Assembly (NCBI GenBank): GCA_001950395.1
Contig: BDLO01000001.1
Span: forward strand, 719,979-783,978
From: Coriobacteriaceae bacterium EMTCatB1
GTDB taxonomy: Bacteria > Actinomycetota > Coriobacteriia > Anaerosomatales > Anaerosomataceae
DNA: 64,000 nt
Direction: 5' to 3'
In this document: positions 1 through 64,000 of the stretch, in pieces
Position numbering within the stretch: position 1 is the stretch's first letter
How the letters are laid out: each line of letters opens with the position of its first letter
Notes under the pieces: generated by a model
Seen by the model: only the letters and a program-made list of their open reading frames with translations
Database searches by the model: none
Told to the model about the DNA's origin: nothing
Made by a program: the position numbers and the translations under genes

Positions 1-308
1 ACCACAGTACGCCCGAGCACCTGCGTCGCGCCACGAGAGATCGCCGCGGCGGCCTCGTCGACGGTCTTGCCGCCGACGGCGACGCCGTCGACGCGCACGC
101 CGGGATGGATACGCCCTGCTGAAGCCGCTGCGTCGACGGCGACTGCAAGAACGAGCACCGCCGCGACGACGATGGCGGCGACAAGCCCGGGCCTCGCAGT
201 CAGCCGGCTCCACGCGCTCGCGCGCTCAGATGCGCGTCTGCGCGCTGCTCTGCCCTCGCTGCCATCAGGGGCAGGCGTGCGATCTGTCGTCTCGAAGTCT
301 TGGCTCAT
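1..308 (-). CDS. VanW-like / peptidoglycan-binding-4 domain protein, N-terminal part (runs off the left edge)
   Basis: Translating the minus strand from the ATG at 308 gives about 102 residues before the window ends. A charged, Arg-rich cytoplasmic stretch is followed by one transmembrane segment (roughly residues 43-60, rich in Val and Ala). After it comes the pattern IHPGVRVDGVAVGGKTVDEA, which is typical of the peptidoglycan-binding-4 domain at the start of VanW/YoaR-like and some L,D-transpeptidase proteins. The protein would be anchored in the membrane with its domain in the cell wall. The C-terminal domain is outside the window, so VanW versus transpeptidase cannot be decided. It is the last gene of the minus-strand cluster beginning at corA. 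Confidence 0.7.
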   Translation of the reverse strand, partial: MSQDFETTDRTPAPDGSEGRAARRRASERASAWSRLTARPGLVAAIVVAAVLVLAVAVDAAASAGRIHPGVRVDGVAVGGKTVDEAAAAISRGATQVLGRTV

Positions 309-415
309 GCAGCAGCGTCCCTCGCACGGGAGAAAGAAGAGCGAATCGTCGCAGCAGTATACCTGACGCGAGCGTGCTCGCGCTCGGCTGTCACCGTATC
401 GATGCACGCGCCCTA

Positions 416-2917
416 CTACTCGTCGGATATCGCGCGCTCGACGATCCCGATGTAGCGGCGGACGATCTCGTCTGCGCTTTCAGCCGAATCGCCCTCAGCG
501 TGCACGTCCACTGACGCTTCCGACGGGTGCGGCAAGACCAAGGCCCAGCCGTGCTCCTCGATGATGCGCACGCCTTCGGTCATCTCGTGTTCGTGGTCCT
601 GCGCGATCTCGGCCATAACCCGCATCACGGCGCCCTTGCGGGTGAAAGGACACGGGACGCTCGCGTGCTTGAGGTGGAACTCGGGCAGACCGCCGACCAC
701 CTCATCGAGCGTCACGCCTCGCTGTTCGAGCATCTTCAGGAGCATGCCGATCGTCATGACCGCGTCGTACGACGCCAAGAAGTCCGGGAAGACGAATCCA
801 CCCGTCTGCGACCCAGCGAATCCGATGGCCGGGTCGAGCGCCGCGGACGACAGGGCTCGCCGAGTCGTCCCCACGCGCACGAGGCGCCTATCGGCTCCGC
901 AGATGTCTTCGATGACGCGCGAGGCGCTCACCGGCACTGCCAGCCCACGACCAGTCTCGTCCGTCTTGCACCAGAGGCAGGCCATAGCGTGCAGAGCCGT
1001 GTTGGGATTCAGTACCCGACCCGAACCTGTCACGAGCGTCACCCGCTCGGCGGTCGCGTCGATCGAGACGCCCAGAGCAGCGTCGAAGGAGCGGACGGCG
1101 TTGGCCAGCGTCTCGATCTGCGCATCCCGCTCCTCAGGCAGCACCCGCGTGCGCTCGGAGTCCACGAACGGGCGCAGCGCCACCAGCTCGACATCCCAAC
1201 CCATCGCAGCTTGAGAGAGCACGAAGGACGCCGGGCTGTGACCCATGTCGACCACCACGGTCTTGCGGTGCTTCACGAGAGGCGTCCCGCCCAGCGCCTC
1301 CAGTAGACCGGCCGTGTAGTACTCCAAGGCTCGCGGCGGGTAGAGGATCTCCCCGATGTCCTCGAAGAACGCGCGACGGAACTCCTGCCGGAAGTACAGC
1401 CGCTCCACCTTCTTCTCTTGCCACGGGGCGATGTCGATGCCGCGCTTGTCGTAAAAGTGGATCTCGACGGTCTGCGGGTCTCTGGCCGACGAGCACACGT
1501 GGATGCCGCCCTCGCACCGCGTGTCGCGCGTCGTGAACCTGGTCACTGCCGGCGATGCCACGCGCAGGTCACGGACGTGGCAGCCAGTCGCGTTCAGCCC
1601 AGCGACCACGGCGCGCTTGATCATGCGAGCGGCCCTGCTCGAGTCACGGCTCACGACGACGTGGCTCTTGCTCGGCAGAAGCGTGCCGAACGCCTGCGCC
1701 GCGTGCAGCGCGACGTCCGGGGTGACGTCGATGTTCACGAGCCCCGCGATGCCGTCGGCGCCGAACAAGGAGCGTATGCCCTTAGATTCCCAGATGAGCG
1801 AGGACGAGACGATGGCGCCTGCCTCGATGCGCTTGTACGGATAGATCTGCACGTCGTTGTTGAGCACGGCGCCGTGACCCACGACCGTCTCATCGCCGAC
1901 GGTGGCGCCCGGGTAGATACGGGCACGCGCCCGTACGTCCACCCTCCGGCACAGCACCGCGCCCTCGACGTCGGCTCCGGCGCCGACGAAGGAATCCGAC
2001 CACACGATCGAGTGCGACAGACGCGCCTCGCTCCCGATGAGGCAGTTGTCGCCGATCACGGTGTAGTCCCCGATGCGCGCTCCCTTGCGGACGCGCGCGT
2101 TGGCGCCGATGACGACCTTCGTGCCGAGCTCCACGTCCTCGTCCACGTCGCATCCGGAGCCGTAATACACGTCGCTCGCGCTCCGGACGCCCGGGATGTA
2201 GATGTGGGCGAGCCCGTCGAGCACGTCGCGGTGCGCCTGCACGTACGATTCTAGGTTGCCGATGTCGCACCAGTAGCCGTCAGAGACGAACCCGTAGAGC
2301 GGATGCCCCGCATCCATGAGCTTCGGGAACAGCTCAGAGGAGAAGTCGTACGGCGTGTCCGCCGGGATGTGGTCGAACACCATCGGATCGAGCACGTAGA
2401 TGCCGGTGTTGATCGTGTCCGAGAAGACCTGCCCCCACGTCGGCTTCTCCAAGAACCGCTGAATGCGACCGTCCTCACCGACGATGACGACGCCGTACTC
2501 GAGCGGATCGGGCACGCGCTTGAGCACGATCGTCACCGGTCCGTCGTGCGAGCGGTGGAACTCGATGGCTTGCGTGAGGTCGATGTCGGTGAGCGCATCG
2601 CCGGAGATGACGAGGAAGGGCTCGTCGCGCAATGCGTCTTCGGCGTTCTTCACCGACCCGGCGGTCCCGAGCGGGCTTTCCTCGATCGCGTAGCTGATGC
2701 TCATCCCCCACTCATCGCCGTCGCCGAAGTAGTCTTCGATGACGCGCGGCATGAATGCGAGCGTGGCCACCACGTCGGTGATGCCGTGATGCTTCACGAG
2801 ACCGAGGATGTGCTCCATCACCGGCTGGTTGAATATGGGAACCATCGGCTTCGGCCGCATGCTCGTGAGCGGGCGCAGGCGCGTCCCCTCGCCCCCTGCC
2901 ATGATGACTGCCTTCAC
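416..2917 (-). CDS. Mannose-1-phosphate guanylyltransferase / phosphomannomutase-like fusion
   Basis: An 833-residue protein. Residues 1-235 are a nucleotidyltransferase domain (start [17 protein letters not shown], the GDP-mannose/ADP-glucose pyrophosphorylase P-loop). Left-handed beta-helix hexapeptide repeats follow (about 250-370), then a phosphohexomutase-like region (about 390-833) recognised from [21 protein letters not shown]. It should make NDP-sugars for envelope glycans. Where active mutases carry the phospho-serine loop TASHNP, this one reads CSSARDP, so the mutase half may be inactive or altered. GTG at 2917 was chosen because an AGGAGGG ribosome site precedes it by about 8 nt; earlier starts lack one. 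It lies 42 nt downstream of the phosphatidyltransferase gene. Confidence 0.85.
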
Positions 2918-2959
2918 CTCGATGCTCCCTCCTCTGGCGGTCCAACGCATTCACGCGAG

Positions 2960-3610
2960 TCAGGTCTCCGTAGGGCTCACATGCACGGCGGCTCGCGCGC
3001 GCCTCGTGTAGACGACTGCCGTCGCCAGCGAAAGCAGGATGCCCGCGTACACGAAGTAGATGCCCAACGCCACGGGTTCTCCCGTCGTGCCAGGAAGCCA
3101 CGACGGACCGCCCGTGACAGCCGCTGCCACCCGCGGCCAGTCAGCGATGAGCGAGGAGAAGCCGACCAGCAAGACGGCCGTCGTGACCTTGCCGATGTAG
3201 ACGACCGGCAGCCGGATCCCTTTGTGCTCCAGGACCCACGAGCCGTAGAGCAGGTACACGTCGCGGGCGACGAGAAGCGCCGGGATCCACAGCGGCAGCA
3301 CGCCGATCACGTACAGGCCGATGACGCCAGATGCCAGCAACAGGCGGTCGACCAGCGGGTCGATCACCTTGCCCAGCTCGGTGACGGTGTGCGTGCGGCG
3401 CGCGATCTGCCCGTCGATCCAGTCCGTGGACGCAGCGAGCGCGTACAGCCCGAACGCCGCGAGCCTCGAGCGCTCCGAACCGCTGACCAGCACGGCGAAG
3501 AAGAACGGGACGATGAGCAGGCGAAGCAGCGTGACGAGGTTCGCGACCGAGTACACGCCGTGCCCCTCTGAGCCTTTGTCAGACGGGCCATTCGGCTCGA
3601 CAGGTTTCAC
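2960..3610 (-). CDS. CDP-alcohol phosphatidyltransferase (PgsA-like)
   Basis: A 216-residue integral membrane enzyme. The family signature D-G-x2-A-R-x8-G-x3-D-x3-D is complete as DGQIARRTHTVTELGKVIDP followed by LVD. The family transfers a phospho-alcohol to CDP-diacylglycerol in phospholipid synthesis; the alcohol (glycerol phosphate, inositol or other) cannot be read from the sequence. Several hydrophobic segments flank the motif. The start is a GTG that overlaps the corA stop (GTGA), which suggests translational coupling with corA. No other synthase of the pathway is next to it. Confidence 0.85.
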   Translation of the reverse strand: MKPVEPNGPSDKGSEGHGVYSVANLVTLLRLLIVPFFFAVLVSGSERSRLAAFGLYALAASTDWIDGQIARRTHTVTELGKVIDPLVDRLLLASGVIGLYVIGVLPLWIPALLVARDVYLLYGSWVLEHKGIRLPVVYIGKVTTAVLLVGFSSLIADWPRVAAAVTGGPSWLPGTTGEPVALGIYFVYAGILLSLATAVVYTRRARAAVHVSPTET

Positions 3611-4557
3611 CACCAGCGCCTCCTCCGGAAGAACCACACCATCCACGCGGCGATCACGGCCATCGTGATCAGCACCGCGAAGTACCCGTACCGCCACTGG
3701 AGCTCAGGCATGTACCGGAAGTTCATGCCGTAGATGCTCGAGATGAGCGTGAGCGGCATGAAGATGGTCGCGATGACCGTGAGCTGCTTCATGATCTCGT
3801 TCATGCGGTTGCTCTGCGCCGAGAGGTATATGTCCATCGCTCCGCTTGCAACGTCTCGGTAGGTCTCGACGCTGTCGATCGCGCGAGCCAAATGGTCGCC
3901 GATGTCTTGGAAGTACATGTACGCGTCGGGCTCGACGAACGCCTCGAGGCGCGCCAGCCCGCGAACCACGTCGCGCTCGGGCACGAGCATCTTGTGCAGC
4001 TGCACGAGAGCACGCTTGGCCTGGTAGAGGCGCGAGAGGTGCTCGGTCCGGGCGTCAGTGAGCATCGCGTCCTCGAGGTCCTCGAGCGCGTCAGCGATCT
4101 GCTCCACCACAGGGAAGAGCGCGTCCACCGCGCGATCGAGGATGGCGTGCAGCGTCCACTCGACACCGCGCGCCAGGAACGCTCCGGCGTCGCTCGCCAC
4201 GTCATCGACCGCCTTGATCTGCTCGCGGTGCACTGTGACGAGGTGCTCGGCGCCCAAGAAGACGTCGAGCTCGTGGGTGGCGACTCCGTCGTCGTCCACG
4301 AGCAGCGGCACGAGCCAGATGGCGAACGTGGAATCGGGATACAGGTCGATCTTCGGTCTTTGCGGGAAATGCAGGCAGTCCTCGACAGCGAGCGGATGCA
4401 TCGGGAAGCGCTTCGCGAGTGCGGCAAGCGTGCTCTCGTCGGGATCGAGCACGTCCACCCACACGGGCGTGTCGGACGGCAGATCCGCCAGCACGTCTTG
4501 GCTTCCCGTCTTGAGCACGCCGTCGTGAATCCAACGCACTGTGACAGCAGCAGACAC
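3607..4557 (-). CDS. corA: CorA-family divalent cation transporter
   Basis: A 316-residue protein, the usual CorA length. It has a large soluble N-terminal domain with long helices and two C-terminal transmembrane segments. The selectivity motif GMN is present (IYGMNFRYMPE) just after the first membrane helix, and the protein ends in a basic tail (RRRRWW). The family forms pentameric Mg2+ (or Co2+/Ni2+) channels in the cytoplasmic membrane. GTG at 4557 was chosen because a GGGGG ribosome-site-like run precedes it and the protein then has family length. Its stop overlaps the next gene's start. Confidence 0.9.
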   Translation of the reverse strand: MSAAVTVRWIHDGVLKTGSQDVLADLPSDTPVWVDVLDPDESTLAALAKRFPMHPLAVEDCLHFPQRPKIDLYPDSTFAIWLVPLLVDDDGVATHELDVFLGAEHLVTVHREQIKAVDDVASDAGAFLARGVEWTLHAILDRAVDALFPVVEQIADALEDLEDAMLTDARTEHLSRLYQAKRALVQLHKMLVPERDVVRGLARLEAFVEPDAYMYFQDIGDHLARAIDSVETYRDVASGAMDIYLSAQSNRMNEIMKQLTVIATIFMPLTLISSIYGMNFRYMPELQWRYGYFAVLITMAVIAAWMVWFFRRRRWW

Positions 4558-4691
4558 CGCTACCCCCAGGAACGACGCGGGAAAGCCAGGAATAGGTGCT
4601 CCCAGGATACCAGAAGGGCCCGGGTGCCGCCGCGTCTCCGCGGCGATCAGGCAAAGACGGATCCGACCCGCCTGAGCCTCACGCAAAGCGA

Positions 4692-4723
4692 AGGGCCGCC
4701 CGAGTCACGCTCGGCACGGCCCT
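4692..4723 (-). terminator. Rho-independent hairpin behind the displaced tRNA-Pro 3' half
   Basis: On the minus strand AGGGCCG pairs with CGGCCCT, with an inner CCGAG/CTCGG stem, followed by a pyrimidine-rich tail. It lies just beyond the 45-nt tRNA-Pro fragment. The simplest reading is that this is the original chromosomal terminator of tRNA-Pro, moved away from the gene when the element at 4735-12296 inserted. Confidence 0.55.
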
Positions 4724-4734
4724 CTCGATGTCGA

Positions 4735-4779
4735 TGGTCGGGCTGACAGGACTTGAACCTGCGACCCCTTGACCCCCAG
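4735..4779 (-). repeat. Distal attachment site: displaced 3' half of tRNA-Pro
   Basis: The sequence matches the tRNA-Pro at 12252-12328 from the encoded CCA through the T-arm to the anticodon loop, with one C/T difference (at the TTGAACC/TTTGAACC position). No 5' half follows, so this is not a gene. It is the far att repeat of the integrated element. Confidence 0.85.
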
Positions 4780-5148
4780 ATGGCGGCAGTACGTTCGTGG
4801 GCGTTCACCAACGTCGCTTAACCGCAGGTCAGGGCGTTTTGGGGTCTTTGGCGGATGCGGGCGGACACCCCGGAACTTTCATGCGTTGCTACACGCGTTG
4901 CTACACACACGCCTACGGAAGATGGCCAGATCCCCCACGTCGTCCAAGGGAATTCGAATCTCTCGGTGGTCGTACCGCCAGGATGCAACGCGCACCATCC
5001 AGTGTCATAAAGCTCCAGCTCAATGCCTCGCCACCACGGGCTCTGTGCGTTCTGGTGTTAGCCCGAAACCTCTCATACCGTGGAGTTTGGCACTCAAACG
5101 GGCACTCGCATCGACCCCTCCCGGCCGAAGCCCTGACTCTCGTCCTAG
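4780..5148. other. Element left end without a supported gene
   Basis: This stretch holds the arm-type repeat at 4884-4906 and otherwise short, overlapping open frames on both strands with no ribosome site or family resemblance. A TTCGAATC tract near 4952 recalls a tRNA T-loop, but no cloverleaf can be folded around it. I see no gene here. Confidence 0.5.
4884..4906 (+). repeat. Arm-type recombinase repeat, left copy
   Basis: The core is GTTGCTACACGCGTTGCTAC, itself two tandem GTTGCTACAC units. An identical 23-nt copy lies at 12160-12182 near the other end. Its position inside both att repeats is what is expected for arm-type binding sites of a tyrosine recombinase; that role is inferred. Confidence 0.65.
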
Positions 5149-5940
5149 GACTGCGACTTGCACTCGGGCAAGGGTTCCGGCGCATGCCGATCATGCCATG
5201 GCAGTCTGGGCGCCGAGCACGACCGCAGGACCAGCGGCCGCCTGGCTCAGGTTGGCTCGAACTGCCTGTCCTGCCACCAAGCGCATCCGATCGCGACCTC
5301 TACGGGCTACGTGGCCACGGTCAGTGCGATTGTGAGCACGGGCGGCGACGAGGATGGTTGGGTGATCGCGCCGCTCACCGACGTACAGTCGCTCAGCAAG
5401 TCCGGCAATCGCATCAGCTACCTGCGCGTCAGCGCGCTGACGGACTCGGAGCCTGCCGAGAAGACCGCCGCCCGTCTGTCCGGTTTGATTGACGGCGTTC
5501 GTCCTGAGGTCGTCGGCAGCGTCGCGTCCGCAGAGGATAACCTGCTCGGCAAGGTCCAGCTGCTTCTCGCGCTGCTGACCGCGTGCGTTGCCGGGATGTC
5601 CGCACTCGGGCTGTTCAGCATGTTGGGCGCCTCAGTCCTGGAGCGTACGGGCGAAATTGGCCTCGTGAAGGCAATCGGCGCCAGCAATGGCTCAGTTTCG
5701 AGACAAATCGTGGCCGAAGCCGCAGTGCTCGCCGTTGCGGGAGCCGCTCTCGGACTGCTCGCCGGTGCCGGCATCGTACGCCTCATCGGAAACAGCGTGT
5801 TCGGCGTGTCGATGAGTCTCACGATCGGAGCCGTCCCCGTCGCCGTCGCATCCTGCTTGCTCTTGGCGATTTCGGCCAGTCTCGCAGCGGCAAGAAGGGC
5901 CGCCCGAATCGATCCCGCCATCTGCTTGAGAGGTGAATAG
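5149..5940 (+). pseudogene. Chimeric remnant: c-type cytochrome fragment joined to the C-terminus of a FtsX/MacB-like permease
   Basis: The frame opens after a TAG at 5146 and has no plausible start. The first ~50 residues contain two CxxCH-type haem motifs (CRSCHG and CLSCHQAHP). At about 5300 the sequence changes into a FtsX-fold permease C-terminus: a periplasmic stretch, then three transmembrane segments with the family's GEIGLVKAIGAS motif. The permease would partner the ATPase that follows at once. The abrupt join suggests a deletion that fused two genes of the original operon. The permease lacks its first membrane segment and most of its periplasmic domain, so it is unlikely to work. 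Confidence 0.7.
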
Positions 5941-5941
5941 A

Positions 5942-6627
5942 ATGACGAACATAGTTGAGATTGCAGGTTTGGAGAAGCGCTACGACGAGCGTACGTATGC
6001 TCTTCGAGGCATCGACCGCGGATCGCCGAAGGCGAGTGGCTGACCATACTCGGCCCGTCAGGCTCGGGCAAGAGCACCCTGCTGAACATGCTCGGGTGCC
6101 TCGACCGGCCGACCGCGGGCAGCTTGCAGGTGTGCGGCGTGGAGACAAGCGGAATGAAGCAACGTGAACTCGCGGTATTCCGACGCGAGAACGTCGGACT
6201 CGTGTTCCAGCAGCAGCATGTGATTCCGTACCTGACCGCCCTCGAGAATGTCATGCTCGCGCAGTACTATCACAGCGTCGCCGACAAGGACGCGGCCTCA
6301 GCGGCCCTCGAGCATGTCGGGCTCGGCCATCGCCTGCACCACGTCCCCGGCAAGCTCTCCGGTGGCGAACAGCAGCGCGTTTGCATCGCGCGTGCGCTCA
6401 TCAATCAGCCGAAACTCCTTCTCGCCGACGAGCCGACGGGCAACCTGGACCGTGCAAACGCCTGCAACGTGTACGACATGCTGTCCAAGCTGCACCGGGA
6501 GGCCGGTCAGACGATCGTGCTCGTCACCCACGACGAGAGCGCGGCGGAATACGGAGACCGGACCATCCGCATCGAGGACGGACGAGTAGTCGAATCCCCG
6601 CATCGGGCCTGCTCAGTGGCATCGTGA
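5942..6627 (+). pseudogene. MacB/LolD-type ABC transporter ATPase with an N-terminal frameshift
   Basis: From the ATG at 5942 the frame reads MTNIVEIAGLEKRYDERTYA, the normal start of this ATPase family, but reaches a TGA after about 33 codons. The family sequence continues in another frame from about 6018 (RIAEGEWLTILGPSGSGKST), consistent with loss of a single base near 6015. Downstream everything is intact: Walker A GPSGSGKST, signature LSGGEQQR, Walker B LLLADEP and the H-loop THD. It follows the permease remnant directly. A sequencing error cannot be excluded, but the damaged neighbour favours real decay. Confidence 0.75.
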
Positions 6628-6641
6628 CACGCTGCCGGTCG

Positions 6642-8570
6642 TCAGCTTCTCAGCATCCTCAGGCCGCTCGCGATCACGACGAACTCGCTGATCTCGTGCG
6701 CAAGCACAGCGGCGGGAAGCGTGAGGAGGCCGCCGAGTGCACCTATCACGAGAAGACCGACGACCACGCCCGACAGCGCAAGGTTCTGCCCGACCACCCT
6801 CTGATTGCGGCGGGCGAGCTCAAGTGCATACGCGAGCTTCTCCAAGTCGTCGGCCATGAGCGCCACATCGGCGGTTTCGAGGGCGACATCCGTTCCCGCC
6901 GCCCCCATCGCCACGCCGACGAGCGCTTCGGCAAGAGCCGGAGCGTCGTTCACGCCGTCGCCGACCATGGCCACCTGACCGTAGCGTGAATTGAGCTCTC
7001 TCACCATCGAGAGCTTGTTCTCCGGCTTCATGTTCGCGTGGAACTCGTCGATTCCGAGCTGGGCCGCGATGGTCCGAGCGGTTGGCTCGTTATCCCCGGT
7101 CAGCATCACGACCTTCCCGACTCCGGCGTCGTGTAACGCCTCGACGGCCGCTGCGGCATTCGAGCGCACCTGGTCCTGCAGGGCGACGAGGCCGCGCACA
7201 CCGCTCTCCGTGCCGATGAGGATTACCGTCTTCCCTTCGGATTGGAGGCGCGCGATGTCTTCGGCTGCCGAATCGACCGAGGTTCCCAGCTCTCTTTCGA
7301 ACAGCGCCGGGCTTCCGACGTACGTCTCCGTGCCGTCGGCGATTGCCACCGCACCCGCGCCGGGCAACGCTCGATGCGAGTGCATATCCGCCGGTGAAAT
7401 GCCCTCGCGACGAGCGTAACGCAGAATGGCACGGGCTAGCGGATGTCCGCTCCGCTCCTCAACGCCTGCGGCGAGCGCGAGCGTCTCCTGCCACTCCTGC
7501 TCGTCGCATGGAACGACGTCGGTCACCGAAGGCTCGCCATATGTCACCGTGCCGGTCTTGTCGAAGGCGACCACGCGTACCTTGGCCAGGTCCTCCACGT
7601 GCATCCCGCCCTTGATGAGCACTCCGTTCCGAGCGGCTGTCCCTAGGGTCGCTACCAGAGTGATGGGGATGGAGATGACGAGAGCGCACGGGGCCGCAGC
7701 GACTACGAACACCGTGGCACGCATGAGCCAGGTATCCCATGACGCCCCGAACACGAGTGGCGGTACCAGGGCGACGCCAACGGCGAGCGCGAGCACGATA
7801 GGGCTGTATATGTTGCCGAAGTGCTCGACGAACCGCTGGCTCGCGCCCTTGCTCTCTTGCGCCTCCTCGACCATATGGATGATCCGCGCGATCGTGTTGT
7901 CCGCGAAGGTCTTCGTCGCGACGACCTCGAGCGCACCGTCCCCGTTCACCGTTCCCGCGAACACGACGTCACGGGGAAGCTTGTCGACAGGCACGCTCTC
8001 TCCGGTGACCGGAGCTTCGTTGACAGCCGAAGCCCCCGCCGCGATGGTGCCGTCGGTCGCGACCGCCTCGCCGGGTCTCACGATGAAGGTGTCGCCGACC
8101 TCGATGCCCTCGACAGGAATCTCCGTCGCCTCACCGCCTCGCCTCACCAGAGCGACCTTGGGCGCGAGCTTCATCAGCGCCCTGACGGACGAACGTGTCT
8201 TCTCCTCGGTATAGCCTTCCGCTGCCTCGCTGATCGAGTACAGGAAGACGAGCATCGCACCCTCGAGGACCTCGCCAGCCAGCGCGGCCGCGATCGCTGC
8301 GACGCTCATGAGGAGCTCGATCCCCACCTTGCGTTCGAATACGAGCTCCTCGACGGCCTCACGGCCGAAGAAGTAGCCGCCGACGCTCATCGCCAAGACA
8401 AAGAAGATCGACGAGATCCAGTCTGGAGCGCTCGACGCACTCAGCAACCAGCCGACCAGGAACAGCGCGCCGGAGGCTGCGGCCATGACAATCTTCGGAT
8501 CACGCCAGAGCCGGGACCTTCGCTGCGCCTCGTCGGCGACGCGAGACGTCGCCGCCCCTACTTCGGTCAT
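6642..8570 (-). CDS. Heavy-metal P1B-type ATPase with an APC membrane motif
   Basis: A 642-residue cation pump without an N-terminal metal-binding domain. It has the actuator TGES, the phosphorylation loop DKTGT, the HP motif (SGHPLA) and the hinge GDGVNDAPAL, all intact. In membrane helix 6, where Zn/Cd/Cu pumps usually have CPC, this protein reads APC (AAAPCALVIS). That points to a different metal or altered coordination; specificity is uncertain. It is preceded by AAGGAG and an ATG. The second ATPase lies 42 nt upstream and both face the ArsR regulator, so metal-induced co-expression is likely. Confidence 0.85.
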   Translation of the reverse strand: MTEVGAATSRVADEAQRRSRLWRDPKIVMAAASGALFLVGWLLSASSAPDWISSIFFVLAMSVGGYFFGREAVEELVFERKVGIELLMSVAAIAAALAGEVLEGAMLVFLYSISEAAEGYTEEKTRSSVRALMKLAPKVALVRRGGEATEIPVEGIEVGDTFIVRPGEAVATDGTIAAGASAVNEAPVTGESVPVDKLPRDVVFAGTVNGDGALEVVATKTFADNTIARIIHMVEEAQESKGASQRFVEHFGNIYSPIVLALAVGVALVPPLVFGASWDTWLMRATVFVVAAAPCALVISIPITLVATLGTAARNGVLIKGGMHVEDLAKVRVVAFDKTGTVTYGEPSVTDVVPCDEQEWQETLALAAGVEERSGHPLARAILRYARREGISPADMHSHRALPGAGAVAIADGTETYVGSPALFERELGTSVDSAAEDIARLQSEGKTVILIGTESGVRGLVALQDQVRSNAAAAVEALHDAGVGKVVMLTGDNEPTARTIAAQLGIDEFHANMKPENKLSMVRELNSRYGQVAMVGDGVNDAPALAEALVGVAMGAAGTDVALETADVALMADDLEKLAYALELARRNQRVVGQNLALSGVVVGLLVIGALGGLLTLPAAVLAHEISEFVVIASGLRMLRS

Positions 8571-8612
8571 TGCTGACTCCTTCGGCTAGGTGACTCGTGT
8601 CTGCCCCGGAAC

Positions 8613-10739
8613 CTACTGCTGCGGGCCCTTCCAGCGCATAAGGCGCATCCCGTTCAGCGTTACCAGAACCGACGCTCCCATGTCGGCCATGATCGCCATC
8701 CAGAGCGTGAGCCACCCCGGGAACATGAGCAAGAGAGCGAGCATCTTGAATCCGATGGCGAACGCGATGTTGATCTTGATGATCCTGAGCGACGCGCGGC
8801 TGAGGCCGACGGCGAAGGGGAGTTGCCTGAGGTCATCGGCCATAAGGGCGATGTCCGCTGTCTCGAGCGCCGTGTCGGTGCCCGCTCCTCCCATCGCGAT
8901 GCCGACCGTCGAGGTCGCCAGCGCCGGCGCGTCGTTGACGCCGTCGCCGACCATGGCCACGTGACCGTACTCACCGAGCAGGCTCGTGACCGCGTCGACC
9001 TTCGCCTCAGGGAGTAGTTCGGCGCGGAACTCGTCGACGCCGACCTGGCGAGAGATCGCGGCAGCCGCGGCCGCATTGTCGCCGGTCAGCATGATGGTGT
9101 GCCGGATGCCGGAGCGCTTGAGCGCGGCGACGGCCTCGCGGCTCGTTGCGCGGACCTCATCGGCTATGCCGATCACCCCTATGAGGATGTCATCCTGCGC
9201 CACGAGAACGGCTGTCTTGCCGTCGCTTTGCAGCTCATCCAGGGTCGGACGAGCCTTCTCAAAGTCGGCATTGCCACCGAACATGCGTGGGCTGCCCACC
9301 GCTATCTGGTGTCCGTCGACCGTGGCTTTCACGCCCAACCCGGACAGGGACTGCATCTCGTGAATCGGCAGCAATGTGATGGAGCGCGCCTCCGCCTCGC
9401 GAGTGATGGCAGCGGCGAGCGGGTGTTGGGAGCCAGACTCCAGAGACGCCGCGAGCTGCAGCAGCCGGGTCGGATCGGTCCCGTCGAGCACGACGACGTC
9501 GGTGACCGACGGGCGGCCCTCGGTCAGGGTCCCGGTCTTGTCGAAAGCGATCGCCTGTATGGCGCCCATCTGCTCGAGATGGATACCGCCCTTGATCAGG
9601 ACGCCCTTGCGTGCAGCGTTGGAGATCGCACTAACGATGGACACCGGAGTCGAGACGACCAGCGCGCAGGGGCACGACACGATGAGCAGGGAGAGGCTCC
9701 GGTAGATCCACGGCTCCCAAGGCTGCGAGAAGAACAGAGGCGGGATGAGCCCGATTCCCGCTGCGAGCACAAGGACCACCGGAGTGTAGATCGCCGCGAA
9801 CTTGTCGACGAACGCCTGGGAAGGCGCCCGCTTGGTCTGGGCTTCCTCGACCATGTGAACGATGCGCGCAACGGTCGTGTCGTCCACGAGACGCGTGACG
9901 CGCACTTTGAGCAGGCCCTCGCCGTTCAGGGTGCCGCCGAACACCTCGTCGCCAACAGTCTTCTCGGCGGGCACCGACTCACCGGTTATCGTCGCCTCAT
10001 CAAGGCTCGAAGCGCCGGCTTCGATGACTCCGTCGAGCGCGAGCTTCTCTCCCGGCCGGACCACCATCAAGGCGCCAACTTCGATCTCCTCGACCGGCAT
10101 CTCTGTGGTGTCGCCGTCGGGCATCTCGACACGCGCGGTCTTGGGGACCCCACCCATCAGGTCGCCGATCGAACGCTTGGCTCGCTCCATCGTCCACGAC
10201 TCGAGCATCTCAGAGGCGGAGAACAGGAACGCGACGACCGCAGCTTCCTCCCATGCACCGATCGCGCCCGCACCGAGGATTGCCACGGACATGAGCACAC
10301 TCATGTTGAAGTCGAGCTTGGGAAGCGAGAAGGCCGCCTTGCGGAAGTTGCCCCACCCGCCAAGCACGATCGCGACGATGAACAGCGGCATGAAGATGAC
10401 GCTGGGGGCACCGAGATTCTCTGCCGCGTAGCCGGCTGCCACGCCGACCCCCGAGGCGATCGTCCGGATAAGCTCCCAGTCGATGCCCTTCTCCGTCTGG
10501 GGAGCGGCCTTGCGCTCTTCGGCCGTCTGGATGCGGTAGTTCTCCTTGCGACCTTCGGACCTGATGGCGCCGAGGTCCATGACGCCCTCGACCACAAGCT
10601 TGCCTACCGTTGGATTGAGCCTTGCCCCGGTCACGCCGGGGAGATTGGCCACGTTCTTCTCGAACCTGGCCGCACAGTCGAGTCAAGTGATTCCTTCGAC
10701 GAGCAGGGTGTGCTTCTTTGTGTCGACGGGTGCTGGCAT
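8613..10739 (-). CDS. Heavy-metal P1B-type ATPase (CadA/ZntA-like) with in-frame UGA in the HMA motif
   Basis: From ATG 10739, which has a strong AGGAGG site 7 nt upstream, the reading frame is open for 708 residues apart from one TGA codon at 10683-10685. The N-terminus reads MPAPVDTKKHTLLVEGIT, then TGA, then LDCAARFEKNV. The TGA sits at the first Cys of the heavy-metal-associated motif GMxCxxC, giving UxxC if read as selenocysteine. Downstream CPC (SCPCALV), TGES, DKTGT, QHPLA and GDGVNDAPAL are complete. Two readings are possible: a selenocysteine, or a nonsense mutation with restart at the GTG at 10652. The CPC motif fits Zn2+/Cd2+/Pb2+ export, and the adjacent CadC-like repressor agrees. 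Confidence 0.8.
10647..10685 (-). promoter_or_regulatory. UGA codon with SECIS-like hairpin
   Basis: Immediately after the TGA (10683-10685) the minus strand folds as GGCCA/TGGCC (5 bp), one G-G mismatch, then GTTC/GAAC (4 bp) around a GAGAA loop (10657-10661). The loop starts 21 nt after the TGA and begins with G. Spacing of about 16-37 nt and a G in the first loop positions are features of bacterial SECIS elements. The hairpin is directly visible; its function is inferred and depends on the genome encoding SelA-D and tRNA-Sec. Confidence 0.45.
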
Positions 10740-10770
10740 CGGTTGCCTCCTAGGCGTAGGCGGGATACAC

Positions 10771-10835
10771 TCAAACAGTCAAGCGCATGTTTGATTGTAA
10801 GCGCCATGTAACTCGATGGTCAAGTAGTCACTTGA
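10771..10835. promoter_or_regulatory. Divergent operator region for the ArsR/CadC regulator
   Basis: TCAAACA (10771-10777) and TGTTTGA (10788-10794) form an inverted repeat with a 10-nt spacer, and a second one, TCAAGT/ACTTGA, spans 10820-10835. The TCAAA-type half-site is common in CadC/SmtB-family operators. The region lies between the ATPase start and the regulator start, so one repressor could control both directions. Confidence 0.6.
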
Positions 10836-10851
10836 GGATATTGGAGGTCCG

Positions 10852-11217
10852 ATGCGCAAACAGACTGACCCGCCCGTATGCGAGGTCGATTGCGTGCATG
10901 CCGACAAGGTCGATGAGCTGCGCCCCGTCGTCGGCGGGCTCAATGGCGTCGGCGAGGCCGTTGCAAACCTCGCGGACGATACCCGCTTCAAAGTGCTGTA
11001 CGCCCTGAGTCAGTCAGAGCTCTGCGTCTGCGACGTCGCCGCTGTCGTGGGCGCTACGACGGCAGCCACCTCGTACCACCTGCGTCTGCTCTACCGCACC
11101 GGGCTTGTTGACTGCCGCCGCGACGGCAGGCTCGTCTACTACCGATTGGCAGAGGACAAGATGCGCCCCGTTCTGGAGGCGATCAAGTCATACGTGCTCG
11201 CTACGCAGGTACCGTGA
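10852..11217 (+). CDS. ArsR/SmtB-family metal-responsive repressor, CadC-like
   Basis: A 121-residue winged-helix repressor. The N-terminal Cys pair (VCEVDC) and the ELCVCDVA motif at the start of the recognition helix correspond to the metal site of CadC-type Cd/Pb/Zn sensors. The HTH (about 55-85) and a beta-wing (DGRLVYYRL) follow. ATG 10852 has a good TTGGAGG ribosome site. It is transcribed away from the two ATPases across an operator with inverted repeats. Metal binding should release it from DNA and induce export. This role follows from the family and context. Confidence 0.88.
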   Translation: MRKQTDPPVCEVDCVHADKVDELRPVVGGLNGVGEAVANLADDTRFKVLYALSQSELCVCDVAAVVGATTAATSYHLRLLYRTGLVDCRRDGRLVYYRLAEDKMRPVLEAIKSYVLATQVP

Positions 11218-11896
11218 GCAGCCTTGGCTGAGATCGAGAGCGCTCGGTTCCCGTACAGCACACATGGGGGCATCCGAAGGCGGGGCGGTCGGCACAACCG
11301 ACAGGACCACGACAGCGACCACGATCAGCAATATGATCACGAGGAACCGAGAGCACTCGTGTCAGGCCAATTGAGAGCAGGCCTGATGCCTTGTCGACCC
11401 TGCCTCATCGTTCGAGCGGGGTTTGCCTTCTAGACACACTCAGCAGTTCCAGAACCAGGGCCGGTTCCGAAGTGGTCCGGCCGTGGGGATGGTCGCCGGG
11501 CCCGCTTACCTGAACTCGGAGAGCGTACCCGCATGCCACAACAGCCACAAGCCGAGACAATGTGGAGACGCCACTTGGCCACAGGTGGCCTCTCCCACTG
11601 GCGACACCGACGAGTCCCTGGGCCGGCGAGGTTGGTTCCTGAATGGCACCAGAACGTAGGGTCATCGAACGTCGCCTGGACGCAACAGACACACGTCAGT
11701 GGTTGTTCCTGAGCGGCGGCGACCTCAGAGCTCTTTGGGCAAATCCAGGGTGATTCCCGACAAAAGGGACTGCTCTTGGAGTGCAAGAGAGCTTAGACAG
11801 ACCCTCTGAGCTGCGCTTTTGCGCTAAGTCCGCTCTCAGTCGGAAGACATTTGTTGCCCGATTTCGCGCCCAAAATCGACCAAAACAGGCCTCTGA
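11218..11896. other. No supported gene; degraded element DNA
   Basis: Short open frames exist on both strands without ribosome sites. The minus strand at roughly 11300-11350 encodes a hydrophobic run (IILLIVVAVVVLSVV) after an in-frame stop, possibly a fragment of a membrane protein. At 11877-11905 a sequence like the tRNA-flanking terminator occurs (GGCCTCTGACCTGCGGTTTT). Nothing here can be called a gene. Confidence 0.4.
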
Positions 11897-12112
11897 CCTG
11901 CGGTTTTATCTCTGAGGCACTCAGCTGCTACTGCCTGGCTCGAGAACGGTATCAACTTGAAAGCGGTGAGCGACCTGCTCGGCCACGCCAGCATCTCCAT
12001 TACCGTCGACTGCTACGGCCACGTGACCGACGCAACCTCCCAAACCGCAATGGACACTCTGAGCGCCGTACTTGGTCTCTCAAAAAATATTGAGCACAGC
12101 CAGCCTGAGTAG
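11897..12112 (+). pseudogene. C-terminal remnant of a tyrosine recombinase (integrase)
   Basis: The open frame after a TGA at 11894 encodes [10 protein letters not shown], then [12 protein letters not shown] and [10 protein letters not shown], ending in a TAG at 12112. These are the last conserved boxes of phage-type integrases: the (R)H box, the second His in LLGH, and the Tyr nucleophile in the YGH segment. The catalytic N-terminal half and the core-binding domain are missing. Its place beside tRNA-Pro, transcribed toward it, is standard for the integrase of a tRNA-targeting element. Confidence 0.85.
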
Positions 12113-12159
12113 CCTCCAAAACGCTCGCTGCAGGGTGCGGATATCCCCACAGCTAAGTT

Positions 12160-12182
12160 CGTTGCTACACGCGTTGCTACAC
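12160..12182 (+). repeat. Arm-type recombinase repeat, right copy
   Basis: Identical over 23 nt to 4884-4906 and in the same orientation. It lies between the integrase remnant and the tRNA, as expected for an element-internal arm site. Confidence 0.65.
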
Positions 12183-12199
12183 TCGCCCCAGAAACGAGG

Positions 12200-12237
12200 G
12201 AGAGGCCGGCTCACGGTTTCCCGGAAAACGGCCTCTC
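12200..12237 (-). terminator. Hairpin terminator downstream of tRNA-Pro
   Basis: A perfect 9-bp stem (GAGAGGCCG/CGGCCTCTC) lies 15 nt after the tRNA 3' end on the minus strand, followed by CCTCGTTTCT. It is element DNA and replaces the displaced terminator at 4692-4723. Confidence 0.5.
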
Positions 12238-12251
12238 ACCTGCAATTTTAT

Positions 12252-12328
<77 letters not shown>

Positions 12329-12393
12329 TCAACCGCCCTACCGGGCAGCGAGACACCATACTACGGGTCACACTACGCGGGTTCAAGTCCGCC

Positions 12394-13602
12394 CTACGGG
12401 CGATCCTGCACCGCATCTCTCACCCGATCGAGGATCTCCTCGGCGATGCGCCACTTCGGAAGCGTCGGCATCTCTTCGGTGCCGTGGTGCGTCACGAACA
12501 CGACCCGATTCTCGCTCCCCCCGAACGCGCTCCCGTCGCTGACGTCGTTCGCCACGACGAGGTCGAGATGCTTGTCACGAAGCTTCTTGTGCGCATGCTC
12601 GAGGAGGTCGCCCGTCTCGGCGGCGAAGCCGACGAGCACCATGCGCCCATCGTTGAGGGCACCGACCTCCGCGAGGATGTCGGGGTTGCGTTCGAGCTCG
12701 ATGCTCCGAGGTGCGTCATCCTTCTTGATCTTCTCACCAGCGAAGTTCGCCGGCCTGAAGTCCGCCACGGCAGCCGCAGCGATGACCACGTCGGTCTGTG
12801 CGAGGCGCGCGAGCACCGCATCGCGCATCTCGAGCGCGGTCGTCACGCGCACGACGGTGACGCCGAACGGGTCTGGCAGGGATACGGGTCCTGTCACGAG
12901 TGTGACGACGGCGCCGCGGCGCGCGGCGCGCTCGGCGATGGCGAAGCCCGTCTTGCCGGATGAGCGGTTGCCGATGAACCGCACGGGATCGATGGGCTCG
13001 TACGTCGGTCCGGCGGTCACGAGGATGCGCAAGCCCGCGAGGTCCTGGGTGCACCGCGCTTCACGCTCCACCACCTCACCGATGGTCGCGACCTCTGCGA
13101 GCCGCCCCTCGCCCACCTCGCCGCACGCGAGCTCGCCGATACCCGGCTCCACGATGATGAAGCCGCGTGACCGCAGAAGCTCGACGTTCGAGCGTGTGGC
13201 CTCATCGCGCCACATGTGAACGTTCATCGCGGGCGCGATCACGATCGGCGCCTCGGTGGCGAGTACCGTCGTCGTCAGCATGTCGTCGGCCCGCCCGTGC
13301 GCGATCTTCGCGATGACGTTCGCCGTGCACGGAGCGACGCACAGCACATCGGCCTCCTCGGCCAGTGAGATGTGGTGCACCCGCGCGGCCGGCTCGTCAT
13401 CCCACAGCGAGACCGCGACCGGCTCGCCCGTGAGCGTCCTGAAAGTCAACGGAGCGACGAACCGGGTGGCTGCTTCCGTCATGACGACCTTGACACGGAG
13501 ATCTCGGCGTTGCAGGTCACGCACAAGCTCGCACGCCTTGTATGCGGCGATGCAGCCCGTGACACCGAGAACGACCGTTGGCGCGTCGGCGCTTCGTCCC
13601 AC
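12394..13602 (-). CDS. coaBC: Bifunctional phosphopantothenoylcysteine decarboxylase / phosphopantothenate-cysteine ligase
   Basis: A 402-residue fusion carrying two steps of coenzyme A synthesis. The N-terminal CoaC flavoprotein has GCIAAYKA, the PAMN motif (PAMNVHMW) and the active-site Cys loop ELACGEVGEGRL. The C-terminal CoaB ligase has TAGPTYEPIDPVRFIGNRSS and the KIKK motif. Length is normal for the family. GTG 13602 was chosen for its GGGAGG ribosome site 6 nt upstream; an ATG at 13617 in the same frame is the alternative. tRNA-Pro lies 65 nt downstream. Confidence 0.93.
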   Translation of the reverse strand: MGRSADAPTVVLGVTGCIAAYKACELVRDLQRRDLRVKVVMTEAATRFVAPLTFRTLTGEPVAVSLWDDEPAARVHHISLAEEADVLCVAPCTANVIAKIAHGRADDMLTTTVLATEAPIVIAPAMNVHMWRDEATRSNVELLRSRGFIIVEPGIGELACGEVGEGRLAEVATIGEVVEREARCTQDLAGLRILVTAGPTYEPIDPVRFIGNRSSGKTGFAIAERAARRGAVVTLVTGPVSLPDPFGVTVVRVTTALEMRDAVLARLAQTDVVIAAAAVADFRPANFAGEKIKKDDAPRSIELERNPDILAEVGALNDGRMVLVGFAAETGDLLEHAHKKLRDKHLDLVVANDVSDGSAFGGSENRVVFVTHHGTEEMPTLPKWRIAEEILDRVRDAVQDRP

Positions 13603-13733
13603 GCAGACCTCCCTCATACCGACGCATCTAGGATACACCGTACCGTGTCACCCCACACGTCGCCAACGCCCGCACGGTCCGCTGGGCGTTCGGGAATGAA
13701 CAGGCATGAGAGCCTGACGAGACGGGAGGCGCC

Positions 13734-15500
13734 ATGACACTGACGTCGCACGAACTTCGCGTCCGCATCGGCGGTGAGGCAGGGTTCGGCATCAAGGCCG
13801 CGGGGCAGATGCTCGCTCGGTCCTTCGTCGACGCCGGACTCGAGACGTTCGACCTCACTGAGTATCCGTCCCTCATCCGCGGGGGCCACAACACGTACCT
13901 GCTCCGCGTGAGCGACCGGCCCATCCACTCGCACGTAGAACCGATCGACGTGCTCGTCTGCCTCAACCGTGAGACGCTCACCCGACACGAGGCCGAGCTC
14001 CTCGACGGCGGCGCGGTCATCTTCGATCCCGATGACCTCCCTATCGAGGACATCCCTGCTCGCTGCCGCGCCGTCCCGGTCCCGCTCACAGCGCTCGCGC
14101 GCGACGCGGGCGGCAGGATCATGCGCAACACCGTCGCGCTCGGCGCTCTGGTCGGGTTGCTCGACTTCCCCCTCACGTACCTCGAAGACGCACTGAGGCG
14201 GCAGTTCGCAGCCAAGGCGCCCGAGGTGGCGGAGAACAACATCCAGGCGGCGCGGGCCGGCGCCGCCTCGGCACGAACGGCGTGCCCCGACTTCCCGCTG
14301 CGCCTCCAACCGAACCCGGACGCGCCCCGTCGCATCCTCGTCGACGGCAACGAGGCGATCGGCCTTGGAGCGCTCGCCGCTGGCATCGGCTTCTACGCCG
14401 CGTATCCGATGACGCCAGCCTCCTCGCTCCTGCACTTCATGGCGGCGCACGAGAAGAGCGCCGGCGTCGTCGTGAAGCACACCGAAGACGAGATCGCGGC
14501 GATGAACATGGTGGTCGGGGCCGCGTTCGGCGGCACGCGAGCCATGTGCGCGACGTCGGGCGGCGGCTTCGCGCTCATGGTGGAGGCGTTCGGCATGGCG
14601 GGCGTGAGCGAGAGCGCCGTCGTGGTGGGCGTCTTCACGCGCCCCGGGCCGGCCACCGGCATGCCGACGTGGATGGAACAGAGCGACCTGCGCTACGTCA
14701 TCCACGCAGCACAAGGCGAGTTCCCGCGCGTGGTGCTCGCGCCCGGCGACCGCGAGGACGCGTTCAGCCTGACCTGGCAGGCGTTCAACCTCGCCGATCA
14801 GCTCCAGACGCCGGTGGTGATCCTCGGCGACTCGTACCTGTCCGACAACCGGCAGACCGTGCCCTTCTTCGACCTTGACGAGGTGACCGTCCAGCGCGGC
14901 AAGCTCCTCGCTGAGGGCGACGTCGCCGACCACCCCGAGGCGCTCGGCCCCGAAGGGGTCTACCTCAGGTACAAGGTGACGGACGACGGCGTCTCGTGGC
15001 GAGCGCTGCCTGGCGTGCGCGGTGCGCGGCAGCTCGCGAACTCGTACGAACACGACGAGCGCGGATTCGGCGCCCCCGGCGAGGAGGCCGCTGTCCGGGT
15101 CGCGCAGAACGAGAAGCGGATGCGCAAGCTCGAGCTCGCCCGCACCATCGTCCCGCCGCCGGCGCATTTCGGCTCACCGCCGGAGGAGGCCGACATCGGG
15201 CTCGTGCTCTTCGGCACGACCAAAGGCCCCGCGCGCGAGACGGCCCGCATGCTGGAGCGCGCAGGCGTCCGCGTCGCGATCATGCAGGTCGTGACCGTGT
15301 GGCCCTTCCCCGCCGAGGAGGTCGCGGCGTTCATGGACGCCGCGCCGAAGACGGCCGTCGTCGAAGGCAACTACGCCGGGCAGCTCGAGTCGCTCGTCCG
15401 CGAGCACGCGCTGCGCGCGCCGGACGCGCGCCTGCACCGCTACGACGGCCGCCCGTTCTCGCCCGAGCAGATCGTCCGGTTCGTGAAGGAGGTGCTCTGA
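13734..15500 (+). CDS. 2-oxoacid:acceptor oxidoreductase, fused gamma-alpha subunit
   Basis: A 588-residue protein. Residues 1-190 are the gamma domain (GGEAGFGIKAAGQM, then YPSLIRGGHNTY). The alpha pyrimidine-binding domain follows (AYPMTPASSLLHFM, with EDEIAAMNMVVGAAFGG) and a C-terminal transketolase-like domain. With the beta subunit it forms a thiamine-diphosphate enzyme that converts a 2-oxoacid and CoA to acyl-CoA and CO2, normally reducing ferredoxin. There is no separate delta ferredoxin subunit here. The substrate (2-oxoglutarate, pyruvate or branched-chain oxoacid) cannot be fixed from sequence. The stop overlaps the beta-subunit start (TGATG). Confidence 0.88.
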   Translation: MTLTSHELRVRIGGEAGFGIKAAGQMLARSFVDAGLETFDLTEYPSLIRGGHNTYLLRVSDRPIHSHVEPIDVLVCLNRETLTRHEAELLDGGAVIFDPDDLPIEDIPARCRAVPVPLTALARDAGGRIMRNTVALGALVGLLDFPLTYLEDALRRQFAAKAPEVAENNIQAARAGAASARTACPDFPLRLQPNPDAPRRILVDGNEAIGLGALAAGIGFYAAYPMTPASSLLHFMAAHEKSAGVVVKHTEDEIAAMNMVVGAAFGGTRAMCATSGGGFALMVEAFGMAGVSESAVVVGVFTRPGPATGMPTWMEQSDLRYVIHAAQGEFPRVVLAPGDREDAFSLTWQAFNLADQLQTPVVILGDSYLSDNRQTVPFFDLDEVTVQRGKLLAEGDVADHPEALGPEGVYLRYKVTDDGVSWRALPGVRGARQLANSYEHDERGFGAPGEEAAVRVAQNEKRMRKLELARTIVPPPAHFGSPPEEADIGLVLFGTTKGPARETARMLERAGVRVAIMQVVTVWPFPAEEVAAFMDAAPKTAVVEGNYAGQLESLVREHALRAPDARLHRYDGRPFSPEQIVRFVKEVL

Positions 15501-16393
15501 TGCCGACCGCAGACGAGCTCAAGCAGCGGGCGCTCAAGCCCACGTGGTGCCCCGGCTGCGGCAACTACGGCATGTACCGCGCGCTCACTGAGGCGATCGA
15601 GGAGCTCGGCATCGAGCGCGAGCGGCTCGCGATGGTGTGGGGCATCGGATGCCACGGCAACGGCGCCGACTTCTACGACGTCCAGGGCTTCCACGGGCTG
15701 CACGGCCGCGCGCTTCCGGTCGCCACCGGCATCGCGCTCACCCGCCCCGACCTCACGGTGATCGTCGAGATGGGCGACGGCGACGGGTACGGCATCGGCG
15801 GCAACCACTTCATCCACTCGGTGCGCCGCAACATCGACATGACCGCCATCTTCCACAACAACCAGATCTACGGCCTGACGACCGGCCAAGCCTCCCCCAC
15901 CTCGGACCAGTTCATGCGGACGCCCTCGACGCCCGGCGGCGTCATCGAGGAGCCCGTCAACCCCGTCGGCGTGGCGGTGGCGCAGGGCGCCACCTTCGTG
16001 GCGCGCGGGTTCGCGGGCGACATCCCGCACCTCAAGGAGCTCTACAAGCGCGCGATCTCGCACCGCGGCTTCTCGGTCGTCGACGTCTACCAGCCGTGCG
16101 TGACGTGGAACAAAGTCAACACGTTCTCGTGGTTCCGCGAGCGCGTCTACAAGGTGGAGGACCTGCCCGACTACGACCCGACCGACCGCACGAAGGCGTT
16201 CGACCTGTCGATGTCGACCTTCCACGAGCTCACCTGCGCGCCCGACGAGTGCCGCGTCCCGATCGGCGTGTTCTTCGAGGACCCGGACTCGTTCACGTAC
16301 CAAGACGGGCTGCCGCAGCTCGACCGCCCGATGTGGAAGCACGCCGAAGCGCCGCGGGACATCACCCAGGCGCTTGAGCCGTACCGTGTGTGA
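15500..16393 (+). CDS. 2-oxoacid:acceptor oxidoreductase, beta subunit
   Basis: A 297-residue subunit carrying thiamine diphosphate and an Fe-S cluster. The N-terminal WCPGCGNYG motif and a later Cys (WGIGCHGNG) are cluster ligands typical of the family. The ThDP/Mg2+ site is MGDGDGYGIGGNH with HNNQIYGLTTGQ. ATG 15500 overlaps the stop of the alpha gene by one base, so the two are translationally coupled and surely act together. The next gene is on the opposite strand. Confidence 0.9.
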   Translation: MPTADELKQRALKPTWCPGCGNYGMYRALTEAIEELGIERERLAMVWGIGCHGNGADFYDVQGFHGLHGRALPVATGIALTRPDLTVIVEMGDGDGYGIGGNHFIHSVRRNIDMTAIFHNNQIYGLTTGQASPTSDQFMRTPSTPGGVIEEPVNPVGVAVAQGATFVARGFAGDIPHLKELYKRAISHRGFSVVDVYQPCVTWNKVNTFSWFRERVYKVEDLPDYDPTDRTKAFDLSMSTFHELTCAPDECRVPIGVFFEDPDSFTYQDGLPQLDRPMWKHAEAPRDITQALEPYRV

Positions 16394-16425
16394 GGGGCTG
16401 AAGGGGCTGACGTCGGCTGCAGGGC

Positions 16426-17073
16426 CTACTTGTAGACAGCACCGGTCGAAGCGTCGACGTAGACGTGCGTGTCAAGACCGTCGGCGCCGGAACCGTAGAT
16501 GTCCCAGTAGACAGCGCACGACTCAGGGACCTCCCTGGCCTTCGTGACGAACTCTGCGCGTGTGTCGTACAGCGACATGCTCTTGACCTCGGCGATGCCC
16601 GATTCCTTGGCGATCCGCACGGCGTCCACGCTGTCGATCTTCCAGACGTCGGACAGGCCTGGCGTCTCGTAGGAGAATCCGCCTCCCCCTCCTTCTGGAT
16701 ACATCGCGGGCTGACCGTCCTGGAGGTAGAAGACGCTCATCTGTTTCTTCGACGCCGATGCGAACCACACCCTCCAGAGCGCCGACACACCTTCAGCGAT
16801 CGAAGGGTCCTGTCCAGGACGTCCGGACTCCATCTTGTAGGGACGCGCATCGCTCGCCCAGGACACCGCCTTCGGCGTCACGAGGTCGACGAACTCCTTG
16901 GCGGTGTACGGGCCTGCCTCCGCCTGCGGGGACGAGCCACCTGCCGTAGGCGCTGGCGGCTGGCCAGAGTCTCCAGTGCCTCCCCCCGTGCCGTTCTGAG
17001 CGCAGCCCGTCAGGACCGAGGCCAGCAGAAGGACTGCGCACGCGACCTCCGCCAACGTCACGTGCCTTCTCAT
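16426..17073 (-). CDS. Secreted lipoprotein with a PepSY-like C-terminus
   Basis: A 215-residue protein with a lipoprotein signal peptide (hydrophobic AVLLLASVL, then lipobox LTGC) and a low-complexity Gly/Ser/Pro linker (about 28-52). The C-terminal third (about 140-215) contains VYWDIYGSG and THVYVDASTGAVYK, the pattern of PepSY-type domains. It should be attached to the outer face of the cytoplasmic membrane. PepSY domains often inhibit peptidases, but no partner lies nearby and the role is unknown. Confidence 0.7.
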   Translation of the reverse strand: MRRHVTLAEVACAVLLLASVLTGCAQNGTGGGTGDSGQPPAPTAGGSSPQAEAGPYTAKEFVDLVTPKAVSWASDARPYKMESGRPGQDPSIAEGVSALWRVWFASASKKQMSVFYLQDGQPAMYPEGGGGGFSYETPGLSDVWKIDSVDAVRIAKESGIAEVKSMSLYDTRAEFVTKAREVPESCAVYWDIYGSGADGLDTHVYVDASTGAVYK

Positions 17074-17169
17074 CGGTCATCCCTCCCCACAGATGATCGC
17101 CGTGTCGGCGAACGCCCGAAGACGAAGCCACTATATGACCGCGAGAACCGTCGTTTCAAGCGTCCGGCC

Positions 17170-18387
17170 TCAGCGCCTGCGAGCTCGACCTCGACCTCTG
17201 CTTGAGCTGAAGACCGTCCGTACCGACTTCATCGCGCTGCGGCCCGGGTTCGGGACGATGCGGCCCTCAGCGTAGTCGAACCCCTCTGCGTCGTGGCACT
17301 CCAGCACGGAGCCGATGGCGAGCTCGATCTCGCGGAACACGCCGTGCTCTTCTGGCGCGAGCAGCGAAAGCGCCATGCCGGACTTGCCTGCGCGGGCCGT
17401 GCGGCCGATGCGGTGCACGTAGTCTTCCGGGGTGTTCGGCAGGTCGTAGTTCACCACGTGGCTGACGTCGGCGACGTCGATGCCGCGCGCGACCACGTCG
17501 GTCGCCACCAGCACGCGCACCCGCCCGCGCTTGAGCCCGTCGAGCGCGCTTTGGCGCTGGCCCTGCGAGCGGTCGCCGTGGATGGCCGCGCTTTCGATGC
17601 CACTCCTGCGAAGCGCGGTGGCAACGCGGTCGGCGCGGTGCTTGGTGCGCGTGAACACGATGACGCGCTCGGGACGGTGGCGCTCGATCAGGTGCACGAG
17701 GAGCTGCGTCTTCTGCTGAGCGCTCACGGGATACACCCGCTGCTCGATCGCCTCGATCGGCGTGGTGGCGGGTGCGACGTCCACGCGCACCGGTTCGTGC
17801 AGCGTCGAGCCGACGATGCGCAGCACCTCCGGCGTCATCGTGGCCGAGAACAGCAGGTTCTGGCGAGCTGCGGGCAGCACGGCGATGATTCTGCGGACCT
17901 GCGGCCAGAAGCCCATGTCGAGCATCCGGTCGGCTTCGTCGAGGACGAGCGCCTCGACGTGCGTGAGGTCTGCAGCGCCGCGCTCCATCAGGTCGATGAG
18001 GCGGCCCGGGGTCGCGACGAGCACGTCCACGCCTCGCCTGAGCGCCTTGAGCTGCGGCTCGTAGCCGACGCCACCGTACGCGACGGCCACACGATGGCCG
18101 GTGTGCGCGGCGGTCTGCTGCGCGACCTCGGCGATCTGCAGCGCCAGCTCGCGCGTCGGCGTCACGATCAGCGCGCGCGGGCCACCGGGGGCCGCCTGGA
18201 CGCGCTGCATGATCGGCAGCACGAAGGCCGCCGTCTTGCCCGTGCCGGTCTGAGCGCAGCCGACGACGTCGCGGCCTGCTAGGACGTGCGGGATGGCTTC
18301 ACGCTGGATGGGGGTCGGGCGCGTGTGACCCATGGCTGCCACGGCCGCAAGCAGGCGTGGCGAAAGACCCAGGTTGTCGAAACTCAA
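17170..18387 (-). CDS. DEAD-box ATP-dependent RNA helicase
   Basis: A 405-residue helicase with the full motif set: Q motif (PTPIQREAIP), motif I AQTGTGKT, Ia PTRELA, II DEAD (LDEADRMLDMGF), III SAT, and VI HRIGRTARAG. It ends in a short Arg-rich tail. It unwinds RNA duplexes in ribosome assembly, RNA decay or cold response. TTG 18387 is taken as the start because GAAGGAG lies 6 nt upstream and the protein then begins SFDNLGLS, as usual for the family. It is monocistronic. Confidence 0.92.
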   Translation of the reverse strand: MSFDNLGLSPRLLAAVAAMGHTRPTPIQREAIPHVLAGRDVVGCAQTGTGKTAAFVLPIMQRVQAAPGGPRALIVTPTRELALQIAEVAQQTAAHTGHRVAVAYGGVGYEPQLKALRRGVDVLVATPGRLIDLMERGAADLTHVEALVLDEADRMLDMGFWPQVRRIIAVLPAARQNLLFSATMTPEVLRIVGSTLHEPVRVDVAPATTPIEAIEQRVYPVSAQQKTQLLVHLIERHRPERVIVFTRTKHRADRVATALRRSGIESAAIHGDRSQGQRQSALDGLKRGRVRVLVATDVVARGIDVADVSHVVNYDLPNTPEDYVHRIGRTARAGKSGMALSLLAPEEHGVFREIELAIGSVLECHDAEGFDYAEGRIVPNPGRSAMKSVRTVFSSSRGRGRARRR

Positions 18388-18573
18388 CGAGTCTCCTTCC
18401 TCGTGCGCCGTATCAGGTCGCACTGCGGGCAGACGCAGTCGTCCTGGCACATCACGAGGAAAGCGACGGACTACCGAGTCTTGGGTGGGCGTCCGCTCGA
18501 CGCGGACGCTGTCATTGGAAGCATCATACACCCTTCAGCGCGCAATAGCGAGCAGGTCGGCCGCACGACCCCC

Positions 18574-18817
18574 TCAGAACGTGAAGACTTCGTGGAAGAA
18601 GACGATCCAGTAGCGCACGACGACTGCAGTCACCAGGAGCAAGCCCGCCCAGACCAGCGCCTTCTTCCACCGAGGGATGCGGCCCGGCCATGCCACCGAA
18701 TGCCTGCCAGCGGGTCAGGATCCGGCGACCCAGCAAGAAGGCGAGGACTAGCCATAGGACCGTCGTCACGGCAAGCACGATGTAAAGCGTTGGCAAGAAG
18801 GGCAAGCGGTCCTCCAT
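18574..18817 (-). pseudogene. Small two-helix membrane protein with a frameshift
   Basis: From ATG 18817, which has a GGAGG site, the frame reads MEDRLPFLPTLYIVLAVTT and encodes one transmembrane helix, then loses membrane character after about residue 44. In another frame from about 18668 the sequence continues as PRWKKALVWAGLLLVTAVVV and ends at a TGA at 18574, giving a second helix. One missing base near 18670 explains both. It is the last gene of the RHS-linked block, so a decayed immunity gene is a reasonable guess. Confidence 0.5.
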
Positions 18818-18826
18818 CAGACCTCC

Positions 18827-18994
18827 TCAGAAGGAGATCATCTCGTATGCGAAAAGCGCCCAGTCGGCCCCCATGCTGGTGATCGGATCGAACGGTTGGA
18901 GGCTGGCGACGGTCATTGCCGGATGCGCCCGGGGATCCTCATCGTCTATGTCGCCCCGATCGACCCTCGCCGAAGTGATCCACGTGTAGGTCAC
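18827..18994 (-). CDS. Short hypothetical protein, possibly 5'-truncated
   Basis: The frame is open from a TAG at 19031 down to a TGA at 18827. The only usable start is GTG 18994, giving 55 residues ending in DPITSMGADWALFAYEMISF. In-frame codons just upstream of the GTG would encode a hydrophobic helix (AACAILAVCAS), which suggests that the true N-terminus has been lost. The next gene begins 10 nt further on with its own ribosome site. No family recognised. Confidence 0.35.
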   Translation of the reverse strand: MTYTWITSARVDRGDIDDEDPRAHPAMTVASLQPFDPITSMGADWALFAYEMISF

Positions 18995-19030
18995 GGAAGC
19001 ACAAACCGCGAGAATCGCGCAGGCAGCGTC

Positions 19031-19220
19031 CTAAAGTCAGGGGTCGACGGATAAACGAGATGGGCTCCTCTTTCGTGGTGTCGTTCTGACATCACGGAGA
19101 AAGGAGTCCTCTCGATGACAGCCCAGGGCGGCAATGGCCGCGGATATGCTCGGATCGCGCACGCGCAGCGCCGCAGCCGCCACGCGAGCCGATCTGGCGC
19201 CACGACTGCCGCGAACGCCC
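19031..19220. other. Intergenic stretch, no confident gene
   Basis: On the plus strand AAAGGAG precedes an ATG at 19115, but the frame runs antisense to the 143-residue membrane protein gene and has no family features. On the minus strand the stretch is open but without a start. It is probably remnant cassette DNA. Confidence 0.3.
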
Positions 19221-19652
19221 TCACGAGACCTCCCCAGAGGCCCCGTGTTCCTGCTTTCCATCCTCGCGAGGCGAATCTTGCGAAGCGCTCGCAGCGCGCT
19301 TCTGCTCGATCACAGCCAGTGCCATCAGGCCGCAAGAGAGGACTATCGGTGCGAGAATCATCGGCCAACCCAAAATGAACGCTAGCGTCATAGGCGAGAC
19401 CGCGAAGCTCACCGCTAGCGTCGTTGCAAGCATAAGCAACACGGCACGGCGCATCTGCCCAACAGGCGATATGCCGCGCTCTCGCGCACGCGAAATGGAG
19501 ACAGCTATGAGGAAGCAACCGAGGACGAACAGTGCGACAGCCAGAATGGCACTCAACGGCGAATCCGCAACCGGCCGGTACCAGACATCCACCTGGGCGA
19601 GGCCGATCTTCGCCCTGGTCAGCAGCATCTCGAGCCCAGCGGGTGAGTCCAC
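19221..19652 (-). CDS. Membrane protein, putative RHS immunity-type
   Basis: About 143 residues with three or four hydrophobic segments (SAILAVALFVLGCFLIAV, a second around AVLLMLATTLAVSFAV, a third around MILAPIVLSCGLMAL) and a charged tail. GTG 19652 follows GGAGG by 7 nt; an earlier GTG at 19691 is also possible. It is the last of three small membrane protein genes that follow the RHS tip at 20361. No family recognised; the immunity role rests on position only. Confidence 0.5.
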   Translation of the reverse strand: MDSPAGLEMLLTRAKIGLAQVDVWYRPVADSPLSAILAVALFVLGCFLIAVSISRARERGISPVGQMRRAVLLMLATTLAVSFAVSPMTLAFILGWPMILAPIVLSCGLMALAVIEQKRAASASQDSPREDGKQEHGASGEVS

Positions 19653-19706
19653 TTCCAAACCTCCAAATCCCAGGAACGCCCCGCGACGCACTGTTCGCCG
19701 GATGGC

Positions 19707-19934
19707 TCAGTACCTTGTCAACTCCCAGACAGCGAGTCGAATCGACGCGAACGCGCAGATGGTCATCCACAGACCGATCATAGCGGCGCCGACACCTGCC
19801 ATGATGCGCCCGCCACGCGCTCGCTTGGACACCTCGCTGGCCTCAATGGCGGCTCCCGCCGACGAGATCTTCCTTCCTGCGAGCACGAGCGCGGCTCCTG
19901 CAACGAGCCACGCGAGGTCAAGCACGTCACGCAT
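19707..19934 (-). CDS. Small membrane protein, putative RHS immunity-type
   Basis: 75 residues with two transmembrane helices (LAWLVAGAALVLAG and GVGAAMIGLWMTICAF) separated by a basic loop. ATG 19934 overlaps the stop of the preceding gene by 8 nt, so the two are coupled. No family recognised. Confidence 0.55.
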   Translation of the reverse strand: MRDVLDLAWLVAGAALVLAGRKISSAGAAIEASEVSKRARGGRIMAGVGAAMIGLWMTICAFASIRLAVWELTRY

Positions 19935-20340
19935 GGTTTCCCCTCTCCTCATGCGCAAGGTCGCCAGAGACTGCCTCGTCAGGCGAGCCGTCGGCTCGGT
20001 CCGCAGTCTGAGCTGCTCGCTCGCTCGTCTTGCTCGCGATGCTCTTGACACGAGAATCGTAAGCCCACTGAAGAAGCAAGGCCCACGCGAGCCCCTGTAC
20101 GCAGCCGCGGACAATCGTCGCAAGGGTCTCGCGCAGCGGATAGCTGAACAGCCAGCCGCTCCACACCGCGTAGGCAGCATACACAGGCAGGACTCTGAAC
20201 ATCACGGCCACCGGTCTCGCGCGACGCCAGATCGCCCACACGACGATTGCGAAGACGACCTGCGCTGCGACCGCTGCACCCTTCATGGAAATCTGATGCA
20301 AATGCAGCCACTCGTACGTCGGCGCCATCGCGTGCATCAC
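19927..20340 (-). CDS. Membrane protein following an RHS tip, putative immunity protein
   Basis: 137 residues with three or four predicted membrane helices (VAAQVVFAIVVWAIW, VLPVYAAYAVWSGWLF and CVQGLAWALLLQWAY) and an acidic, hydrophilic C-terminus. It starts 20 nt after the stop of the RHS tip at 20361. This is the position of immunity genes in polymorphic toxin loci. No known family. Confidence 0.6.
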   Translation of the reverse strand: MMHAMAPTYEWLHLHQISMKGAAVAAQVVFAIVVWAIWRRARPVAVMFRVLPVYAAYAVWSGWLFSYPLRETLATIVRGCVQGLAWALLLQWAYDSRVKSIASKTSERAAQTADRADGSPDEAVSGDLAHEERGNHA

Positions 20341-20360
20341 CCTCTCAGCGTCTGATGGCC

Positions 20361-21173
20361 CTAGTAGTACGCAAGCTCATATGCTGCGAGACCCCAAGAC
20401 ACCCCGCACGAGACGACGCCGGCCGCAACGCCGAGGCTTGTCAACAATCCCGGGCCGCTAACGGAAGGCATGTATGAAGAAGCGCCCAGCAGCCGATTCG
20501 TGCGGATGTCTTGTTCGCTGATGTAACCGGATTCTACACGCATCTTCGTGACGTCAGAGGCCATCATGCTCAAAAGGCCAGACGCCGCCTGAAGGACAGC
20601 AGCATCCGCCACCAAGACCAGCCCAACGCCGACTTCAGATGTTGCCATGCCGGCGACGCCGACAACCAACGACGCTGTGCTGAGCAAGGCAGATGCTTCG
20701 TACAGGGCGCCTGCAACCCTGTCGAGCTCTGCGCCTACGGCCATGTATTGCAGGGCTTGTGCCATCCCTGCCCGGGCTTGCCGCTCGAGTTCGCTCATGG
20801 CCCTGGCAAGCCTGTACGCAGCTTCTCGCTCGATACGCGCCGCGTTCCTCGCCTTCCATACAGCCAAGCGCTCTTTGGCCGTCCTCATCCAGTATGCCGC
20901 CATCGCTCTCCAGAACGTGGCGTTCCCTCGGCTGCGTCTGGCCATGCCGATCATGTGCGCCCGGTTGTGCGCCGCGAGCTCGTAGCTGTCCACGTGGCCG
21001 TCGTCGTCCCATATCGCGATCGCCCCCGTGGGATCGCTGCCGTCCACCGGGTCGCCTAGGCAGTAGGCGTAGCGGTTGAGCGTGCGGGGGTCGCCTGCAG
21101 CGGGCGGCGCGGGGTCCGGCGCGAGGAAGCGGCCCACGGCGGGGTCGTAGTACCGTGCAGGCAGGTAGCACAG
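20361..21173 (-). CDS. Orphan RHS C-terminal tip (left block, cassette 3)
   Basis: A 5'-truncated RHS frame. The RHS-associated core is cut down to CYLPARYYDPAVGRFLAPDP and NRYAYCLGDPVDGSDPTGA; a unique tip of about 225 residues follows. The tip is helical and Arg/Ala-rich in its first half and ends with long hydrophobic helices, which could suit a membrane-active effector. No ribosome site or proper start precedes the core, so it looks like a silent cassette. Three small membrane protein genes follow. Its first 30 tip residues (WDDDGHVDSYELAAHN) resemble those of the broken tip at 24115. Confidence 0.75.
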   Translation of the reverse strand: MCYLPARYYDPAVGRFLAPDPAPPAAGDPRTLNRYAYCLGDPVDGSDPTGAIAIWDDDGHVDSYELAAHNRAHMIGMARRSRGNATFWRAMAAYWMRTAKERLAVWKARNAARIEREAAYRLARAMSELERQARAGMAQALQYMAVGAELDRVAGALYEASALLSTASLVVGVAGMATSEVGVGLVLVADAAVLQAASGLLSMMASDVTKMRVESGYISEQDIRTNRLLGASSYMPSVSGPGLLTSLGVAAGVVSCGVSWGLAAYELAYY

Positions 21174-21222
21174 TGTCTCGGACGGGAGCGCCCCGGCCCG
21201 AGAGCATTCGGCAGACCTTGCG

Positions 21223-21525
21223 CTAGTCGTGCGACGGGTCAGGGAACACCTCCTCAGGACCCGAGTCAGGATCGACCCCGTAACGCATCAACCACAGACC
21301 ACCCAAGACCAAAAGTCCCCAGCCGAGCGTCTTCAGCACGTCGTCCCATCCGCCCGCGACAAACGCCAGGTAGCCCGTCGGAATCCAAGCGGGCGCGAGT
21401 GCGCACGGAAGCGCCTCGACCGCCTCCCTGACGGTCTTGGCACGAGCCACCCTCCACAGAGCCCAAGCACACGCAGCGAAGACCAGCAGCACGTAGCAGA
21501 GGAAGACCCGTTCGCTGTCGTTCAT
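21223..21525 (-). CDS. Small membrane protein, second gene behind RHS tip 2
   Basis: 100 residues with two or three hydrophobic segments (FLCYVLLVFAACAWALW, AWIPTGYLAFVAG and LGWGLLVLGGLWLM) and an acidic C-terminus. ATG 21525 lies 1 nt after the previous stop. Putative immunity or accessory protein by position; no family recognised. Confidence 0.55.
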   Translation of the reverse strand: MNDSERVFLCYVLLVFAACAWALWRVARAKTVREAVEALPCALAPAWIPTGYLAFVAGGWDDVLKTLGWGLLVLGGLWLMRYGVDPDSGPEEVFPDPSHD

Positions 21526-21526
21526 C

Positions 21527-21952
21527 TCAGTCCCCTCTCCGCGAATGTCCGTGGCCGGTAGCGCGTGAAACGGCCCACGTCGCCAGTGCTGCTGCCCCGA
21601 AGGGGAAGAACCCGATCACGACCGATCCTTTGACGGTATTCCAGAAGTCGCCTTGATACGCCGAGAAGGATTGGGCGAACAACGCAGGAGACATGCACAG
21701 GACCGGGAACATCAACGCCACCCACCAGCGCATGAAGGTCAGCCCTCTCCATAGGTCCTCCACATACGGAAGCTTCAAGTCCGTCAGCTTGGGTCCGCCG
21801 AGGCTTGGGTCACGGATCCACCTCCGTCGCTTTCCATGAGAAGCAGCCACGAAGATCAGGCCCCAGTAGATGCACCCAGGTACCACTGATATCAGGTAGA
21901 TGGCCGGCCCCAAGTCCAGAAAACCGAAGACCAGGTCCGTCGTCGTGCCCAT
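21527..21952 (-). CDS. Membrane protein following RHS tip 2, putative immunity protein
   Basis: 141 residues starting at ATG 21952, 10 nt after the RHS tip stop. It has two hydrophobic segments at the N-terminal side (GPAIYLISVVPGCIYWGLIF) and two more later (WWVALMFPVLCM and VVIGFFPFGAAALATWAV). No family recognised. The position fits an immunity gene. Confidence 0.55.
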   Translation of the reverse strand: MGTTTDLVFGFLDLGPAIYLISVVPGCIYWGLIFVAASHGKRRRWIRDPSLGGPKLTDLKLPYVEDLWRGLTFMRWWVALMFPVLCMSPALFAQSFSAYQGDFWNTVKGSVVIGFFPFGAAALATWAVSRATGHGHSRRGD

Positions 21953-21962
21953 CGCGCTGCTC

Positions 21963-22928
21963 CTATTCCATCTCTCTGTTGATCGCCTCGGTTGCGACAT
22001 ATGCATTCAGCCCGCCCCAGGCCGACAGGGCTCTTTCCGCTGGCGCGCCAGAGACGCCGAGGAACGACGTACCGGTCTGCGCGATATCGAACAGAACTGC
22101 GCCCCGGCTGCAGTAGCCTCGGTCTGCCCGCAGCCAGTCAGCCCAGGCCATTCCCAGAGATGGCAGGGCGGCTAAGAGCGCGACTGTGGCCGCTATCGGC
22201 ACGCTGATCGGTGCTGCAGCGACAACCAGAAGAACCGTGCCAGTCGCAATCCCCCCAATGAATGCGCTGTCTTTGGCCACATCCCAGGTGCCGTCACGCT
22301 CCCAGTCGTCTACCCAGTTCCAACGCCCCTTGGTCCTCAGCCACTCCCTCTGCCAGTAATCATACCCTTCCGGCCTCTGCCAGCCCAGAAGCGTCCAGCG
22401 CATCGAGGGCTTGATCGTCCCAGGGTCTGCAGCACGCCTGGCGCGGACCAGGTGGTCGGCCCGGCGATACGAAGAGCGCCAGCCTCTGTCACCCCGGCGA
22501 CGCTGGCGCACGACCTCTGAGCGGACAGCCATGCCGAACGCGACGCCATCGGGGTGTTCGGCCCATATGTCTGCGATCGCCCCCGTGGGGTCGGTGTGGT
22601 CGACCGGGTCGCCCAGGCAGTAGGTATAGCGGTTGAGCGTGCGGGGGTCGCCTGCAGCGGGCGGCGCGGGGTCGGGCGCGAGGAAGCGGCCCACGGCGGG
22701 GTCGTAGTACCGTGCAGGCAGGTAGTACAGGCCGGTCGAGGCATCGTAGTAGTAGCCGCGGTAGCGCAGCGGGTTGTGGGAAGCGATAGGTGCGGACCCT
22801 GCTGCGCGATGATCCTGCTGAGAATCGTGCGTCAACACGCAGCTCCTCACCAGCTGCGGCATAGCACCGGATACGGGCGTACGCGGGTAGGCGTACATCA
22901 GGCTGTACCTGGCTATGGCATCACCCAC
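21963..22928 (-). CDS. Orphan RHS C-terminal tip (left block, cassette 2)
   Basis: The recognisable core is NPLRYRGYYYDASTGLYYLP, RYYDPAVGRFLAPDP and NRYTYCLGDPVDHTDPTGA, shared almost base for base with cassette 3. A GTG at 22928 could start it, but the ~55 residues before the core are not RHS-like. The tip (about 190 residues) contains a Trp/Arg-rich part (WQREWLRTKGRWNWVDDWER) and then two long hydrophobic stretches (IGGIATGTVLLVVAAAPISV). The upstream gene's stop overlaps the start. No enzymatic motif recognised. Confidence 0.75.
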   Translation of the reverse strand: MGDAIARYSLMYAYPRTPVSGAMPQLVRSCVLTHDSQQDHRAAGSAPIASHNPLRYRGYYYDASTGLYYLPARYYDPAVGRFLAPDPAPPAAGDPRTLNRYTYCLGDPVDHTDPTGAIADIWAEHPDGVAFGMAVRSEVVRQRRRGDRGWRSSYRRADHLVRARRAADPGTIKPSMRWTLLGWQRPEGYDYWQREWLRTKGRWNWVDDWERDGTWDVAKDSAFIGGIATGTVLLVVAAAPISVPIAATVALLAALPSLGMAWADWLRADRGYCSRGAVLFDIAQTGTSFLGVSGAPAERALSAWGGLNAYVATEAINREME

Positions 22929-24060
22929 TGAACGTGGACTCGAGGGGGCGCGAAGGACTCCCCGGTCGTTCGAAGACCACGAACGCCTCGTTGTCGCACG
23001 CACCGACGACCAGGGCGACCATGCGGTCCGCGACGAGACCCGGTGCTTCTGGCTCGATCTTCGGGTCGCCTGATACCGCTGCCTCTGCTCGAACAACGAG
23101 CGCTACGAGCGGGAGCGGCCACAGCGAGCCCCGCAATGCGGATGCCAGTGCTTCCGGTTCCTGGATCGGGATGCGGCCGGAGACCGCGCTCTTGCTCGAG
23201 AGGAGCTCGCATTCTGCGCGGCCCCTGAGAATCCATAACTCGTTGTGCGAACCAGCATAGCTGGCGCTTAGATGCTCCGCGATCCTATCGTGTGCGATTC
23301 GCGCAGGTATCATGATGAACATCGACCTTTGGTAATTGGCGCGGGGCTGCACGATCGGTCTTGCTATCCAGGGAGCTTCGAGCCGCTCGGCACGCACCGG
23401 AGAGACTGACCCGGGCAGGAATGCCGTGCATCGCCCCTCTACGAGACCGGAGCGGACAAGCACGGCGCCCCAGTCCTCAGGAAGCAGCGTCAACACGTTC
23501 TTCGCGTATTCGCGCGCGTGCGCTGTGCATGGCACCGCCTGGAGTTCGTCCTCTGCGGCAGCGGCCAGCTCCGATTCGAGCGCTTCGCGACGACGGTTGC
23601 CGTACACCCGCTTGAGAACGCGCTCACCGTTTTCGATCTCGACGCTGTCCGAATGAGGTTGACCCTCTGGCGGTACGTGCCAGACCCCGACCCCGCCGTG
23701 GTTATCTGTCACGATCTTGCCGTAGCCGAGCACGCCGACGAATGACTCTGCGACCACTCGCTGACCGAACGCACGCGCAATCAAGGAGATGTTCCGCTTG
23801 ACGTACCAGCGCGGATCGTTCACCCGTCCCGACAGGAAGACCACACTGAGCGGCACAACCACGCTCGCGACCACGGCAGCTGCCGGACGCCTCGCGAAGA
23901 GCAGCATGCCTCCGCCAGCCAACAATCCCGCGACAACACCGACAGCGGCACGTTTGCGCAGACCGAGACGAATCATCGCCGGCGCCAAGAACATAGGCGT
24001 CAGTCCCAGGAAGACCAGGATTACGCCAGCTGCAGTCAGCATGTCAGGTTCACCGGCCAT
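22921..24060 (-). CDS. Membrane-anchored protein between RHS tips
   Basis: 379 residues. The first ~100 contain three or four transmembrane helices (AAGVILVFLGLTPMFLAPAM and others), and the rest is a large soluble domain with a C-terminal hydrophobic strand (LPLVALVVRAEAAV). No conserved motif recognised. It lies directly downstream of the broken RHS tip at 24115 and so holds the immunity-gene position, but it is larger than typical immunity proteins. Confidence 0.6.
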   Translation of the reverse strand: MAGEPDMLTAAGVILVFLGLTPMFLAPAMIRLGLRKRAAVGVVAGLLAGGGMLLFARRPAAAVVASVVVPLSVVFLSGRVNDPRWYVKRNISLIARAFGQRVVAESFVGVLGYGKIVTDNHGGVGVWHVPPEGQPHSDSVEIENGERVLKRVYGNRRREALESELAAAAEDELQAVPCTAHAREYAKNVLTLLPEDWGAVLVRSGLVEGRCTAFLPGSVSPVRAERLEAPWIARPIVQPRANYQRSMFIMIPARIAHDRIAEHLSASYAGSHNELWILRGRAECELLSSKSAVSGRIPIQEPEALASALRGSLWPLPLVALVVRAEAAVSGDPKIEPEAPGLVADRMVALVVGACDNEAFVVFERPGSPSRPLESTFSG

Positions 24061-24114
24061 ATGACATCCCTTCTGTTAGCCCCCAAGATGCCACCGCACA
24101 CGAACGGGCGAGCG

Positions 24115-24530
24115 TTACGGACGAGCACCTCCCTCCGCATGGGCCGCAACAAGAGCCATCCATTGCACTGTTCCCGCAGCAGCCGAAATCCTGCTACCCC
24201 AGAGCGACACGTCGTCGGCGAAACGGTCCCTGTCGACAGTCGCTCTCGCGGCCCGTGCCTCAGCCGCTAGAACTTCCCATGCCGCGTACCTCCGCGCCTG
24301 CGCCGCTAGAGATCGCTTCGCGGCCCACGCCCTCTGGCGCTCGATCGCGACCACGCGCCACCGCTTCTTGGCGGCGCCCTTCGAATGGCGGTAGTTGTGC
24401 GCCGCGAGCTCGCAGCTGCCCACGTGGGCGTCGTCGTCCCACAGCGCGAGCCCCCGTGGGGTCGGTGTGGTCGACCGGGTCGCCTAGGCAGTAGACGTCG
24501 CGGTCGAGCGTACGGGGGGTCGCCTGCGGC
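24115..24530 (-). pseudogene. Broken orphan RHS tip (left block, cassette 1)
   Basis: The RHS core end (DPRTLDRDVYCLGDPVDHTD then PTGA) is followed by a tip homologous to the start of cassette 3. Two frameshifts interrupt it. An extra G in a G-run near 24513 separates AAGDP from PRTL. A base missing near 24450, relative to cassettes 2 and 3, throws the tip into another frame that continues as SCELAAHNYRHSKGAAKK to a stop at 24115. The core is shortened to about 80 nt. This cassette cannot be expressed as a normal tip. Confidence 0.7.
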
Positions 24531-24539
24531 CGACGCGCC

Positions 24540-25802
24540 TCACGCCGCCCCTGCCCCGGGCCGCACCATGTCGTGCCAGGCGCGGAAGCGGGTCGCGTGC
24601 CGGCCGCGCACGACCACCAGGTGGTTGCCGAGCGGCGCGCGCAGAAGCTCCCCGAGGTCGCCGTCGTCGACACGGACCGTGACCTGCGTGCGGCACAGGT
24701 CCTCCGCCTCCCCTGTAGCCACGATCTCGCCCTCCGCGATCCACGCGCGCTCGAGCATGGCGCCGCCGATGCGCACGAGCGTGACCGGCCCGAGCGGCAT
24801 CGCGCCTTGGATGCCGACGCCCAGCCCCGACTCGAAGTGGGAGCGCAGCCGGTAGCTCTCCACGATCGAAAGCGGCACGGTGCAGTGTGCGAGGACGATC
24901 TCCTGCCCCTGCTCGTCGACGCGGGCCGGATTCGCCATCCACGGCGTGGCGCCCACGAGGTGCTGCGCCCACAGCATCGCGATGGTGCTCGGCACGTCGC
25001 CTTCGCACCCGGCGATGACGCCCTCGTCGATGAGCGCGGCAAGTGCAGCGCAGCCGGTCGTCCTCGACCTCAAGACGAGGTCGAAGCAGCGCACCGTGAG
25101 CGCGTCGAGGTCGTCTTCGCGCACGATACCGCGCAGGGCCGCAACGACCCGGCCGGCTTCCAGCAGGTCGTGCTCGGTCGGCTCGACGCACGCGCGTGCG
25201 CCCGTGCGCAGGCGGTCGGCCTCGGCCAGCGCGGCGGCATCTGGCGTCGCAGCCACCGCGTCGAACAGCCGGGCGATCGGGACGTCCACGAGCTCCGGGC
25301 CCCACGACGACCGCACGGTCTGCGCGTCCGGCATGCTCGCCACGAGCCAATCGGACGGCTCCCCCACCCGCCCGACGCGCGCCCCCGCGAGCACGCGGGC
25401 CACCGCCACGCCCTCGGCGGCTTCCGCAAGCGTGCGTCGGCCGGCGTCGTCAGCAGGCCCGCCGAGGTAGACGACGCGCCCGGCGGACCCGTCGCGCTGC
25501 AGCCGAGCGAGCGTCTCGAGCGACGCCGGAAGGGAGTTGTTCGACGGGTGCGCGATGAGCAGCACGGGATCGACCACGCCGCGCGACCGGAGCTGCTCGA
25601 CGGCCCCAAGCACGATGCCTTCGGTGCCGCCCGTAACCACGAAGAACGCGACTGGAAGCTCGCCTGCCTCCTCGATCGAGCCGAGGCGCGTGCCGCCCGC
25701 GTCCTCGAGCAGCGGCCCGTACGGCCCCACGATGCGCTCGACAGTGGCCGGATCGTCGGCAAGCACCGACGCCACCGGAAGGTACCCGAACCTCACGCCC
25801 AT
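24540..25802 (-). CDS. L-fucose/L-arabinose isomerase-like protein
   Basis: 420 residues with the layout of the FucI/AraA-like fold: an N-terminal substrate-contact domain (FFVVTGGTEGIVL, LIAHPSNNSLPASLETLARL) and a C-terminal domain with HCTVPLSIVE and GLGVGIQGAMPLGPVTLVRI. Such proteins are often annotated as fucose-isomerase family without proven activity; many are not isomerases. No sugar genes lie nearby. ATG 25802 has GGAGGAGG 5 nt upstream. A cytosolic enzyme is likely, but the substrate is unknown. Confidence 0.7.
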   Translation of the reverse strand: MGVRFGYLPVASVLADDPATVERIVGPYGPLLEDAGGTRLGSIEEAGELPVAFFVVTGGTEGIVLGAVEQLRSRGVVDPVLLIAHPSNNSLPASLETLARLQRDGSAGRVVYLGGPADDAGRRTLAEAAEGVAVARVLAGARVGRVGEPSDWLVASMPDAQTVRSSWGPELVDVPIARLFDAVAATPDAAALAEADRLRTGARACVEPTEHDLLEAGRVVAALRGIVREDDLDALTVRCFDLVLRSRTTGCAALAALIDEGVIAGCEGDVPSTIAMLWAQHLVGATPWMANPARVDEQGQEIVLAHCTVPLSIVESYRLRSHFESGLGVGIQGAMPLGPVTLVRIGGAMLERAWIAEGEIVATGEAEDLCRTQVTVRVDDGDLGELLRAPLGNHLVVVRGRHATRFRAWHDMVRPGAGAA

Positions 25803-25857
25803 CGTTCCTCCTCCGTGCTCGTGCAACGCATTTTCGCGCGCACCCGTAACCTCGCGC

Positions 25858-25949
25858 CCGGCGCGAGCGTTTCTTCTCGCGTGCCAGCATCCCCCTCAGC
25901 TGGCACTCCTTCGTGCCGGCCCTCCCCTCGGCCGGCACGCTCCTTTTCC
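25858..25949 (+). ncRNA. 6C-type small RNA candidate (two C-rich-loop hairpins)
   Basis: Two perfect hairpins stand in a row on the plus strand. The first is GTGCCAGC/GCTGGCAC (25881-25906) with loop ATCCCCCTCA. The second is a 10-bp stem CGTGCCGGCC/GGCCGGCACG (25912-25939) with loop CTCCCCTC. TCCTTTTCC follows as a terminator tail. The actinobacterial 6C RNA is defined by two stem-loops whose loops carry runs of C, so this is a good structural match. A TAACCT -10-like box lies at 25847. On the minus strand the same DNA could end transcription of the GGDEF/HD-GYP gene. Confidence 0.5.
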
Positions 25950-25952
25950 GCG

Positions 25953-28109
25953 TCACATCGGCGTCTTGCGCCCCATGAGCGCGATGAACGCTTCGGCGAT
26001 CTCCGGGTCGAACTGCGAGCCGATGCAGCAGTCGATCTCGTGCAGCGCCGCAGACGGCGACATCGCGAAGCGGTACGGGCGCTCGGAGGTCATCGCGTCG
26101 AACGCATCGCACACCGCGAGCAGGCGCGCCTCGAACGGGATGCCCTCGCCGCGCAGCCCGTCGGGATAGCCCGTGCCGTCGTACCGCTCGTGGTGGTGCC
26201 GCACCCACGGCGCGATGTCGTCGAACCCGCTCGATCGCACGATGCGCTCGCCGAGAACGGAGTGCTCGCGCACGTGCATGACCTCGGCGGCCGTGAGCGG
26301 ACCGCGCTTGCGCAGCACCCTGTCAGACACGCCGATCTTGCCGACGTCGTGCAAAAGCGCGGCGATCTCCAACCGCCTGACGTGCTCATGCGGCAGCCCG
26401 AGCTCGCGCCCGAGCTCGGTCGCAAGCAGCGCGACGTTCTTTGAGTGGAACTGCGTGGCCGCATCGCGCGCATCGACCGCGACCGCGAGGGCGCGCACGG
26501 CGCGCACCTGGGTCTCGACCTCGAGCTGCTCGATCTCGTCTTTAGCGTCGAGGGCGGTGATGACCTTCGGGTCGTACACGGCGAATCCGCCCCGGTCGTG
26601 CCGCTTCGCCCAGAAGAGCGAGCCTGCAGCACACCGCATGAGCTCGCCACGGCCCCCCGCGTGCACCGGGTACAGCGCGATGCCCGCAGTCGCCTGCAGC
26701 GGTGCGCCTGACGGCCCTTTCACGGCACGGATCTCCGAGAGCGCGCGCACAACGAAGCGTTCGGCGTTCTCGAGCGACGCTCCGCCCATGATCACGGCGA
26801 ACTCGTCGCCGCCGAGCCGTCCGACGACGTCTGAAGAGCGCACGGCGCACGCGATAGCGTCGCCCGCCGCCTTGAGGGCCGCGTCGCCCGCTTCGTGCCC
26901 GCACTCCTCGTTCAGGCCCCTGAAGCCGTCGATGTCGAACATCACGAGCGCGACGGTGCCGCCGTTGCGATCGGCGATATCGAGCTCGGTCTGAAGCGCG
27001 TCCTGGAACGGCCGGTACGCGTGCAGGCCGGTCACCGGGTCTGTCGAGAGCATCGTGAGCAGCCGCCGGTTCTCAAGCACGGCGAGCGCCTGCCGCACGG
27101 CCACGACAGCAGCGATCGCGCCGCCGAGCACGAACAGCGGGCCGCGGTAGCCGTCAGGCACGCTCGTCGCACCGGCCGCTATCGAGAAAACCACCGAAGC
27201 GGTAAGGCCGAGCGGGATCGCGGCCGCCACCGCCACGTGCGACCGCGGCATCCGCTGCGGCAGCGGCAGCACGCCAGCGGACGGTCGCACCCCTTCGTGC
27301 AGCCGCGCCAGCATGCCAGCGAATGCCAGCGACATGCCTGACATCCACGCGACCTCGATGGCGGCGTCCCACGCGCTCGTCGGCCGAACCATGGTTCCGT
27401 ACAGCCACGCGGGCCAGAGCGTCGTCGCCAGCGCATACACCCACAGACCGCCGAGCACCCGGCGGAACCACGGCTCGGGCGAGGAGGCGACATCGAGCCC
27501 GAAGTTCGCGGCGACGGAGATGAGGAGCAGCGCCCCGAGACCGCTGTACGCCGCAGCAGCGACGCCTTGCGCGCACGTGAAGACGCCCTCGCGGGAGAGC
27601 GGGACGACGACGAGCACGAGCACGACCGCGACCACGGAAAGCGCCACACCGACCGCGTCGATGCCGTGCCGCACCCGAGCGAGCGTGCTGTATGCGCGCA
27701 GGTCGGCGGCGCGGGCGAGCGCAGCGATCATCATGACGGCCGCTGCCACCGTGAGGACTTCGGCAGCGACAGGCCATCCGGACTCGATGCGCGCGCCGAG
27801 CACGACGCGCGCGCTCACGAGCGTCTCGCTCGTCGCGACGAGCACGATCGCTGCAGCGAGCGCGCGCAGCAGCCGACGCTCATGCGCGGCCGCCTTGAGC
27901 GCGATGAGGACCGACGAGATCCCGGCCGCCCAGAACGGCAGCAGGTACGCGGCCTGACGCACGGATTCCAGGCGCTGGTCCGGAGCGGACACGCTCAGCA
28001 CGAGATAGGTGCCGGCGAGCAGGAGCCACAGGGCGACGAGCGGCGCTATCGGCCGCACAGATGCCGTGCGCGCCTCTGGGCGCTGCGCTGCGGTCGCCTC
28101 AGCGTCCAT
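25953..28109 (-). CDS. Membrane-bound GGDEF and HD-GYP cyclic-di-GMP protein
   Basis: 718 residues. The N-terminal ~330 carry about ten hydrophobic segments that form a membrane sensor module. A GGDEF domain follows (about 350-510) with an intact active site (GRLGGDEFAVI), then an HD-GYP domain (about 535-718) with LLHDVGKIG and HHHERYDGTGYPDGL. The first makes cyclic-di-GMP and the second degrades it, so one protein could set its level in response to a membrane or ligand signal. The signal is unknown. It is transcribed divergently from the PfpI-like gene. Confidence 0.9.
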   Translation of the reverse strand: MDAEATAAQRPEARTASVRPIAPLVALWLLLAGTYLVLSVSAPDQRLESVRQAAYLLPFWAAGISSVLIALKAAAHERRLLRALAAAIVLVATSETLVSARVVLGARIESGWPVAAEVLTVAAAVMMIAALARAADLRAYSTLARVRHGIDAVGVALSVVAVVLVLVVVPLSREGVFTCAQGVAAAAYSGLGALLLISVAANFGLDVASSPEPWFRRVLGGLWVYALATTLWPAWLYGTMVRPTSAWDAAIEVAWMSGMSLAFAGMLARLHEGVRPSAGVLPLPQRMPRSHVAVAAAIPLGLTASVVFSIAAGATSVPDGYRGPLFVLGGAIAAVVAVRQALAVLENRRLLTMLSTDPVTGLHAYRPFQDALQTELDIADRNGGTVALVMFDIDGFRGLNEECGHEAGDAALKAAGDAIACAVRSSDVVGRLGGDEFAVIMGGASLENAERFVVRALSEIRAVKGPSGAPLQATAGIALYPVHAGGRGELMRCAAGSLFWAKRHDRGGFAVYDPKVITALDAKDEIEQLEVETQVRAVRALAVAVDARDAATQFHSKNVALLATELGRELGLPHEHVRRLEIAALLHDVGKIGVSDRVLRKRGPLTAAEVMHVREHSVLGERIVRSSGFDDIAPWVRHHHERYDGTGYPDGLRGEGIPFEARLLAVCDAFDAMTSERPYRFAMSPSAALHEIDCCIGSQFDPEIAEAFIALMGRKTPM

Positions 28110-28193
28110 TCGCCGCCTTTCGTCGGTCGAACGAGCGTGTCAGAGCCGTGCCATACTATAGCGTACACGAGGACAAGGGCTTTGGAGGGCACG

Positions 28194-28703
28194 ATGAAGC
28201 GCGTTGTCATGGTGGTCGCGCCGCAGCAGTTCCGCGACGAGGAGTACGAGCACCCGCGCGAGGTGCTCCGTGCGCGCGGCGCCGAGGTCGTCACCGCGAG
28301 CACGCACGCTGGCGAGTGCATCGGCCGGTTCGGCGCGAAAGCGCAGGCCGACGCGGCGATCGGCGAGGTCGACCCCGAAGAGTTCGACGCCGTGGTCTTC
28401 GTCGGCGGAGCGGGCTCGGCGGTCTACTTCGACGACGAGCGCGCGCACGAGCTCGCCCGCAGCATCGCGCAGCGCGGCGGGGTGGTGGCAGCCATCTGTA
28501 TCGCGCCGAGCACGCTCGCGCACGCGGGGCTGCTCCGCGGCAGGCGAGCGACCGCCTACCCGACGCAGAAAGACGACCTCGTCGCACACGGCGCGACGTG
28601 GTCCGACGGCCCGGTCGAGGTCGACGGGCGCATCATCACCGCCAACGGCCCGGACGCCGCGCGAGCGTTCGGTGAGGCCGTCGCCGACGCACTGGGCCTG
28701 TAA
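28194..28703 (+). CDS. DJ-1/PfpI-family protein
   Basis: 169 residues of the class I glutamine-amidotransferase-like fold. The nucleophile elbow is AAICIAPSTLAHAGLL with the conserved Cys, and the acidic partner residue lies in the N-terminal EEYEHPREVL segment. Members act as deglycases, chaperones or stress proteins. ATG 28194 has TTTGGAGG 7 nt before it and a TACTAT box lies at about 28173. It is followed after 17 nt by a rubrerythrin gene, which suggests a shared oxidative-stress unit. Confidence 0.88.
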   Translation: MKRVVMVVAPQQFRDEEYEHPREVLRARGAEVVTASTHAGECIGRFGAKAQADAAIGEVDPEEFDAVVFVGGAGSAVYFDDERAHELARSIAQRGGVVAAICIAPSTLAHAGLLRGRRATAYPTQKDDLVAHGATWSDGPVEVDGRIITANGPDAARAFGEAVADALGL

Positions 28704-28720
28704 GACCGAAAGGAGCGACG

Positions 28721-29257
28721 ATGCAGCTGAAGATGTACCGCTGCCGCATCTGCGGCGAGACCTACCTCGGGTACGAGGCGCCCGAGAACTGCCCGTTCTG
28801 CGGTGCGCACAAGGAGTACCTGGAGGCGCCCGAGAAGTACGACCCGGCCATCAACGCGGTTGCGCTCACCGAAGTCGAGCGGGCCGACCTCGAGGCCTCG
28901 ATCGAGCTCGAGCGCTCCAACACCCGCTTCTACCTCGGCATGGCCGAGCGCAAGGACAACGACACGCTCCGCTCGGCCTACAAGCGCCTGGCGCGCATCG
29001 AGGCGGAGCACTGCTCGCTGTTCTGCAAGCTCGCCGGCGTCCCCAAGCCCGAGGACCTCACGGTGCCAGGCGAGACCACCGGTTCGTGGGCGAGCGACAT
29101 CGAAGAGTCGTTGCGCCGCGAGAACCGCGCGAGCTCGCTGTACGCGACCTTCGCCGAGCGTGCGACGAACCCCCGGCTGAAGGAGGTCTGGGACGCGGTG
29201 AGCGCCGTGGAGGCCGACCACATCACGCTCGACGAGCTCGCGAAGCAGTACCTGTAG
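28721..29257 (+). CDS. Rubrerythrin with N-terminal rubredoxin-like site (reverse rubrerythrin type)
   Basis: 178 residues. The N-terminus holds a rubredoxin-like four-Cys site (CRIC and CPFC, 12 residues between pairs). The rest is a four-helix ferritin-like di-iron domain with ExxH-type repeats (ARIEAEHCSL and AVEADHITLD). In anaerobes such proteins reduce hydrogen peroxide with electrons from rubredoxin or NADH systems. AAAGGAG precedes ATG 28721. Together with the PfpI-like gene it supports an anaerobic or microaerophilic lifestyle. Confidence 0.88.
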   Translation: MQLKMYRCRICGETYLGYEAPENCPFCGAHKEYLEAPEKYDPAINAVALTEVERADLEASIELERSNTRFYLGMAERKDNDTLRSAYKRLARIEAEHCSLFCKLAGVPKPEDLTVPGETTGSWASDIEESLRRENRASSLYATFAERATNPRLKEVWDAVSAVEADHITLDELAKQYL

Positions 29258-29281
29258 CGCATCGCAGCCCGTGAGTCACCG

Positions 29282-30049
29282 CTACAGCTCCTTGCGCGCG
29301 AAGAGGACCGCGGCGCCGGCCAGCGCTGCCGCCGCGATGAGCGCTGTGGCCGCAAGCGGCCACGAAAGCGGCGGACGATCGCCTGCGAGCAGCGCGCCCG
29401 GGGCGCCGATGAGGCCTGCGGGGGTGTGCTCGACCGCCCAGCGCGAGAGCGACGCGATGCTGATGGCGGCGTAGACGCCGATGCCGACGCCGGCCGCGCC
29501 GCTCGGGCTTTGCACAAGCACAGACGCGAGCGTCATCACCGCCACGAGGAAGAGCGCCCACGCGAGCCACGCCGCCGTCGGCTGCACGATCGGCCGCAGC
29601 GGCGCCTCGCCGAACACGGCGAGCGTCACGGCCCAGGTGGCCGCAGCGCCGAGGAGCGTCGTGGCCGTCACGAGCACGGCGTTCGCAGCGGCCTTCGCGA
29701 GCACGAACGCGGGGCGTGAGACGGGCTTCGTGAGCACCATGATCGCTGTGCCTGACCGCACCTCCGAGGCCACCGTCCCGCCGAGCATGATCACGAGCGC
29801 GAAGGTGACGATCTGGGTGAGGTTCTTCACCCACTGCGCGTAGGCGTCCTTCCAGGTCGGTTCCGGCAGGCTGATGACGGCGCCGCCGAGCTGCTCGCTC
29901 GACATCGATCGCAGGATCTCCGGCATGACCTTGGCGAGCACGGGACCCGTGAGCGCGAACACCACGACGATCGACGGCAGCACCCAGATGCGCCAGGTGC
30001 GCGCGATCTCGCGGAGCTCCTTGAGGAAGAACGGCCGGAACCCGCGCAT
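29282..30049 (-). CDS. ABC-2-type transporter permease
   Basis: 255 residues with six hydrophobic segments (WVLPSIVVVFALTGPVLAK, VTFALVIMLGGTVAS, AAANAVLVTATTLLGAAATW and further). The VRSGTAIMVLTKPVSR stretch after the second helix is typical of ABC-2 permeases of the NatB/YhaP sort. ATG 30049 overlaps the ATPase stop (TGATG), so the pair is a coupled exporter. Substrate unknown. Confidence 0.85.
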   Translation of the reverse strand: MRGFRPFFLKELREIARTWRIWVLPSIVVVFALTGPVLAKVMPEILRSMSSEQLGGAVISLPEPTWKDAYAQWVKNLTQIVTFALVIMLGGTVASEVRSGTAIMVLTKPVSRPAFVLAKAAANAVLVTATTLLGAAATWAVTLAVFGEAPLRPIVQPTAAWLAWALFLVAVMTLASVLVQSPSGAAGVGIGVYAAISIASLSRWAVEHTPAGLIGAPGALLAGDRPPLSWPLAATALIAAAALAGAAVLFARKEL

Positions 30050-30975
30050 CACGACGCTCTTTCCACGAGCTCGACGAACACGTCTTCGAGCGTGGGCTCG
30101 ACGGTCTCGAAGCGCACGAGACCGGCGCCTGCTGCCGCCACGATTGCGGGCACGTCGCGCTGCGCGGACCCCGGGTCGCTCACGGCCGCCTCGATGCGCG
30201 CGCCAACGCGCGTGACGCCGCGGCACCACGCCGCCGCTGCCACCGCTCGCTCGACGCGCTCGACGTCGCCCGCGACCTCGAGCGCGACCTTCCGGCCCGC
30301 ACGCGACCGGATCTCGTCGACGCTCGCGTTCGCGACGACGCGTCCCCGGTCGAGGATCGCGACCTCATCGCACACTCGCTCGGCGTCCGAAAGGATGTGC
30401 GTCGAGAAGAACACCGTCGCCTTGCCCGCCAGCGCCTCGATCATGTCGAGGACCTCCTTGCGGCCGATGGGGTCGAGCGCCGAGGTCGGTTCGTCGAGGA
30501 CGAGCAGCGCAGGAGCGTTCATGAGCGCCTGAGCGATGCCGAGCCGCTGCTTCATGCCGCGCGAGTAGCCGCCGATGCGCGTGCGGACGCCGGCAAGCCC
30601 GGCGGCCTCCAGAAGCACGCCGGCGCGCTTTTTCGCGACGCTGCTTTCAAGGCCGAAGAGCGACGCCACGAACGCGAGGTACTCCTCCCCCGTCATCCAC
30701 TCGTAGAAGGCCGGCACGTCCGGCAGGTACCCGACGCGCGACGACACCTCGAAGCCTGCGCTCGTCACCTCGCGGCCGAGCACCCGCACCTCGCCTGAAG
30801 TGGGGCGCGCAAGCCCCGTGAGCAGCCGGATCGTCGTCGTCTTGCCTGCGCCGTTCGGGCCGAGGAAGCCGAAGATGACCCCGCTCGGGACGCGAAGGTC
30901 CACGCGATCGAGCGCCACGACGTCGCCGAAGCGCTTCGTCACACCAGCAAGCTCGACGGCGGCATCAGTCGTCAT
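30049..30975 (-). CDS. ABC transporter ATP-binding protein
   Basis: 308 residues. Walker A GPNGAGKTT, Q-loop, signature YSRGMKQRL (a common variant of LSGGQ in this subfamily), Walker B LLVLDEP and the H-loop STHIL are all present. A C-terminal ~90-residue extension is typical of the DrrA/NatA-type exporters. It partners the permease downstream. Its start overlaps the end of the preceding small membrane gene by 11 nt. Confidence 0.9.
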   Translation of the reverse strand: MTTDAAVELAGVTKRFGDVVALDRVDLRVPSGVIFGFLGPNGAGKTTTIRLLTGLARPTSGEVRVLGREVTSAGFEVSSRVGYLPDVPAFYEWMTGEEYLAFVASLFGLESSVAKKRAGVLLEAAGLAGVRTRIGGYSRGMKQRLGIAQALMNAPALLVLDEPTSALDPIGRKEVLDMIEALAGKATVFFSTHILSDAERVCDEVAILDRGRVVANASVDEIRSRAGRKVALEVAGDVERVERAVAAAAWCRGVTRVGARIEAAVSDPGSAQRDVPAIVAAAGAGLVRFETVEPTLEDVFVELVERAS

Positions 30976-31285
30976 CGCTCGCCTCGCCGCTCCCGTAGAG
31001 CATCTTGGCTGCGCGCGCCATCGTCTCGCCGGCCACGCCAGCGCCAGGCTCCTTTGCAGCGACCTCGGGAGTCCGCCCGACGGCCAGGAACACGACGGCT
31101 CCGATGAGGTTCACGAACAGGATGATGAGCACCCACGGCCACTTCTTGCCCAGCCTGATGCGCTCCGCAGGTGTGCGCGCGAGCACGATGAGCGCCGCCG
31201 CCTCCACGCCGATCTGCACCGCGCCGAGCACGACGAACGCCGCTCGCACCGCTGTCGGAAGGTCCGCCCACGAGGTCTGCATCAT
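30965..31285 (-). CDS. PLDc_N-type small membrane protein
   Basis: 106 residues with two transmembrane helices (VLGAVQIGVEAAALIVLA and WVLIILFVNLIGAVVFLAVG) separated by a basic loop. This hairpin is the phospholipase-D-nuclease N-terminal domain found at the start of cardiolipin synthases and before ABC-2 exporters. Here it stands alone and is coupled to the ABC genes. Two tandem ATGs (31285 and 31282) follow AAGGAG; the second has better spacing. Confidence 0.75.
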   Translation of the reverse strand: MMQTSWADLPTAVRAAFVVLGAVQIGVEAAALIVLARTPAERIRLGKKWPWVLIILFVNLIGAVVFLAVGRTPEVAAKEPGAGVAGETMARAAKMLYGSGEASDDD

Positions 31286-31343
31286 CACGCGCTCCTTCGG
31301 TCGCCCGCGTCGCTCAGCGGGAACGCCTGCAGTTCCGGGCCCG

Positions 31344-32435
31344 TCATCGCACGCTCCCTCGTTCCGCCACCGATTCGAACACCTTCCGGTACTCCGGCGC
31401 GAGCCGCTGCACCGTGAACGGCTCGGCGATGCGCCGCGCGGCGCCTGGGGCCGGCCGGTCGAGCACGAGCGCGCGCAGCCGGGCCACGAGCTCGTCATGG
31501 CTGCCGTAGCGGTGCTCCGCCGGATAGAGCTCGGGGTACGCAAGCCGGTCGGGCACCACGGGCCAGCATCCAGCGTAGCACGCCTCGACCATCGCGAGCC
31601 CGAAGAACTCGTTGCGCGCGGTGGACACCGCAACGTCCGCGCTCGCGAGCAGCGCTGCATACGCGTCCCGGCCCTTAGGCTCGCCGAGAGCGGCCAGGCG
31701 CGATCCGAGACCGGCGGCCATGCGCTCGACCTGCTCGCGCGTGTCGCGGAATGCCTGTCCTGCCACCGCGACCTCGAAGTCGAGCCCCTCGGCGGCCAGC
31801 TCGTGCACGGCAGCGAAGAACGCCTCCGGGTCCTTGTCGTGCTCCCACCGGTGCGGCCACACGATGCGGACGCGCTCGCCCCGGCGCGCCGCGTGCGCGT
31901 CGAACGGACGCGGGTCGAACGGCGGCGGGAGCACGGCCGACTTCGCGGCGATCCGCTCCGGCACGCCGCGTGGCACGAAGTCAGGGAACTGCTTGAGGAA
32001 CGGCCCGATGCGCTCCACGAACCCGTCAAGGTGCCACTGGGTGGTGAACAGGCACGCGTCTGCTGCAAGCGCGCTCGTGATGTTCGTGAGCGGGAACTGG
32101 AAGTCCCACTCGGCCTCGTGCCGCACCGGGTACATGAGCTGGTTCTCGTGAAAGTACACGACGCTCGGCACGCCGTCGAGCGCGGGGCGCGACAGCGCCA
32201 GGAGCTCCGGCAGGTTCACGAACGTGCTCGCGTACACGAGGTCCCACCGCACGCCGGACGCGTGCAGCCTCGCGACCTCCTCGGCCATGAGAATCGCCGC
32301 GCCGCGCATCCGCCACTTCCACTTCCGCGCAGGCAACGCGAGCAGGTCGTGCTCCCACCCGAGTTCAGGCAGGAGCGCGTCCAAGACGGCCTTGTGCGAG
32401 CCGCCGAAGTACGGCTCAACGATAAGAACGCGCAT
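31344..32435 (-). CDS. DUF3524 glycosyltransferase, tRNA-queuosine mannosyltransferase-like
   Basis: 363 residues. The N-terminus MRVLIVEPYFGGSHKAVLDA, the ALPARKWKWRMRGAA segment and YFHENQLMYPV match the DUF3524 domain of the animal GTDC1 protein, known as the mannosyltransferase of queuosine in tRNA-Asp. The C-terminal half is a GT4-type GT-B domain (VWPHRWEHDKDPEAFF, STARNEFFGLAMVEA). It follows thiI with a 20-nt overlap; ThiI makes 4-thiouridine in tRNA, so a tRNA-modification role fits. Whether the bacterial enzyme modifies queuosine is inference from homology. Confidence 0.75.
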   Translation of the reverse strand: MRVLIVEPYFGGSHKAVLDALLPELGWEHDLLALPARKWKWRMRGAAILMAEEVARLHASGVRWDLVYASTFVNLPELLALSRPALDGVPSVVYFHENQLMYPVRHEAEWDFQFPLTNITSALAADACLFTTQWHLDGFVERIGPFLKQFPDFVPRGVPERIAAKSAVLPPPFDPRPFDAHAARRGERVRIVWPHRWEHDKDPEAFFAAVHELAAEGLDFEVAVAGQAFRDTREQVERMAAGLGSRLAALGEPKGRDAYAALLASADVAVSTARNEFFGLAMVEACYAGCWPVVPDRLAYPELYPAEHRYGSHDELVARLRALVLDRPAPGAARRIAEPFTVQRLAPEYRKVFESVAERGSVR

Positions 32436-33642
32436 CGTCCGACGAGGGCCAGGCGCGCGGGGCGCGGTACACGGGGCTCGCGAAGTCGATCCACCGCATG
32501 CTGGAGACGGCGTCGCTCACCATACGCTCGACCTCAAGGAGAGATTCAGCAGCGTCGACCTCCTCGATGCGCGCATGCGTCTCGGGCGTGCGCGGCATGA
32601 ACAGCGTACAGCAGTCCGTCTGCGGGCGCGTCGAGATCTCGAACGTGCCGATCCTGCGCGCTTCTGCCGCGATCTCCTGCTTGTCGCTGCCGATGAGCGG
32701 ACGGAACACCGGCCGGCGCGCCACGGCGTCGATGGCCGCGATGTTCTCGAGCGTCTGCGAGGCGACCTGCCCGAGCGACTCGCCGGTCACGAGCGCTTTG
32801 GCGCGCTCCTCATCGGCGATGCGCTCCGCGACGCGCACCATGAGCCGCCGGTAGAGCAGCACCCGCAGGTCCGGGGGCGCGGCAAGCGAGATCTCCCGCT
32901 GCAGGTCGCCGAAGCGCACGACGTAGATGCGTCCGAGACCGCCAGTGCGCTCCAGCACGCGCCCGATCTCCGTCACCGCTTCCTCGGAGCTCGCGTCGGT
33001 GTGCGGGCGTCCGGAGAAGTGCACGCCCACGACGACCGCGCCACGACGGATGATGCGCCATGCCGCCACGGGCGAGTCGATGCCTGCCGACAGCAGCGCC
33101 ACGACACGCCCTGCGCTCCCGGCCGGAAGCCCGCCGGGGCCTTGCACCTTGCGCGCGTACACGAACGCCTGGTCGTGCACGACGTCGATGTGGCAGGTGA
33201 CGTCGGGGGTCGTGAGGTCGACTCCGAGCCCGGTCTCACGCCGTACCCGCTCCCCCACCCGACGGGCGATCTCGACGCTCGGCTCGCGATGGTCGGTCGC
33301 AGACCGGCGCGCCTTGATCGCGAATGTGCGCGCGCCGTCGGCCGCCGCTCGCGACACGGCCGCGACCGCCGCTTCCTCCATCGCGCGCGGCTCGCGCGAC
33401 ACGACGAGCGCCTCGGCCACGAACGCGACCCCGGGCACTGACGCGAGACGCTCGATGGCGGCTCCGGGGTCCTCGTCTTCCAACGGCACGACGAGACGGC
33501 TCGCCACGATGCGGATGCGGCGAGCGTCCGGCCACCCGAGCGCGAAGGCGAGGTTCTCTTGCAGCCTGCGCTCGAAGGTGCGCTTGTTGTGGCCCTTCAG
33601 CCCGATCTCGTGGTAGTGGACGAGCGCTGCGTGCGATGCCAT
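32416..33642 (-). CDS. thiI: tRNA 4-thiouridine synthase ThiI (no rhodanese domain)
   Basis: 408 residues. An N-terminal ferredoxin-like and THUMP region (about 1-165) binds tRNA. The PP-loop ATP pyrophosphatase (ALLSAGIDSPVAAWRIIRRG) adenylates U8, and C-terminal residues resemble the ThiI family (SDKQEIAAEARRIGTFEIS). The C-terminal rhodanese domain of the E. coli protein is absent, as in many bacteria, so sulfur must come from a partner cysteine desulfurase. ATG 33642 was chosen at the start of family similarity. The stop overlaps the glycosyltransferase start. Confidence 0.9.
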   Translation of the reverse strand: MASHAALVHYHEIGLKGHNKRTFERRLQENLAFALGWPDARRIRIVASRLVVPLEDEDPGAAIERLASVPGVAFVAEALVVSREPRAMEEAAVAAVSRAAADGARTFAIKARRSATDHREPSVEIARRVGERVRRETGLGVDLTTPDVTCHIDVVHDQAFVYARKVQGPGGLPAGSAGRVVALLSAGIDSPVAAWRIIRRGAVVVGVHFSGRPHTDASSEEAVTEIGRVLERTGGLGRIYVVRFGDLQREISLAAPPDLRVLLYRRLMVRVAERIADEERAKALVTGESLGQVASQTLENIAAIDAVARRPVFRPLIGSDKQEIAAEARRIGTFEISTRPQTDCCTLFMPRTPETHARIEEVDAAESLLEVERMVSDAVSSMRWIDFASPVYRAPRAWPSSDDARSYR

Positions 33643-33716
33643 GGCGCCCCCGAAAACGTGACGCGCCCTCGAGCCGACGGCACGGGGCGCGCGCGGATCC
33701 CGACTGCCGTCGAGCG

Positions 33717-33974
33717 CTACTTGTAACTCTCGGCGGTCCGGACGTAGCCGATGTCGCCGTTCGCGATCTCCTCGAGCGCGATCGACAGCGGCTTGGTCTT
33801 GGTGAGCTGCGCGATCTGCGGCGTCTGGATCGACTGCAGCGCGAGCGTGGCCTGGTCGCGGATGCCGCGGACCATGTCGTTGATCTGGCGGGCGCGGCGC
33901 GCGGCCACGATGCACAGCGTGTACTTCGAGTCGACCTTCGACAACAGCAGGTCGATGTCCGGTTCGATGACCAT
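33717..33974 (-). CDS. rpoZ: RNA polymerase omega subunit
   Basis: 85 residues. The pattern SKYTLCIVAARRARQINDMV matches the omega core and KTKPLSIALEEIANGDI the conserved middle motif. Omega helps assemble and stabilise the beta' subunit. The ATG follows the gmk stop without a gap (TAGATG), with GGAAGG upstream. The gmk-rpoZ order is common in bacteria. Confidence 0.93.
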   Translation of the reverse strand: MVIEPDIDLLLSKVDSKYTLCIVAARRARQINDMVRGIRDQATLALQSIQTPQIAQLTKTKPLSIALEEIANGDIGYVRTAESYK

Positions 33975-34568
33975 CTACGATCGCCTTCCTAGGAGGGATT
34001 CTGCGATGCCCACGAGCTCGTCTGCGGCTCGGGCGACGTCGTCGTTTTGTACCACATAGTCGTATGTCCCCACAAGCGCGAGCTCTCTTTCGGCCGTCTT
34101 CAGGCGCGCCGCGATCTCCTCGTCGGACTCGGCCCCGCGTTTGCGGATGCGCCGCTCCAGCTCCTCGAAAGACGGAGCGACGACGAAGACGCACACCGCG
34201 TCGTCGACGAGCCGGCGGACCTGCTGGGCGCCTTGGGAATCGATCTCGAGCACCACGAGCCGGCCCTCGGCGATCTTCTTTTCGACGTCGCTTCGGAGCG
34301 TCCCGTAGCGGTTGCCGTGCACCTCCGCCCACTCGAGGAACTCGCCGGCCTTCACGAGACGGTCGAACTCCTCGGGCGAGACGAAGCGGTAGTCGACGCC
34401 GTCCACCTCGCCGGGGCGGGGCGGCCGCGTCGTCGCCGACACGGACACCCACGCCTCGGGAACGCGCTCGACGAGCCGGTCGACCAGCGTGCCTTTCCCA
34501 GCGCCTGACGGGCCAGAGATGATGAGCAGCCGACCTCGCGGCCTCTGCGCGCTCGTGCGCTCGGTCAC
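33975..34568 (-). CDS. gmk: Guanylate kinase
   Basis: 197 residues. The P-loop is ISGPSGAGKGTLV; the GMP-binding region includes SVSATTRPPRPGEVDG and DYRFVSPEEF with the usual Tyr and Arg residues; the lid is rich in Arg. It phosphorylates GMP to GDP. GTG 34568 starts 11 nt after the mihF stop and gives the usual length. It is coupled with rpoZ. Confidence 0.93.
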   Translation of the reverse strand: MTERTSAQRPRGRLLIISGPSGAGKGTLVDRLVERVPEAWVSVSATTRPPRPGEVDGVDYRFVSPEEFDRLVKAGEFLEWAEVHGNRYGTLRSDVEKKIAEGRLVVLEIDSQGAQQVRRLVDDAVCVFVVAPSFEELERRIRKRGAESDEEIAARLKTAERELALVGTYDYVVQNDDVARAADELVGIAESLLGRRS

Positions 34569-34579
34569 GCCGTGCTCGA

Positions 34580-34888
34580 TCAGCCCAGACGCTCCATCAG
34601 GCCCTCGCGCTGGCGAGCTCCCAGACCCTGCACGCGACGGCTCTCGGAGATCTCGAGCTCCTCCATGATCTTCTGGGCCTTGGCGCGGCCGAAACCGGGC
34701 AGGCTCTCGAGCAGAGCGGAGACCTTCATCCGGCCGATGACCGGATCGTCGGCGCGCTTCATCACCTCGGCGAAGCTGATCTCGCCGCTCTTGATCTTCC
34801 GGCGCAGCTCGGCGCGCTCCTGGCGGGCCTTCGCGGCCTTCTCGAGCGCTGCTTTGCGGTCTGCCTCGGACAGCTTGGGCAGGGCCAT
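34580..34888 (-). CDS. mihF: Mycobacterial-type integration host factor
   Basis: 102 residues, the actinobacterial IHF unrelated to E. coli IHF. MALPKLSEADRKAALEKA begins the long N-terminal helix, and the helix-two-turn-helix ends with LESLPGFGRAKAQKIMEELE and the conserved SRRVQGLGARQRE. It binds and bends DNA and supports nucleoid structure and site-specific recombination. GAGGAGGAACG precedes ATG 34888. It heads the mihF-gmk-rpoZ unit and has its own promoter. It is a good marker for Actinomycetota. Confidence 0.93.
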   Translation of the reverse strand: MALPKLSEADRKAALEKAAKARQERAELRRKIKSGEISFAEVMKRADDPVIGRMKVSALLESLPGFGRAKAQKIMEELEISESRRVQGLGARQREGLMERLG

Positions 34889-34965
34889 CGTTCCTCCTCG
34901 TGACTCGAACCGACCGGACACGGCGCACCGTTCATGTCGGTGCGCGAAACGGACGCACGGCGAAG

Positions 34966-34994
34966 ATACTACCTGTGACCAGCGAGAATGCCAA
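34966..34994 (-). promoter_or_regulatory. Sigma70-type promoter before mihF
   Basis: Minus strand TTGGCA (34989-34994), 17-nt spacer, TAGTAT (34966-34971), about 78 nt upstream of the mihF start. The leader between contains a CGCACC/GGTGCG hairpin. It overlaps the space just after pyrE, so mihF need not depend on the pyr operon. Confidence 0.6.
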
Positions 34995-35003
34995 GCGATT
35001 TCG

Positions 35004-35585
35004 CTACAGCCGCCTGCTTCCGGGCGAGTACAGCGGCACGCCGGCGGCGCACAGCGCGCACGAATCCGGCTCCCAAGAGTCGACCTCGAGTCGAAGAAGA
35101 GGGTACAGCGGGACGTCGAAGGCCTTCGGTCCGCCGCGGTCGATGATGGATGTCACGGCCACCGGCTCCCCGCCGGCCTGGCGCACCAGTCCGATGACCT
35201 CGGCCACCGATCCGCCCGTCGTGACCACGTCTTCTACCACCAGCACCCGCGCACCCGCTGGAACCGAGAAGCCGCGCCGGAAGGTCATCGCGCCGTGCTC
35301 GCGCTCGCTGAAGATGAACTTCACGTCGAGCGCCTGCGCGACCGCGAACCCGATGATGATGCCGCCGACTGCCGGCGCCGCCACAAGGTCGATGCCGTTC
35401 ACCGAAACGCGCTCGGCCATCGCCTGCGCGAGCCGCGTCGTGAGACCCGGGTCTTCCAAGACGCGCGCGCACTGCACGTACGTGTCCGAGTGCCGTCCGC
35501 TGGTGAGCTGGAAGTGCCCGCTCAAGACGGCGTCGGCCTGCTTGAGCGCCTCCAGCACCTCGGTTTCGGTCATGCCTGCGACCAT
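35004..35585 (-). CDS. pyrE: Orotate phosphoribosyltransferase
   Basis: 193 residues. LTSGRHSDTYVQ starts the fold and the PRPP-binding motif is RVLVVEDVVTTGGS. The C-terminus has a CALC Cys pair (CALCAAGVPLYSPGSRRL) found in one OPRT subgroup. It converts orotate and PRPP to orotidine monophosphate. It starts 6 nt after pyrF and is the last pyr gene of the operon. Confidence 0.9.
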   Translation of the reverse strand: MVAGMTETEVLEALKQADAVLSGHFQLTSGRHSDTYVQCARVLEDPGLTTRLAQAMAERVSVNGIDLVAAPAVGGIIIGFAVAQALDVKFIFSEREHGAMTFRRGFSVPAGARVLVVEDVVTTGGSVAEVIGLVRQAGGEPVAVTSIIDRGGPKAFDVPLYPLLRLEVDSWEPDSCALCAAGVPLYSPGSRRL

Positions 35586-35591
35586 GCGGCC

Positions 35592-36296
35592 TCACTCCCC
35601 TTCCACGATGCGTTCGAGCGCCGCGACGGGATCCGGCGCGGCAGTGATCGGACGGCCGATGACGAGGTGCGACGCGCCGGACCCGAGCGCGGCTTCCGGC
35701 GTCGCGATGCGCGCCTGGTCGTCCGCAGCGGCCCACGACGGCCGCACGCCTGGCGTCACGACGAGGGCGTCCGGCCCGAGGAGCGCACGCATCGCGCGGG
35801 CCTCGCTCGGCGCGCACACCACGCCATCGCACCCGTTGTCGCGCGCGAGCGTGGCCAGAAGCTCCACCTGCTCGGCGGGCGGCCGTGCCACGCCCACGGC
35901 GGCGAGCCCCGCCGCATCCATGCTCGTGAGCACGGTGACCGCCACGATCGACGGCCGAACCCCGCCAGTCTTGGCCGCCGCGGCCGCCTGCGCTGCGGCA
36001 GCGAGCATCGCTGCGCCGCCTGAGGCGTGAACGGTGAGCATGTCCGCGCCGACGTGCGCGAGCGCCCGGACGGCGCCTGCGACCTGGTGCGGGATGTCGT
36101 GCAGCTTCAGGTCCACGAACACGCGGTATCCGAGGCGCTTGAGCTCCTCGACGACCGCCCGCCCGCCCATCGCGTACAGCGTCAGCCCGACCTTCATCCA
36201 GCCGACCCTGCCGGCGAGCGAGCGCGCCACTTCGAGCGCCCGCTCAGGGTCGTCGTAGTCCAGCGCAACGATGATCTTCTCGCGCACGGTCCTCAC
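35592..36296 (-). CDS. pyrF: Orotidine 5'-phosphate decarboxylase
   Basis: 234 residues, TIM barrel. The active-site cluster FVDLKLHDIPHQV holds the DxKxxD residues, and KVGLTLY and HASGG are also present. It makes UMP. The start is a GTG overlapping the preceding stop (GTGA); a second GTG 12 nt inside is a possible alternative. Confidence 0.93.
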   Translation of the reverse strand: MRTVREKIIVALDYDDPERALEVARSLAGRVGWMKVGLTLYAMGGRAVVEELKRLGYRVFVDLKLHDIPHQVAGAVRALAHVGADMLTVHASGGAAMLAAAAQAAAAAKTGGVRPSIVAVTVLTSMDAAGLAAVGVARPPAEQVELLATLARDNGCDGVVCAPSEARAMRALLGPDALVVTPGVRPSWAAADDQARIATPEAALGSGASHLVIGRPITAAPDPVAALERIVEGE

Positions 36297-37657
36297 CTTC
36301 CGAACAGCGTTGGGCGTTCTTCCAAACCTTTCCACAGCGTGTGGCTGTTCGCGCCGTACTCGTTCATGCGCTTCACGACGAGCCGCTGCGTGCCGTCGTC
36401 GGTGACGTCGACGTACGCCTGGACGAGGAGATGCCGCTCGGAATCCCAGGCAGGCACGCTGTCCGGCTGCTGATCACGGCCCAGCGAGAGGTCGACGGCG
36501 CCAGACTCGCCGATCCGGTACACGGACCCGCCGACCCACCAGACCATCCCGTGCTCGCTCGCTCCCAGAGGCCCCCATGCCGTCGGCAGCGCCAGGACTG
36601 TCGCGTCGATCCTGGACGCATCGTCGTCGAGCGAACGCTTCGTTGCGCCGTCTGGGGAGACGGCGAGCCTGACGATCTTGAGCGATGCACTCCACGTGCC
36701 GTCTGAGGTGGAGGACGCGGGTTCGGACGACCACGACGGCTCGATCCACACCAGCACGTCCTCGTTCGGATCCCACATCGCTGCCGGGGCCAGCCCCAAG
36801 GCGGGCACCTCTTGAGAGCTCACGGGCCAGCCCGTGGACGGGTCGACGACGTGGATCATCCGGGCGGGTCGATAGGGCACCGGTGTGGCCGCGATCTCGT
36901 CGGGATCCTCGGGCAGCAGCTCCTCCACGGCGAACCAGCGGCCAGAGGGCGACCAGCCCACCGGCACCAGCGTGCGCCCTGCTGAGACCGCACCCAGCGC
37001 TTCTGTCGTCGACGGGCTGCCGCCCGTCGGTCCGAACACGAGCCGCGACGGCCCTGCGCCGAGCGCTCCGTCTCCCGTGAGGAAGGCCGAGACGCCTCCG
37101 GGGCCGGCGATCGGCTCCCACCTCTGCTCGGACGGCGCCTCGTGCGGCGCGCGTTCGTCGAGCCGCCAGACGAGCAGCTGCTCCGGTACGTGGTCGAAGG
37201 TATCGCCAAGGCCGTCTGCCGTCAGACCGGCTTCGGGATCGACCTTCTCGATCCACACGACTGGGGCGACCGGCTCCACGAAAAGCGCCCGATAGCCCTC
37301 GAGCACCCGGCTGTGGCCCGCGGCGACGTCGATGGCGACGACGACCGGCACGCCTGCGGCCGTCGCGTGCTGCACGACGACGTACCGTCCGTCGCCGGTC
37401 GTCCGCGCCACGGTGAGGTATCCGCTCCCCGCAACGGCCACGTCCTGGTCGAGGACCGTCTCGCTCTCCGGGCCACCGAAGACCGCATCCAGGGCCTTGA
37501 ACGCGTACCTCACGCCGAGAGCGCATTGGCCGACGATGACGAGCGCGAGCACAGCGTAGAGGACGCGGCGGCGCCGGGTCAGTGCTCGGGGCGGTGGCGT
37601 CGGCACCGGGAGAGGCGCCGGCTGCACCGGCCCGGGAACCTGGCTCTCGTCGCTCAT
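36293..37657 (-). CDS. Membrane-anchored propeller-like protein inside the pyr operon
   Basis: 454 residues. A Pro-rich cytoplasmic start (PGPVQPAPLPVPTPPPRAL) and one transmembrane helix (VLYAVLALVIVGQCALGV) are followed by a large extracytoplasmic region with repeated beta-strand/Trp patterns (GWSPSGRWFAVEE, AMWDPNEDVLVWIEP) as in WD40/TolB-like propellers. No enzymatic motif. It is coupled to pyrF (GTGA overlap) and lies 19 nt after pyrD. Its presence in a nucleotide operon is unexplained. Confidence 0.6.
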   Translation of the reverse strand: MSDESQVPGPVQPAPLPVPTPPPRALTRRRRVLYAVLALVIVGQCALGVRYAFKALDAVFGGPESETVLDQDVAVAGSGYLTVARTTGDGRYVVVQHATAAGVPVVVAIDVAAGHSRVLEGYRALFVEPVAPVVWIEKVDPEAGLTADGLGDTFDHVPEQLLVWRLDERAPHEAPSEQRWEPIAGPGGVSAFLTGDGALGAGPSRLVFGPTGGSPSTTEALGAVSAGRTLVPVGWSPSGRWFAVEELLPEDPDEIAATPVPYRPARMIHVVDPSTGWPVSSQEVPALGLAPAAMWDPNEDVLVWIEPSWSSEPASSTSDGTWSASLKIVRLAVSPDGATKRSLDDDASRIDATVLALPTAWGPLGASEHGMVWWVGGSVYRIGESGAVDLSLGRDQQPDSVPAWDSERHLLVQAYVDVTDDGTQRLVVKRMNEYGANSHTLWKGLEERPTLFGR

Positions 37658-37676
37658 CTGCCTCGTCTTCCGCCCC

Positions 37677-38615
37677 TCACGAGCCGCTCTGCGTGCCGTG
37701 CGCTGCGCCCACGAGGTCGGAGGCGCGCTCGATCCCCCGCTCGCGGCAGTACGCTTCGATACCGTCGAGGATGCGCGTCATCGCTGCCGGGTCGACGAAG
37801 TTCGCGGTCCCCACCGCCACGGCGCTCGCTCCGGCGAGCAGGAACTCGACGGCGTCGTGCGGCGCCGCGATGCCCCCCATCCCGATCACCGGGACGCTCA
37901 CGGCCTCGTAGACGTCCCACACCATACGCAGCGCGATCGGCTTGATCGCGGGGCCGGACAGCCCGCCCACCCGCCGGGCGAGCACCGGGCGCTGCGTCCG
38001 CACGTCGATCGCCATGCCGAGCAGCGTGTTGATGAGGCTCACCGCGTCAGCGCCAGCGTCGACCGCTGCACGGGCGATGCCAGCGATGTCAGTGACATTC
38101 GGGCTCAACTTCACGATGAGGGTCTTCGTCGTGACGGAGCGCACCGCCGCCGTCACCGCGGCGGCCGCCTCACACGACGTCCCGAACTGCATGCCGCCCG
38201 CGTCCACGTTCGGGCACGAGATGTTGAGCTCGAGGGCCGAGACCCCCTCTTCGCGCTCGAGCCTCTCCGCGACGGCCACGTACTCGTCGATGGAGTGACC
38301 GCTCACGTTCACGATCACCGCGAGGTCCTGCGACCGGAGCCACGGCAGGTCGTTCGCACAGAACGCTTCGACGCCGGGGTTCTGCAAGCCGATCGAGTTC
38401 AGCATGCCCGAGGCGGTCTCCACGATGCGCGGTTGCGGGTTGCCAGGCCACGGCTCCAGCGACACGCCTTTCGTGACGACCGCTCCGATACGAGAGAGGT
38501 CGACGAGCCCAGCGTACTCGCGCCCAGACCCGAACGTGCCGGACGCGGGAATCACGCACGAACGCAGCGTCAGGGCGCCGATCCTCACGCTCAGGTCGAC
38601 CTTCGGCTCGCTCAT
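37677..38615 (-). CDS. pyrD: Dihydroorotate dehydrogenase B, catalytic subunit
   Basis: 312 residues, FMN TIM barrel. The active-site base is the Cys in [12 protein letters not shown], typical of the type 1B (NAD-linked) enzymes. The FMN-binding end [20 protein letters not shown] is present. It oxidises dihydroorotate to orotate with PyrK. The start ATGA-overlaps pyrK. Confidence 0.93.
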
Positions 38616-39417
38616 CGCTTCAGTCCCTCGACCTCGTCTTGAGCCCACACGACGTCTGCCGCGTCGAACACCGGGCCGTCAGCGCACGCCCGCTTCAGGC
38701 CGGATCTCGTCGTCACCGTGCACGAGAGGCACGCGCCGACGCCGCACGCCATCAGCCGCTCGAGCGAGACCTGGCACGCGACGCCCGCATCGCGCGCAGC
38801 CGCGGCCACCGCGCACATCATGGGCTCGGGACCGCAGGCGTAAACGACGTCCGGCCGGATTTCCTCGATGAGCCCGGGCACGAGCGCCGTCACGAACCCA
38901 CGCACGCCCGCGGAGCCGTCGTCGGTCGCCGTCGCGACCGTCCTGGCGACGCGCTCGAAGAGGTCCCGCGCCACGAGGCGCTCTGCCGTCGGCGCGCCCT
39001 GTGCGACCGTGACGGCGACGCCGCGCGCGGCGAGGTCCTCTGCGAGCATGCCGAGCGGGGCCGCACCGAGCCCGCCCGCCACGAGCAGCGCGTGCGCGGC
39101 GCCGTCCGGGACGCTCCACCCGGTGCCGAGCGGTCCGATGGCGTCCATCGCATCGCCCGGCTCGCGCGACGAAAGCCAGCGCGTGCCCGTACCGACGACC
39201 TGGTACAGAACCTCGATGGTCTCGCCGTGCGCGCGGTGCACGGAAAACGGCCGCCTGAGGATGAACGCCGTGCCTTCGGCGATCCTCAGGTGCACGAACT
39301 GCCCTGGCAGCACCGACTGGGCGATGCGCGGAGCGCGGAGCGCAGCGAGCCCGACGCCTGTGGCGACGCGCTCGTTCGCCTCGACCACGACCTCCTCGAC
39401 GACGCGACGGTCCGCGC

Positions 39418-39421
<4 letters not shown>
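38612..39421 (-). CDS. pyrK: Dihydroorotate dehydrogenase B, electron-transfer subunit
   Basis: 269 residues. An FAD-binding ferredoxin-reductase fold (RRPFSVHR for [11 protein letters not shown] for NAD) ends with a 2Fe-2S site, CGVGACLSC plus a distant Cys. It passes electrons from PyrD to NAD. ATGA overlaps join it to both carB and pyrD. Confidence 0.93.
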
Positions 39422-42642
<3,221 letters not shown>

Positions 42643-42651
42643 TGCGCTCCT

Positions 42652-43500
42652 CTACGGCACGATCAGGACGGGACACGACGCTTGCCTGAGCAGCGTCATC
42701 GATACGCTGCCCATGAGCACCTCCTGCACGGCGTTCCGACCGCGCGTACCGGTGATGACGCCGGTCGCCCGCCGCTCATCGAGCTCCGCAAGCACCTGGC
42801 GCGCAGGGTCGCCCGTGCGGATGACCACGCTCGTCGGGATGCCCTGCTGCTCGGCCATCGCCTCGAGCGCCTTCAGGTGGAACTCGGCACCTTCCTCCTG
42901 ACGCCTGAGCTGCTCGCCTGAAAGCCCGGGATCCAGCACGTGCAGGAGGTAGAGCATCTTGATGCTTCCTTTCGGCATCTGGAGCGCCTGCATGAGCGCG
43001 CGGGACGCCGAGAGCGAGAAGTCGGTCGGCAGCACCACCACGTCGCCGAACCGCTTGAGCATCTGCGCGGGGTCGTCCTTCGAGCGTAGCAGGTCGAAGC
43101 GGGCCATCAGCAACGGCACCGACGCGTCACGGATGAGACGCTCGGAGATCGAGCCCTCGACGAGCTGCGAGACGATGCCCTTCGCGTGCGAGCCGCACAG
43201 GATCGCGTCGACCGTGCGCTCGGCGGCGAGTGCCGTCAGCGCGTCGAAGGTGTCGCCGGTCGGAACGCGCAGCTCGACGTCGTACCCGCTTTCTACGAGC
43301 GTCCCCGCAAGCTCCTGAAGCCGGGCCCTGGCTTCGTCCACCTTGCCGGCGATCACCGGGCCTTCCATGCCCGACGATTCCACCACGTGGACGAGCACGA
43401 TCGAGCGCACCCCGAGCGCCGAGGCGCCCCGCGCGAATGCGAGCACGTCCAGGCACTCGTCGCTGAAATCGACCGGAACGAGGACTGTCGTGAGCATCAT
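42652..43500 (-). CDS. Tandem universal stress protein (UspA-type)
   Basis: 282 residues made of two Usp domains. The first begins TTVLVPVDFSDECLDVLAFA, the second VVVLPTDFSLSASRALMQAL. The second ends with GTRGRNAVQEVLMGSVS, the ATP-binding GxxG-9x-GS(S/T) motif of ATP-binding Usps; the first has the related GSHAKG..GS pattern. Tandem ATGs at 43500 and 43497 overlap the carA stop. It is embedded between carA and carB and co-transcribed with them. Confidence 0.88.
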   Translation of the reverse strand: MMLTTVLVPVDFSDECLDVLAFARGASALGVRSIVLVHVVESSGMEGPVIAGKVDEARARLQELAGTLVESGYDVELRVPTGDTFDALTALAAERTVDAILCGSHAKGIVSQLVEGSISERLIRDASVPLLMARFDLLRSKDDPAQMLKRFGDVVVLPTDFSLSASRALMQALQMPKGSIKMLYLLHVLDPGLSGEQLRRQEEGAEFHLKALEAMAEQQGIPTSVVIRTGDPARQVLAELDERRATGVITGTRGRNAVQEVLMGSVSMTLLRQASCPVLIVP

Positions 43501-44777
43501 GCCTCCTTGCCTACGCCGCCGGGCATCGCGAACACGTCCGTTTCGCCCTCCATGAGGCGCACGAACGAGCCGAACAGGTACTGCGCGTCGTGCGGTCCTG
43601 GCGCCGCCTCGGGGTGGTACTGGACGGAGAACGCCCGCTGGTCGAGCGCACGAACGCCCTCGACCGTCATGTCGTTGAGGTTCACGTGGGTGAGCTGCAC
43701 GCGGCCGAAGCGCTCTGAGGCCACCACGGGCGCGACGCCTGCCCGCACCCACGCGCCGAGGTCGTTCGGGTCGAGGACGAGGCCGCCGCTCTCCTCGGGA
43801 AGCAGCCGCCCGATGCTTCCGAAGTCCACGCAGAAGCCGTGGTTCTGGCTCGTGATCTCCACGCGGCCGGTAAGCAGGTTCTTCACCGGCTGGTTGCCGC
43901 CGCGGTGCCCGTACTTCAACTTGTAGGTCGAGCACCCCAGCGCGAGCGAGAGCATCTGGTGCCCGAGGCAGATGCCGAAGACCGGCACCCTGCCCAAGAT
44001 CTCGCGGAGCGTGCCGTACAGGTACGTGACGGCCGCCGGGTCGCCGGGCCCGTTCGCGAAGAACACGCCGTCGGGTTCGAGCGCGAGCGCCTCCTCGGCG
44101 CTCGTCGTCGGCGGCACCACGATGACCTCGCAGCCGGCCTCGGTGAGGCGGCGCAGGATGTTCCACTTGATGCCGGAGTCGAACGCCACCACCCGGTGCT
44201 TCGGCCGCACCGGCACGACGCCGGTGTCCACCGGCAGCTCGCAGTCAGGCGGCACCTCCGCGCCCCACGTGAAGCGCTCGCGCACCGCCACTTCGGCCAC
44301 GAGGTCGCGACCGATGAGACCAGGCGAGCTGCGGGCCTTCTCGACGAGCGAGGCGGGGTCGAGGTCGACCGTCGAGAGCACGGAGCGCATCGCGCCCGCT
44401 TCGCGCACGTGCTTTGTGAGCCTGCGGGTGTCGATGCCCTCGGCCGCCACCACCGAGAATCGCTCGAAGAATTCGCGAAGCGTCATCTCAGCCCGCCAGT
44501 TCGAGGCGGTCTCGGAGCAGCGCCGCATGACGAACCCGGCCGCGAACACGCCGCGCGACTCCATGTCTGCCGCGTTCACGCCGTAGTTGCCGATGTGCGG
44601 CATCGTCATCGTCACGATCTGGCCCGCGTACGAGGGGTCGGTGAAGACCTCCTGGTAGCCCGCCATGGAGGTGTTGAAGACGATCTCGCCTGCGGCCTCG
44701 CCGTCGACGCCGCACGCGACGCCTTCGAACACGGTCCCGTCCTCAAGCGCGAGAAGCGCTGGCCGTCTCGCGTTCAC
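43497..44777 (-). CDS. carA: Carbamoyl-phosphate synthase small chain
   Basis: 426 residues. An N-terminal CPSase domain is followed by a class I glutamine amidotransferase with the nucleophile in FGICLGHQML and His/Glu in QYHPEAAPGPHD. It supplies ammonia to CarB. The GTG start overlaps the pyrC stop (GTGA). Confidence 0.95.
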   Translation of the reverse strand: MNARRPALLALEDGTVFEGVACGVDGEAAGEIVFNTSMAGYQEVFTDPSYAGQIVTMTMPHIGNYGVNAADMESRGVFAAGFVMRRCSETASNWRAEMTLREFFERFSVVAAEGIDTRRLTKHVREAGAMRSVLSTVDLDPASLVEKARSSPGLIGRDLVAEVAVRERFTWGAEVPPDCELPVDTGVVPVRPKHRVVAFDSGIKWNILRRLTEAGCEVIVVPPTTSAEEALALEPDGVFFANGPGDPAAVTYLYGTLREILGRVPVFGICLGHQMLSLALGCSTYKLKYGHRGGNQPVKNLLTGRVEITSQNHGFCVDFGSIGRLLPEESGGLVLDPNDLGAWVRAGVAPVVASERFGRVQLTHVNLNDMTVEGVRALDQRAFSVQYHPEAAPGPHDAQYLFGSFVRLMEGETDVFAMPGGVGKEA

Positions 44778-46049
44778 AGCGGCACCACCTCCCCGCCCTT
44801 GAGGGCCCAGCGTCCGCCCACGAGCACTTCGGTCGGCCGTCCGAAGAGCGTCTGCCCCGCGAACGGCGTGTTCTTCGACTTGCTCTTGAGACCCGTTGGC
44901 TCGACCTTCACTTCAGCGTCAGGGTCTACCACCGTGATGTCGGCGGGCATCCCCGCCTCCAGCCGCACCTCCGGCAGCCGGAACACCGCGCGCGGGCCGT
45001 GGCAGAGCAGCCGCACGACGTCGCTCCACCCGAGCACGCCCTCGCGCACCAGGTGGGTGACCACGAGCGGCACCGCGGTCTCCAGGCCGATGATGCCGAA
45101 CGGCGCCAACTCGAACTCCAACTCCTTCTCGTGGGCGGCGTGCGGCGCGTGGTCCGTCGCGATGCAGTCCACCGTGCCGTCGACAAGCCCCGCGACGAGC
45201 GCCTCGCGGTCTTCGCGCGTGCGCAGCGGCGGGTTCATCTTGAATGATGTGTCGTACGAAACGATCGCGTCTTCGTCCAAGAACAGGTGGTGCGGCGTCA
45301 CCTCGCAGGTCACGCGCACGCCGCGGCGCTTCGCCTCCCGCACGATCTCGAGCGAACGCGCCGTCGAGATGTGCGCGATGTGCACCCGGCAGCCGGTGAG
45401 CTCGGCGAGCATCACCTCGCGGGCCACCATGACCTCCTCCGCGGCAGCCGGCTGGCCCGGAAGCCCCATCCGCGTCGAGACGACGCCCTCGTTCACGGCG
45501 CCGCCGCGGGAGAGAGATTCGTCCTCGCAGTGCCCGACGTAGAGCGCGTCGAACCCCGCAAGATACTCCATCGCGGTGCGCGCCATGCCCGCCGACTGGA
45601 TCCCGCGCCCGTCGTCGCTGAACGCGACCGCGCCTTCCGCGAGCATGTCGCCGATCTCCGCGAGCTGCTCGCCTTTCTGCCCGCGCGTGAGCGCCCCGAT
45701 CGGGTGCACGCGCACGATGCCCTGCTCCTGCGCGCGTTCCACCACGAACCGCACGGCGGCGCCGGTGTCGCACACGGGCGTCGTGTTCGGCATCGGGCAC
45801 ACGGCGGTGAACCCGCCGCACGCAGCGGCTGCGGTGCCTGTCGCGATCGTCTCCTCGTCCTCGCGCCCGGGCTCGCGCAGGTGCGTGTGCACGTCGACGA
45901 AGCCCGGCATCACGACCTTGCCCGCGCAGTCGATCGTCTCGCCCTTCGGGATCGAGAGCCCCTCGCCGACCTCGACGATGACCCCGTCGCGCACGACGAC
46001 GTCGGCGACGGCATCAAGGCCGACGGCCGGGTCGACGACGCGGCCTCCT

Positions 46050-46075
<26 letters not shown>
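44774..46075 (-). CDS. pyrC: Dihydroorotase
   Basis: 433 residues, class I amidohydrolase. The metal site is DVHTHLREPG, further His residues lie in HIAHIST and TPHHL, and the catalytic Asp in ATDHAPH. It cyclises carbamoyl-aspartate. The GTG start lies 26 nt inside the end of pyrB, a long overlap. Confidence 0.95.
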
Positions 46076-48944
<2,869 letters not shown>

Positions 48945-49253
48945 CTACTCGTGGGAATGGGACGCGGCGGGCGCCCCACGGCCCGAGCGGCGCTTTGCCA
49001 CCATGGCAACTATCCCCACCAACGCAGCCGCCGTCACACAGACATCAGCCATGCGCAGCCACGGAGAAATCGACGACCAGCTGCTCCAGTCTGACGCCCA
49101 GAACAGCACCGGCATCGCCGCGCCAGCCAAGACCACGCCTGCGGCACCGCGTCGCACACCGAACGCAATCAGCCACCCATGGGCGACTGCAGCGGTCGCC
49201 ATGAGCAACGCCTCGAGCCAATCTGCTGAACTCGCCAGGTGGTGGGTCGTCAA
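48945..49253 (-). CDS. Small membrane protein, putative immunity (partner tip mostly lost)
   Basis: 102 residues with three hydrophobic segments (ALLMATAAVAHGWLIAFGV, GVVLAGAAMPVLFWAS, ADVCVTAAALVGIVAMVA) and a short basic tail ending in a His/Glu stretch. It starts at TTG 49253, 27 nt after the remnant tip end at 49281. No family recognised. Confidence 0.5.
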   Translation of the reverse strand: MTTHHLASSADWLEALLMATAAVAHGWLIAFGVRRGAAGVVLAGAAMPVLFWASDWSSWSSISPWLRMADVCVTAAALVGIVAMVAKRRSGRGAPAASHSHE

Positions 49254-49280
49254 GCCCGACTCCTCTCTCGACCTAAGCGC

Positions 49281-49436
49281 TCAGGCGCCACTCAGGCTGC
49301 AGTCCTTTGAAACACGTGACCTGGGACCCGCGTATCGGATGACACGACGTCGCCGCGCAACGTGCCACGAACTCAGCCCTTCTGCCGGAGCGTGGACGCT
49401 TCTCGTGCCATCCGCACCGTTCCAGCTCACCGTCAT
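49281..49436 (-). pseudogene. C-terminal remnant of an RHS tip (cassette 11, core lost)
   Basis: A 51-codon frame (MTVSWNGADGTRSVHAPAEG and onward, basic C-terminus) lies between two immunity-type genes, exactly where a tip end is expected, but without RHS core. It may be what remains after recombination removed the core and most of the tip. It could also be a chance frame. Confidence 0.3.
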
Positions 49437-49441
49437 CTGCG

Positions 49442-49807
49442 CTAGCGAAACGCCGGCAAGAGTTTGATCGCTAACACGAGGACTCCCACCGCCGTCCAAA
49501 CGCGCTCCCAAGCCCTCATCCGCGAAACATCGAGGTCGGGCCTCCGCCGGTGGACGGCCATGCGAGCGGTGCTGGCGGCCCACGTGGCTGCCACAAGATA
49601 TATGGTTCCGACGAAGCGTCCTACGACCTTCCCATCGACGACGCCGGCCAGGCTGCCGGCGAGGAATCCGAGACCGAGGAATAGCGCCAAGAAGCCGAGA
49701 GCGCGCAGCCACAGACGATTCACGAGGTACCACAGCGGGCATGCCAACAAGGCGCCCCAGCTGAATCCACCCCAGAACCGTTCGGCATCGAATTGCTCGC
49801 CATGCAT
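49442..49807 (-). CDS. DUF2628-like membrane protein, putative immunity for tip at 49818
   Basis: 121 residues. ERFWGGFSWGALLACPLWYL and the following hydrophobic stretch resemble DUF2628 proteins, with a total of three or four helices and a basic cytoplasmic loop (HRRRPDLDVSRMRAWERV). ATG 49807 lies 10 nt after the tip stop. Confidence 0.6.
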   Translation of the reverse strand: MHGEQFDAERFWGGFSWGALLACPLWYLVNRLWLRALGFLALFLGLGFLAGSLAGVVDGKVVGRFVGTIYLVAATWAASTARMAVHRRRPDLDVSRMRAWERVWTAVGVLVLAIKLLPAFR

Positions 49808-49817
49808 CTGTCGCTCC

Positions 49818-51596
49818 TCACATCACGAGGCCGCCGGCACGTCGCATGCGTCGCGCACGGTAGAAGTGTAGCGAGTTCCAGTCACGCTCCGAAGGCCATC
49901 TCCTTCCGCCGAACGCAAGCAGCTCCAACTTGACATGCACGAAGGACACCTCATCACCGCCAGGCACCTTGAGGCATGTGCTGCGCCCGGCCGCTCTCCG
50001 GTTGAACACGTCGCGGACTGTTCTTACTTTGGCGCCCCTGAGTCCCCGAAACCGACCCCGGTACGTTTCCGCAGTGATTCTCAATCTCGGACGGATGTCT
50101 GCGCAGGACAGGCGCAGCTTCGCCAGCGACTTCCAAGCCACCGAGACCTGCGTGTACCCAACATCGCTTGCGAACCCCACGCGAACGGTGACACGGAGCT
50201 TGTACAGGTAGTCTTCACCCCAGTCATCGGGAGGGGAACCGCCGTGCATCGCGGCCCAGGCAAACTGAGCAATGCCGAAACCGACCTTCACGACATCGCC
50301 ACACACCAATGTCAGTCGGGTGCTCTTCTCATTGCTCCAACTCCATGGATTCGCCCACTCCCCGCTCGGGTCGACCTTGCCTGCCGGGTCGCCTGCGCAG
50401 TACTGGTACGGGCTTTCCTCGCCGTCTGCCTTGGCGGGGTCCTTGGTCAGGAACTGCGCGGTGGCGGGGTCGTAGTACCGCTTCGACAGGCAGTACAGGC
50501 CCGAGTGCGCGTCGTAGGCGTAGCCCGCGTAGCGGAGCACGTTCGCGCGCGCGATCGCCTCTGCGAGCGGAGCGGAGATGCGCGCGGTTGCGGCCGTGCT
50601 CACCTGCCCGGGGTTGCCGTAGGCGTCGTAGGAATACAGCGCGAACGGCGCGCCGGAAGAATCGAGGAGCTCGGCCACATCGCCGCGCGCGGTCGTGGCG
50701 ATGAAGAAGGCCACGGGCGCAGCGGCCGCGCTGCCTTCGTAGATGCCGGCGAGAGGCGCGCCTGCCGCGTCGTAGAGGTAGGCCACGCTCTCGGTCGTGC
50801 CGTCGCTCCTTACGGTCGTCGCGTAAAGCAGCGAAAGCCCGTCGTAGGCGTAGGTGGTGGTCGTGACGAGCGAGCCTGAGGCCGCCACCGAGCGCAGGCG
50901 CTGGCCGTAGGCGTCATACGCATAGCTCGCAGACACGCCCCGAGAGGCGTCGGAGCAGCCGACAAGCCGGTCCGCGTCGTCGTAGAAGAAGCGGACGGTT
51001 TGCGGAGAAGCGGGCGTCCCTTGCGAGGCGCGCCTGCCGCGGCTGTCGAAGGAGAAGACCGTCTGGGTCGCGCCTTGCGAGAGAAGCGCCGCGATGCGGC
51101 CCGAGCCTTGCTCGTAGGCAAGCGTCGTCGTGGGTTCTGAGCCGCGCTTGATGCCGATCAGGTTGCCCGTGCCGGGCTCGTAGGCGTACGCGGCATCCGG
51201 CATCCCGGAGATCGAAGCCGACGCGAGCCTGCCGTCTGCCGTGTAGGCGTAGCTGCGCACGCTGTCGGTGCGCCCGCCGAACGCGAACCGGTACGCCTCG
51301 GCCTCGAGCCTGCCGGTGTTGCCGTTGTAGGAAAGCTCGGCGCCGGGCACGGCAGGGTCAGAAGCGTAGCCGTAGCCGGACTCGGAAGAAAGCCTGCCCG
51401 CCTGGTCGAAGGCGCGCGTCTTCGAGCCGGCGCTCCCCGCGTCGATCGTGCACGGGCGGCCTGCCGCGTCGAAGCCGCCGAAGGACAGCGACAGGACGCC
51501 TGCCGGCGTGGAGGCGACGCGCGACGCCTCGCGGCCCGCGCCGTCGTAGGTCACCTCGAGGCTCGATCTTCTCAGCGCCGTCGATCGGCAGGGCCA
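49818..51596 (-). CDS. Orphan RHS tip cassette 10, with the longest core
   Basis: About 400 residues of RHS core with YD-type repeats are present: LEVTYDGAGREASRV, TYAYDGLSLLYATTV, VAYLYDAAGAPLAGIY, FFIATTARGDVAELLDSSG, YSYDAYGNPGQV, RYYDPATAQFLTKDP and KVDPSGEWA. A ~180-residue tip follows that begins NPWSWSNEKSTRL and is rich in beta-type sequence. Core similarity starts abruptly within 40 nt of the preceding immunity stop, without a start site. RHS cores form a shell that encloses the tip; this fragment is too short to do so. Confidence 0.85.
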   Translation of the reverse strand, partial: WPCRSTALRRSSLEVTYDGAGREASRVASTPAGVLSLSFGGFDAAGRPCTIDAGSAGSKTRAFDQAGRLSSESGYGYASDPAVPGAELSYNGNTGRLEAEAYRFAFGGRTDSVRSYAYTADGRLASASISGMPDAAYAYEPGTGNLIGIKRGSEPTTTLAYEQGSGRIAALLSQGATQTVFSFDSRGRRASQGTPASPQTVRFFYDDADRLVGCSDASRGVSASYAYDAYGQRLRSVAASGSLVTTTTYAYDGLSLLYATTVRSDGTTESVAYLYDAAGAPLAGIYEGSAAAAPVAFFIATTARGDVAELLDSSGAPFALYSYDAYGNPGQVSTAATARISAPLAEAIARANVLRYAGYAYDAHSGLYCLSKRYYDPATAQFLTKDPAKADGEESPYQYCAGDPAGKVDPSGEWANPWSWSNEKSTRLTLVCGDVVKVGFGIAQFAWAAMHGGSPPDDWGEDYLYKLRVTVRVGFASDVGYTQVSVAWKSLAKLRLSCADIRPRLRITAETYRGRFRGLRGAKVRTVRDVFNRRAAGRSTCLKVPGGDEVSFVHVKLELLAFGGRRWPSERDWNSLHFYRARRMRRAGGLVM

Positions 51597-51597
51597 T

Positions 51598-52200
51598 TCA
51601 CTGCTCGAAGACGCGCGAGAGCGCCTCCGCAGCGTCTTCGAGAGTGCCTCCCGGATCGACGTATGCGGCCGTGACCTCCAGCTGCTGCGAGTCGTTGCGG
51701 AAGAGCATGTAGACGGTCCGGTACAGCCCACCCTGCCCAGGATAGGCCCAAACCCGAGGCGTGCCGAGCTTCGCGGGGACCGACCCGGCGATGCTCTCCG
51801 CATCGAGAATCTCCTCGCGGCCAGCGACCATGGTCATGGGCTCCTCGAGATCGACGGGACCGTCGTACTCGGACACCACGATCGTCGGACCGGGTCCGAA
51901 GATCTCGAGCCTCCGCAGCTCCCCGCTATCGAGCACGTCGTCGCGAACGGCGGAGTCAGCCCCATGCCCTCCAGCGGTCCGCGTATAGAGCAGGCCCCGC
52001 GCGTCTTCCGGCACCACTGCGCGCACTCCGCCGATCGGCACCACCTCCCCGCTCGAAAGCTCCACGCACCGGTAGCCGCGCGCGCAACCGACCATGCCCA
52101 TCACAAGGACGACGGCGAGCGCAGCAGCGGCACAGCAGCGCCAGCATGGCTTCTGCCGGTCGCAAGCGAGCGCGCGCAAATTACTGTACGTCCCGCTCAC
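51598..52200 (-). CDS. Lipoprotein, putative immunity for tip at 52197
   Basis: 200 residues. The signal peptide (AAAALAVVLVMGMVGC) ends in a lipobox Cys. The mature part contains LEIFGPGPTIVVSEYDGPVD and other strands similar in layout to the proteins at 59849, 61503 and 62221. GTG 52200 overlaps the tip stop (GTGA). Expected on the outer face of the membrane. Confidence 0.65.
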   Translation of the reverse strand: MSGTYSNLRALACDRQKPCWRCCAAAALAVVLVMGMVGCARGYRCVELSSGEVVPIGGVRAVVPEDARGLLYTRTAGGHGADSAVRDDVLDSGELRRLEIFGPGPTIVVSEYDGPVDLEEPMTMVAGREEILDAESIAGSVPAKLGTPRVWAYPGQGGLYRTVYMLFRNDSQQLEVTAAYVDPGGTLEDAAEALSRVFEQ

Positions 52201-52910
52201 TGCAGCACTTGCCTCCCAGGCGAGGGGGTCGTGACGGGTGCTTGGCTGTACGGTACCACGCTATGGCACCTTCTGCAGTCGGGAGGGCGCCATCCGGGTC
52301 TATGCCTGCCAAACGGGTTCCCTGACCACTTGGTGCGTTTCTCGTGCGTGCGCAAGTTGGTTACGCCGTCGCCGACCCACCGGCCTGTCGCCTCTGCTTC
52401 GAGCCCGACTGCTGAAATCCAGCCATTGGCCCTCGCAGCGAGAGCACATGTGAATCTCCCTTTCGCGCCGCTATTGAAGGCCCACCTATCAAAGGTGCGG
52501 CGCCTTCTGAGCGAGCCGTTGGAACGCTGCACCTCGCCCCTGACAGCCAGACCCGCCCGCAAATCGCAGTCGATCTCCGCTCCTTTAGGTATGTAGTCGC
52601 TAACGTTGTATGTCACGGCCATGAAGACAACCAGCAAGCCGTTGCTATACAGCGACCAGTCGACCTCTGCGCTGGCTACGATTCCTGCGGAGACCGGAAA
52701 AATGATGTGTAGAGCAAGATTGTGCCCTGTGACGCGCAACGACGTTCTCGCGTGGCGGATTCGACGGGCCGCCTCCCCGCTCGGGTCGACCTTGCCTGCC
52801 GGGTCGCCGCCGCAGTACTGGTACGGGCTCTCCCCGCCGTCTGCCTTGGCGGGGTCCTTGGTCAGGAACTGCGCGGTGGCAGGCTGTGTAGGCAGTATAG
52901 TGAACCAGCA
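52197..52910 (-). CDS. Orphan RHS tip cassette 9
   Basis: The frame opens right after the neighbour's stop (52911). About 27 nt of unrelated sequence precede a short core (PATAQFLTKDPAKADGGESP, KVDPSGE). The ~190-residue tip (AARRIRHARTSLRV onward) has alternating hydrophobic strands (HIIFPVSAGIVASAEVDWSL) and a Cys/Arg-rich end (PPDCRRCHSVV). No start codon with ribosome site. No motif recognised. Confidence 0.75.
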   Translation of the reverse strand, partial: CWFTILPTQPATAQFLTKDPAKADGGESPYQYCGGDPAGKVDPSGEAARRIRHARTSLRVTGHNLALHIIFPVSAGIVASAEVDWSLYSNGLLVVFMAVTYNVSDYIPKGAEIDCDLRAGLAVRGEVQRSNGSLRRRRTFDRWAFNSGAKGRFTCALAARANGWISAVGLEAEATGRWVGDGVTNLRTHEKRTKWSGNPFGRHRPGWRPPDCRRCHSVVPYSQAPVTTPSPGRQVLQ

Positions 52911-53288
52911 TCAGCGAAGGCTGCTGCCACGAGATCGAACTGCGTCAGTAACAGCCCATGCAGCCCAAGGGATTGACGCACCTGCCACGAGCCATGGCGC
53001 ATATGCCATGAGGAGTGCGCTGCTAGCAGAACCTTTGTGCGCCATCCCGTCCCATATCATGAGCAAAGAGAACCAAGCTACACCTAGGGGGTAGGCAAGG
53101 CTCTTAAGCGCTTTTCGGACCAGCAGCATCATCCCCACTCCCAGCAGCAGCCCGAGTGACACGCCGTGCAGCTTTGCCACCGCGCCGTCTAGCGCAGCCG
53201 ATGACTGAGCCGCTGCCACGTGGGCGGCAACAACCGCACCAATCATGATGCTAGACCCAAGCAATCTGATGCGCGCAGACACCCTCAT
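52911..53288 (-). CDS. Membrane protein, putative immunity for tip at 53285
   Basis: 125 residues, four hydrophobic helices (LLGSSIMIGAVVAAHVAAA, LLLGVGMMLLVRKALKSLAY, VAWFSLLMIWDGM, APWLVAGASIPWAAWAV). ATG 53288 overlaps the tip stop as ATGA, a strong sign of coupling. Confidence 0.65.
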   Translation of the reverse strand: MRVSARIRLLGSSIMIGAVVAAHVAAAQSSAALDGAVAKLHGVSLGLLLGVGMMLLVRKALKSLAYPLGVAWFSLLMIWDGMAHKGSASSALLMAYAPWLVAGASIPWAAWAVTDAVRSRGSSLR

Positions 53289-53965
53289 ACCCACCTGATG
53301 TAGTTGACTCTGAACCTCACGTTGCATCTCGGAACCTTCCAATTCTGTGTAAGGTTGACGTAGATCCGCGGAAGCGCCTTTTCTCGCCAGTTCGTCCAGA
53401 TTCCGAGGTGCTTCCTCCGCACCAGAACACGATGCAAGAAGTAATGGGTCGCTTGGACATGACAGCTGTTGGCAAGGTAGCGACTGTAGTATGCATAGTT
53501 GGATACCTCATAGTGAAGGTAGTCCCCCTCGGCCAGCGGGCCAAGATTTACTCTTGTAGCTTCATACATCGCTTGACCGACTCCTACCCCTATTAGAACG
53601 TAGGCCCCGATACCGGCAGTCAGTTCTCCCACTAGTGCCGTTCCAGCTGCAACTAGCCCGGCTACCGCCATTCTGAAGATCCTATCCGCCCGAGCCTCGT
53701 CTTTCGATACCCTATGGAGCGCATAAAGCGCCCACTCCCCGCTCGGATCCACCTTGCCCACGGGGTCGCCTGCGCAGTACTGGTACGGGCTTTCCTCGCC
53801 GTCGGCCTTGGCGGGGTCCTTGGTGAGGAACTGCGCGGTGGCCGGGTCGTAGTACCGTTTCGAGAGGTAGTACAGGCCCGAGTGCGCATCGTAGGCATAG
53901 CCCGCGTAGCGGAGCGCGTTCGCCTCCGCGATCGCGGCGGCAACGGGGCCAAGACGCGCAACGTG
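53285..53965 (-). CDS. Orphan RHS tip cassette 8
   Basis: Core from VAAAIAEANALRYAGYAYDA to KVDPSGEWA, then a tip of about 155 residues. The tip has a hydrophobic helix (RMAVAGLVAAGTALVGELTA) and a Tyr/His-rich segment (YEVSNYAYYSRYLANSCHVQ). It opens after an in-frame TGA at 53966 and has no start codon before the core. Base composition of the tip is less GC-rich than the core, which suggests different ancestry. Confidence 0.78.
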   Translation of the reverse strand, partial: HVARLGPVAAAIAEANALRYAGYAYDAHSGLYYLSKRYYDPATAQFLTKDPAKADGEESPYQYCAGDPVGKVDPSGEWALYALHRVSKDEARADRIFRMAVAGLVAAGTALVGELTAGIGAYVLIGVGVGQAMYEATRVNLGPLAEGDYLHYEVSNYAYYSRYLANSCHVQATHYFLHRVLVRRKHLGIWTNWREKALPRIYVNLTQNWKVPRCNVRFRVNYIRWV

Positions 53966-53974
53966 TCACGCCCG

Positions 53975-54424
53975 TCACTCCAACGAGTACCCTCCGGTCG
54001 CCATGAGCCGACTGCCTTCTTCGAACAGCTCGACCATGGCGCGCCGCACCCCAGTCTCGCCCTTTATGCGATAGCGCACCTCGTATCCGAGCTCACGCCC
54101 TAGAGAGCCGTCGCCGACCACGAGGCTCGGGGCTGGCAGCTCCGTCTCACGGACCTCAAGAATCTCCACGTCTCCGGGCGCCGAGATGCCTAGATCTTCG
54201 CGCATGGCGCGCAGCTCATTCTCCGGCCAGCGATGGCCGGTGGCGCGCACCAGCGCCTGTTGGTCTGCGCCGGCCACGCCCCTGACGTAGTCAGCTGCGA
54301 TGTCGGCTGCGATGTCGGTCCGCGACGCCTTGCTGCACCCCGCTATGCCGCCCACAGCCACGAGGACGGAGCACGAGATCATCGCCAGCGCGACCAGGCG
54401 GCACACGCAGATGCGCGAAGCCAT
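53975..54424 (-). CDS. Lipoprotein, putative immunity for tip at 54437
   Basis: 149 residues with a signal peptide ending in lipobox IAGC (VLVAVGGIAGC). The mature domain contains a beta-rich pattern (LGYEVRYRIKGETGVRRAMV). ATG 54424 is 12 nt after the tip stop. No family assigned, though the fold looks like small DUF4878-type domains. Confidence 0.6.
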   Translation of the reverse strand: MASRICVCRLVALAMISCSVLVAVGGIAGCSKASRTDIAADIAADYVRGVAGADQQALVRATGHRWPENELRAMREDLGISAPGDVEILEVRETELPAPSLVVGDGSLGRELGYEVRYRIKGETGVRRAMVELFEEGSRLMATGGYSLE

Positions 54425-54436
54425 TCGACCCCCTCC

Positions 54437-55411
54437 TCACCACATGAGCCGAGTATACCGGACGTCGGTCGCCAGCCGCGATCCCGCAGACCCACTCGCA
54501 GCGACGCGCACGGGGCGCCTGTCACCGAAGGGGTTGCTCAGCTCCAGTCTTACCGTTCCCGGCCACTGAACTCCGTCCGAGTACCGTCCCGCGCCCTTCA
54601 TTCGTGCAGTCAGGCCCGAGACCCAAGAGCGCTCGTAGCGCAGACTGAAGCTGATAAGCTCCGCCTCGTTCTTCTGGCCGCTGACGTAGCTGTCCGACCG
54701 GACACACGGCACCGGCGCGGTGTAGCGCCTGCCACGCCCGTCGCGCATGAGACGCATGAGCCGCCCCGTGATCATCACAGCGCTGCTCCGCTCGGTCGAG
54801 GACCGCAGGTATCCATAGACTCTGAGCACGCCGTCGCGGAACTCCCAGTGGGCGGCGAGTTCCGCCACGCCTATCCGTTTCGGTTCTGGAAGCAGAATGC
54901 TCCTCTTCTCATTCGCCACAAACTCGCTAGTCCCAGACGACAGCATCCAGACACTCACATCGCAACGGACTACCGTGAACCAGTGGGTCCGGGACAGGCG
55001 CTTCGCCCGCTCCCCGCTCGGATCCACCTTCCCAACCGGGTCGCCTGCGCAGTACTGGTACGCGCTCTCCTCGCCGTCCGCCTTGGCGGGGTCCTTGGTC
55101 AGGAACTGCGCGGTGGCCGGGTCGTAGTAGCGCTTCGACAGGTAGTACAGGCCCGAGTGCGCGTCGTAGGCGTAGCCCGCGTAGCGGAGCGCGTTTGCGC
55201 GCGCGATCGCTTCTGCGAGCGGAGCGGAGATGCGCGCCGTCGCGGCCGAGAGGACCGCCCCGGGGTTGCCGTAGGCGTCGTAGGAATAGAGCGCGAAGGG
55301 CGCGCCGGAGGAGTCGAGGAGCTCTGCGACATCCCCGCGCGCGGTCGTCGCGATGAAGAAGGCCACAGGCGTGGCGCTCACGCTTCCCGCAAAGATGCCG
55401 GCGAGAGGCGC
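54437..55411 (-). CDS. Orphan RHS tip cassette 7
   Basis: About 135 core residues (APLAGIFAGSVSATPVAFFI, ATTARGDVAELLDSSG through KVDPSGERA), then a ~185-residue tip rich in beta strands (THWFTVVRCDVSVWML, MITGRLMRLMRDGRGRRYTA, NEAELISFSLRYERSWV). A GTG at 55381 lies inside the core without a ribosome site. Between the core start and the preceding gene (55412-55604) is DNA I cannot assign. Confidence 0.8.
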   Translation of the reverse strand, partial: APLAGIFAGSVSATPVAFFIATTARGDVAELLDSSGAPFALYSYDAYGNPGAVLSAATARISAPLAEAIARANALRYAGYAYDAHSGLYYLSKRYYDPATAQFLTKDPAKADGEESAYQYCAGDPVGKVDPSGERAKRLSRTHWFTVVRCDVSVWMLSSGTSEFVANEKRSILLPEPKRIGVAELAAHWEFRDGVLRVYGYLRSSTERSSAVMITGRLMRLMRDGRGRRYTAPVPCVRSDSYVSGQKNEAELISFSLRYERSWVSGLTARMKGAGRYSDGVQWPGTVRLELSNPFGDRRPVRVAASGSAGSRLATDVRYTRLMW

Positions 55412-55604
55412 GCTGGACTCGTCGCATGAAGCAGCTCACGGCGACGTGTGCCTCCTCGTTGCCAAGTACGTCTACACGAGCGTGAGGGCTCTTCGGCGAT
55501 CAGCACCCCGAACCCGGAGCCGATACCAGCCCGCCATTACCTACCTCTGCCAGCTCTCCGAGCACAGCGAGGAAATCTGCACCTGTGTCGTGCGAGCGGC
55601 TCTC

Positions 55605-56372
55605 TCACAACCGCCGCAATCGGACCGCACCTGCCCTCGCTGAAGCAGTCTGTGGCACTGCGACGTCGGCACGACGCGCCAAACGCCAGGCGAACGATTC
55701 CCACACTGCCTGGTGGGTCAACATGGCCGCCGCAAGCTCGCAGAGCCGGATCTGCATAGCCAAACAGCCGTTAAGGATCGGTATGAGCTGGTCGTTCTTG
55801 CGGGAGTCGATGATGTCCGCATGCCACCCGTCGAAACAGACCTTGACCCTCGCGCACGCCGCCGTCAGATTGCGCAAAGAGACAAGAGGGCGTGAACGGC
55901 GAGCGCAACTCACCGTGCGCGACACCAGGTCGATCGCCTCCTGCGTCCACAGCGAGGACGCACGGACAGCGGAGCGCGCAAGCAGCACCCGCACACCGCT
56001 GTCTGGCTCGACCCCATTCATGCTTGCCGCACGAACCAGCGCGTCCAGGATTCCAAGGAGCTCGAAGGTTGCCGCACGCGTCGCGGCAAGCGACCCGAAA
56101 TCTACCGCCCGCAGCATCAACGTCTCTTCGATCAGAGACTCACTTACGGCGTCAGAAGTCTTCGACAGAGCGATGAATCGCTTCACGTGATGCAGGAAGT
56201 CATCCGCTCCAGCAACAGTGTAGAAGAGCAGATACTCCACCTCGTGCCCACGGCCGCTCGCAATCTCCTCGGAGTAGCTCGTCGACAGCCATGGCTCTCC
56301 GAACGCACCCAAGATGGCACGAGCGATGTCTTCTGAGTGCCTATCGATCCTGCTTCGTGCGACTTCGGACAT
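55605..56372 (-). CDS. Soluble helical protein, putative immunity for tip at 56382
   Basis: 255 residues, no signal peptide or membrane helix, mostly alpha-helical (EVEYLLFYTVAGADDFLHHV and others). ATG 56372 is 9 nt after the tip stop. It is the only clearly cytosolic candidate immunity protein in the array, so its toxin may act inside the cell. No family recognised. Confidence 0.6.
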   Translation of the reverse strand: MSEVARSRIDRHSEDIARAILGAFGEPWLSTSYSEEIASGRGHEVEYLLFYTVAGADDFLHHVKRFIALSKTSDAVSESLIEETLMLRAVDFGSLAATRAATFELLGILDALVRAASMNGVEPDSGVRVLLARSAVRASSLWTQEAIDLVSRTVSCARRSRPLVSLRNLTAACARVKVCFDGWHADIIDSRKNDQLIPILNGCLAMQIRLCELAAAMLTHQAVWESFAWRLARRADVAVPQTASARAGAVRLRRL

Positions 56373-56381
56373 GTACGGCTC

Positions 56382-57134
56382 CTATGGTGGGGGCGGAACG
56401 ACGGGGCATACGGTAGCCGCCGCAAGAACGACAACAATCGCCGCAGTGGCAGCAGCGGTCGTGCATGGCCCGACCGATCGTACCTGGTCTCTCGCATCCT
56501 GCAGAACCCTTGCGAGCCGGGCCACCTTCGCTGCAATCGATGCCAACACGATGGTATTGACCGGCTGCCCCTTGCGCAAATGCTCTTTGAGCAGACGGAG
56601 GTCCTTGGCGCACAGGCTGGAGTGCTTCTTGATGTGCTCCTTCATGTCGCGCCAGGCCCACGGCTTCCACTTCTTTCCTCCTGGAAGATGCATCAGCATT
56701 GCACCCAGGTGTCCATTGAAGTCCCTCAGATGCCGCGTGGCGTCGACCTTGGCCGGGTGGATGCCCCTCTTTTCTTGGTCCTCCCCGCTCGGATCCACCT
56801 TCCCCACCGGGTCGCCTCCGCAGTACTGGTACGGGCTTTCCTCGCCGTCCGCCTTGGCGGGGTCCTTGGTCAGGAACTGCGCGGTGGCGGGGTCGTAGTA
56901 GCGCTTCGAGAGGTAGTACAGGCCCGAGTGCGCGTCGTAGGCGTAGCCCGCGTAGCGCAGCGCGTTCGCTTCCGCGATCGCCTCTGCGAGCGCAGCGGAG
57001 ATGCGCGCGGTTGCGGCCGAGAGGACCTGCCCGGGGCTGCCGTACGCGTCGTAGGAATAGAGCGCGAAGGGCGCGCCGGAGGAGTCGAGGAGCTCTGCGA
57101 CATCCCCGCGCGCGGTCGTCGCGATGAAGAAGGC
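56382..57134 (-). CDS. Orphan RHS tip cassette 6
   Basis: Core from AFFIATTARGDVAELLDSSG to KVDPSGE, then a ~130-residue tip. The tip is Lys/His-rich (RDMKEHIKKHSSLCAKDLRL) and ends in a hydrophobic run and prolines (TAAIVVVLAAATVCPVVPPP). The frame is open a little further upstream but has no start. The mainly cytosolic partner differs from the other cassettes. Confidence 0.8.
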   Translation of the reverse strand, partial: AFFIATTARGDVAELLDSSGAPFALYSYDAYGSPGQVLSAATARISAALAEAIAEANALRYAGYAYDAHSGLYYLSKRYYDPATAQFLTKDPAKADGEESPYQYCGGDPVGKVDPSGEDQEKRGIHPAKVDATRHLRDFNGHLGAMLMHLPGGKKWKPWAWRDMKEHIKKHSSLCAKDLRLLKEHLRKGQPVNTIVLASIAAKVARLARVLQDARDQVRSVGPCTTAAATAAIVVVLAAATVCPVVPPPP

Positions 57135-57213
57135 GGGGCAACGCCTCGCATAGCGCCCGCGACTGTCGTCAGCGAGCTGCTGCCGACCGAACGCCCGGGC
57201 CCTTCGACTGCGC

Positions 57214-57561
57214 CTATCCTCGCAACGCACGCGCGAGCGGCAGCTCGACACCGAACAACCACAACAAAGCAAGGCAGGACGGTCCGGATAGGAGCACTGC
57301 TGCGATTATCGCAGGCGCCCACGAGCGCCGGACGCCGAGCGCGGTCCCCACAGCCAGGGCGCACGACAGCAGCGCGGCAAGAGCCCAGACCGCAGCAGGC
57401 GACCAGTCGAGCCCCGGATAGCCCCCTCCCAGCACCTCAGCGACCGTTCGGGTCACCCCCATGCGAGCCACCGTCAGGGAGGCCAACCCCCACATCATCG
57501 CCAGCGCCATGACGAGCATCACAACCCAGCCGACAGCTCTTCTCACGATGCGCGCCCCCAA
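57214..57561 (-). CDS. Membrane protein, putative immunity for tip at 57562
   Basis: 115 residues, three hydrophobic helices (AVGWVVMLVMALAMMWGLAS, AAVWALAALLSCALAVGTAL, APAIIAAVLLSGPSCLALLW). TTG 57561 follows the tip stop without a gap (TGATTG); a GTG at 57546 is an alternative. Confidence 0.55.
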   Translation of the reverse strand: MGARIVRRAVGWVVMLVMALAMMWGLASLTVARMGVTRTVAEVLGGGYPGLDWSPAAVWALAALLSCALAVGTALGVRRSWAPAIIAAVLLSGPSCLALLWLFGVELPLARALRG

Positions 57562-58029
57562 TCAACGCCAAAGGTGTACATGGTTCCACTTATGCCTGCC
57601 GAGACAGAGATGACCGACTGCCCGTTCCCACCTCTCTGCTTGAGCCCTAAGGGCTTTCGCTCGTGATGTGGCGCTCGACAGCGCGCCGGAACCCGCCTGG
57701 CCATTCGGCAATCCAATGGTACCGGCTACAGCGGCAATGTCTATGCCTCCGATGCTGACTACGCCAACTATGGCGAGATAGACACAGATGATCTGCTTTC
57801 GGGCAGACACGAGATACGGATTGTCCTCACACAGCGTAGAGGCGGACCCAGCGGTCCTTAGAACCCATATCGTTTTCCCGTAGTACTTCAGCCCAAGCGG
57901 ATAGTAACCCCATGGTCCGAACAGTAGGCGCTTAGGAAGGTGGGTTCTGCGGCCTCCGCCGTACGCGACAGAAACCTCCCCGCTCGGGTCGACCTTGCCT
58001 GCCGGGTCGCCTCCGCAGTACTGGTACGA
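57562..58029 (-). CDS. Orphan RHS tip cassette 5, with a minimal core
   Basis: The frame opens directly after the previous immunity stop: TGA, TCG, then YQYCGGDPAGKVDPSGE, only about 50 nt of core, the shortest in the array. The ~135-residue tip has an aromatic start (LLFGPWGYYPLGLKYYGKT), a hydrophobic middle (CVYLAIVGVVSIGGIDIAAV) and a His/Trp end (HKWNHVHLWR). No start codon exists before the core. Confidence 0.75.
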   Translation of the reverse strand, partial: SYQYCGGDPAGKVDPSGEVSVAYGGGRRTHLPKRLLFGPWGYYPLGLKYYGKTIWVLRTAGSASTLCEDNPYLVSARKQIICVYLAIVGVVSIGGIDIAAVAGTIGLPNGQAGSGALSSATSRAKALRAQAERWERAVGHLCLGRHKWNHVHLWR

Positions 58030-58473
58030 TCACCGCCGTGCGGCTTGGCGCTCCATGACCGCCGCGACTGCCACCGCGATCGCGGCTCCAGCCGCCACGG
58101 ACAGCCCGAACAGCGAGGCAAGCCACACATAGCCGAGACGCTGATCTGGCGGCGCGAAGACTGTTGCGCCCGCGACCATTCCCACAGCGAGCAGCGGAAT
58201 CCGCAACCGAGACTCGACATCAGGCATCCGGCCCGACTTCTCCGCGAGCGCCAACGATGCGAAACCAAGCCCCGCGAGCAAGCCCACCAGTGCGCTCAGG
58301 ACGAGGAAGTGGGTGCCGAATTCAGCTGCGGCCTGTGCGGCCCCTCCTCGGACGCTCGCCACGAACGCCGCACCGCACACGACCGCAGCCACAACGACCG
58401 GCCAGAGCAACTGCCGCCACGCACCCCCGTTCTGCAAGTCCGATCTCACCACGCTAGCACCCTTCGAGGCCAT
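58030..58473 (-). CDS. Membrane protein, putative immunity for tip at 58446
   Basis: 147 residues, four predicted helices (QLLWPVVVAAVVCGAAFVAS, FLVLSALVGLLAGLGFASLA, RIPLLAVGMVAGATVFAP, GYVWLASLFGLSVAAGAAIA). ATG 58473 overlaps the tip by 28 nt. No family recognised. Confidence 0.6.
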   Translation of the reverse strand: MASKGASVVRSDLQNGGAWRQLLWPVVVAAVVCGAAFVASVRGGAAQAAAEFGTHFLVLSALVGLLAGLGFASLALAEKSGRMPDVESRLRIPLLAVGMVAGATVFAPPDQRLGYVWLASLFGLSVAAGAAIAVAVAAVMERQAARR

Positions 58474-59033
58474 CCGAGGAAATGCGGGCCCCTGCCCGCA
58501 GCCGGGCGACCAGTCCTCGAGTCGTATACATCGCACCTGACAAACCCGGCATACCATTCATCGACAATCCGATACCTTCCCTGCACCTTCCTTTGCAGCT
58601 GCCATGCAAACGATACGACAAACCGCCTTGCTGAGTGACATGATGGGCTCCACCGGGCATGTGCGTCTCTGAGCAGTACAAGCAAGTCTCGCTGCTTCCA
58701 TCGGCGCTTGATCGCGTTCCTGACATCGCTCCAGTTGGAGGCCAACGAAAGGGCTTGATACGCATACCGTATGCCTCGCGGCAACCGGGCAATCAAGGAC
58801 GCGCCTCCGCTCAAGTACATGAAGAGCGCCTCGGCGCCCCATTTCAGAACCGTTCCTAGCGCCAGCCCAGCATACCTGCAATGCACGTCCCACTCAGTCA
58901 CGAAGTGGTACGCAACCCACACCCACGCCTCCCCGCTCGGGTCGACCTTGCCTGCCGGGTCGCCTGCGCAGTACAGGTACGGGCTTTCTTCGCCGTCGGC
59001 CTTGGCGGGGTCCTTGGTGAGGAACTGGGCCAA
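58446..59033 (-). CDS. Orphan RHS tip cassette 4
   Basis: Short core (AQFLTKDPAKADGEESPYLY, GKVDPSGEA) and a ~160-residue tip that is Trp/Arg-rich (NAIKRRWKQRDLLVLLRDAH) and ends GPHFLGWPRRVLAW. TTG 59033 lies at the core start but has no ribosome site; the frame is open back to the preceding immunity stop at 59070. Confidence 0.78.
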   Translation of the reverse strand: MAQFLTKDPAKADGEESPYLYCAGDPAGKVDPSGEAWVWVAYHFVTEWDVHCRYAGLALGTVLKWGAEALFMYLSGGASLIARLPRGIRYAYQALSLASNWSDVRNAIKRRWKQRDLLVLLRDAHARWSPSCHSARRFVVSFAWQLQRKVQGRYRIVDEWYAGFVRCDVYDSRTGRPAAGRGPHFLGWPRRVLAW

Positions 59034-59069
59034 GGAGTCGCTAGGGAGCTTTGCGGATTCCTGGGAGCA

Positions 59070-59222
59070 TCACTGGTCGTTGTCGGACGTCTTCGCGCGC
59101 CGCTTGCCGCACCGCTCGATCAACCAGAGGATCCCGAGAAAGCTCAAGACTATGGGTCCCAGGATGATCGCCGCAAGCAAGCCTACGAAAACGAACTCCG
59201 GAACAGCGAAGCTGGATGCCAT
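59070..59222 (-). CDS. 50-residue membrane protein, putative immunity for tip at 59231
   Basis: MASSFAVPEFVFVGLLAAII and following residues make one long or two short membrane helices, then a basic-acidic tail (KRRAKTSDNDQ). The tip stop TAG is part of the ribosome site AGGAGGAG that precedes ATG 59222, which ties expression of the two together. Confidence 0.6.
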   Translation of the reverse strand: MASSFAVPEFVFVGLLAAIILGPIVLSFLGILWLIERCGKRRAKTSDNDQ

Positions 59223-59230
59223 GTCTCCTC

Positions 59231-59848
59231 CTACCAAGGCCTTTTCCACGAGAAGTTCTTCCCCCCGGTGCGAGATCGAGGCCCGAGCAACGGCATGTCC
59301 CACCGATAGTAGTCCCCAACTGCGACGAGCCTTCGACCTGCATACAGCTCGTAGTGGCTCCACCATTCCTTACGCCGCGGCGCGGATACCTTGATACCGC
59401 CTGTCGTCATCTCGTATTTGCGCCACGTCCGATAACGGTACACGGCTCTCACCATCAACAGACCCGACGCCTCTTCTATGAATCCGATCACGTCCGCTCT
59501 GATGGTGACGAATCCTTTCCTCCACTCGCTTGCAAGCCACCAGCTCCAAGCGAAGGCGCCGCCGTAGAGCTGCGCAGCCTCCCCGCTCGGGTCGACCTTG
59601 CCCACCGGGTCGCCTCCGCAGTACTGGTACGGGCTTTCCTCGCCGTCTGCCTTGGCGGGGTCCTTGGTCAGGAACTGCGCGGTGGCGGGGTCGTAGTACC
59701 GCTTCGAGAGGTAGTACAGGCCCGAGTGCGCGTCGTAGGCGTAGCCCGCGTAGCGCAGCGCGTTTGCGCGCGCGATCGCCGCTGCGAGCGGAGCGGAGAT
59801 GCGCGCGGTCGTCGCGATGAAGAAGGGCGCAGACGTGGTGCGCCGGGT
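59231..59848 (-). CDS. Orphan RHS tip cassette 3, core with internal deletion
   Basis: The core reads APFFIATTARISAPLAAAIA. Compared with the other copies, the ~40 residues between FFIATTAR and AATARISAPL are missing, the join falling in the shared ATTAR/ATAR coding. It continues to KVDPSGEAA and a ~120-residue beta-rich, aromatic tip (EWRKGFVTIRADVIGFIEEA, AVYRYRTWRKYEM). The frame follows the preceding immunity stop in phase and has no start codon. Confidence 0.8.
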   Translation of the reverse strand, partial: TRRTTSAPFFIATTARISAPLAAAIARANALRYAGYAYDAHSGLYYLSKRYYDPATAQFLTKDPAKADGEESPYQYCGGDPVGKVDPSGEAAQLYGGAFAWSWWLASEWRKGFVTIRADVIGFIEEASGLLMVRAVYRYRTWRKYEMTTGGIKVSAPRRKEWWSHYELYAGRRLVAVGDYYRWDMPLLGPRSRTGGKNFSWKRPW

Positions 59849-60397
59849 TCAGCGCACGAAGCGACGGATGGCCTCTGCAGCGTCAGCCTCCCCGTTGCCT
59901 TCGAGCACGCTCACCACGAGCCGCACGCGCTCGTTGACGGCAAGCGCTCGGAGCCGAGACCCTGTCCGGCCCTCCTTCGCGTACCACCGCCAGCCTTCGG
60001 AGGACGGCAGGGGCTCCCGGGCCGACGTCTCTACGAGCGATTCTCGTTCCGCGAAGAAGCCGACCGCCCGCCGCAACGCAGCGCCATCTTCGAACCGGTC
60101 CACGGTCAGGAGCGGGCTTGCGTAGTCCGGCTCGCGGCAGAGCTCGATCGTCTCGACCGTCCCGCTCGGCGCACTGCTTTCCTGGACGAGCGCCACAAAC
60201 CCCTCGGGCACCTCGAGCCGAGCGCTCGGCCCGAGGTCGATCTGGCTTCCTGGGCCTAAGATCTCAAACCGCCAGTCCTGCGAGACGAGCCTGTTCACGT
60301 GGGCATGGACTGCGAGAGCGACGCCGAGCACGACCACGGCAAGAACCGCCGTCGCCACCGCGAGCCGGCTTAGCCAGGAAGGCAGCTTCACACCCAT
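59849..60397 (-). CDS. Membrane-anchored protein, putative immunity for tip at 60388
   Basis: 182 residues: one N-terminal anchor helix (LAVATAVLAVVVLGVALAVH) and an outer domain with FEILGPGSQIDLGPSARLEV then PEGFVAL. The pattern G-x-S...L...VPeG recurs in the proteins at 61503 and 62221, so these look like one diversified family. ATG 60397 overlaps the tip stop by 10 nt. Confidence 0.7.
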   Translation of the reverse strand: MGVKLPSWLSRLAVATAVLAVVVLGVALAVHAHVNRLVSQDWRFEILGPGSQIDLGPSARLEVPEGFVALVQESSAPSGTVETIELCREPDYASPLLTVDRFEDGAALRRAVGFFAERESLVETSAREPLPSSEGWRWYAKEGRTGSRLRALAVNERVRLVVSVLEGNGEADAAEAIRRFVR

Positions 60398-61482
60398 CGC
60401 TTCAGCTTCCCCACCTTCAAACCCCCGCTGTAGATATCGGCCATGCGCGCTGCATCCCCGATGTACTGACTTGCGAACCAGGAGTAGCTGGCGTCTCCCC
60501 ACCTACTGAAGAAGTACTGCAGGCCCCCTTCCACGCCCATAGCCTCGACGTAGGCGCGCGCTTCCCTCCAGCGCCAAGGATTGCTCTGCCGATAATCATT
60601 GTAGACGATGCACCGAGCGGTATTCATGAACCACCCTACATTCCTCAAGTACCACGCGAACCTATTTCCCGCCACCAGAACCTTTAGCCCAGGCACCCTT
60701 AAGGACCACTCGGAACCCGGCCGCTCCCGGACTACGGCACGCCACAGGGCAGCGATGGGCCTCAGGACCTCCCCGCTCGGGTCGACCTTGCCTGCCGGGT
60801 CGCCTCCGCAGTACTGGTACGGGCTTCCCTCGCCGTCTGCCTTGGCGGGGTCCTTGGTTAGGAACTGCGCGGTGGCGGGGTCGTAGTACCGCTTCGAGAG
60901 GTAGTACAGGCCCGAGTGCGCGTCGTAGGCGTAGCCCGCGTAGCGCAGCGCGTTCGCTTCCGCGATCGCCGCTGCGAGCGGAGCGGAGATGCGCGCCGTT
61001 GCGGCCGAGAGGACCTGCCCGGGGCTGCCGTACGCGTCGTAGGAGTAGAGCGCGAAGGGCGCGCCGGAAGCGTCGAGGAGCTCGGCGACATCCCCGCGCG
61101 CGGTCGTCGCGATGAAGAAGGCCACAGGCGTGGCGCTCACGCTTCCCGCAAAGATGCCGGCGAGAGGCGCGCCTGCCGCGTCGTAGAGGTAGGCCACGCT
61201 CTCGGTCGTGCCGTCGCTCCTTACGGTCGTCGCGTAAAGCAGCGAAAGCCCGTCGTAGGCGTAGGTGGTGGTCGTAACGAGCGAGCCTGAGGCCACCACC
61301 GAGCGCAGGCGCTGGTAGGCGTAGCTCGCAGACACGCCCTGGGACGCGTCGGAGCAGCCGACAAGGCGGTCCGCGTCGTCGTAGGTAAAGCGGACGGCCT
61401 GCGGAGAAGCGGGCGTCCCTTGCAGCGCAGCGGATGCAGCCGCGCGGTACGTCAGCGAGGGATTCCTAGGTACGGAGCGCAA
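60388..61482 (-). CDS. Orphan RHS tip cassette 2
   Basis: About 215 core residues (QGTPASPQAVRFTYDDADRL to KVDPSGE), with a short deletion relative to cassette 10 around SYAYQRLRSV (YDAYG missing). The ~125-residue tip is Trp/Arg/Tyr-rich (AALWRAVVRERPGSEWSL, YLRNVGWFMNTARCIVYNDY). TTG 61482 is the best available start, with GGAG one base before it, but the ~20 residues before the core are not RHS-like. Confidence 0.82.
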   Translation of the reverse strand: MRSVPRNPSLTYRAAASAALQGTPASPQAVRFTYDDADRLVGCSDASQGVSASYAYQRLRSVVASGSLVTTTTYAYDGLSLLYATTVRSDGTTESVAYLYDAAGAPLAGIFAGSVSATPVAFFIATTARGDVAELLDASGAPFALYSYDAYGSPGQVLSAATARISAPLAAAIAEANALRYAGYAYDAHSGLYYLSKRYYDPATAQFLTKDPAKADGEGSPYQYCGGDPAGKVDPSGEVLRPIAALWRAVVRERPGSEWSLRVPGLKVLVAGNRFAWYLRNVGWFMNTARCIVYNDYRQSNPWRWREARAYVEAMGVEGGLQYFFSRWGDASYSWFASQYIGDAARMADIYSGGLKVGKLKRWV

Positions 61483-61502
61483 GCTCCGCCGCGCTCGCGA
61501 TG

Positions 61503-62030
61503 TCAGCGCTCCTGAAGGCCGCTTTGCTCGAACGCAAGCTCCAGGAGATCCGGCCCGTGAGCCCCGGCGCGCGATGCCTGCTCCAGACGAGAGCCGCTTC
61601 CCGAGACGGACAGCCCCGGCTTCTCATCGCGTTGCTGGATGTACACGTGCAGCACGTGGAACCCGGAACCGGCCGCTTCGCCGGACAGCACGACCATCGA
61701 CGCCTCGCCGGACTGAAGCGCGGCCGCCCCGCGCCAGACCACGTTCTTCGCGTCCGCGACCCGGTCGAGAAGACGGCGCAGCCCATCGGCGTCGTACGCG
61801 TCGACGGACCAGCTGCCCGCCTCCGAAGAGACCGTCGCGCCGCGGAGCGGACGGCCGCCTCCGCCCGACCGCCCGTAGACCTGCGCGATCGCGCTGGCGC
61901 CCTTCGGAACCGTCACCGTCCATCCCTCGGCCAGCTCGAACGAGTCTCCCGGGGCGAGCGTCATGTCTCGGTCGCCCGAGCACGCGTGCAGGAGAGCGCC
62001 GCGCCGTTCACTCGTTCGGCAAGTGCGCAC
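61503..62030 (-). pseudogene. Truncated immunity-family protein (signal peptide lost)
   Basis: The domain APGDSFELAEGWTVTVPKGA is followed by strands resembling the 59849 and 62221 proteins. The N-terminus lacks a signal peptide; only HACSGD, perhaps the end of a lipobox, remains. The frame reaches GTG 62030 inside the preceding remnant. Probably an inactive immunity gene, or expressed as a cytosolic protein. Confidence 0.5.
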
Positions 62031-62220
62031 CCGAAACCGACAACACCCGGAACACCGTCGCAGCAGCTTGCTTCCTGTCCAGCTTCTTCAAGGATGTCAC
62101 TGCCATCACCACCACATACCGAGACGAGGAGCCACGGAGCACGGCGATTGCATCGGCTTCCATGCTAGTGTCGGCAGTCTCAAGCCAACCCGATTGCGTG
62201 TCGCCCGAGCCGTAGTGTGT
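62008..62220 (-). pseudogene. C-terminal remnant of a tip resembling a serine beta-lactamase/DD-peptidase end
   Basis: In phase after the 62221 stop: HYGSGDTQSGWLETADTS, then EADAIAVLRGSSSRYVVVMA and VTSLKK, to a TGA at 62008. The YGSG then W...IAV...YVVVMAVTS layout recalls the KTG box and following strands of class A-like serine hydrolases, but the Lys is not present. There is no start and no RHS core. Position before an immunity-type gene suggests the end of a lost tip. Confidence 0.35.
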
Positions 62221-62574
62221 TTAGAGCTGCGACAAGACCCGCTGCGCTCCCTTGCCGCCACGACGGAACGACGTGATGGAGACCATCACCTGCTCCCCGC
62301 CTGCCTCGCCTTTCAGCAACACATAGTCGCTTCGACCCAGGTCTGCAGCATCACCGACAGGAAGCCACAACGGCACATGCCAGTAGCGGACCCACCTGCC
62401 GGACCAACCCTCGGGCACGGTCAGCGTGACGCCGGAGTCCATGACCAGCGACTGTCCGGCTGAGAGCACCTTCTCGGCGCGGACGCCCGACCACCCGCCC
62501 AGCCAAACGTTCGCCCCCACGAGCAGGGCCACAACGGCCGCAGCTAGACCGACCCGCATGACCCACGCCCTCAT
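62221..62574 (-). CDS. Membrane-anchored protein, putative immunity for tip at 62610
   Basis: 117 residues: N-terminal anchor (MRVGLAAAVVALLVGANVWL) and an outer domain (SLVMDSGVTLTVPEGWSGRW, GGEQVMVSITSFRRGG). It shares the TVPEGW pattern with 61503 and PEG with 59849. ATG 62574 has GGGAGG upstream, 35 nt after the tip stop. Confidence 0.65.
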   Translation of the reverse strand: MRAWVMRVGLAAAVVALLVGANVWLGGWSGVRAEKVLSAGQSLVMDSGVTLTVPEGWSGRWVRYWHVPLWLPVGDAADLGRSDYVLLKGEAGGEQVMVSITSFRRGGKGAQRVLSQL

Positions 62575-62609
62575 CGATCCTCCCTACGCCCTCACCTCAG
62601 TCGACCGAG

Positions 62610-63098
62610 TCAGTATGCCACGGAGACACCAAGCACACACAGCTTCCCTGCTTCCTTCACGACCCAACGTTTGTACTCGGGAGCATGGTTCCGAATCGTC
62701 CAGACCCGCGTCTCGTCCGGCACGGAATCAAAGGGCAGGTTCCAGCCTCGCGAGTATGTGGAAGCGATCGACTGCAGTTCCAGGTAGTACCTCAGCGTCC
62801 CTGGGTCCTGCAGCACATAGGCCTTCCAAATCGCTCTGGCCCTGACCCTCCAGTTGCGCTTCAGATACCGCACGGCTGCGATAAGCCGGTAGGCATCCCT
62901 GTAGTCCATGGCTTTGAACGCTGCCTTCGATACCCCGAGAAACCGGTCGTACCAACGATACAGGGTATCTAGCGGAATGCTGCAGAACCACGCCCATAAC
63001 GACTTGTTCCCGCTCGGATCCACCTTCCCCACCGGGTCGCCTCCGCAGTACTGGTACGGGCTCTCTTCGCCGTCTGCCTTGGCGGGGTCCTTGGTGAG
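62610..63098 (-). CDS. Orphan RHS tip cassette 1
   Basis: Core reduced to LTKDPAKADGEESPYQYC and GGDPVGKVDPSG. The ~130-residue tip is helical, Trp/Arg/Tyr-rich (SIPLDTLYRWYDRFLG, AVRYLKRNWRVRARAIWKAY). Homology to other cassettes begins abruptly at 63098, 52 nt after the preceding lipoprotein stop. No start codon. No catalytic motif recognised. Confidence 0.78.
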   Translation of the reverse strand, partial: LTKDPAKADGEESPYQYCGGDPVGKVDPSGNKSLWAWFCSIPLDTLYRWYDRFLGVSKAAFKAMDYRDAYRLIAAVRYLKRNWRVRARAIWKAYVLQDPGTLRYYLELQSIASTYSRGWNLPFDSVPDETRVWTIRNHAPEYKRWVVKEAGKLCVLGVSVAY

Positions 63099-63150
63099 GC
63101 GAGCCCCCTGCGGAATCGCAGCAGCGTCCAGCGCACCTGCCCCTCACCGC

Positions 63151-63825
63151 TTACGGCGTCGGGTTCTCGATCAGCGTCGTGATCCGGCCGCCCTGGACGA
63201 CGAGGCGTGCCCCCGCGAAGGCGAGCGAGGCGCGGCGCGGCTCGTCCCGCGCGTACTCGGCTGCGAACTCCTCCGTTGTGAGCGCGCCAAGCGCGGCGGC
63301 AGACGGGCGGCCGAAGCTCGGGACGGTCTCCGGCGGGTACCACAGGACAACGACCGCATCCTCGGCGAAGGGGAGCTCGAGCCTCGCGGCGTCGCGGTTC
63401 CGGACGTACACGCCCTCGTCCTCGTTGAGCCGGCGCCCGTCGCGGGCGGCCGCTGCTGCCGCGCCCGCTCCCGTGTAGTACTCGACCGGGTCGGCCACCA
63501 CTGCGTTCGAGCCGGGATCGACCGACAGGACGAGCGCGAAGAAGCTGCCATCGGAGCACCCGCGCGCGTCGCCTTCGGAGCACGCGGCGTCTCCGAGAAG
63601 CGCGAGGTCTTGAAGCGCCCGCCCGAGCAGGGAGGCGCGGTCCGGTCGGGCCTCCTGCGCCTGGCCGGCGCCGGCGTCGTCTGCCAGCCGCCCGTCGGTC
63701 CTCTCCTGCGTGGAGCAGCCCGCGCAGCCGACCGTCAAGACGCACGAGACGACGAGCACGAACGCCACGCACGACAAGGCCCGCCGCCTGTTTGCGGGAG
63801 AGTAACCATCCGCCACCTCAAGCAC
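63151..63825 (-). CDS. Lipoprotein, putative immunity for the tip at the right edge
   Basis: 224 residues. Signal peptide LSCVAFVLVVSCVLTVGC with lipobox Cys (VGC or AGC). The mature part is acidic, with a strand-rich domain (EDAVVVLWYPPETVPSFGRP, ASLAFAGARLVVQGGRITTL). GTG 63825 is 4 nt after the preceding tip stop; GTG 63816 is an alternative. No family recognised. Confidence 0.6.
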   Translation of the reverse strand: MLEVADGYSPANRRRALSCVAFVLVVSCVLTVGCAGCSTQERTDGRLADDAGAGQAQEARPDRASLLGRALQDLALLGDAACSEGDARGCSDGSFFALVLSVDPGSNAVVADPVEYYTGAGAAAAAARDGRRLNEDEGVYVRNRDAARLELPFAEDAVVVLWYPPETVPSFGRPSAAALGALTTEEFAAEYARDEPRRASLAFAGARLVVQGGRITTLIENPTP

Positions 63826-63829
63826 CCCC

Positions 63830-64000
63830 CTATCGAATCACGTTGTGCGCGACCTTGATGAAGAATCGCAGACTCTCTTGAGGTTTCCATGTCCTGAGGC
63901 GCGCGTTGAGCCTGTGCTTCGTGGGGCCTCTGTAACGGGGTGAGGACTCCGCTATCCATGGATCTGGCCCATCGGAGACCACGATTGCAACATGGCCGAA
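63830..64000 (-). CDS. RHS tip C-terminus, NlpC/P60-like (continues beyond the right edge)
   Basis: The last 56 residues of a protein enter from the right edge in frame: FGHVAIVVSDGPDPWIAESS, then a basic end (KHRLNARLRTW) and FFIKVAHNVIR. A GHVAIVV strand followed by WIAES is the pattern of the catalytic-His region in permuted NlpC/P60 (YiiX-like) hydrolases. By position it is the tip of another RHS cassette or of the full-length RHS protein. A cell-wall or lipid target would fit the lipoprotein partner, but the assignment is tentative. Confidence 0.45.
   Translation of the reverse strand, partial: FGHVAIVVSDGPDPWIAESSPRYRGPTKHRLNARLRTWKPQESLRFFIKVAHNVIR

Follow-up and report, generated by a model that had tools for sequence, protein, structure and literature searches.

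The block of RHS tip modules at 18553..24536 of the analyzed window is best explained, with a probability of about 0.78, as a stranded and decaying remnant of an rhs locus that belonged to a second RHS polymorphic-toxin family, characterized by a FLAPDP-type core and here named family A. The window is the whole stretch of 64,000 nucleotides that was analyzed, corresponding to positions 719979-783978 of a closed genome of 1,838,614 bp (1.84 Mb), hereafter G000. The main rhs gene with an A core is missing from this genome, and the block was therefore classified as a stranded array rather than a complete rhs locus. The right block of the window carries tips of a different core type, FLTKDP (family T).

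Tip modules and candidate partner genes

The block is located between a DEAD-box helicase gene (17170..18531, minus strand) and a conserved gene encoding 428 aa (24540..25826, minus strand). The 428-aa gene matches no curated family above the cut-off, and its working label 'FIST' was dropped after the family search gave no support. Every ORF of the block is on the minus strand. In the reading direction the order is tip C, a 379-aa ORF, tip B, two small membrane-type ORFs and tip A, after which small membrane-type ORFs continue to position 18524.

The three tips listed in the first-pass annotation at 20361, 21963 and 24115 are minus-strand modules with their 3' ends at these positions. Tip A (20361..21173) consists of a partial A-type core (~21024-21173), with the sequence CLGDPVDGSDPTGA, in-frame with a 220-aa tip, and has a WDDDGHVD loop after the core. 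Tip B (21963..22790) possesses a full 67-aa A-type Rhs-associated core (~22581-22784) in-frame with a 205-aa tip. In both modules the reading frame is open from the core through the stop. Tip C (24115..24535) is a relic, composed of a truncated A-type core (~24452-24535) and a frameshifted, shortened tip (24115-24426). Its core is reduced to the last ~28 residues, with only ATPRTLDRDVYCLGDPVDHTDPTG kept, and the start of the module lies within 5 bp of the stop codon of the upstream gene (24540). The core/tip joint of tip C differs by two bases from the type of joint present in tip A, and the frame thus changes where the core meets the tip, leaving a tip ORF of 102 aa. This is the single clear frameshift among the modules, so the proposed decay of the block by several frameshifts holds for tip C but not for the open tips A and B.

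The core DNA of tip B is 93% identical to that of tip A, the two sharing a stretch of 158 nt at 94%, and 88% identical to that of tip C over the retained 86 nt. A 69-nt DNA family has three copies in the block, representing one shared core, and a degenerate FLAPDP DNA pattern gave two matches versus none in 100 shuffles. All three modules belong to one core clade, tip C being assigned only by its retained 86 nt. Hence the shared core that had been reported for the three tips is real at the DNA level, but the AVGRFLAPDP motif itself is present in two of them and is lacking in tip C. The Rhs_assc_core profile (TIGR03696) scored 76.7 bits with tip B and 31.3 bits with tip A, the latter just below the cut-off of 32.5; tip C has no match to this profile because it is truncated. 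The variable tip begins directly past the DPxGA boundary, the cores being near-identical and tips A and B dissimilar.

Among the 396 genomes searched, no convincing relative of tips A and B was found outside this genome, and their assignment as toxins therefore rests on position. Neither these tips nor the partner ORFs have anything convincing in Pfam or NCBIfam; weak matches to the OCRE and DUF1275 families were below the cut-off and were ignored. AlphaFold2 models, mostly helical, reached mean pLDDT values of 48.6 (tip A, 6-row alignment) and 44.6 (tip B, alone) and were too poor for use.

The tips are followed by small membrane-type ORFs, as had been noted, which are recognized by position and hydropathy only and lack a family match, and by the longer 379-aa ORF. 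The latter (22921..24060, minus strand), located downstream of tip C, has three N-terminal hydrophobic segments and is a candidate partner or immunity gene, for which no relative with a convincing score was found in 396 genomes. A predicted membrane protein of 159 aa (21527..22006, minus strand) overlaps the end of tip B and is a candidate immunity protein by hydropathy and position; the adjacent 100-aa predicted membrane protein (21223..21525, minus strand) is a second candidate partner of tip B. Tip A is followed by a 137-aa predicted membrane protein (19927..20340, minus strand), a candidate immunity protein, and by two candidate partner genes: an ORF (19707..20180, minus strand; at most 157 aa) that overlaps the 137-aa ORF and has one hydrophobic segment, and a 156-aa predicted membrane protein with three hydrophobic segments (19221..19691, minus strand). 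Hydropathy also reveals a strong hydrophobic segment in both tips A and B, a single one in the tip part of tip B. Judging from hydropathy only, tips A and B are probably membrane-acting toxins, and the partner ORFs are probably membrane immunity proteins.

Two RHS core families with separate tips

FLAPDP and FLTKDP are separate RHS core families. The A core shares 55-60% amino acid identity with the T core of the right block, whose first tip begins about 23.6 kb away, which agrees with the distinct core and the separation of 24 kb originally described. In the tree of 70 cores, built on 72 columns only and poorly resolved in its inner order, 31 A-type cores are on one side of a branch with 100/100 support, apart from every T-type core. 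Three sequences from genome G066, narrowly scored as A-type beforehand, form a long branch on the T side. The families differ outside the core as well: within the N-terminal 800 aa of the full-length proteins, identity is 36-52% between A proteins and 29-30% between A and T proteins. Both core types were thus not found in one rhs family.

The search of the whole genome for cores identified five A modules in two loci, three in the block and the others at 1.3397 and 1.3411 Mb, as well as ~11 T modules and the only full-length rhs gene; the latter is T-type, encodes 2342 aa and terminates the right block. No full-length A-type rhs gene was found anywhere in the closed genome. The tip of the T-type full-length gene (L032 809-1310, just past the right edge of the window) resembles an NlpC/P60 peptidase by motif reading only (DCSGLV ... 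GHVAIVV); NCBIfam has no NlpC/P60 listing for it.

Among the relatives searched, 18 genomes other than G000 have A cores and 29 have T cores, and FLAPDP-type cores are thus not confined to the block; both types co-occur in at least eight genomes (G000, G002, G004, G013, G020, G035, G051 and G081). Full-length A genes are present in other genera: G005 (2452 aa), G010 (2495 aa), G020 (2589 aa) and G051 (2598 aa). In G010, further A tips are located behind the full-length A gene. The third A core of G010 (L194, around 13505-13642) stops inside the core and runs into transposase/HTH-like sequence. In G000, G001 and G002, a query with the N-terminal part of an A gene gave only weak matches at the T level; G003 had no match. 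A scan of public genome contigs gave distant Rhs genes only, mostly from other phyla, with at most 60% identity over the whole core.

The tip repertoires are separate as well. When 33 A tips and 43 T tips from these genomes were compared, homology at E-values up to 1e-3 connected 45 pairs, of which 28 are A-A, 16 T-T and one is a cross pair with homology only in the linker. With shuffled labels, the number of cross pairs averaged 22.2 with a minimum of 10, and none of 2000 shuffles was as low as one; the test is inflated by genome relatedness, and this figure is a description rather than a probability. After removal of the first 60 residues, 21 pairs remained with no cross pair (mean of 10.4 in shuffles; 0/2000). 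Within the window, no A-block tip matches any T-block tip. One orphan A tip from G002, a genome of the same genus as G000, has 52% identity over 208 aa with the tip attached to the full-length A gene of G005; no such counterpart was seen for tips A and B of the window. The 100/100 core split and a tip homology that almost never crosses it support the suggestion of two RHS families, whose tip repertoires are separate. The further suggestion that each family has its own donor pool stands for the separate repertoire, but not for a present-day working pool of A tips, which have no recipient in the genome.

Right after the core, 15 of 35 A-type tips, including tip A (window 20998-21024), have an acidic loop resembling those of EF-hands and dockerins (e.g. 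DVDGDGRLDSED, WDDDGHVDSYEL), as against 0 of 44 T-type tips, the pattern having been picked after the sequences had been seen. This loop may be a calcium-dependent pre-toxin element.

A-type loci in the sibling genome and the genus

In the sibling genome G001 the two flanking genes adjoin, as they do in G002, and the block is absent. The sibling DNA is 98.5% identical over 13.3 kb on one side (24536-37822) and about 90% identical on the other, and between the ends of homology at 24536 and 18553 it has a spacer of 112 bp. Translated in the sense of the tips, this spacer reads APYAYRTDAHGSVIDVSNSGPPPLARY, which corresponds to the final YD repeat preceding the A core. Since the scar has no match in Pfam or NCBIfam, we built a family-specific model with decoys. 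The A-type pre-core profile, built from 22 sequences scored as A-type, gave 23.3 bits with the spacer, as compared with maxima of 6.4 among 3000 random 142-bp pieces from both genomes and 7.5 among 2000 shuffles; the T-type profile gave 5.4, which is not above the decoys. By blastx, the spacer matches A-type proteins at E-values of 3e-5 to 4e-3 and T-type proteins at 0.56 and 0.98. The A-type fossil implies that an A-type rhs sequence occupied this site in the common ancestor, before the species split; either a main gene or a long orphan fragment may have stood there. The T block is retained in G001, and one of its orphan tips is exchanged exactly at the core end (window 48156-48636 versus L199 6688-7665). 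The T pool looks active, whereas the A pool does not.

The second A locus of G000, at 1.34 Mb, is about 3.3 kb long and is flanked by genes for an RtcB-type protein and a tRNA-dihydrouridine synthase. It is cleanly absent from G001 and G002, a pattern that two deletions and an insertion in this lineage explain equally well. At this locus (L031 8188-8330), an rhs relic, TATYAYDPWGNPTLVTGTAAIA, extends into the region where the synthase gene starts and lengthens the open frame of this gene. In G002, the site equivalent to the block is empty; a different gene cluster separates it from three A tips at a distance of about 4 kb, and the only one of these whose core is complete belongs to yet another sublineage of the core tree. 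A scar was sought in G000 at the spot equivalent to the G002 insertion, giving only a chance-level match, which was wrongly oriented (E 0.006). The core tree places the three A loci of the genus in different sublineages, so that it does not demonstrate the simple descent of one locus. Within this genus, the A family has thus undergone repeated gain, relocation or loss.

Origin of the block and relation to known rhs loci

The following course of events would account for these observations. The full-length A proteins, which in relatives measure about 2450-2600 aa, would form RHS shells, secreted or exposed on the surface, that carry a C-terminal toxin. By the established rhs model, homologous recombination at the conserved core would have replaced their tips, and the displaced tips would have remained downstream together with their immunity genes. 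The A main gene would then have been lost from this genome, stranding the three modules of the block and the two at 1.34 Mb. An array without a recipient would decay, as in the truncated and frameshifted tip C and in the sibling locus, shrunk to a scar of 112 bp.

The longest run of DNA identical to the T main gene is 12-15 nt for the A modules and 27-464 nt for the T orphans. Identical runs of 15 nt are too short for homologous recombination. For the A modules, the genome offers no recombination partner: its sole intact rhs gene is of the T type, and no run that it shares with them exceeds 15 nt. Evidence for the activation of an orphan tip by recombination into the main gene was obtained with 522 bp at 95% identity (Koskiniemi 2014, PMC3967940); the A tips have no such partner in a main gene and hence are currently not deployable by this route. 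The view of the block as a pool no longer in use is supported by the absent A main gene and the scar in G001, but its supposed greater age than the T block was not borne out.

Decay alone would not long maintain the open frames of tips A and B. A block kept for its membrane partner genes, acting as orphan immunity against the A-type RHS toxins of neighbours while no A toxin is made, would explain why consecutive partner-like ORFs exceed the intact tips in number; A-type rhs genes are common among relatives, and orphan immunity genes have been described (PMC10539506). We regard this as unlikely, as the entire block was lost in the sibling and both the 379-aa ORF and the tips have no convincing relatives in 396 genomes. 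It is rather unlikely, too, that the carrier-less toxin/immunity array is kept under selection as a bank of immunity genes against toxins of a family that the species has ceased to make, with recent differential loss between the siblings. A recent horizontal insertion in this lineage, in place of an inherited remnant, seems improbable: the GC content of the block (64.2%) is below that of the 25-47 kb flank (70.0%), the G002 site is empty and the A loci of the genus are in different sublineages, but the T block has a similar GC content (65.2%) and the A-type fossil at the exact site in G001 places A-type sequence there before the species split. Finally, the A tips are highly unlikely to serve the T-type main gene as a live donor pool, despite two RHS cores with about 55-60% amino acid identity in the same genome, given the 12-15 nt runs, the single cross-family pair in 45, confined to the linker, and the restriction of published rhs loci to tips of one core clade (PMC2935791).

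As a stranded remnant of an A-type rhs locus, the block resembles the orphan rhs-CT/rhsI modules of Enterobacteriaceae (Jackson 2009, PMC2935791; Koskiniemi 2014, PMC3967940) in that unrelated tips are joined to core pieces of different lengths, in the modules standing in a row with small partner genes and one core clade per locus, in lineages that are gained and lost, and in tip exchange at the core end, here seen in the T block. Enterobacterial rhs loci hold tips with cores of one clade only (Jackson 2009), and in the published model this is a consequence of displacement requiring near-identical core DNA (PMC2935791); the disjoint A and T tip pools are what this model predicts. Unlike the enterobacterial loci, where a same-clade main gene upstream serves as the recipient, this genome has no A main gene; it also belongs to a different group of organisms, and its partner genes resemble no curated immunity family. 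The modular RHS carrier, variable C-terminal toxin and nearby cassettes are likewise features of polymorphic toxin systems with standalone cassettes (Zhang 2012, PMC3482391); in contrast to these, tips A and B match no Pfam or NCBIfam toxin family, and the cassettes lack an active carrier.

The process is a known one, already described in enterobacteria, and the block is no new kind of system; its stranded state and the sibling scar make it a clean example. The loss of an rhs family can be followed in stages, from a full gene with tips in other genera, through tips only in this genome and G002, to a 112-bp fossil in G001. One genome displays two rhs families that swap tips only within themselves, and the longest identical run to the main gene is a simple measure that separates usable from stranded tips.
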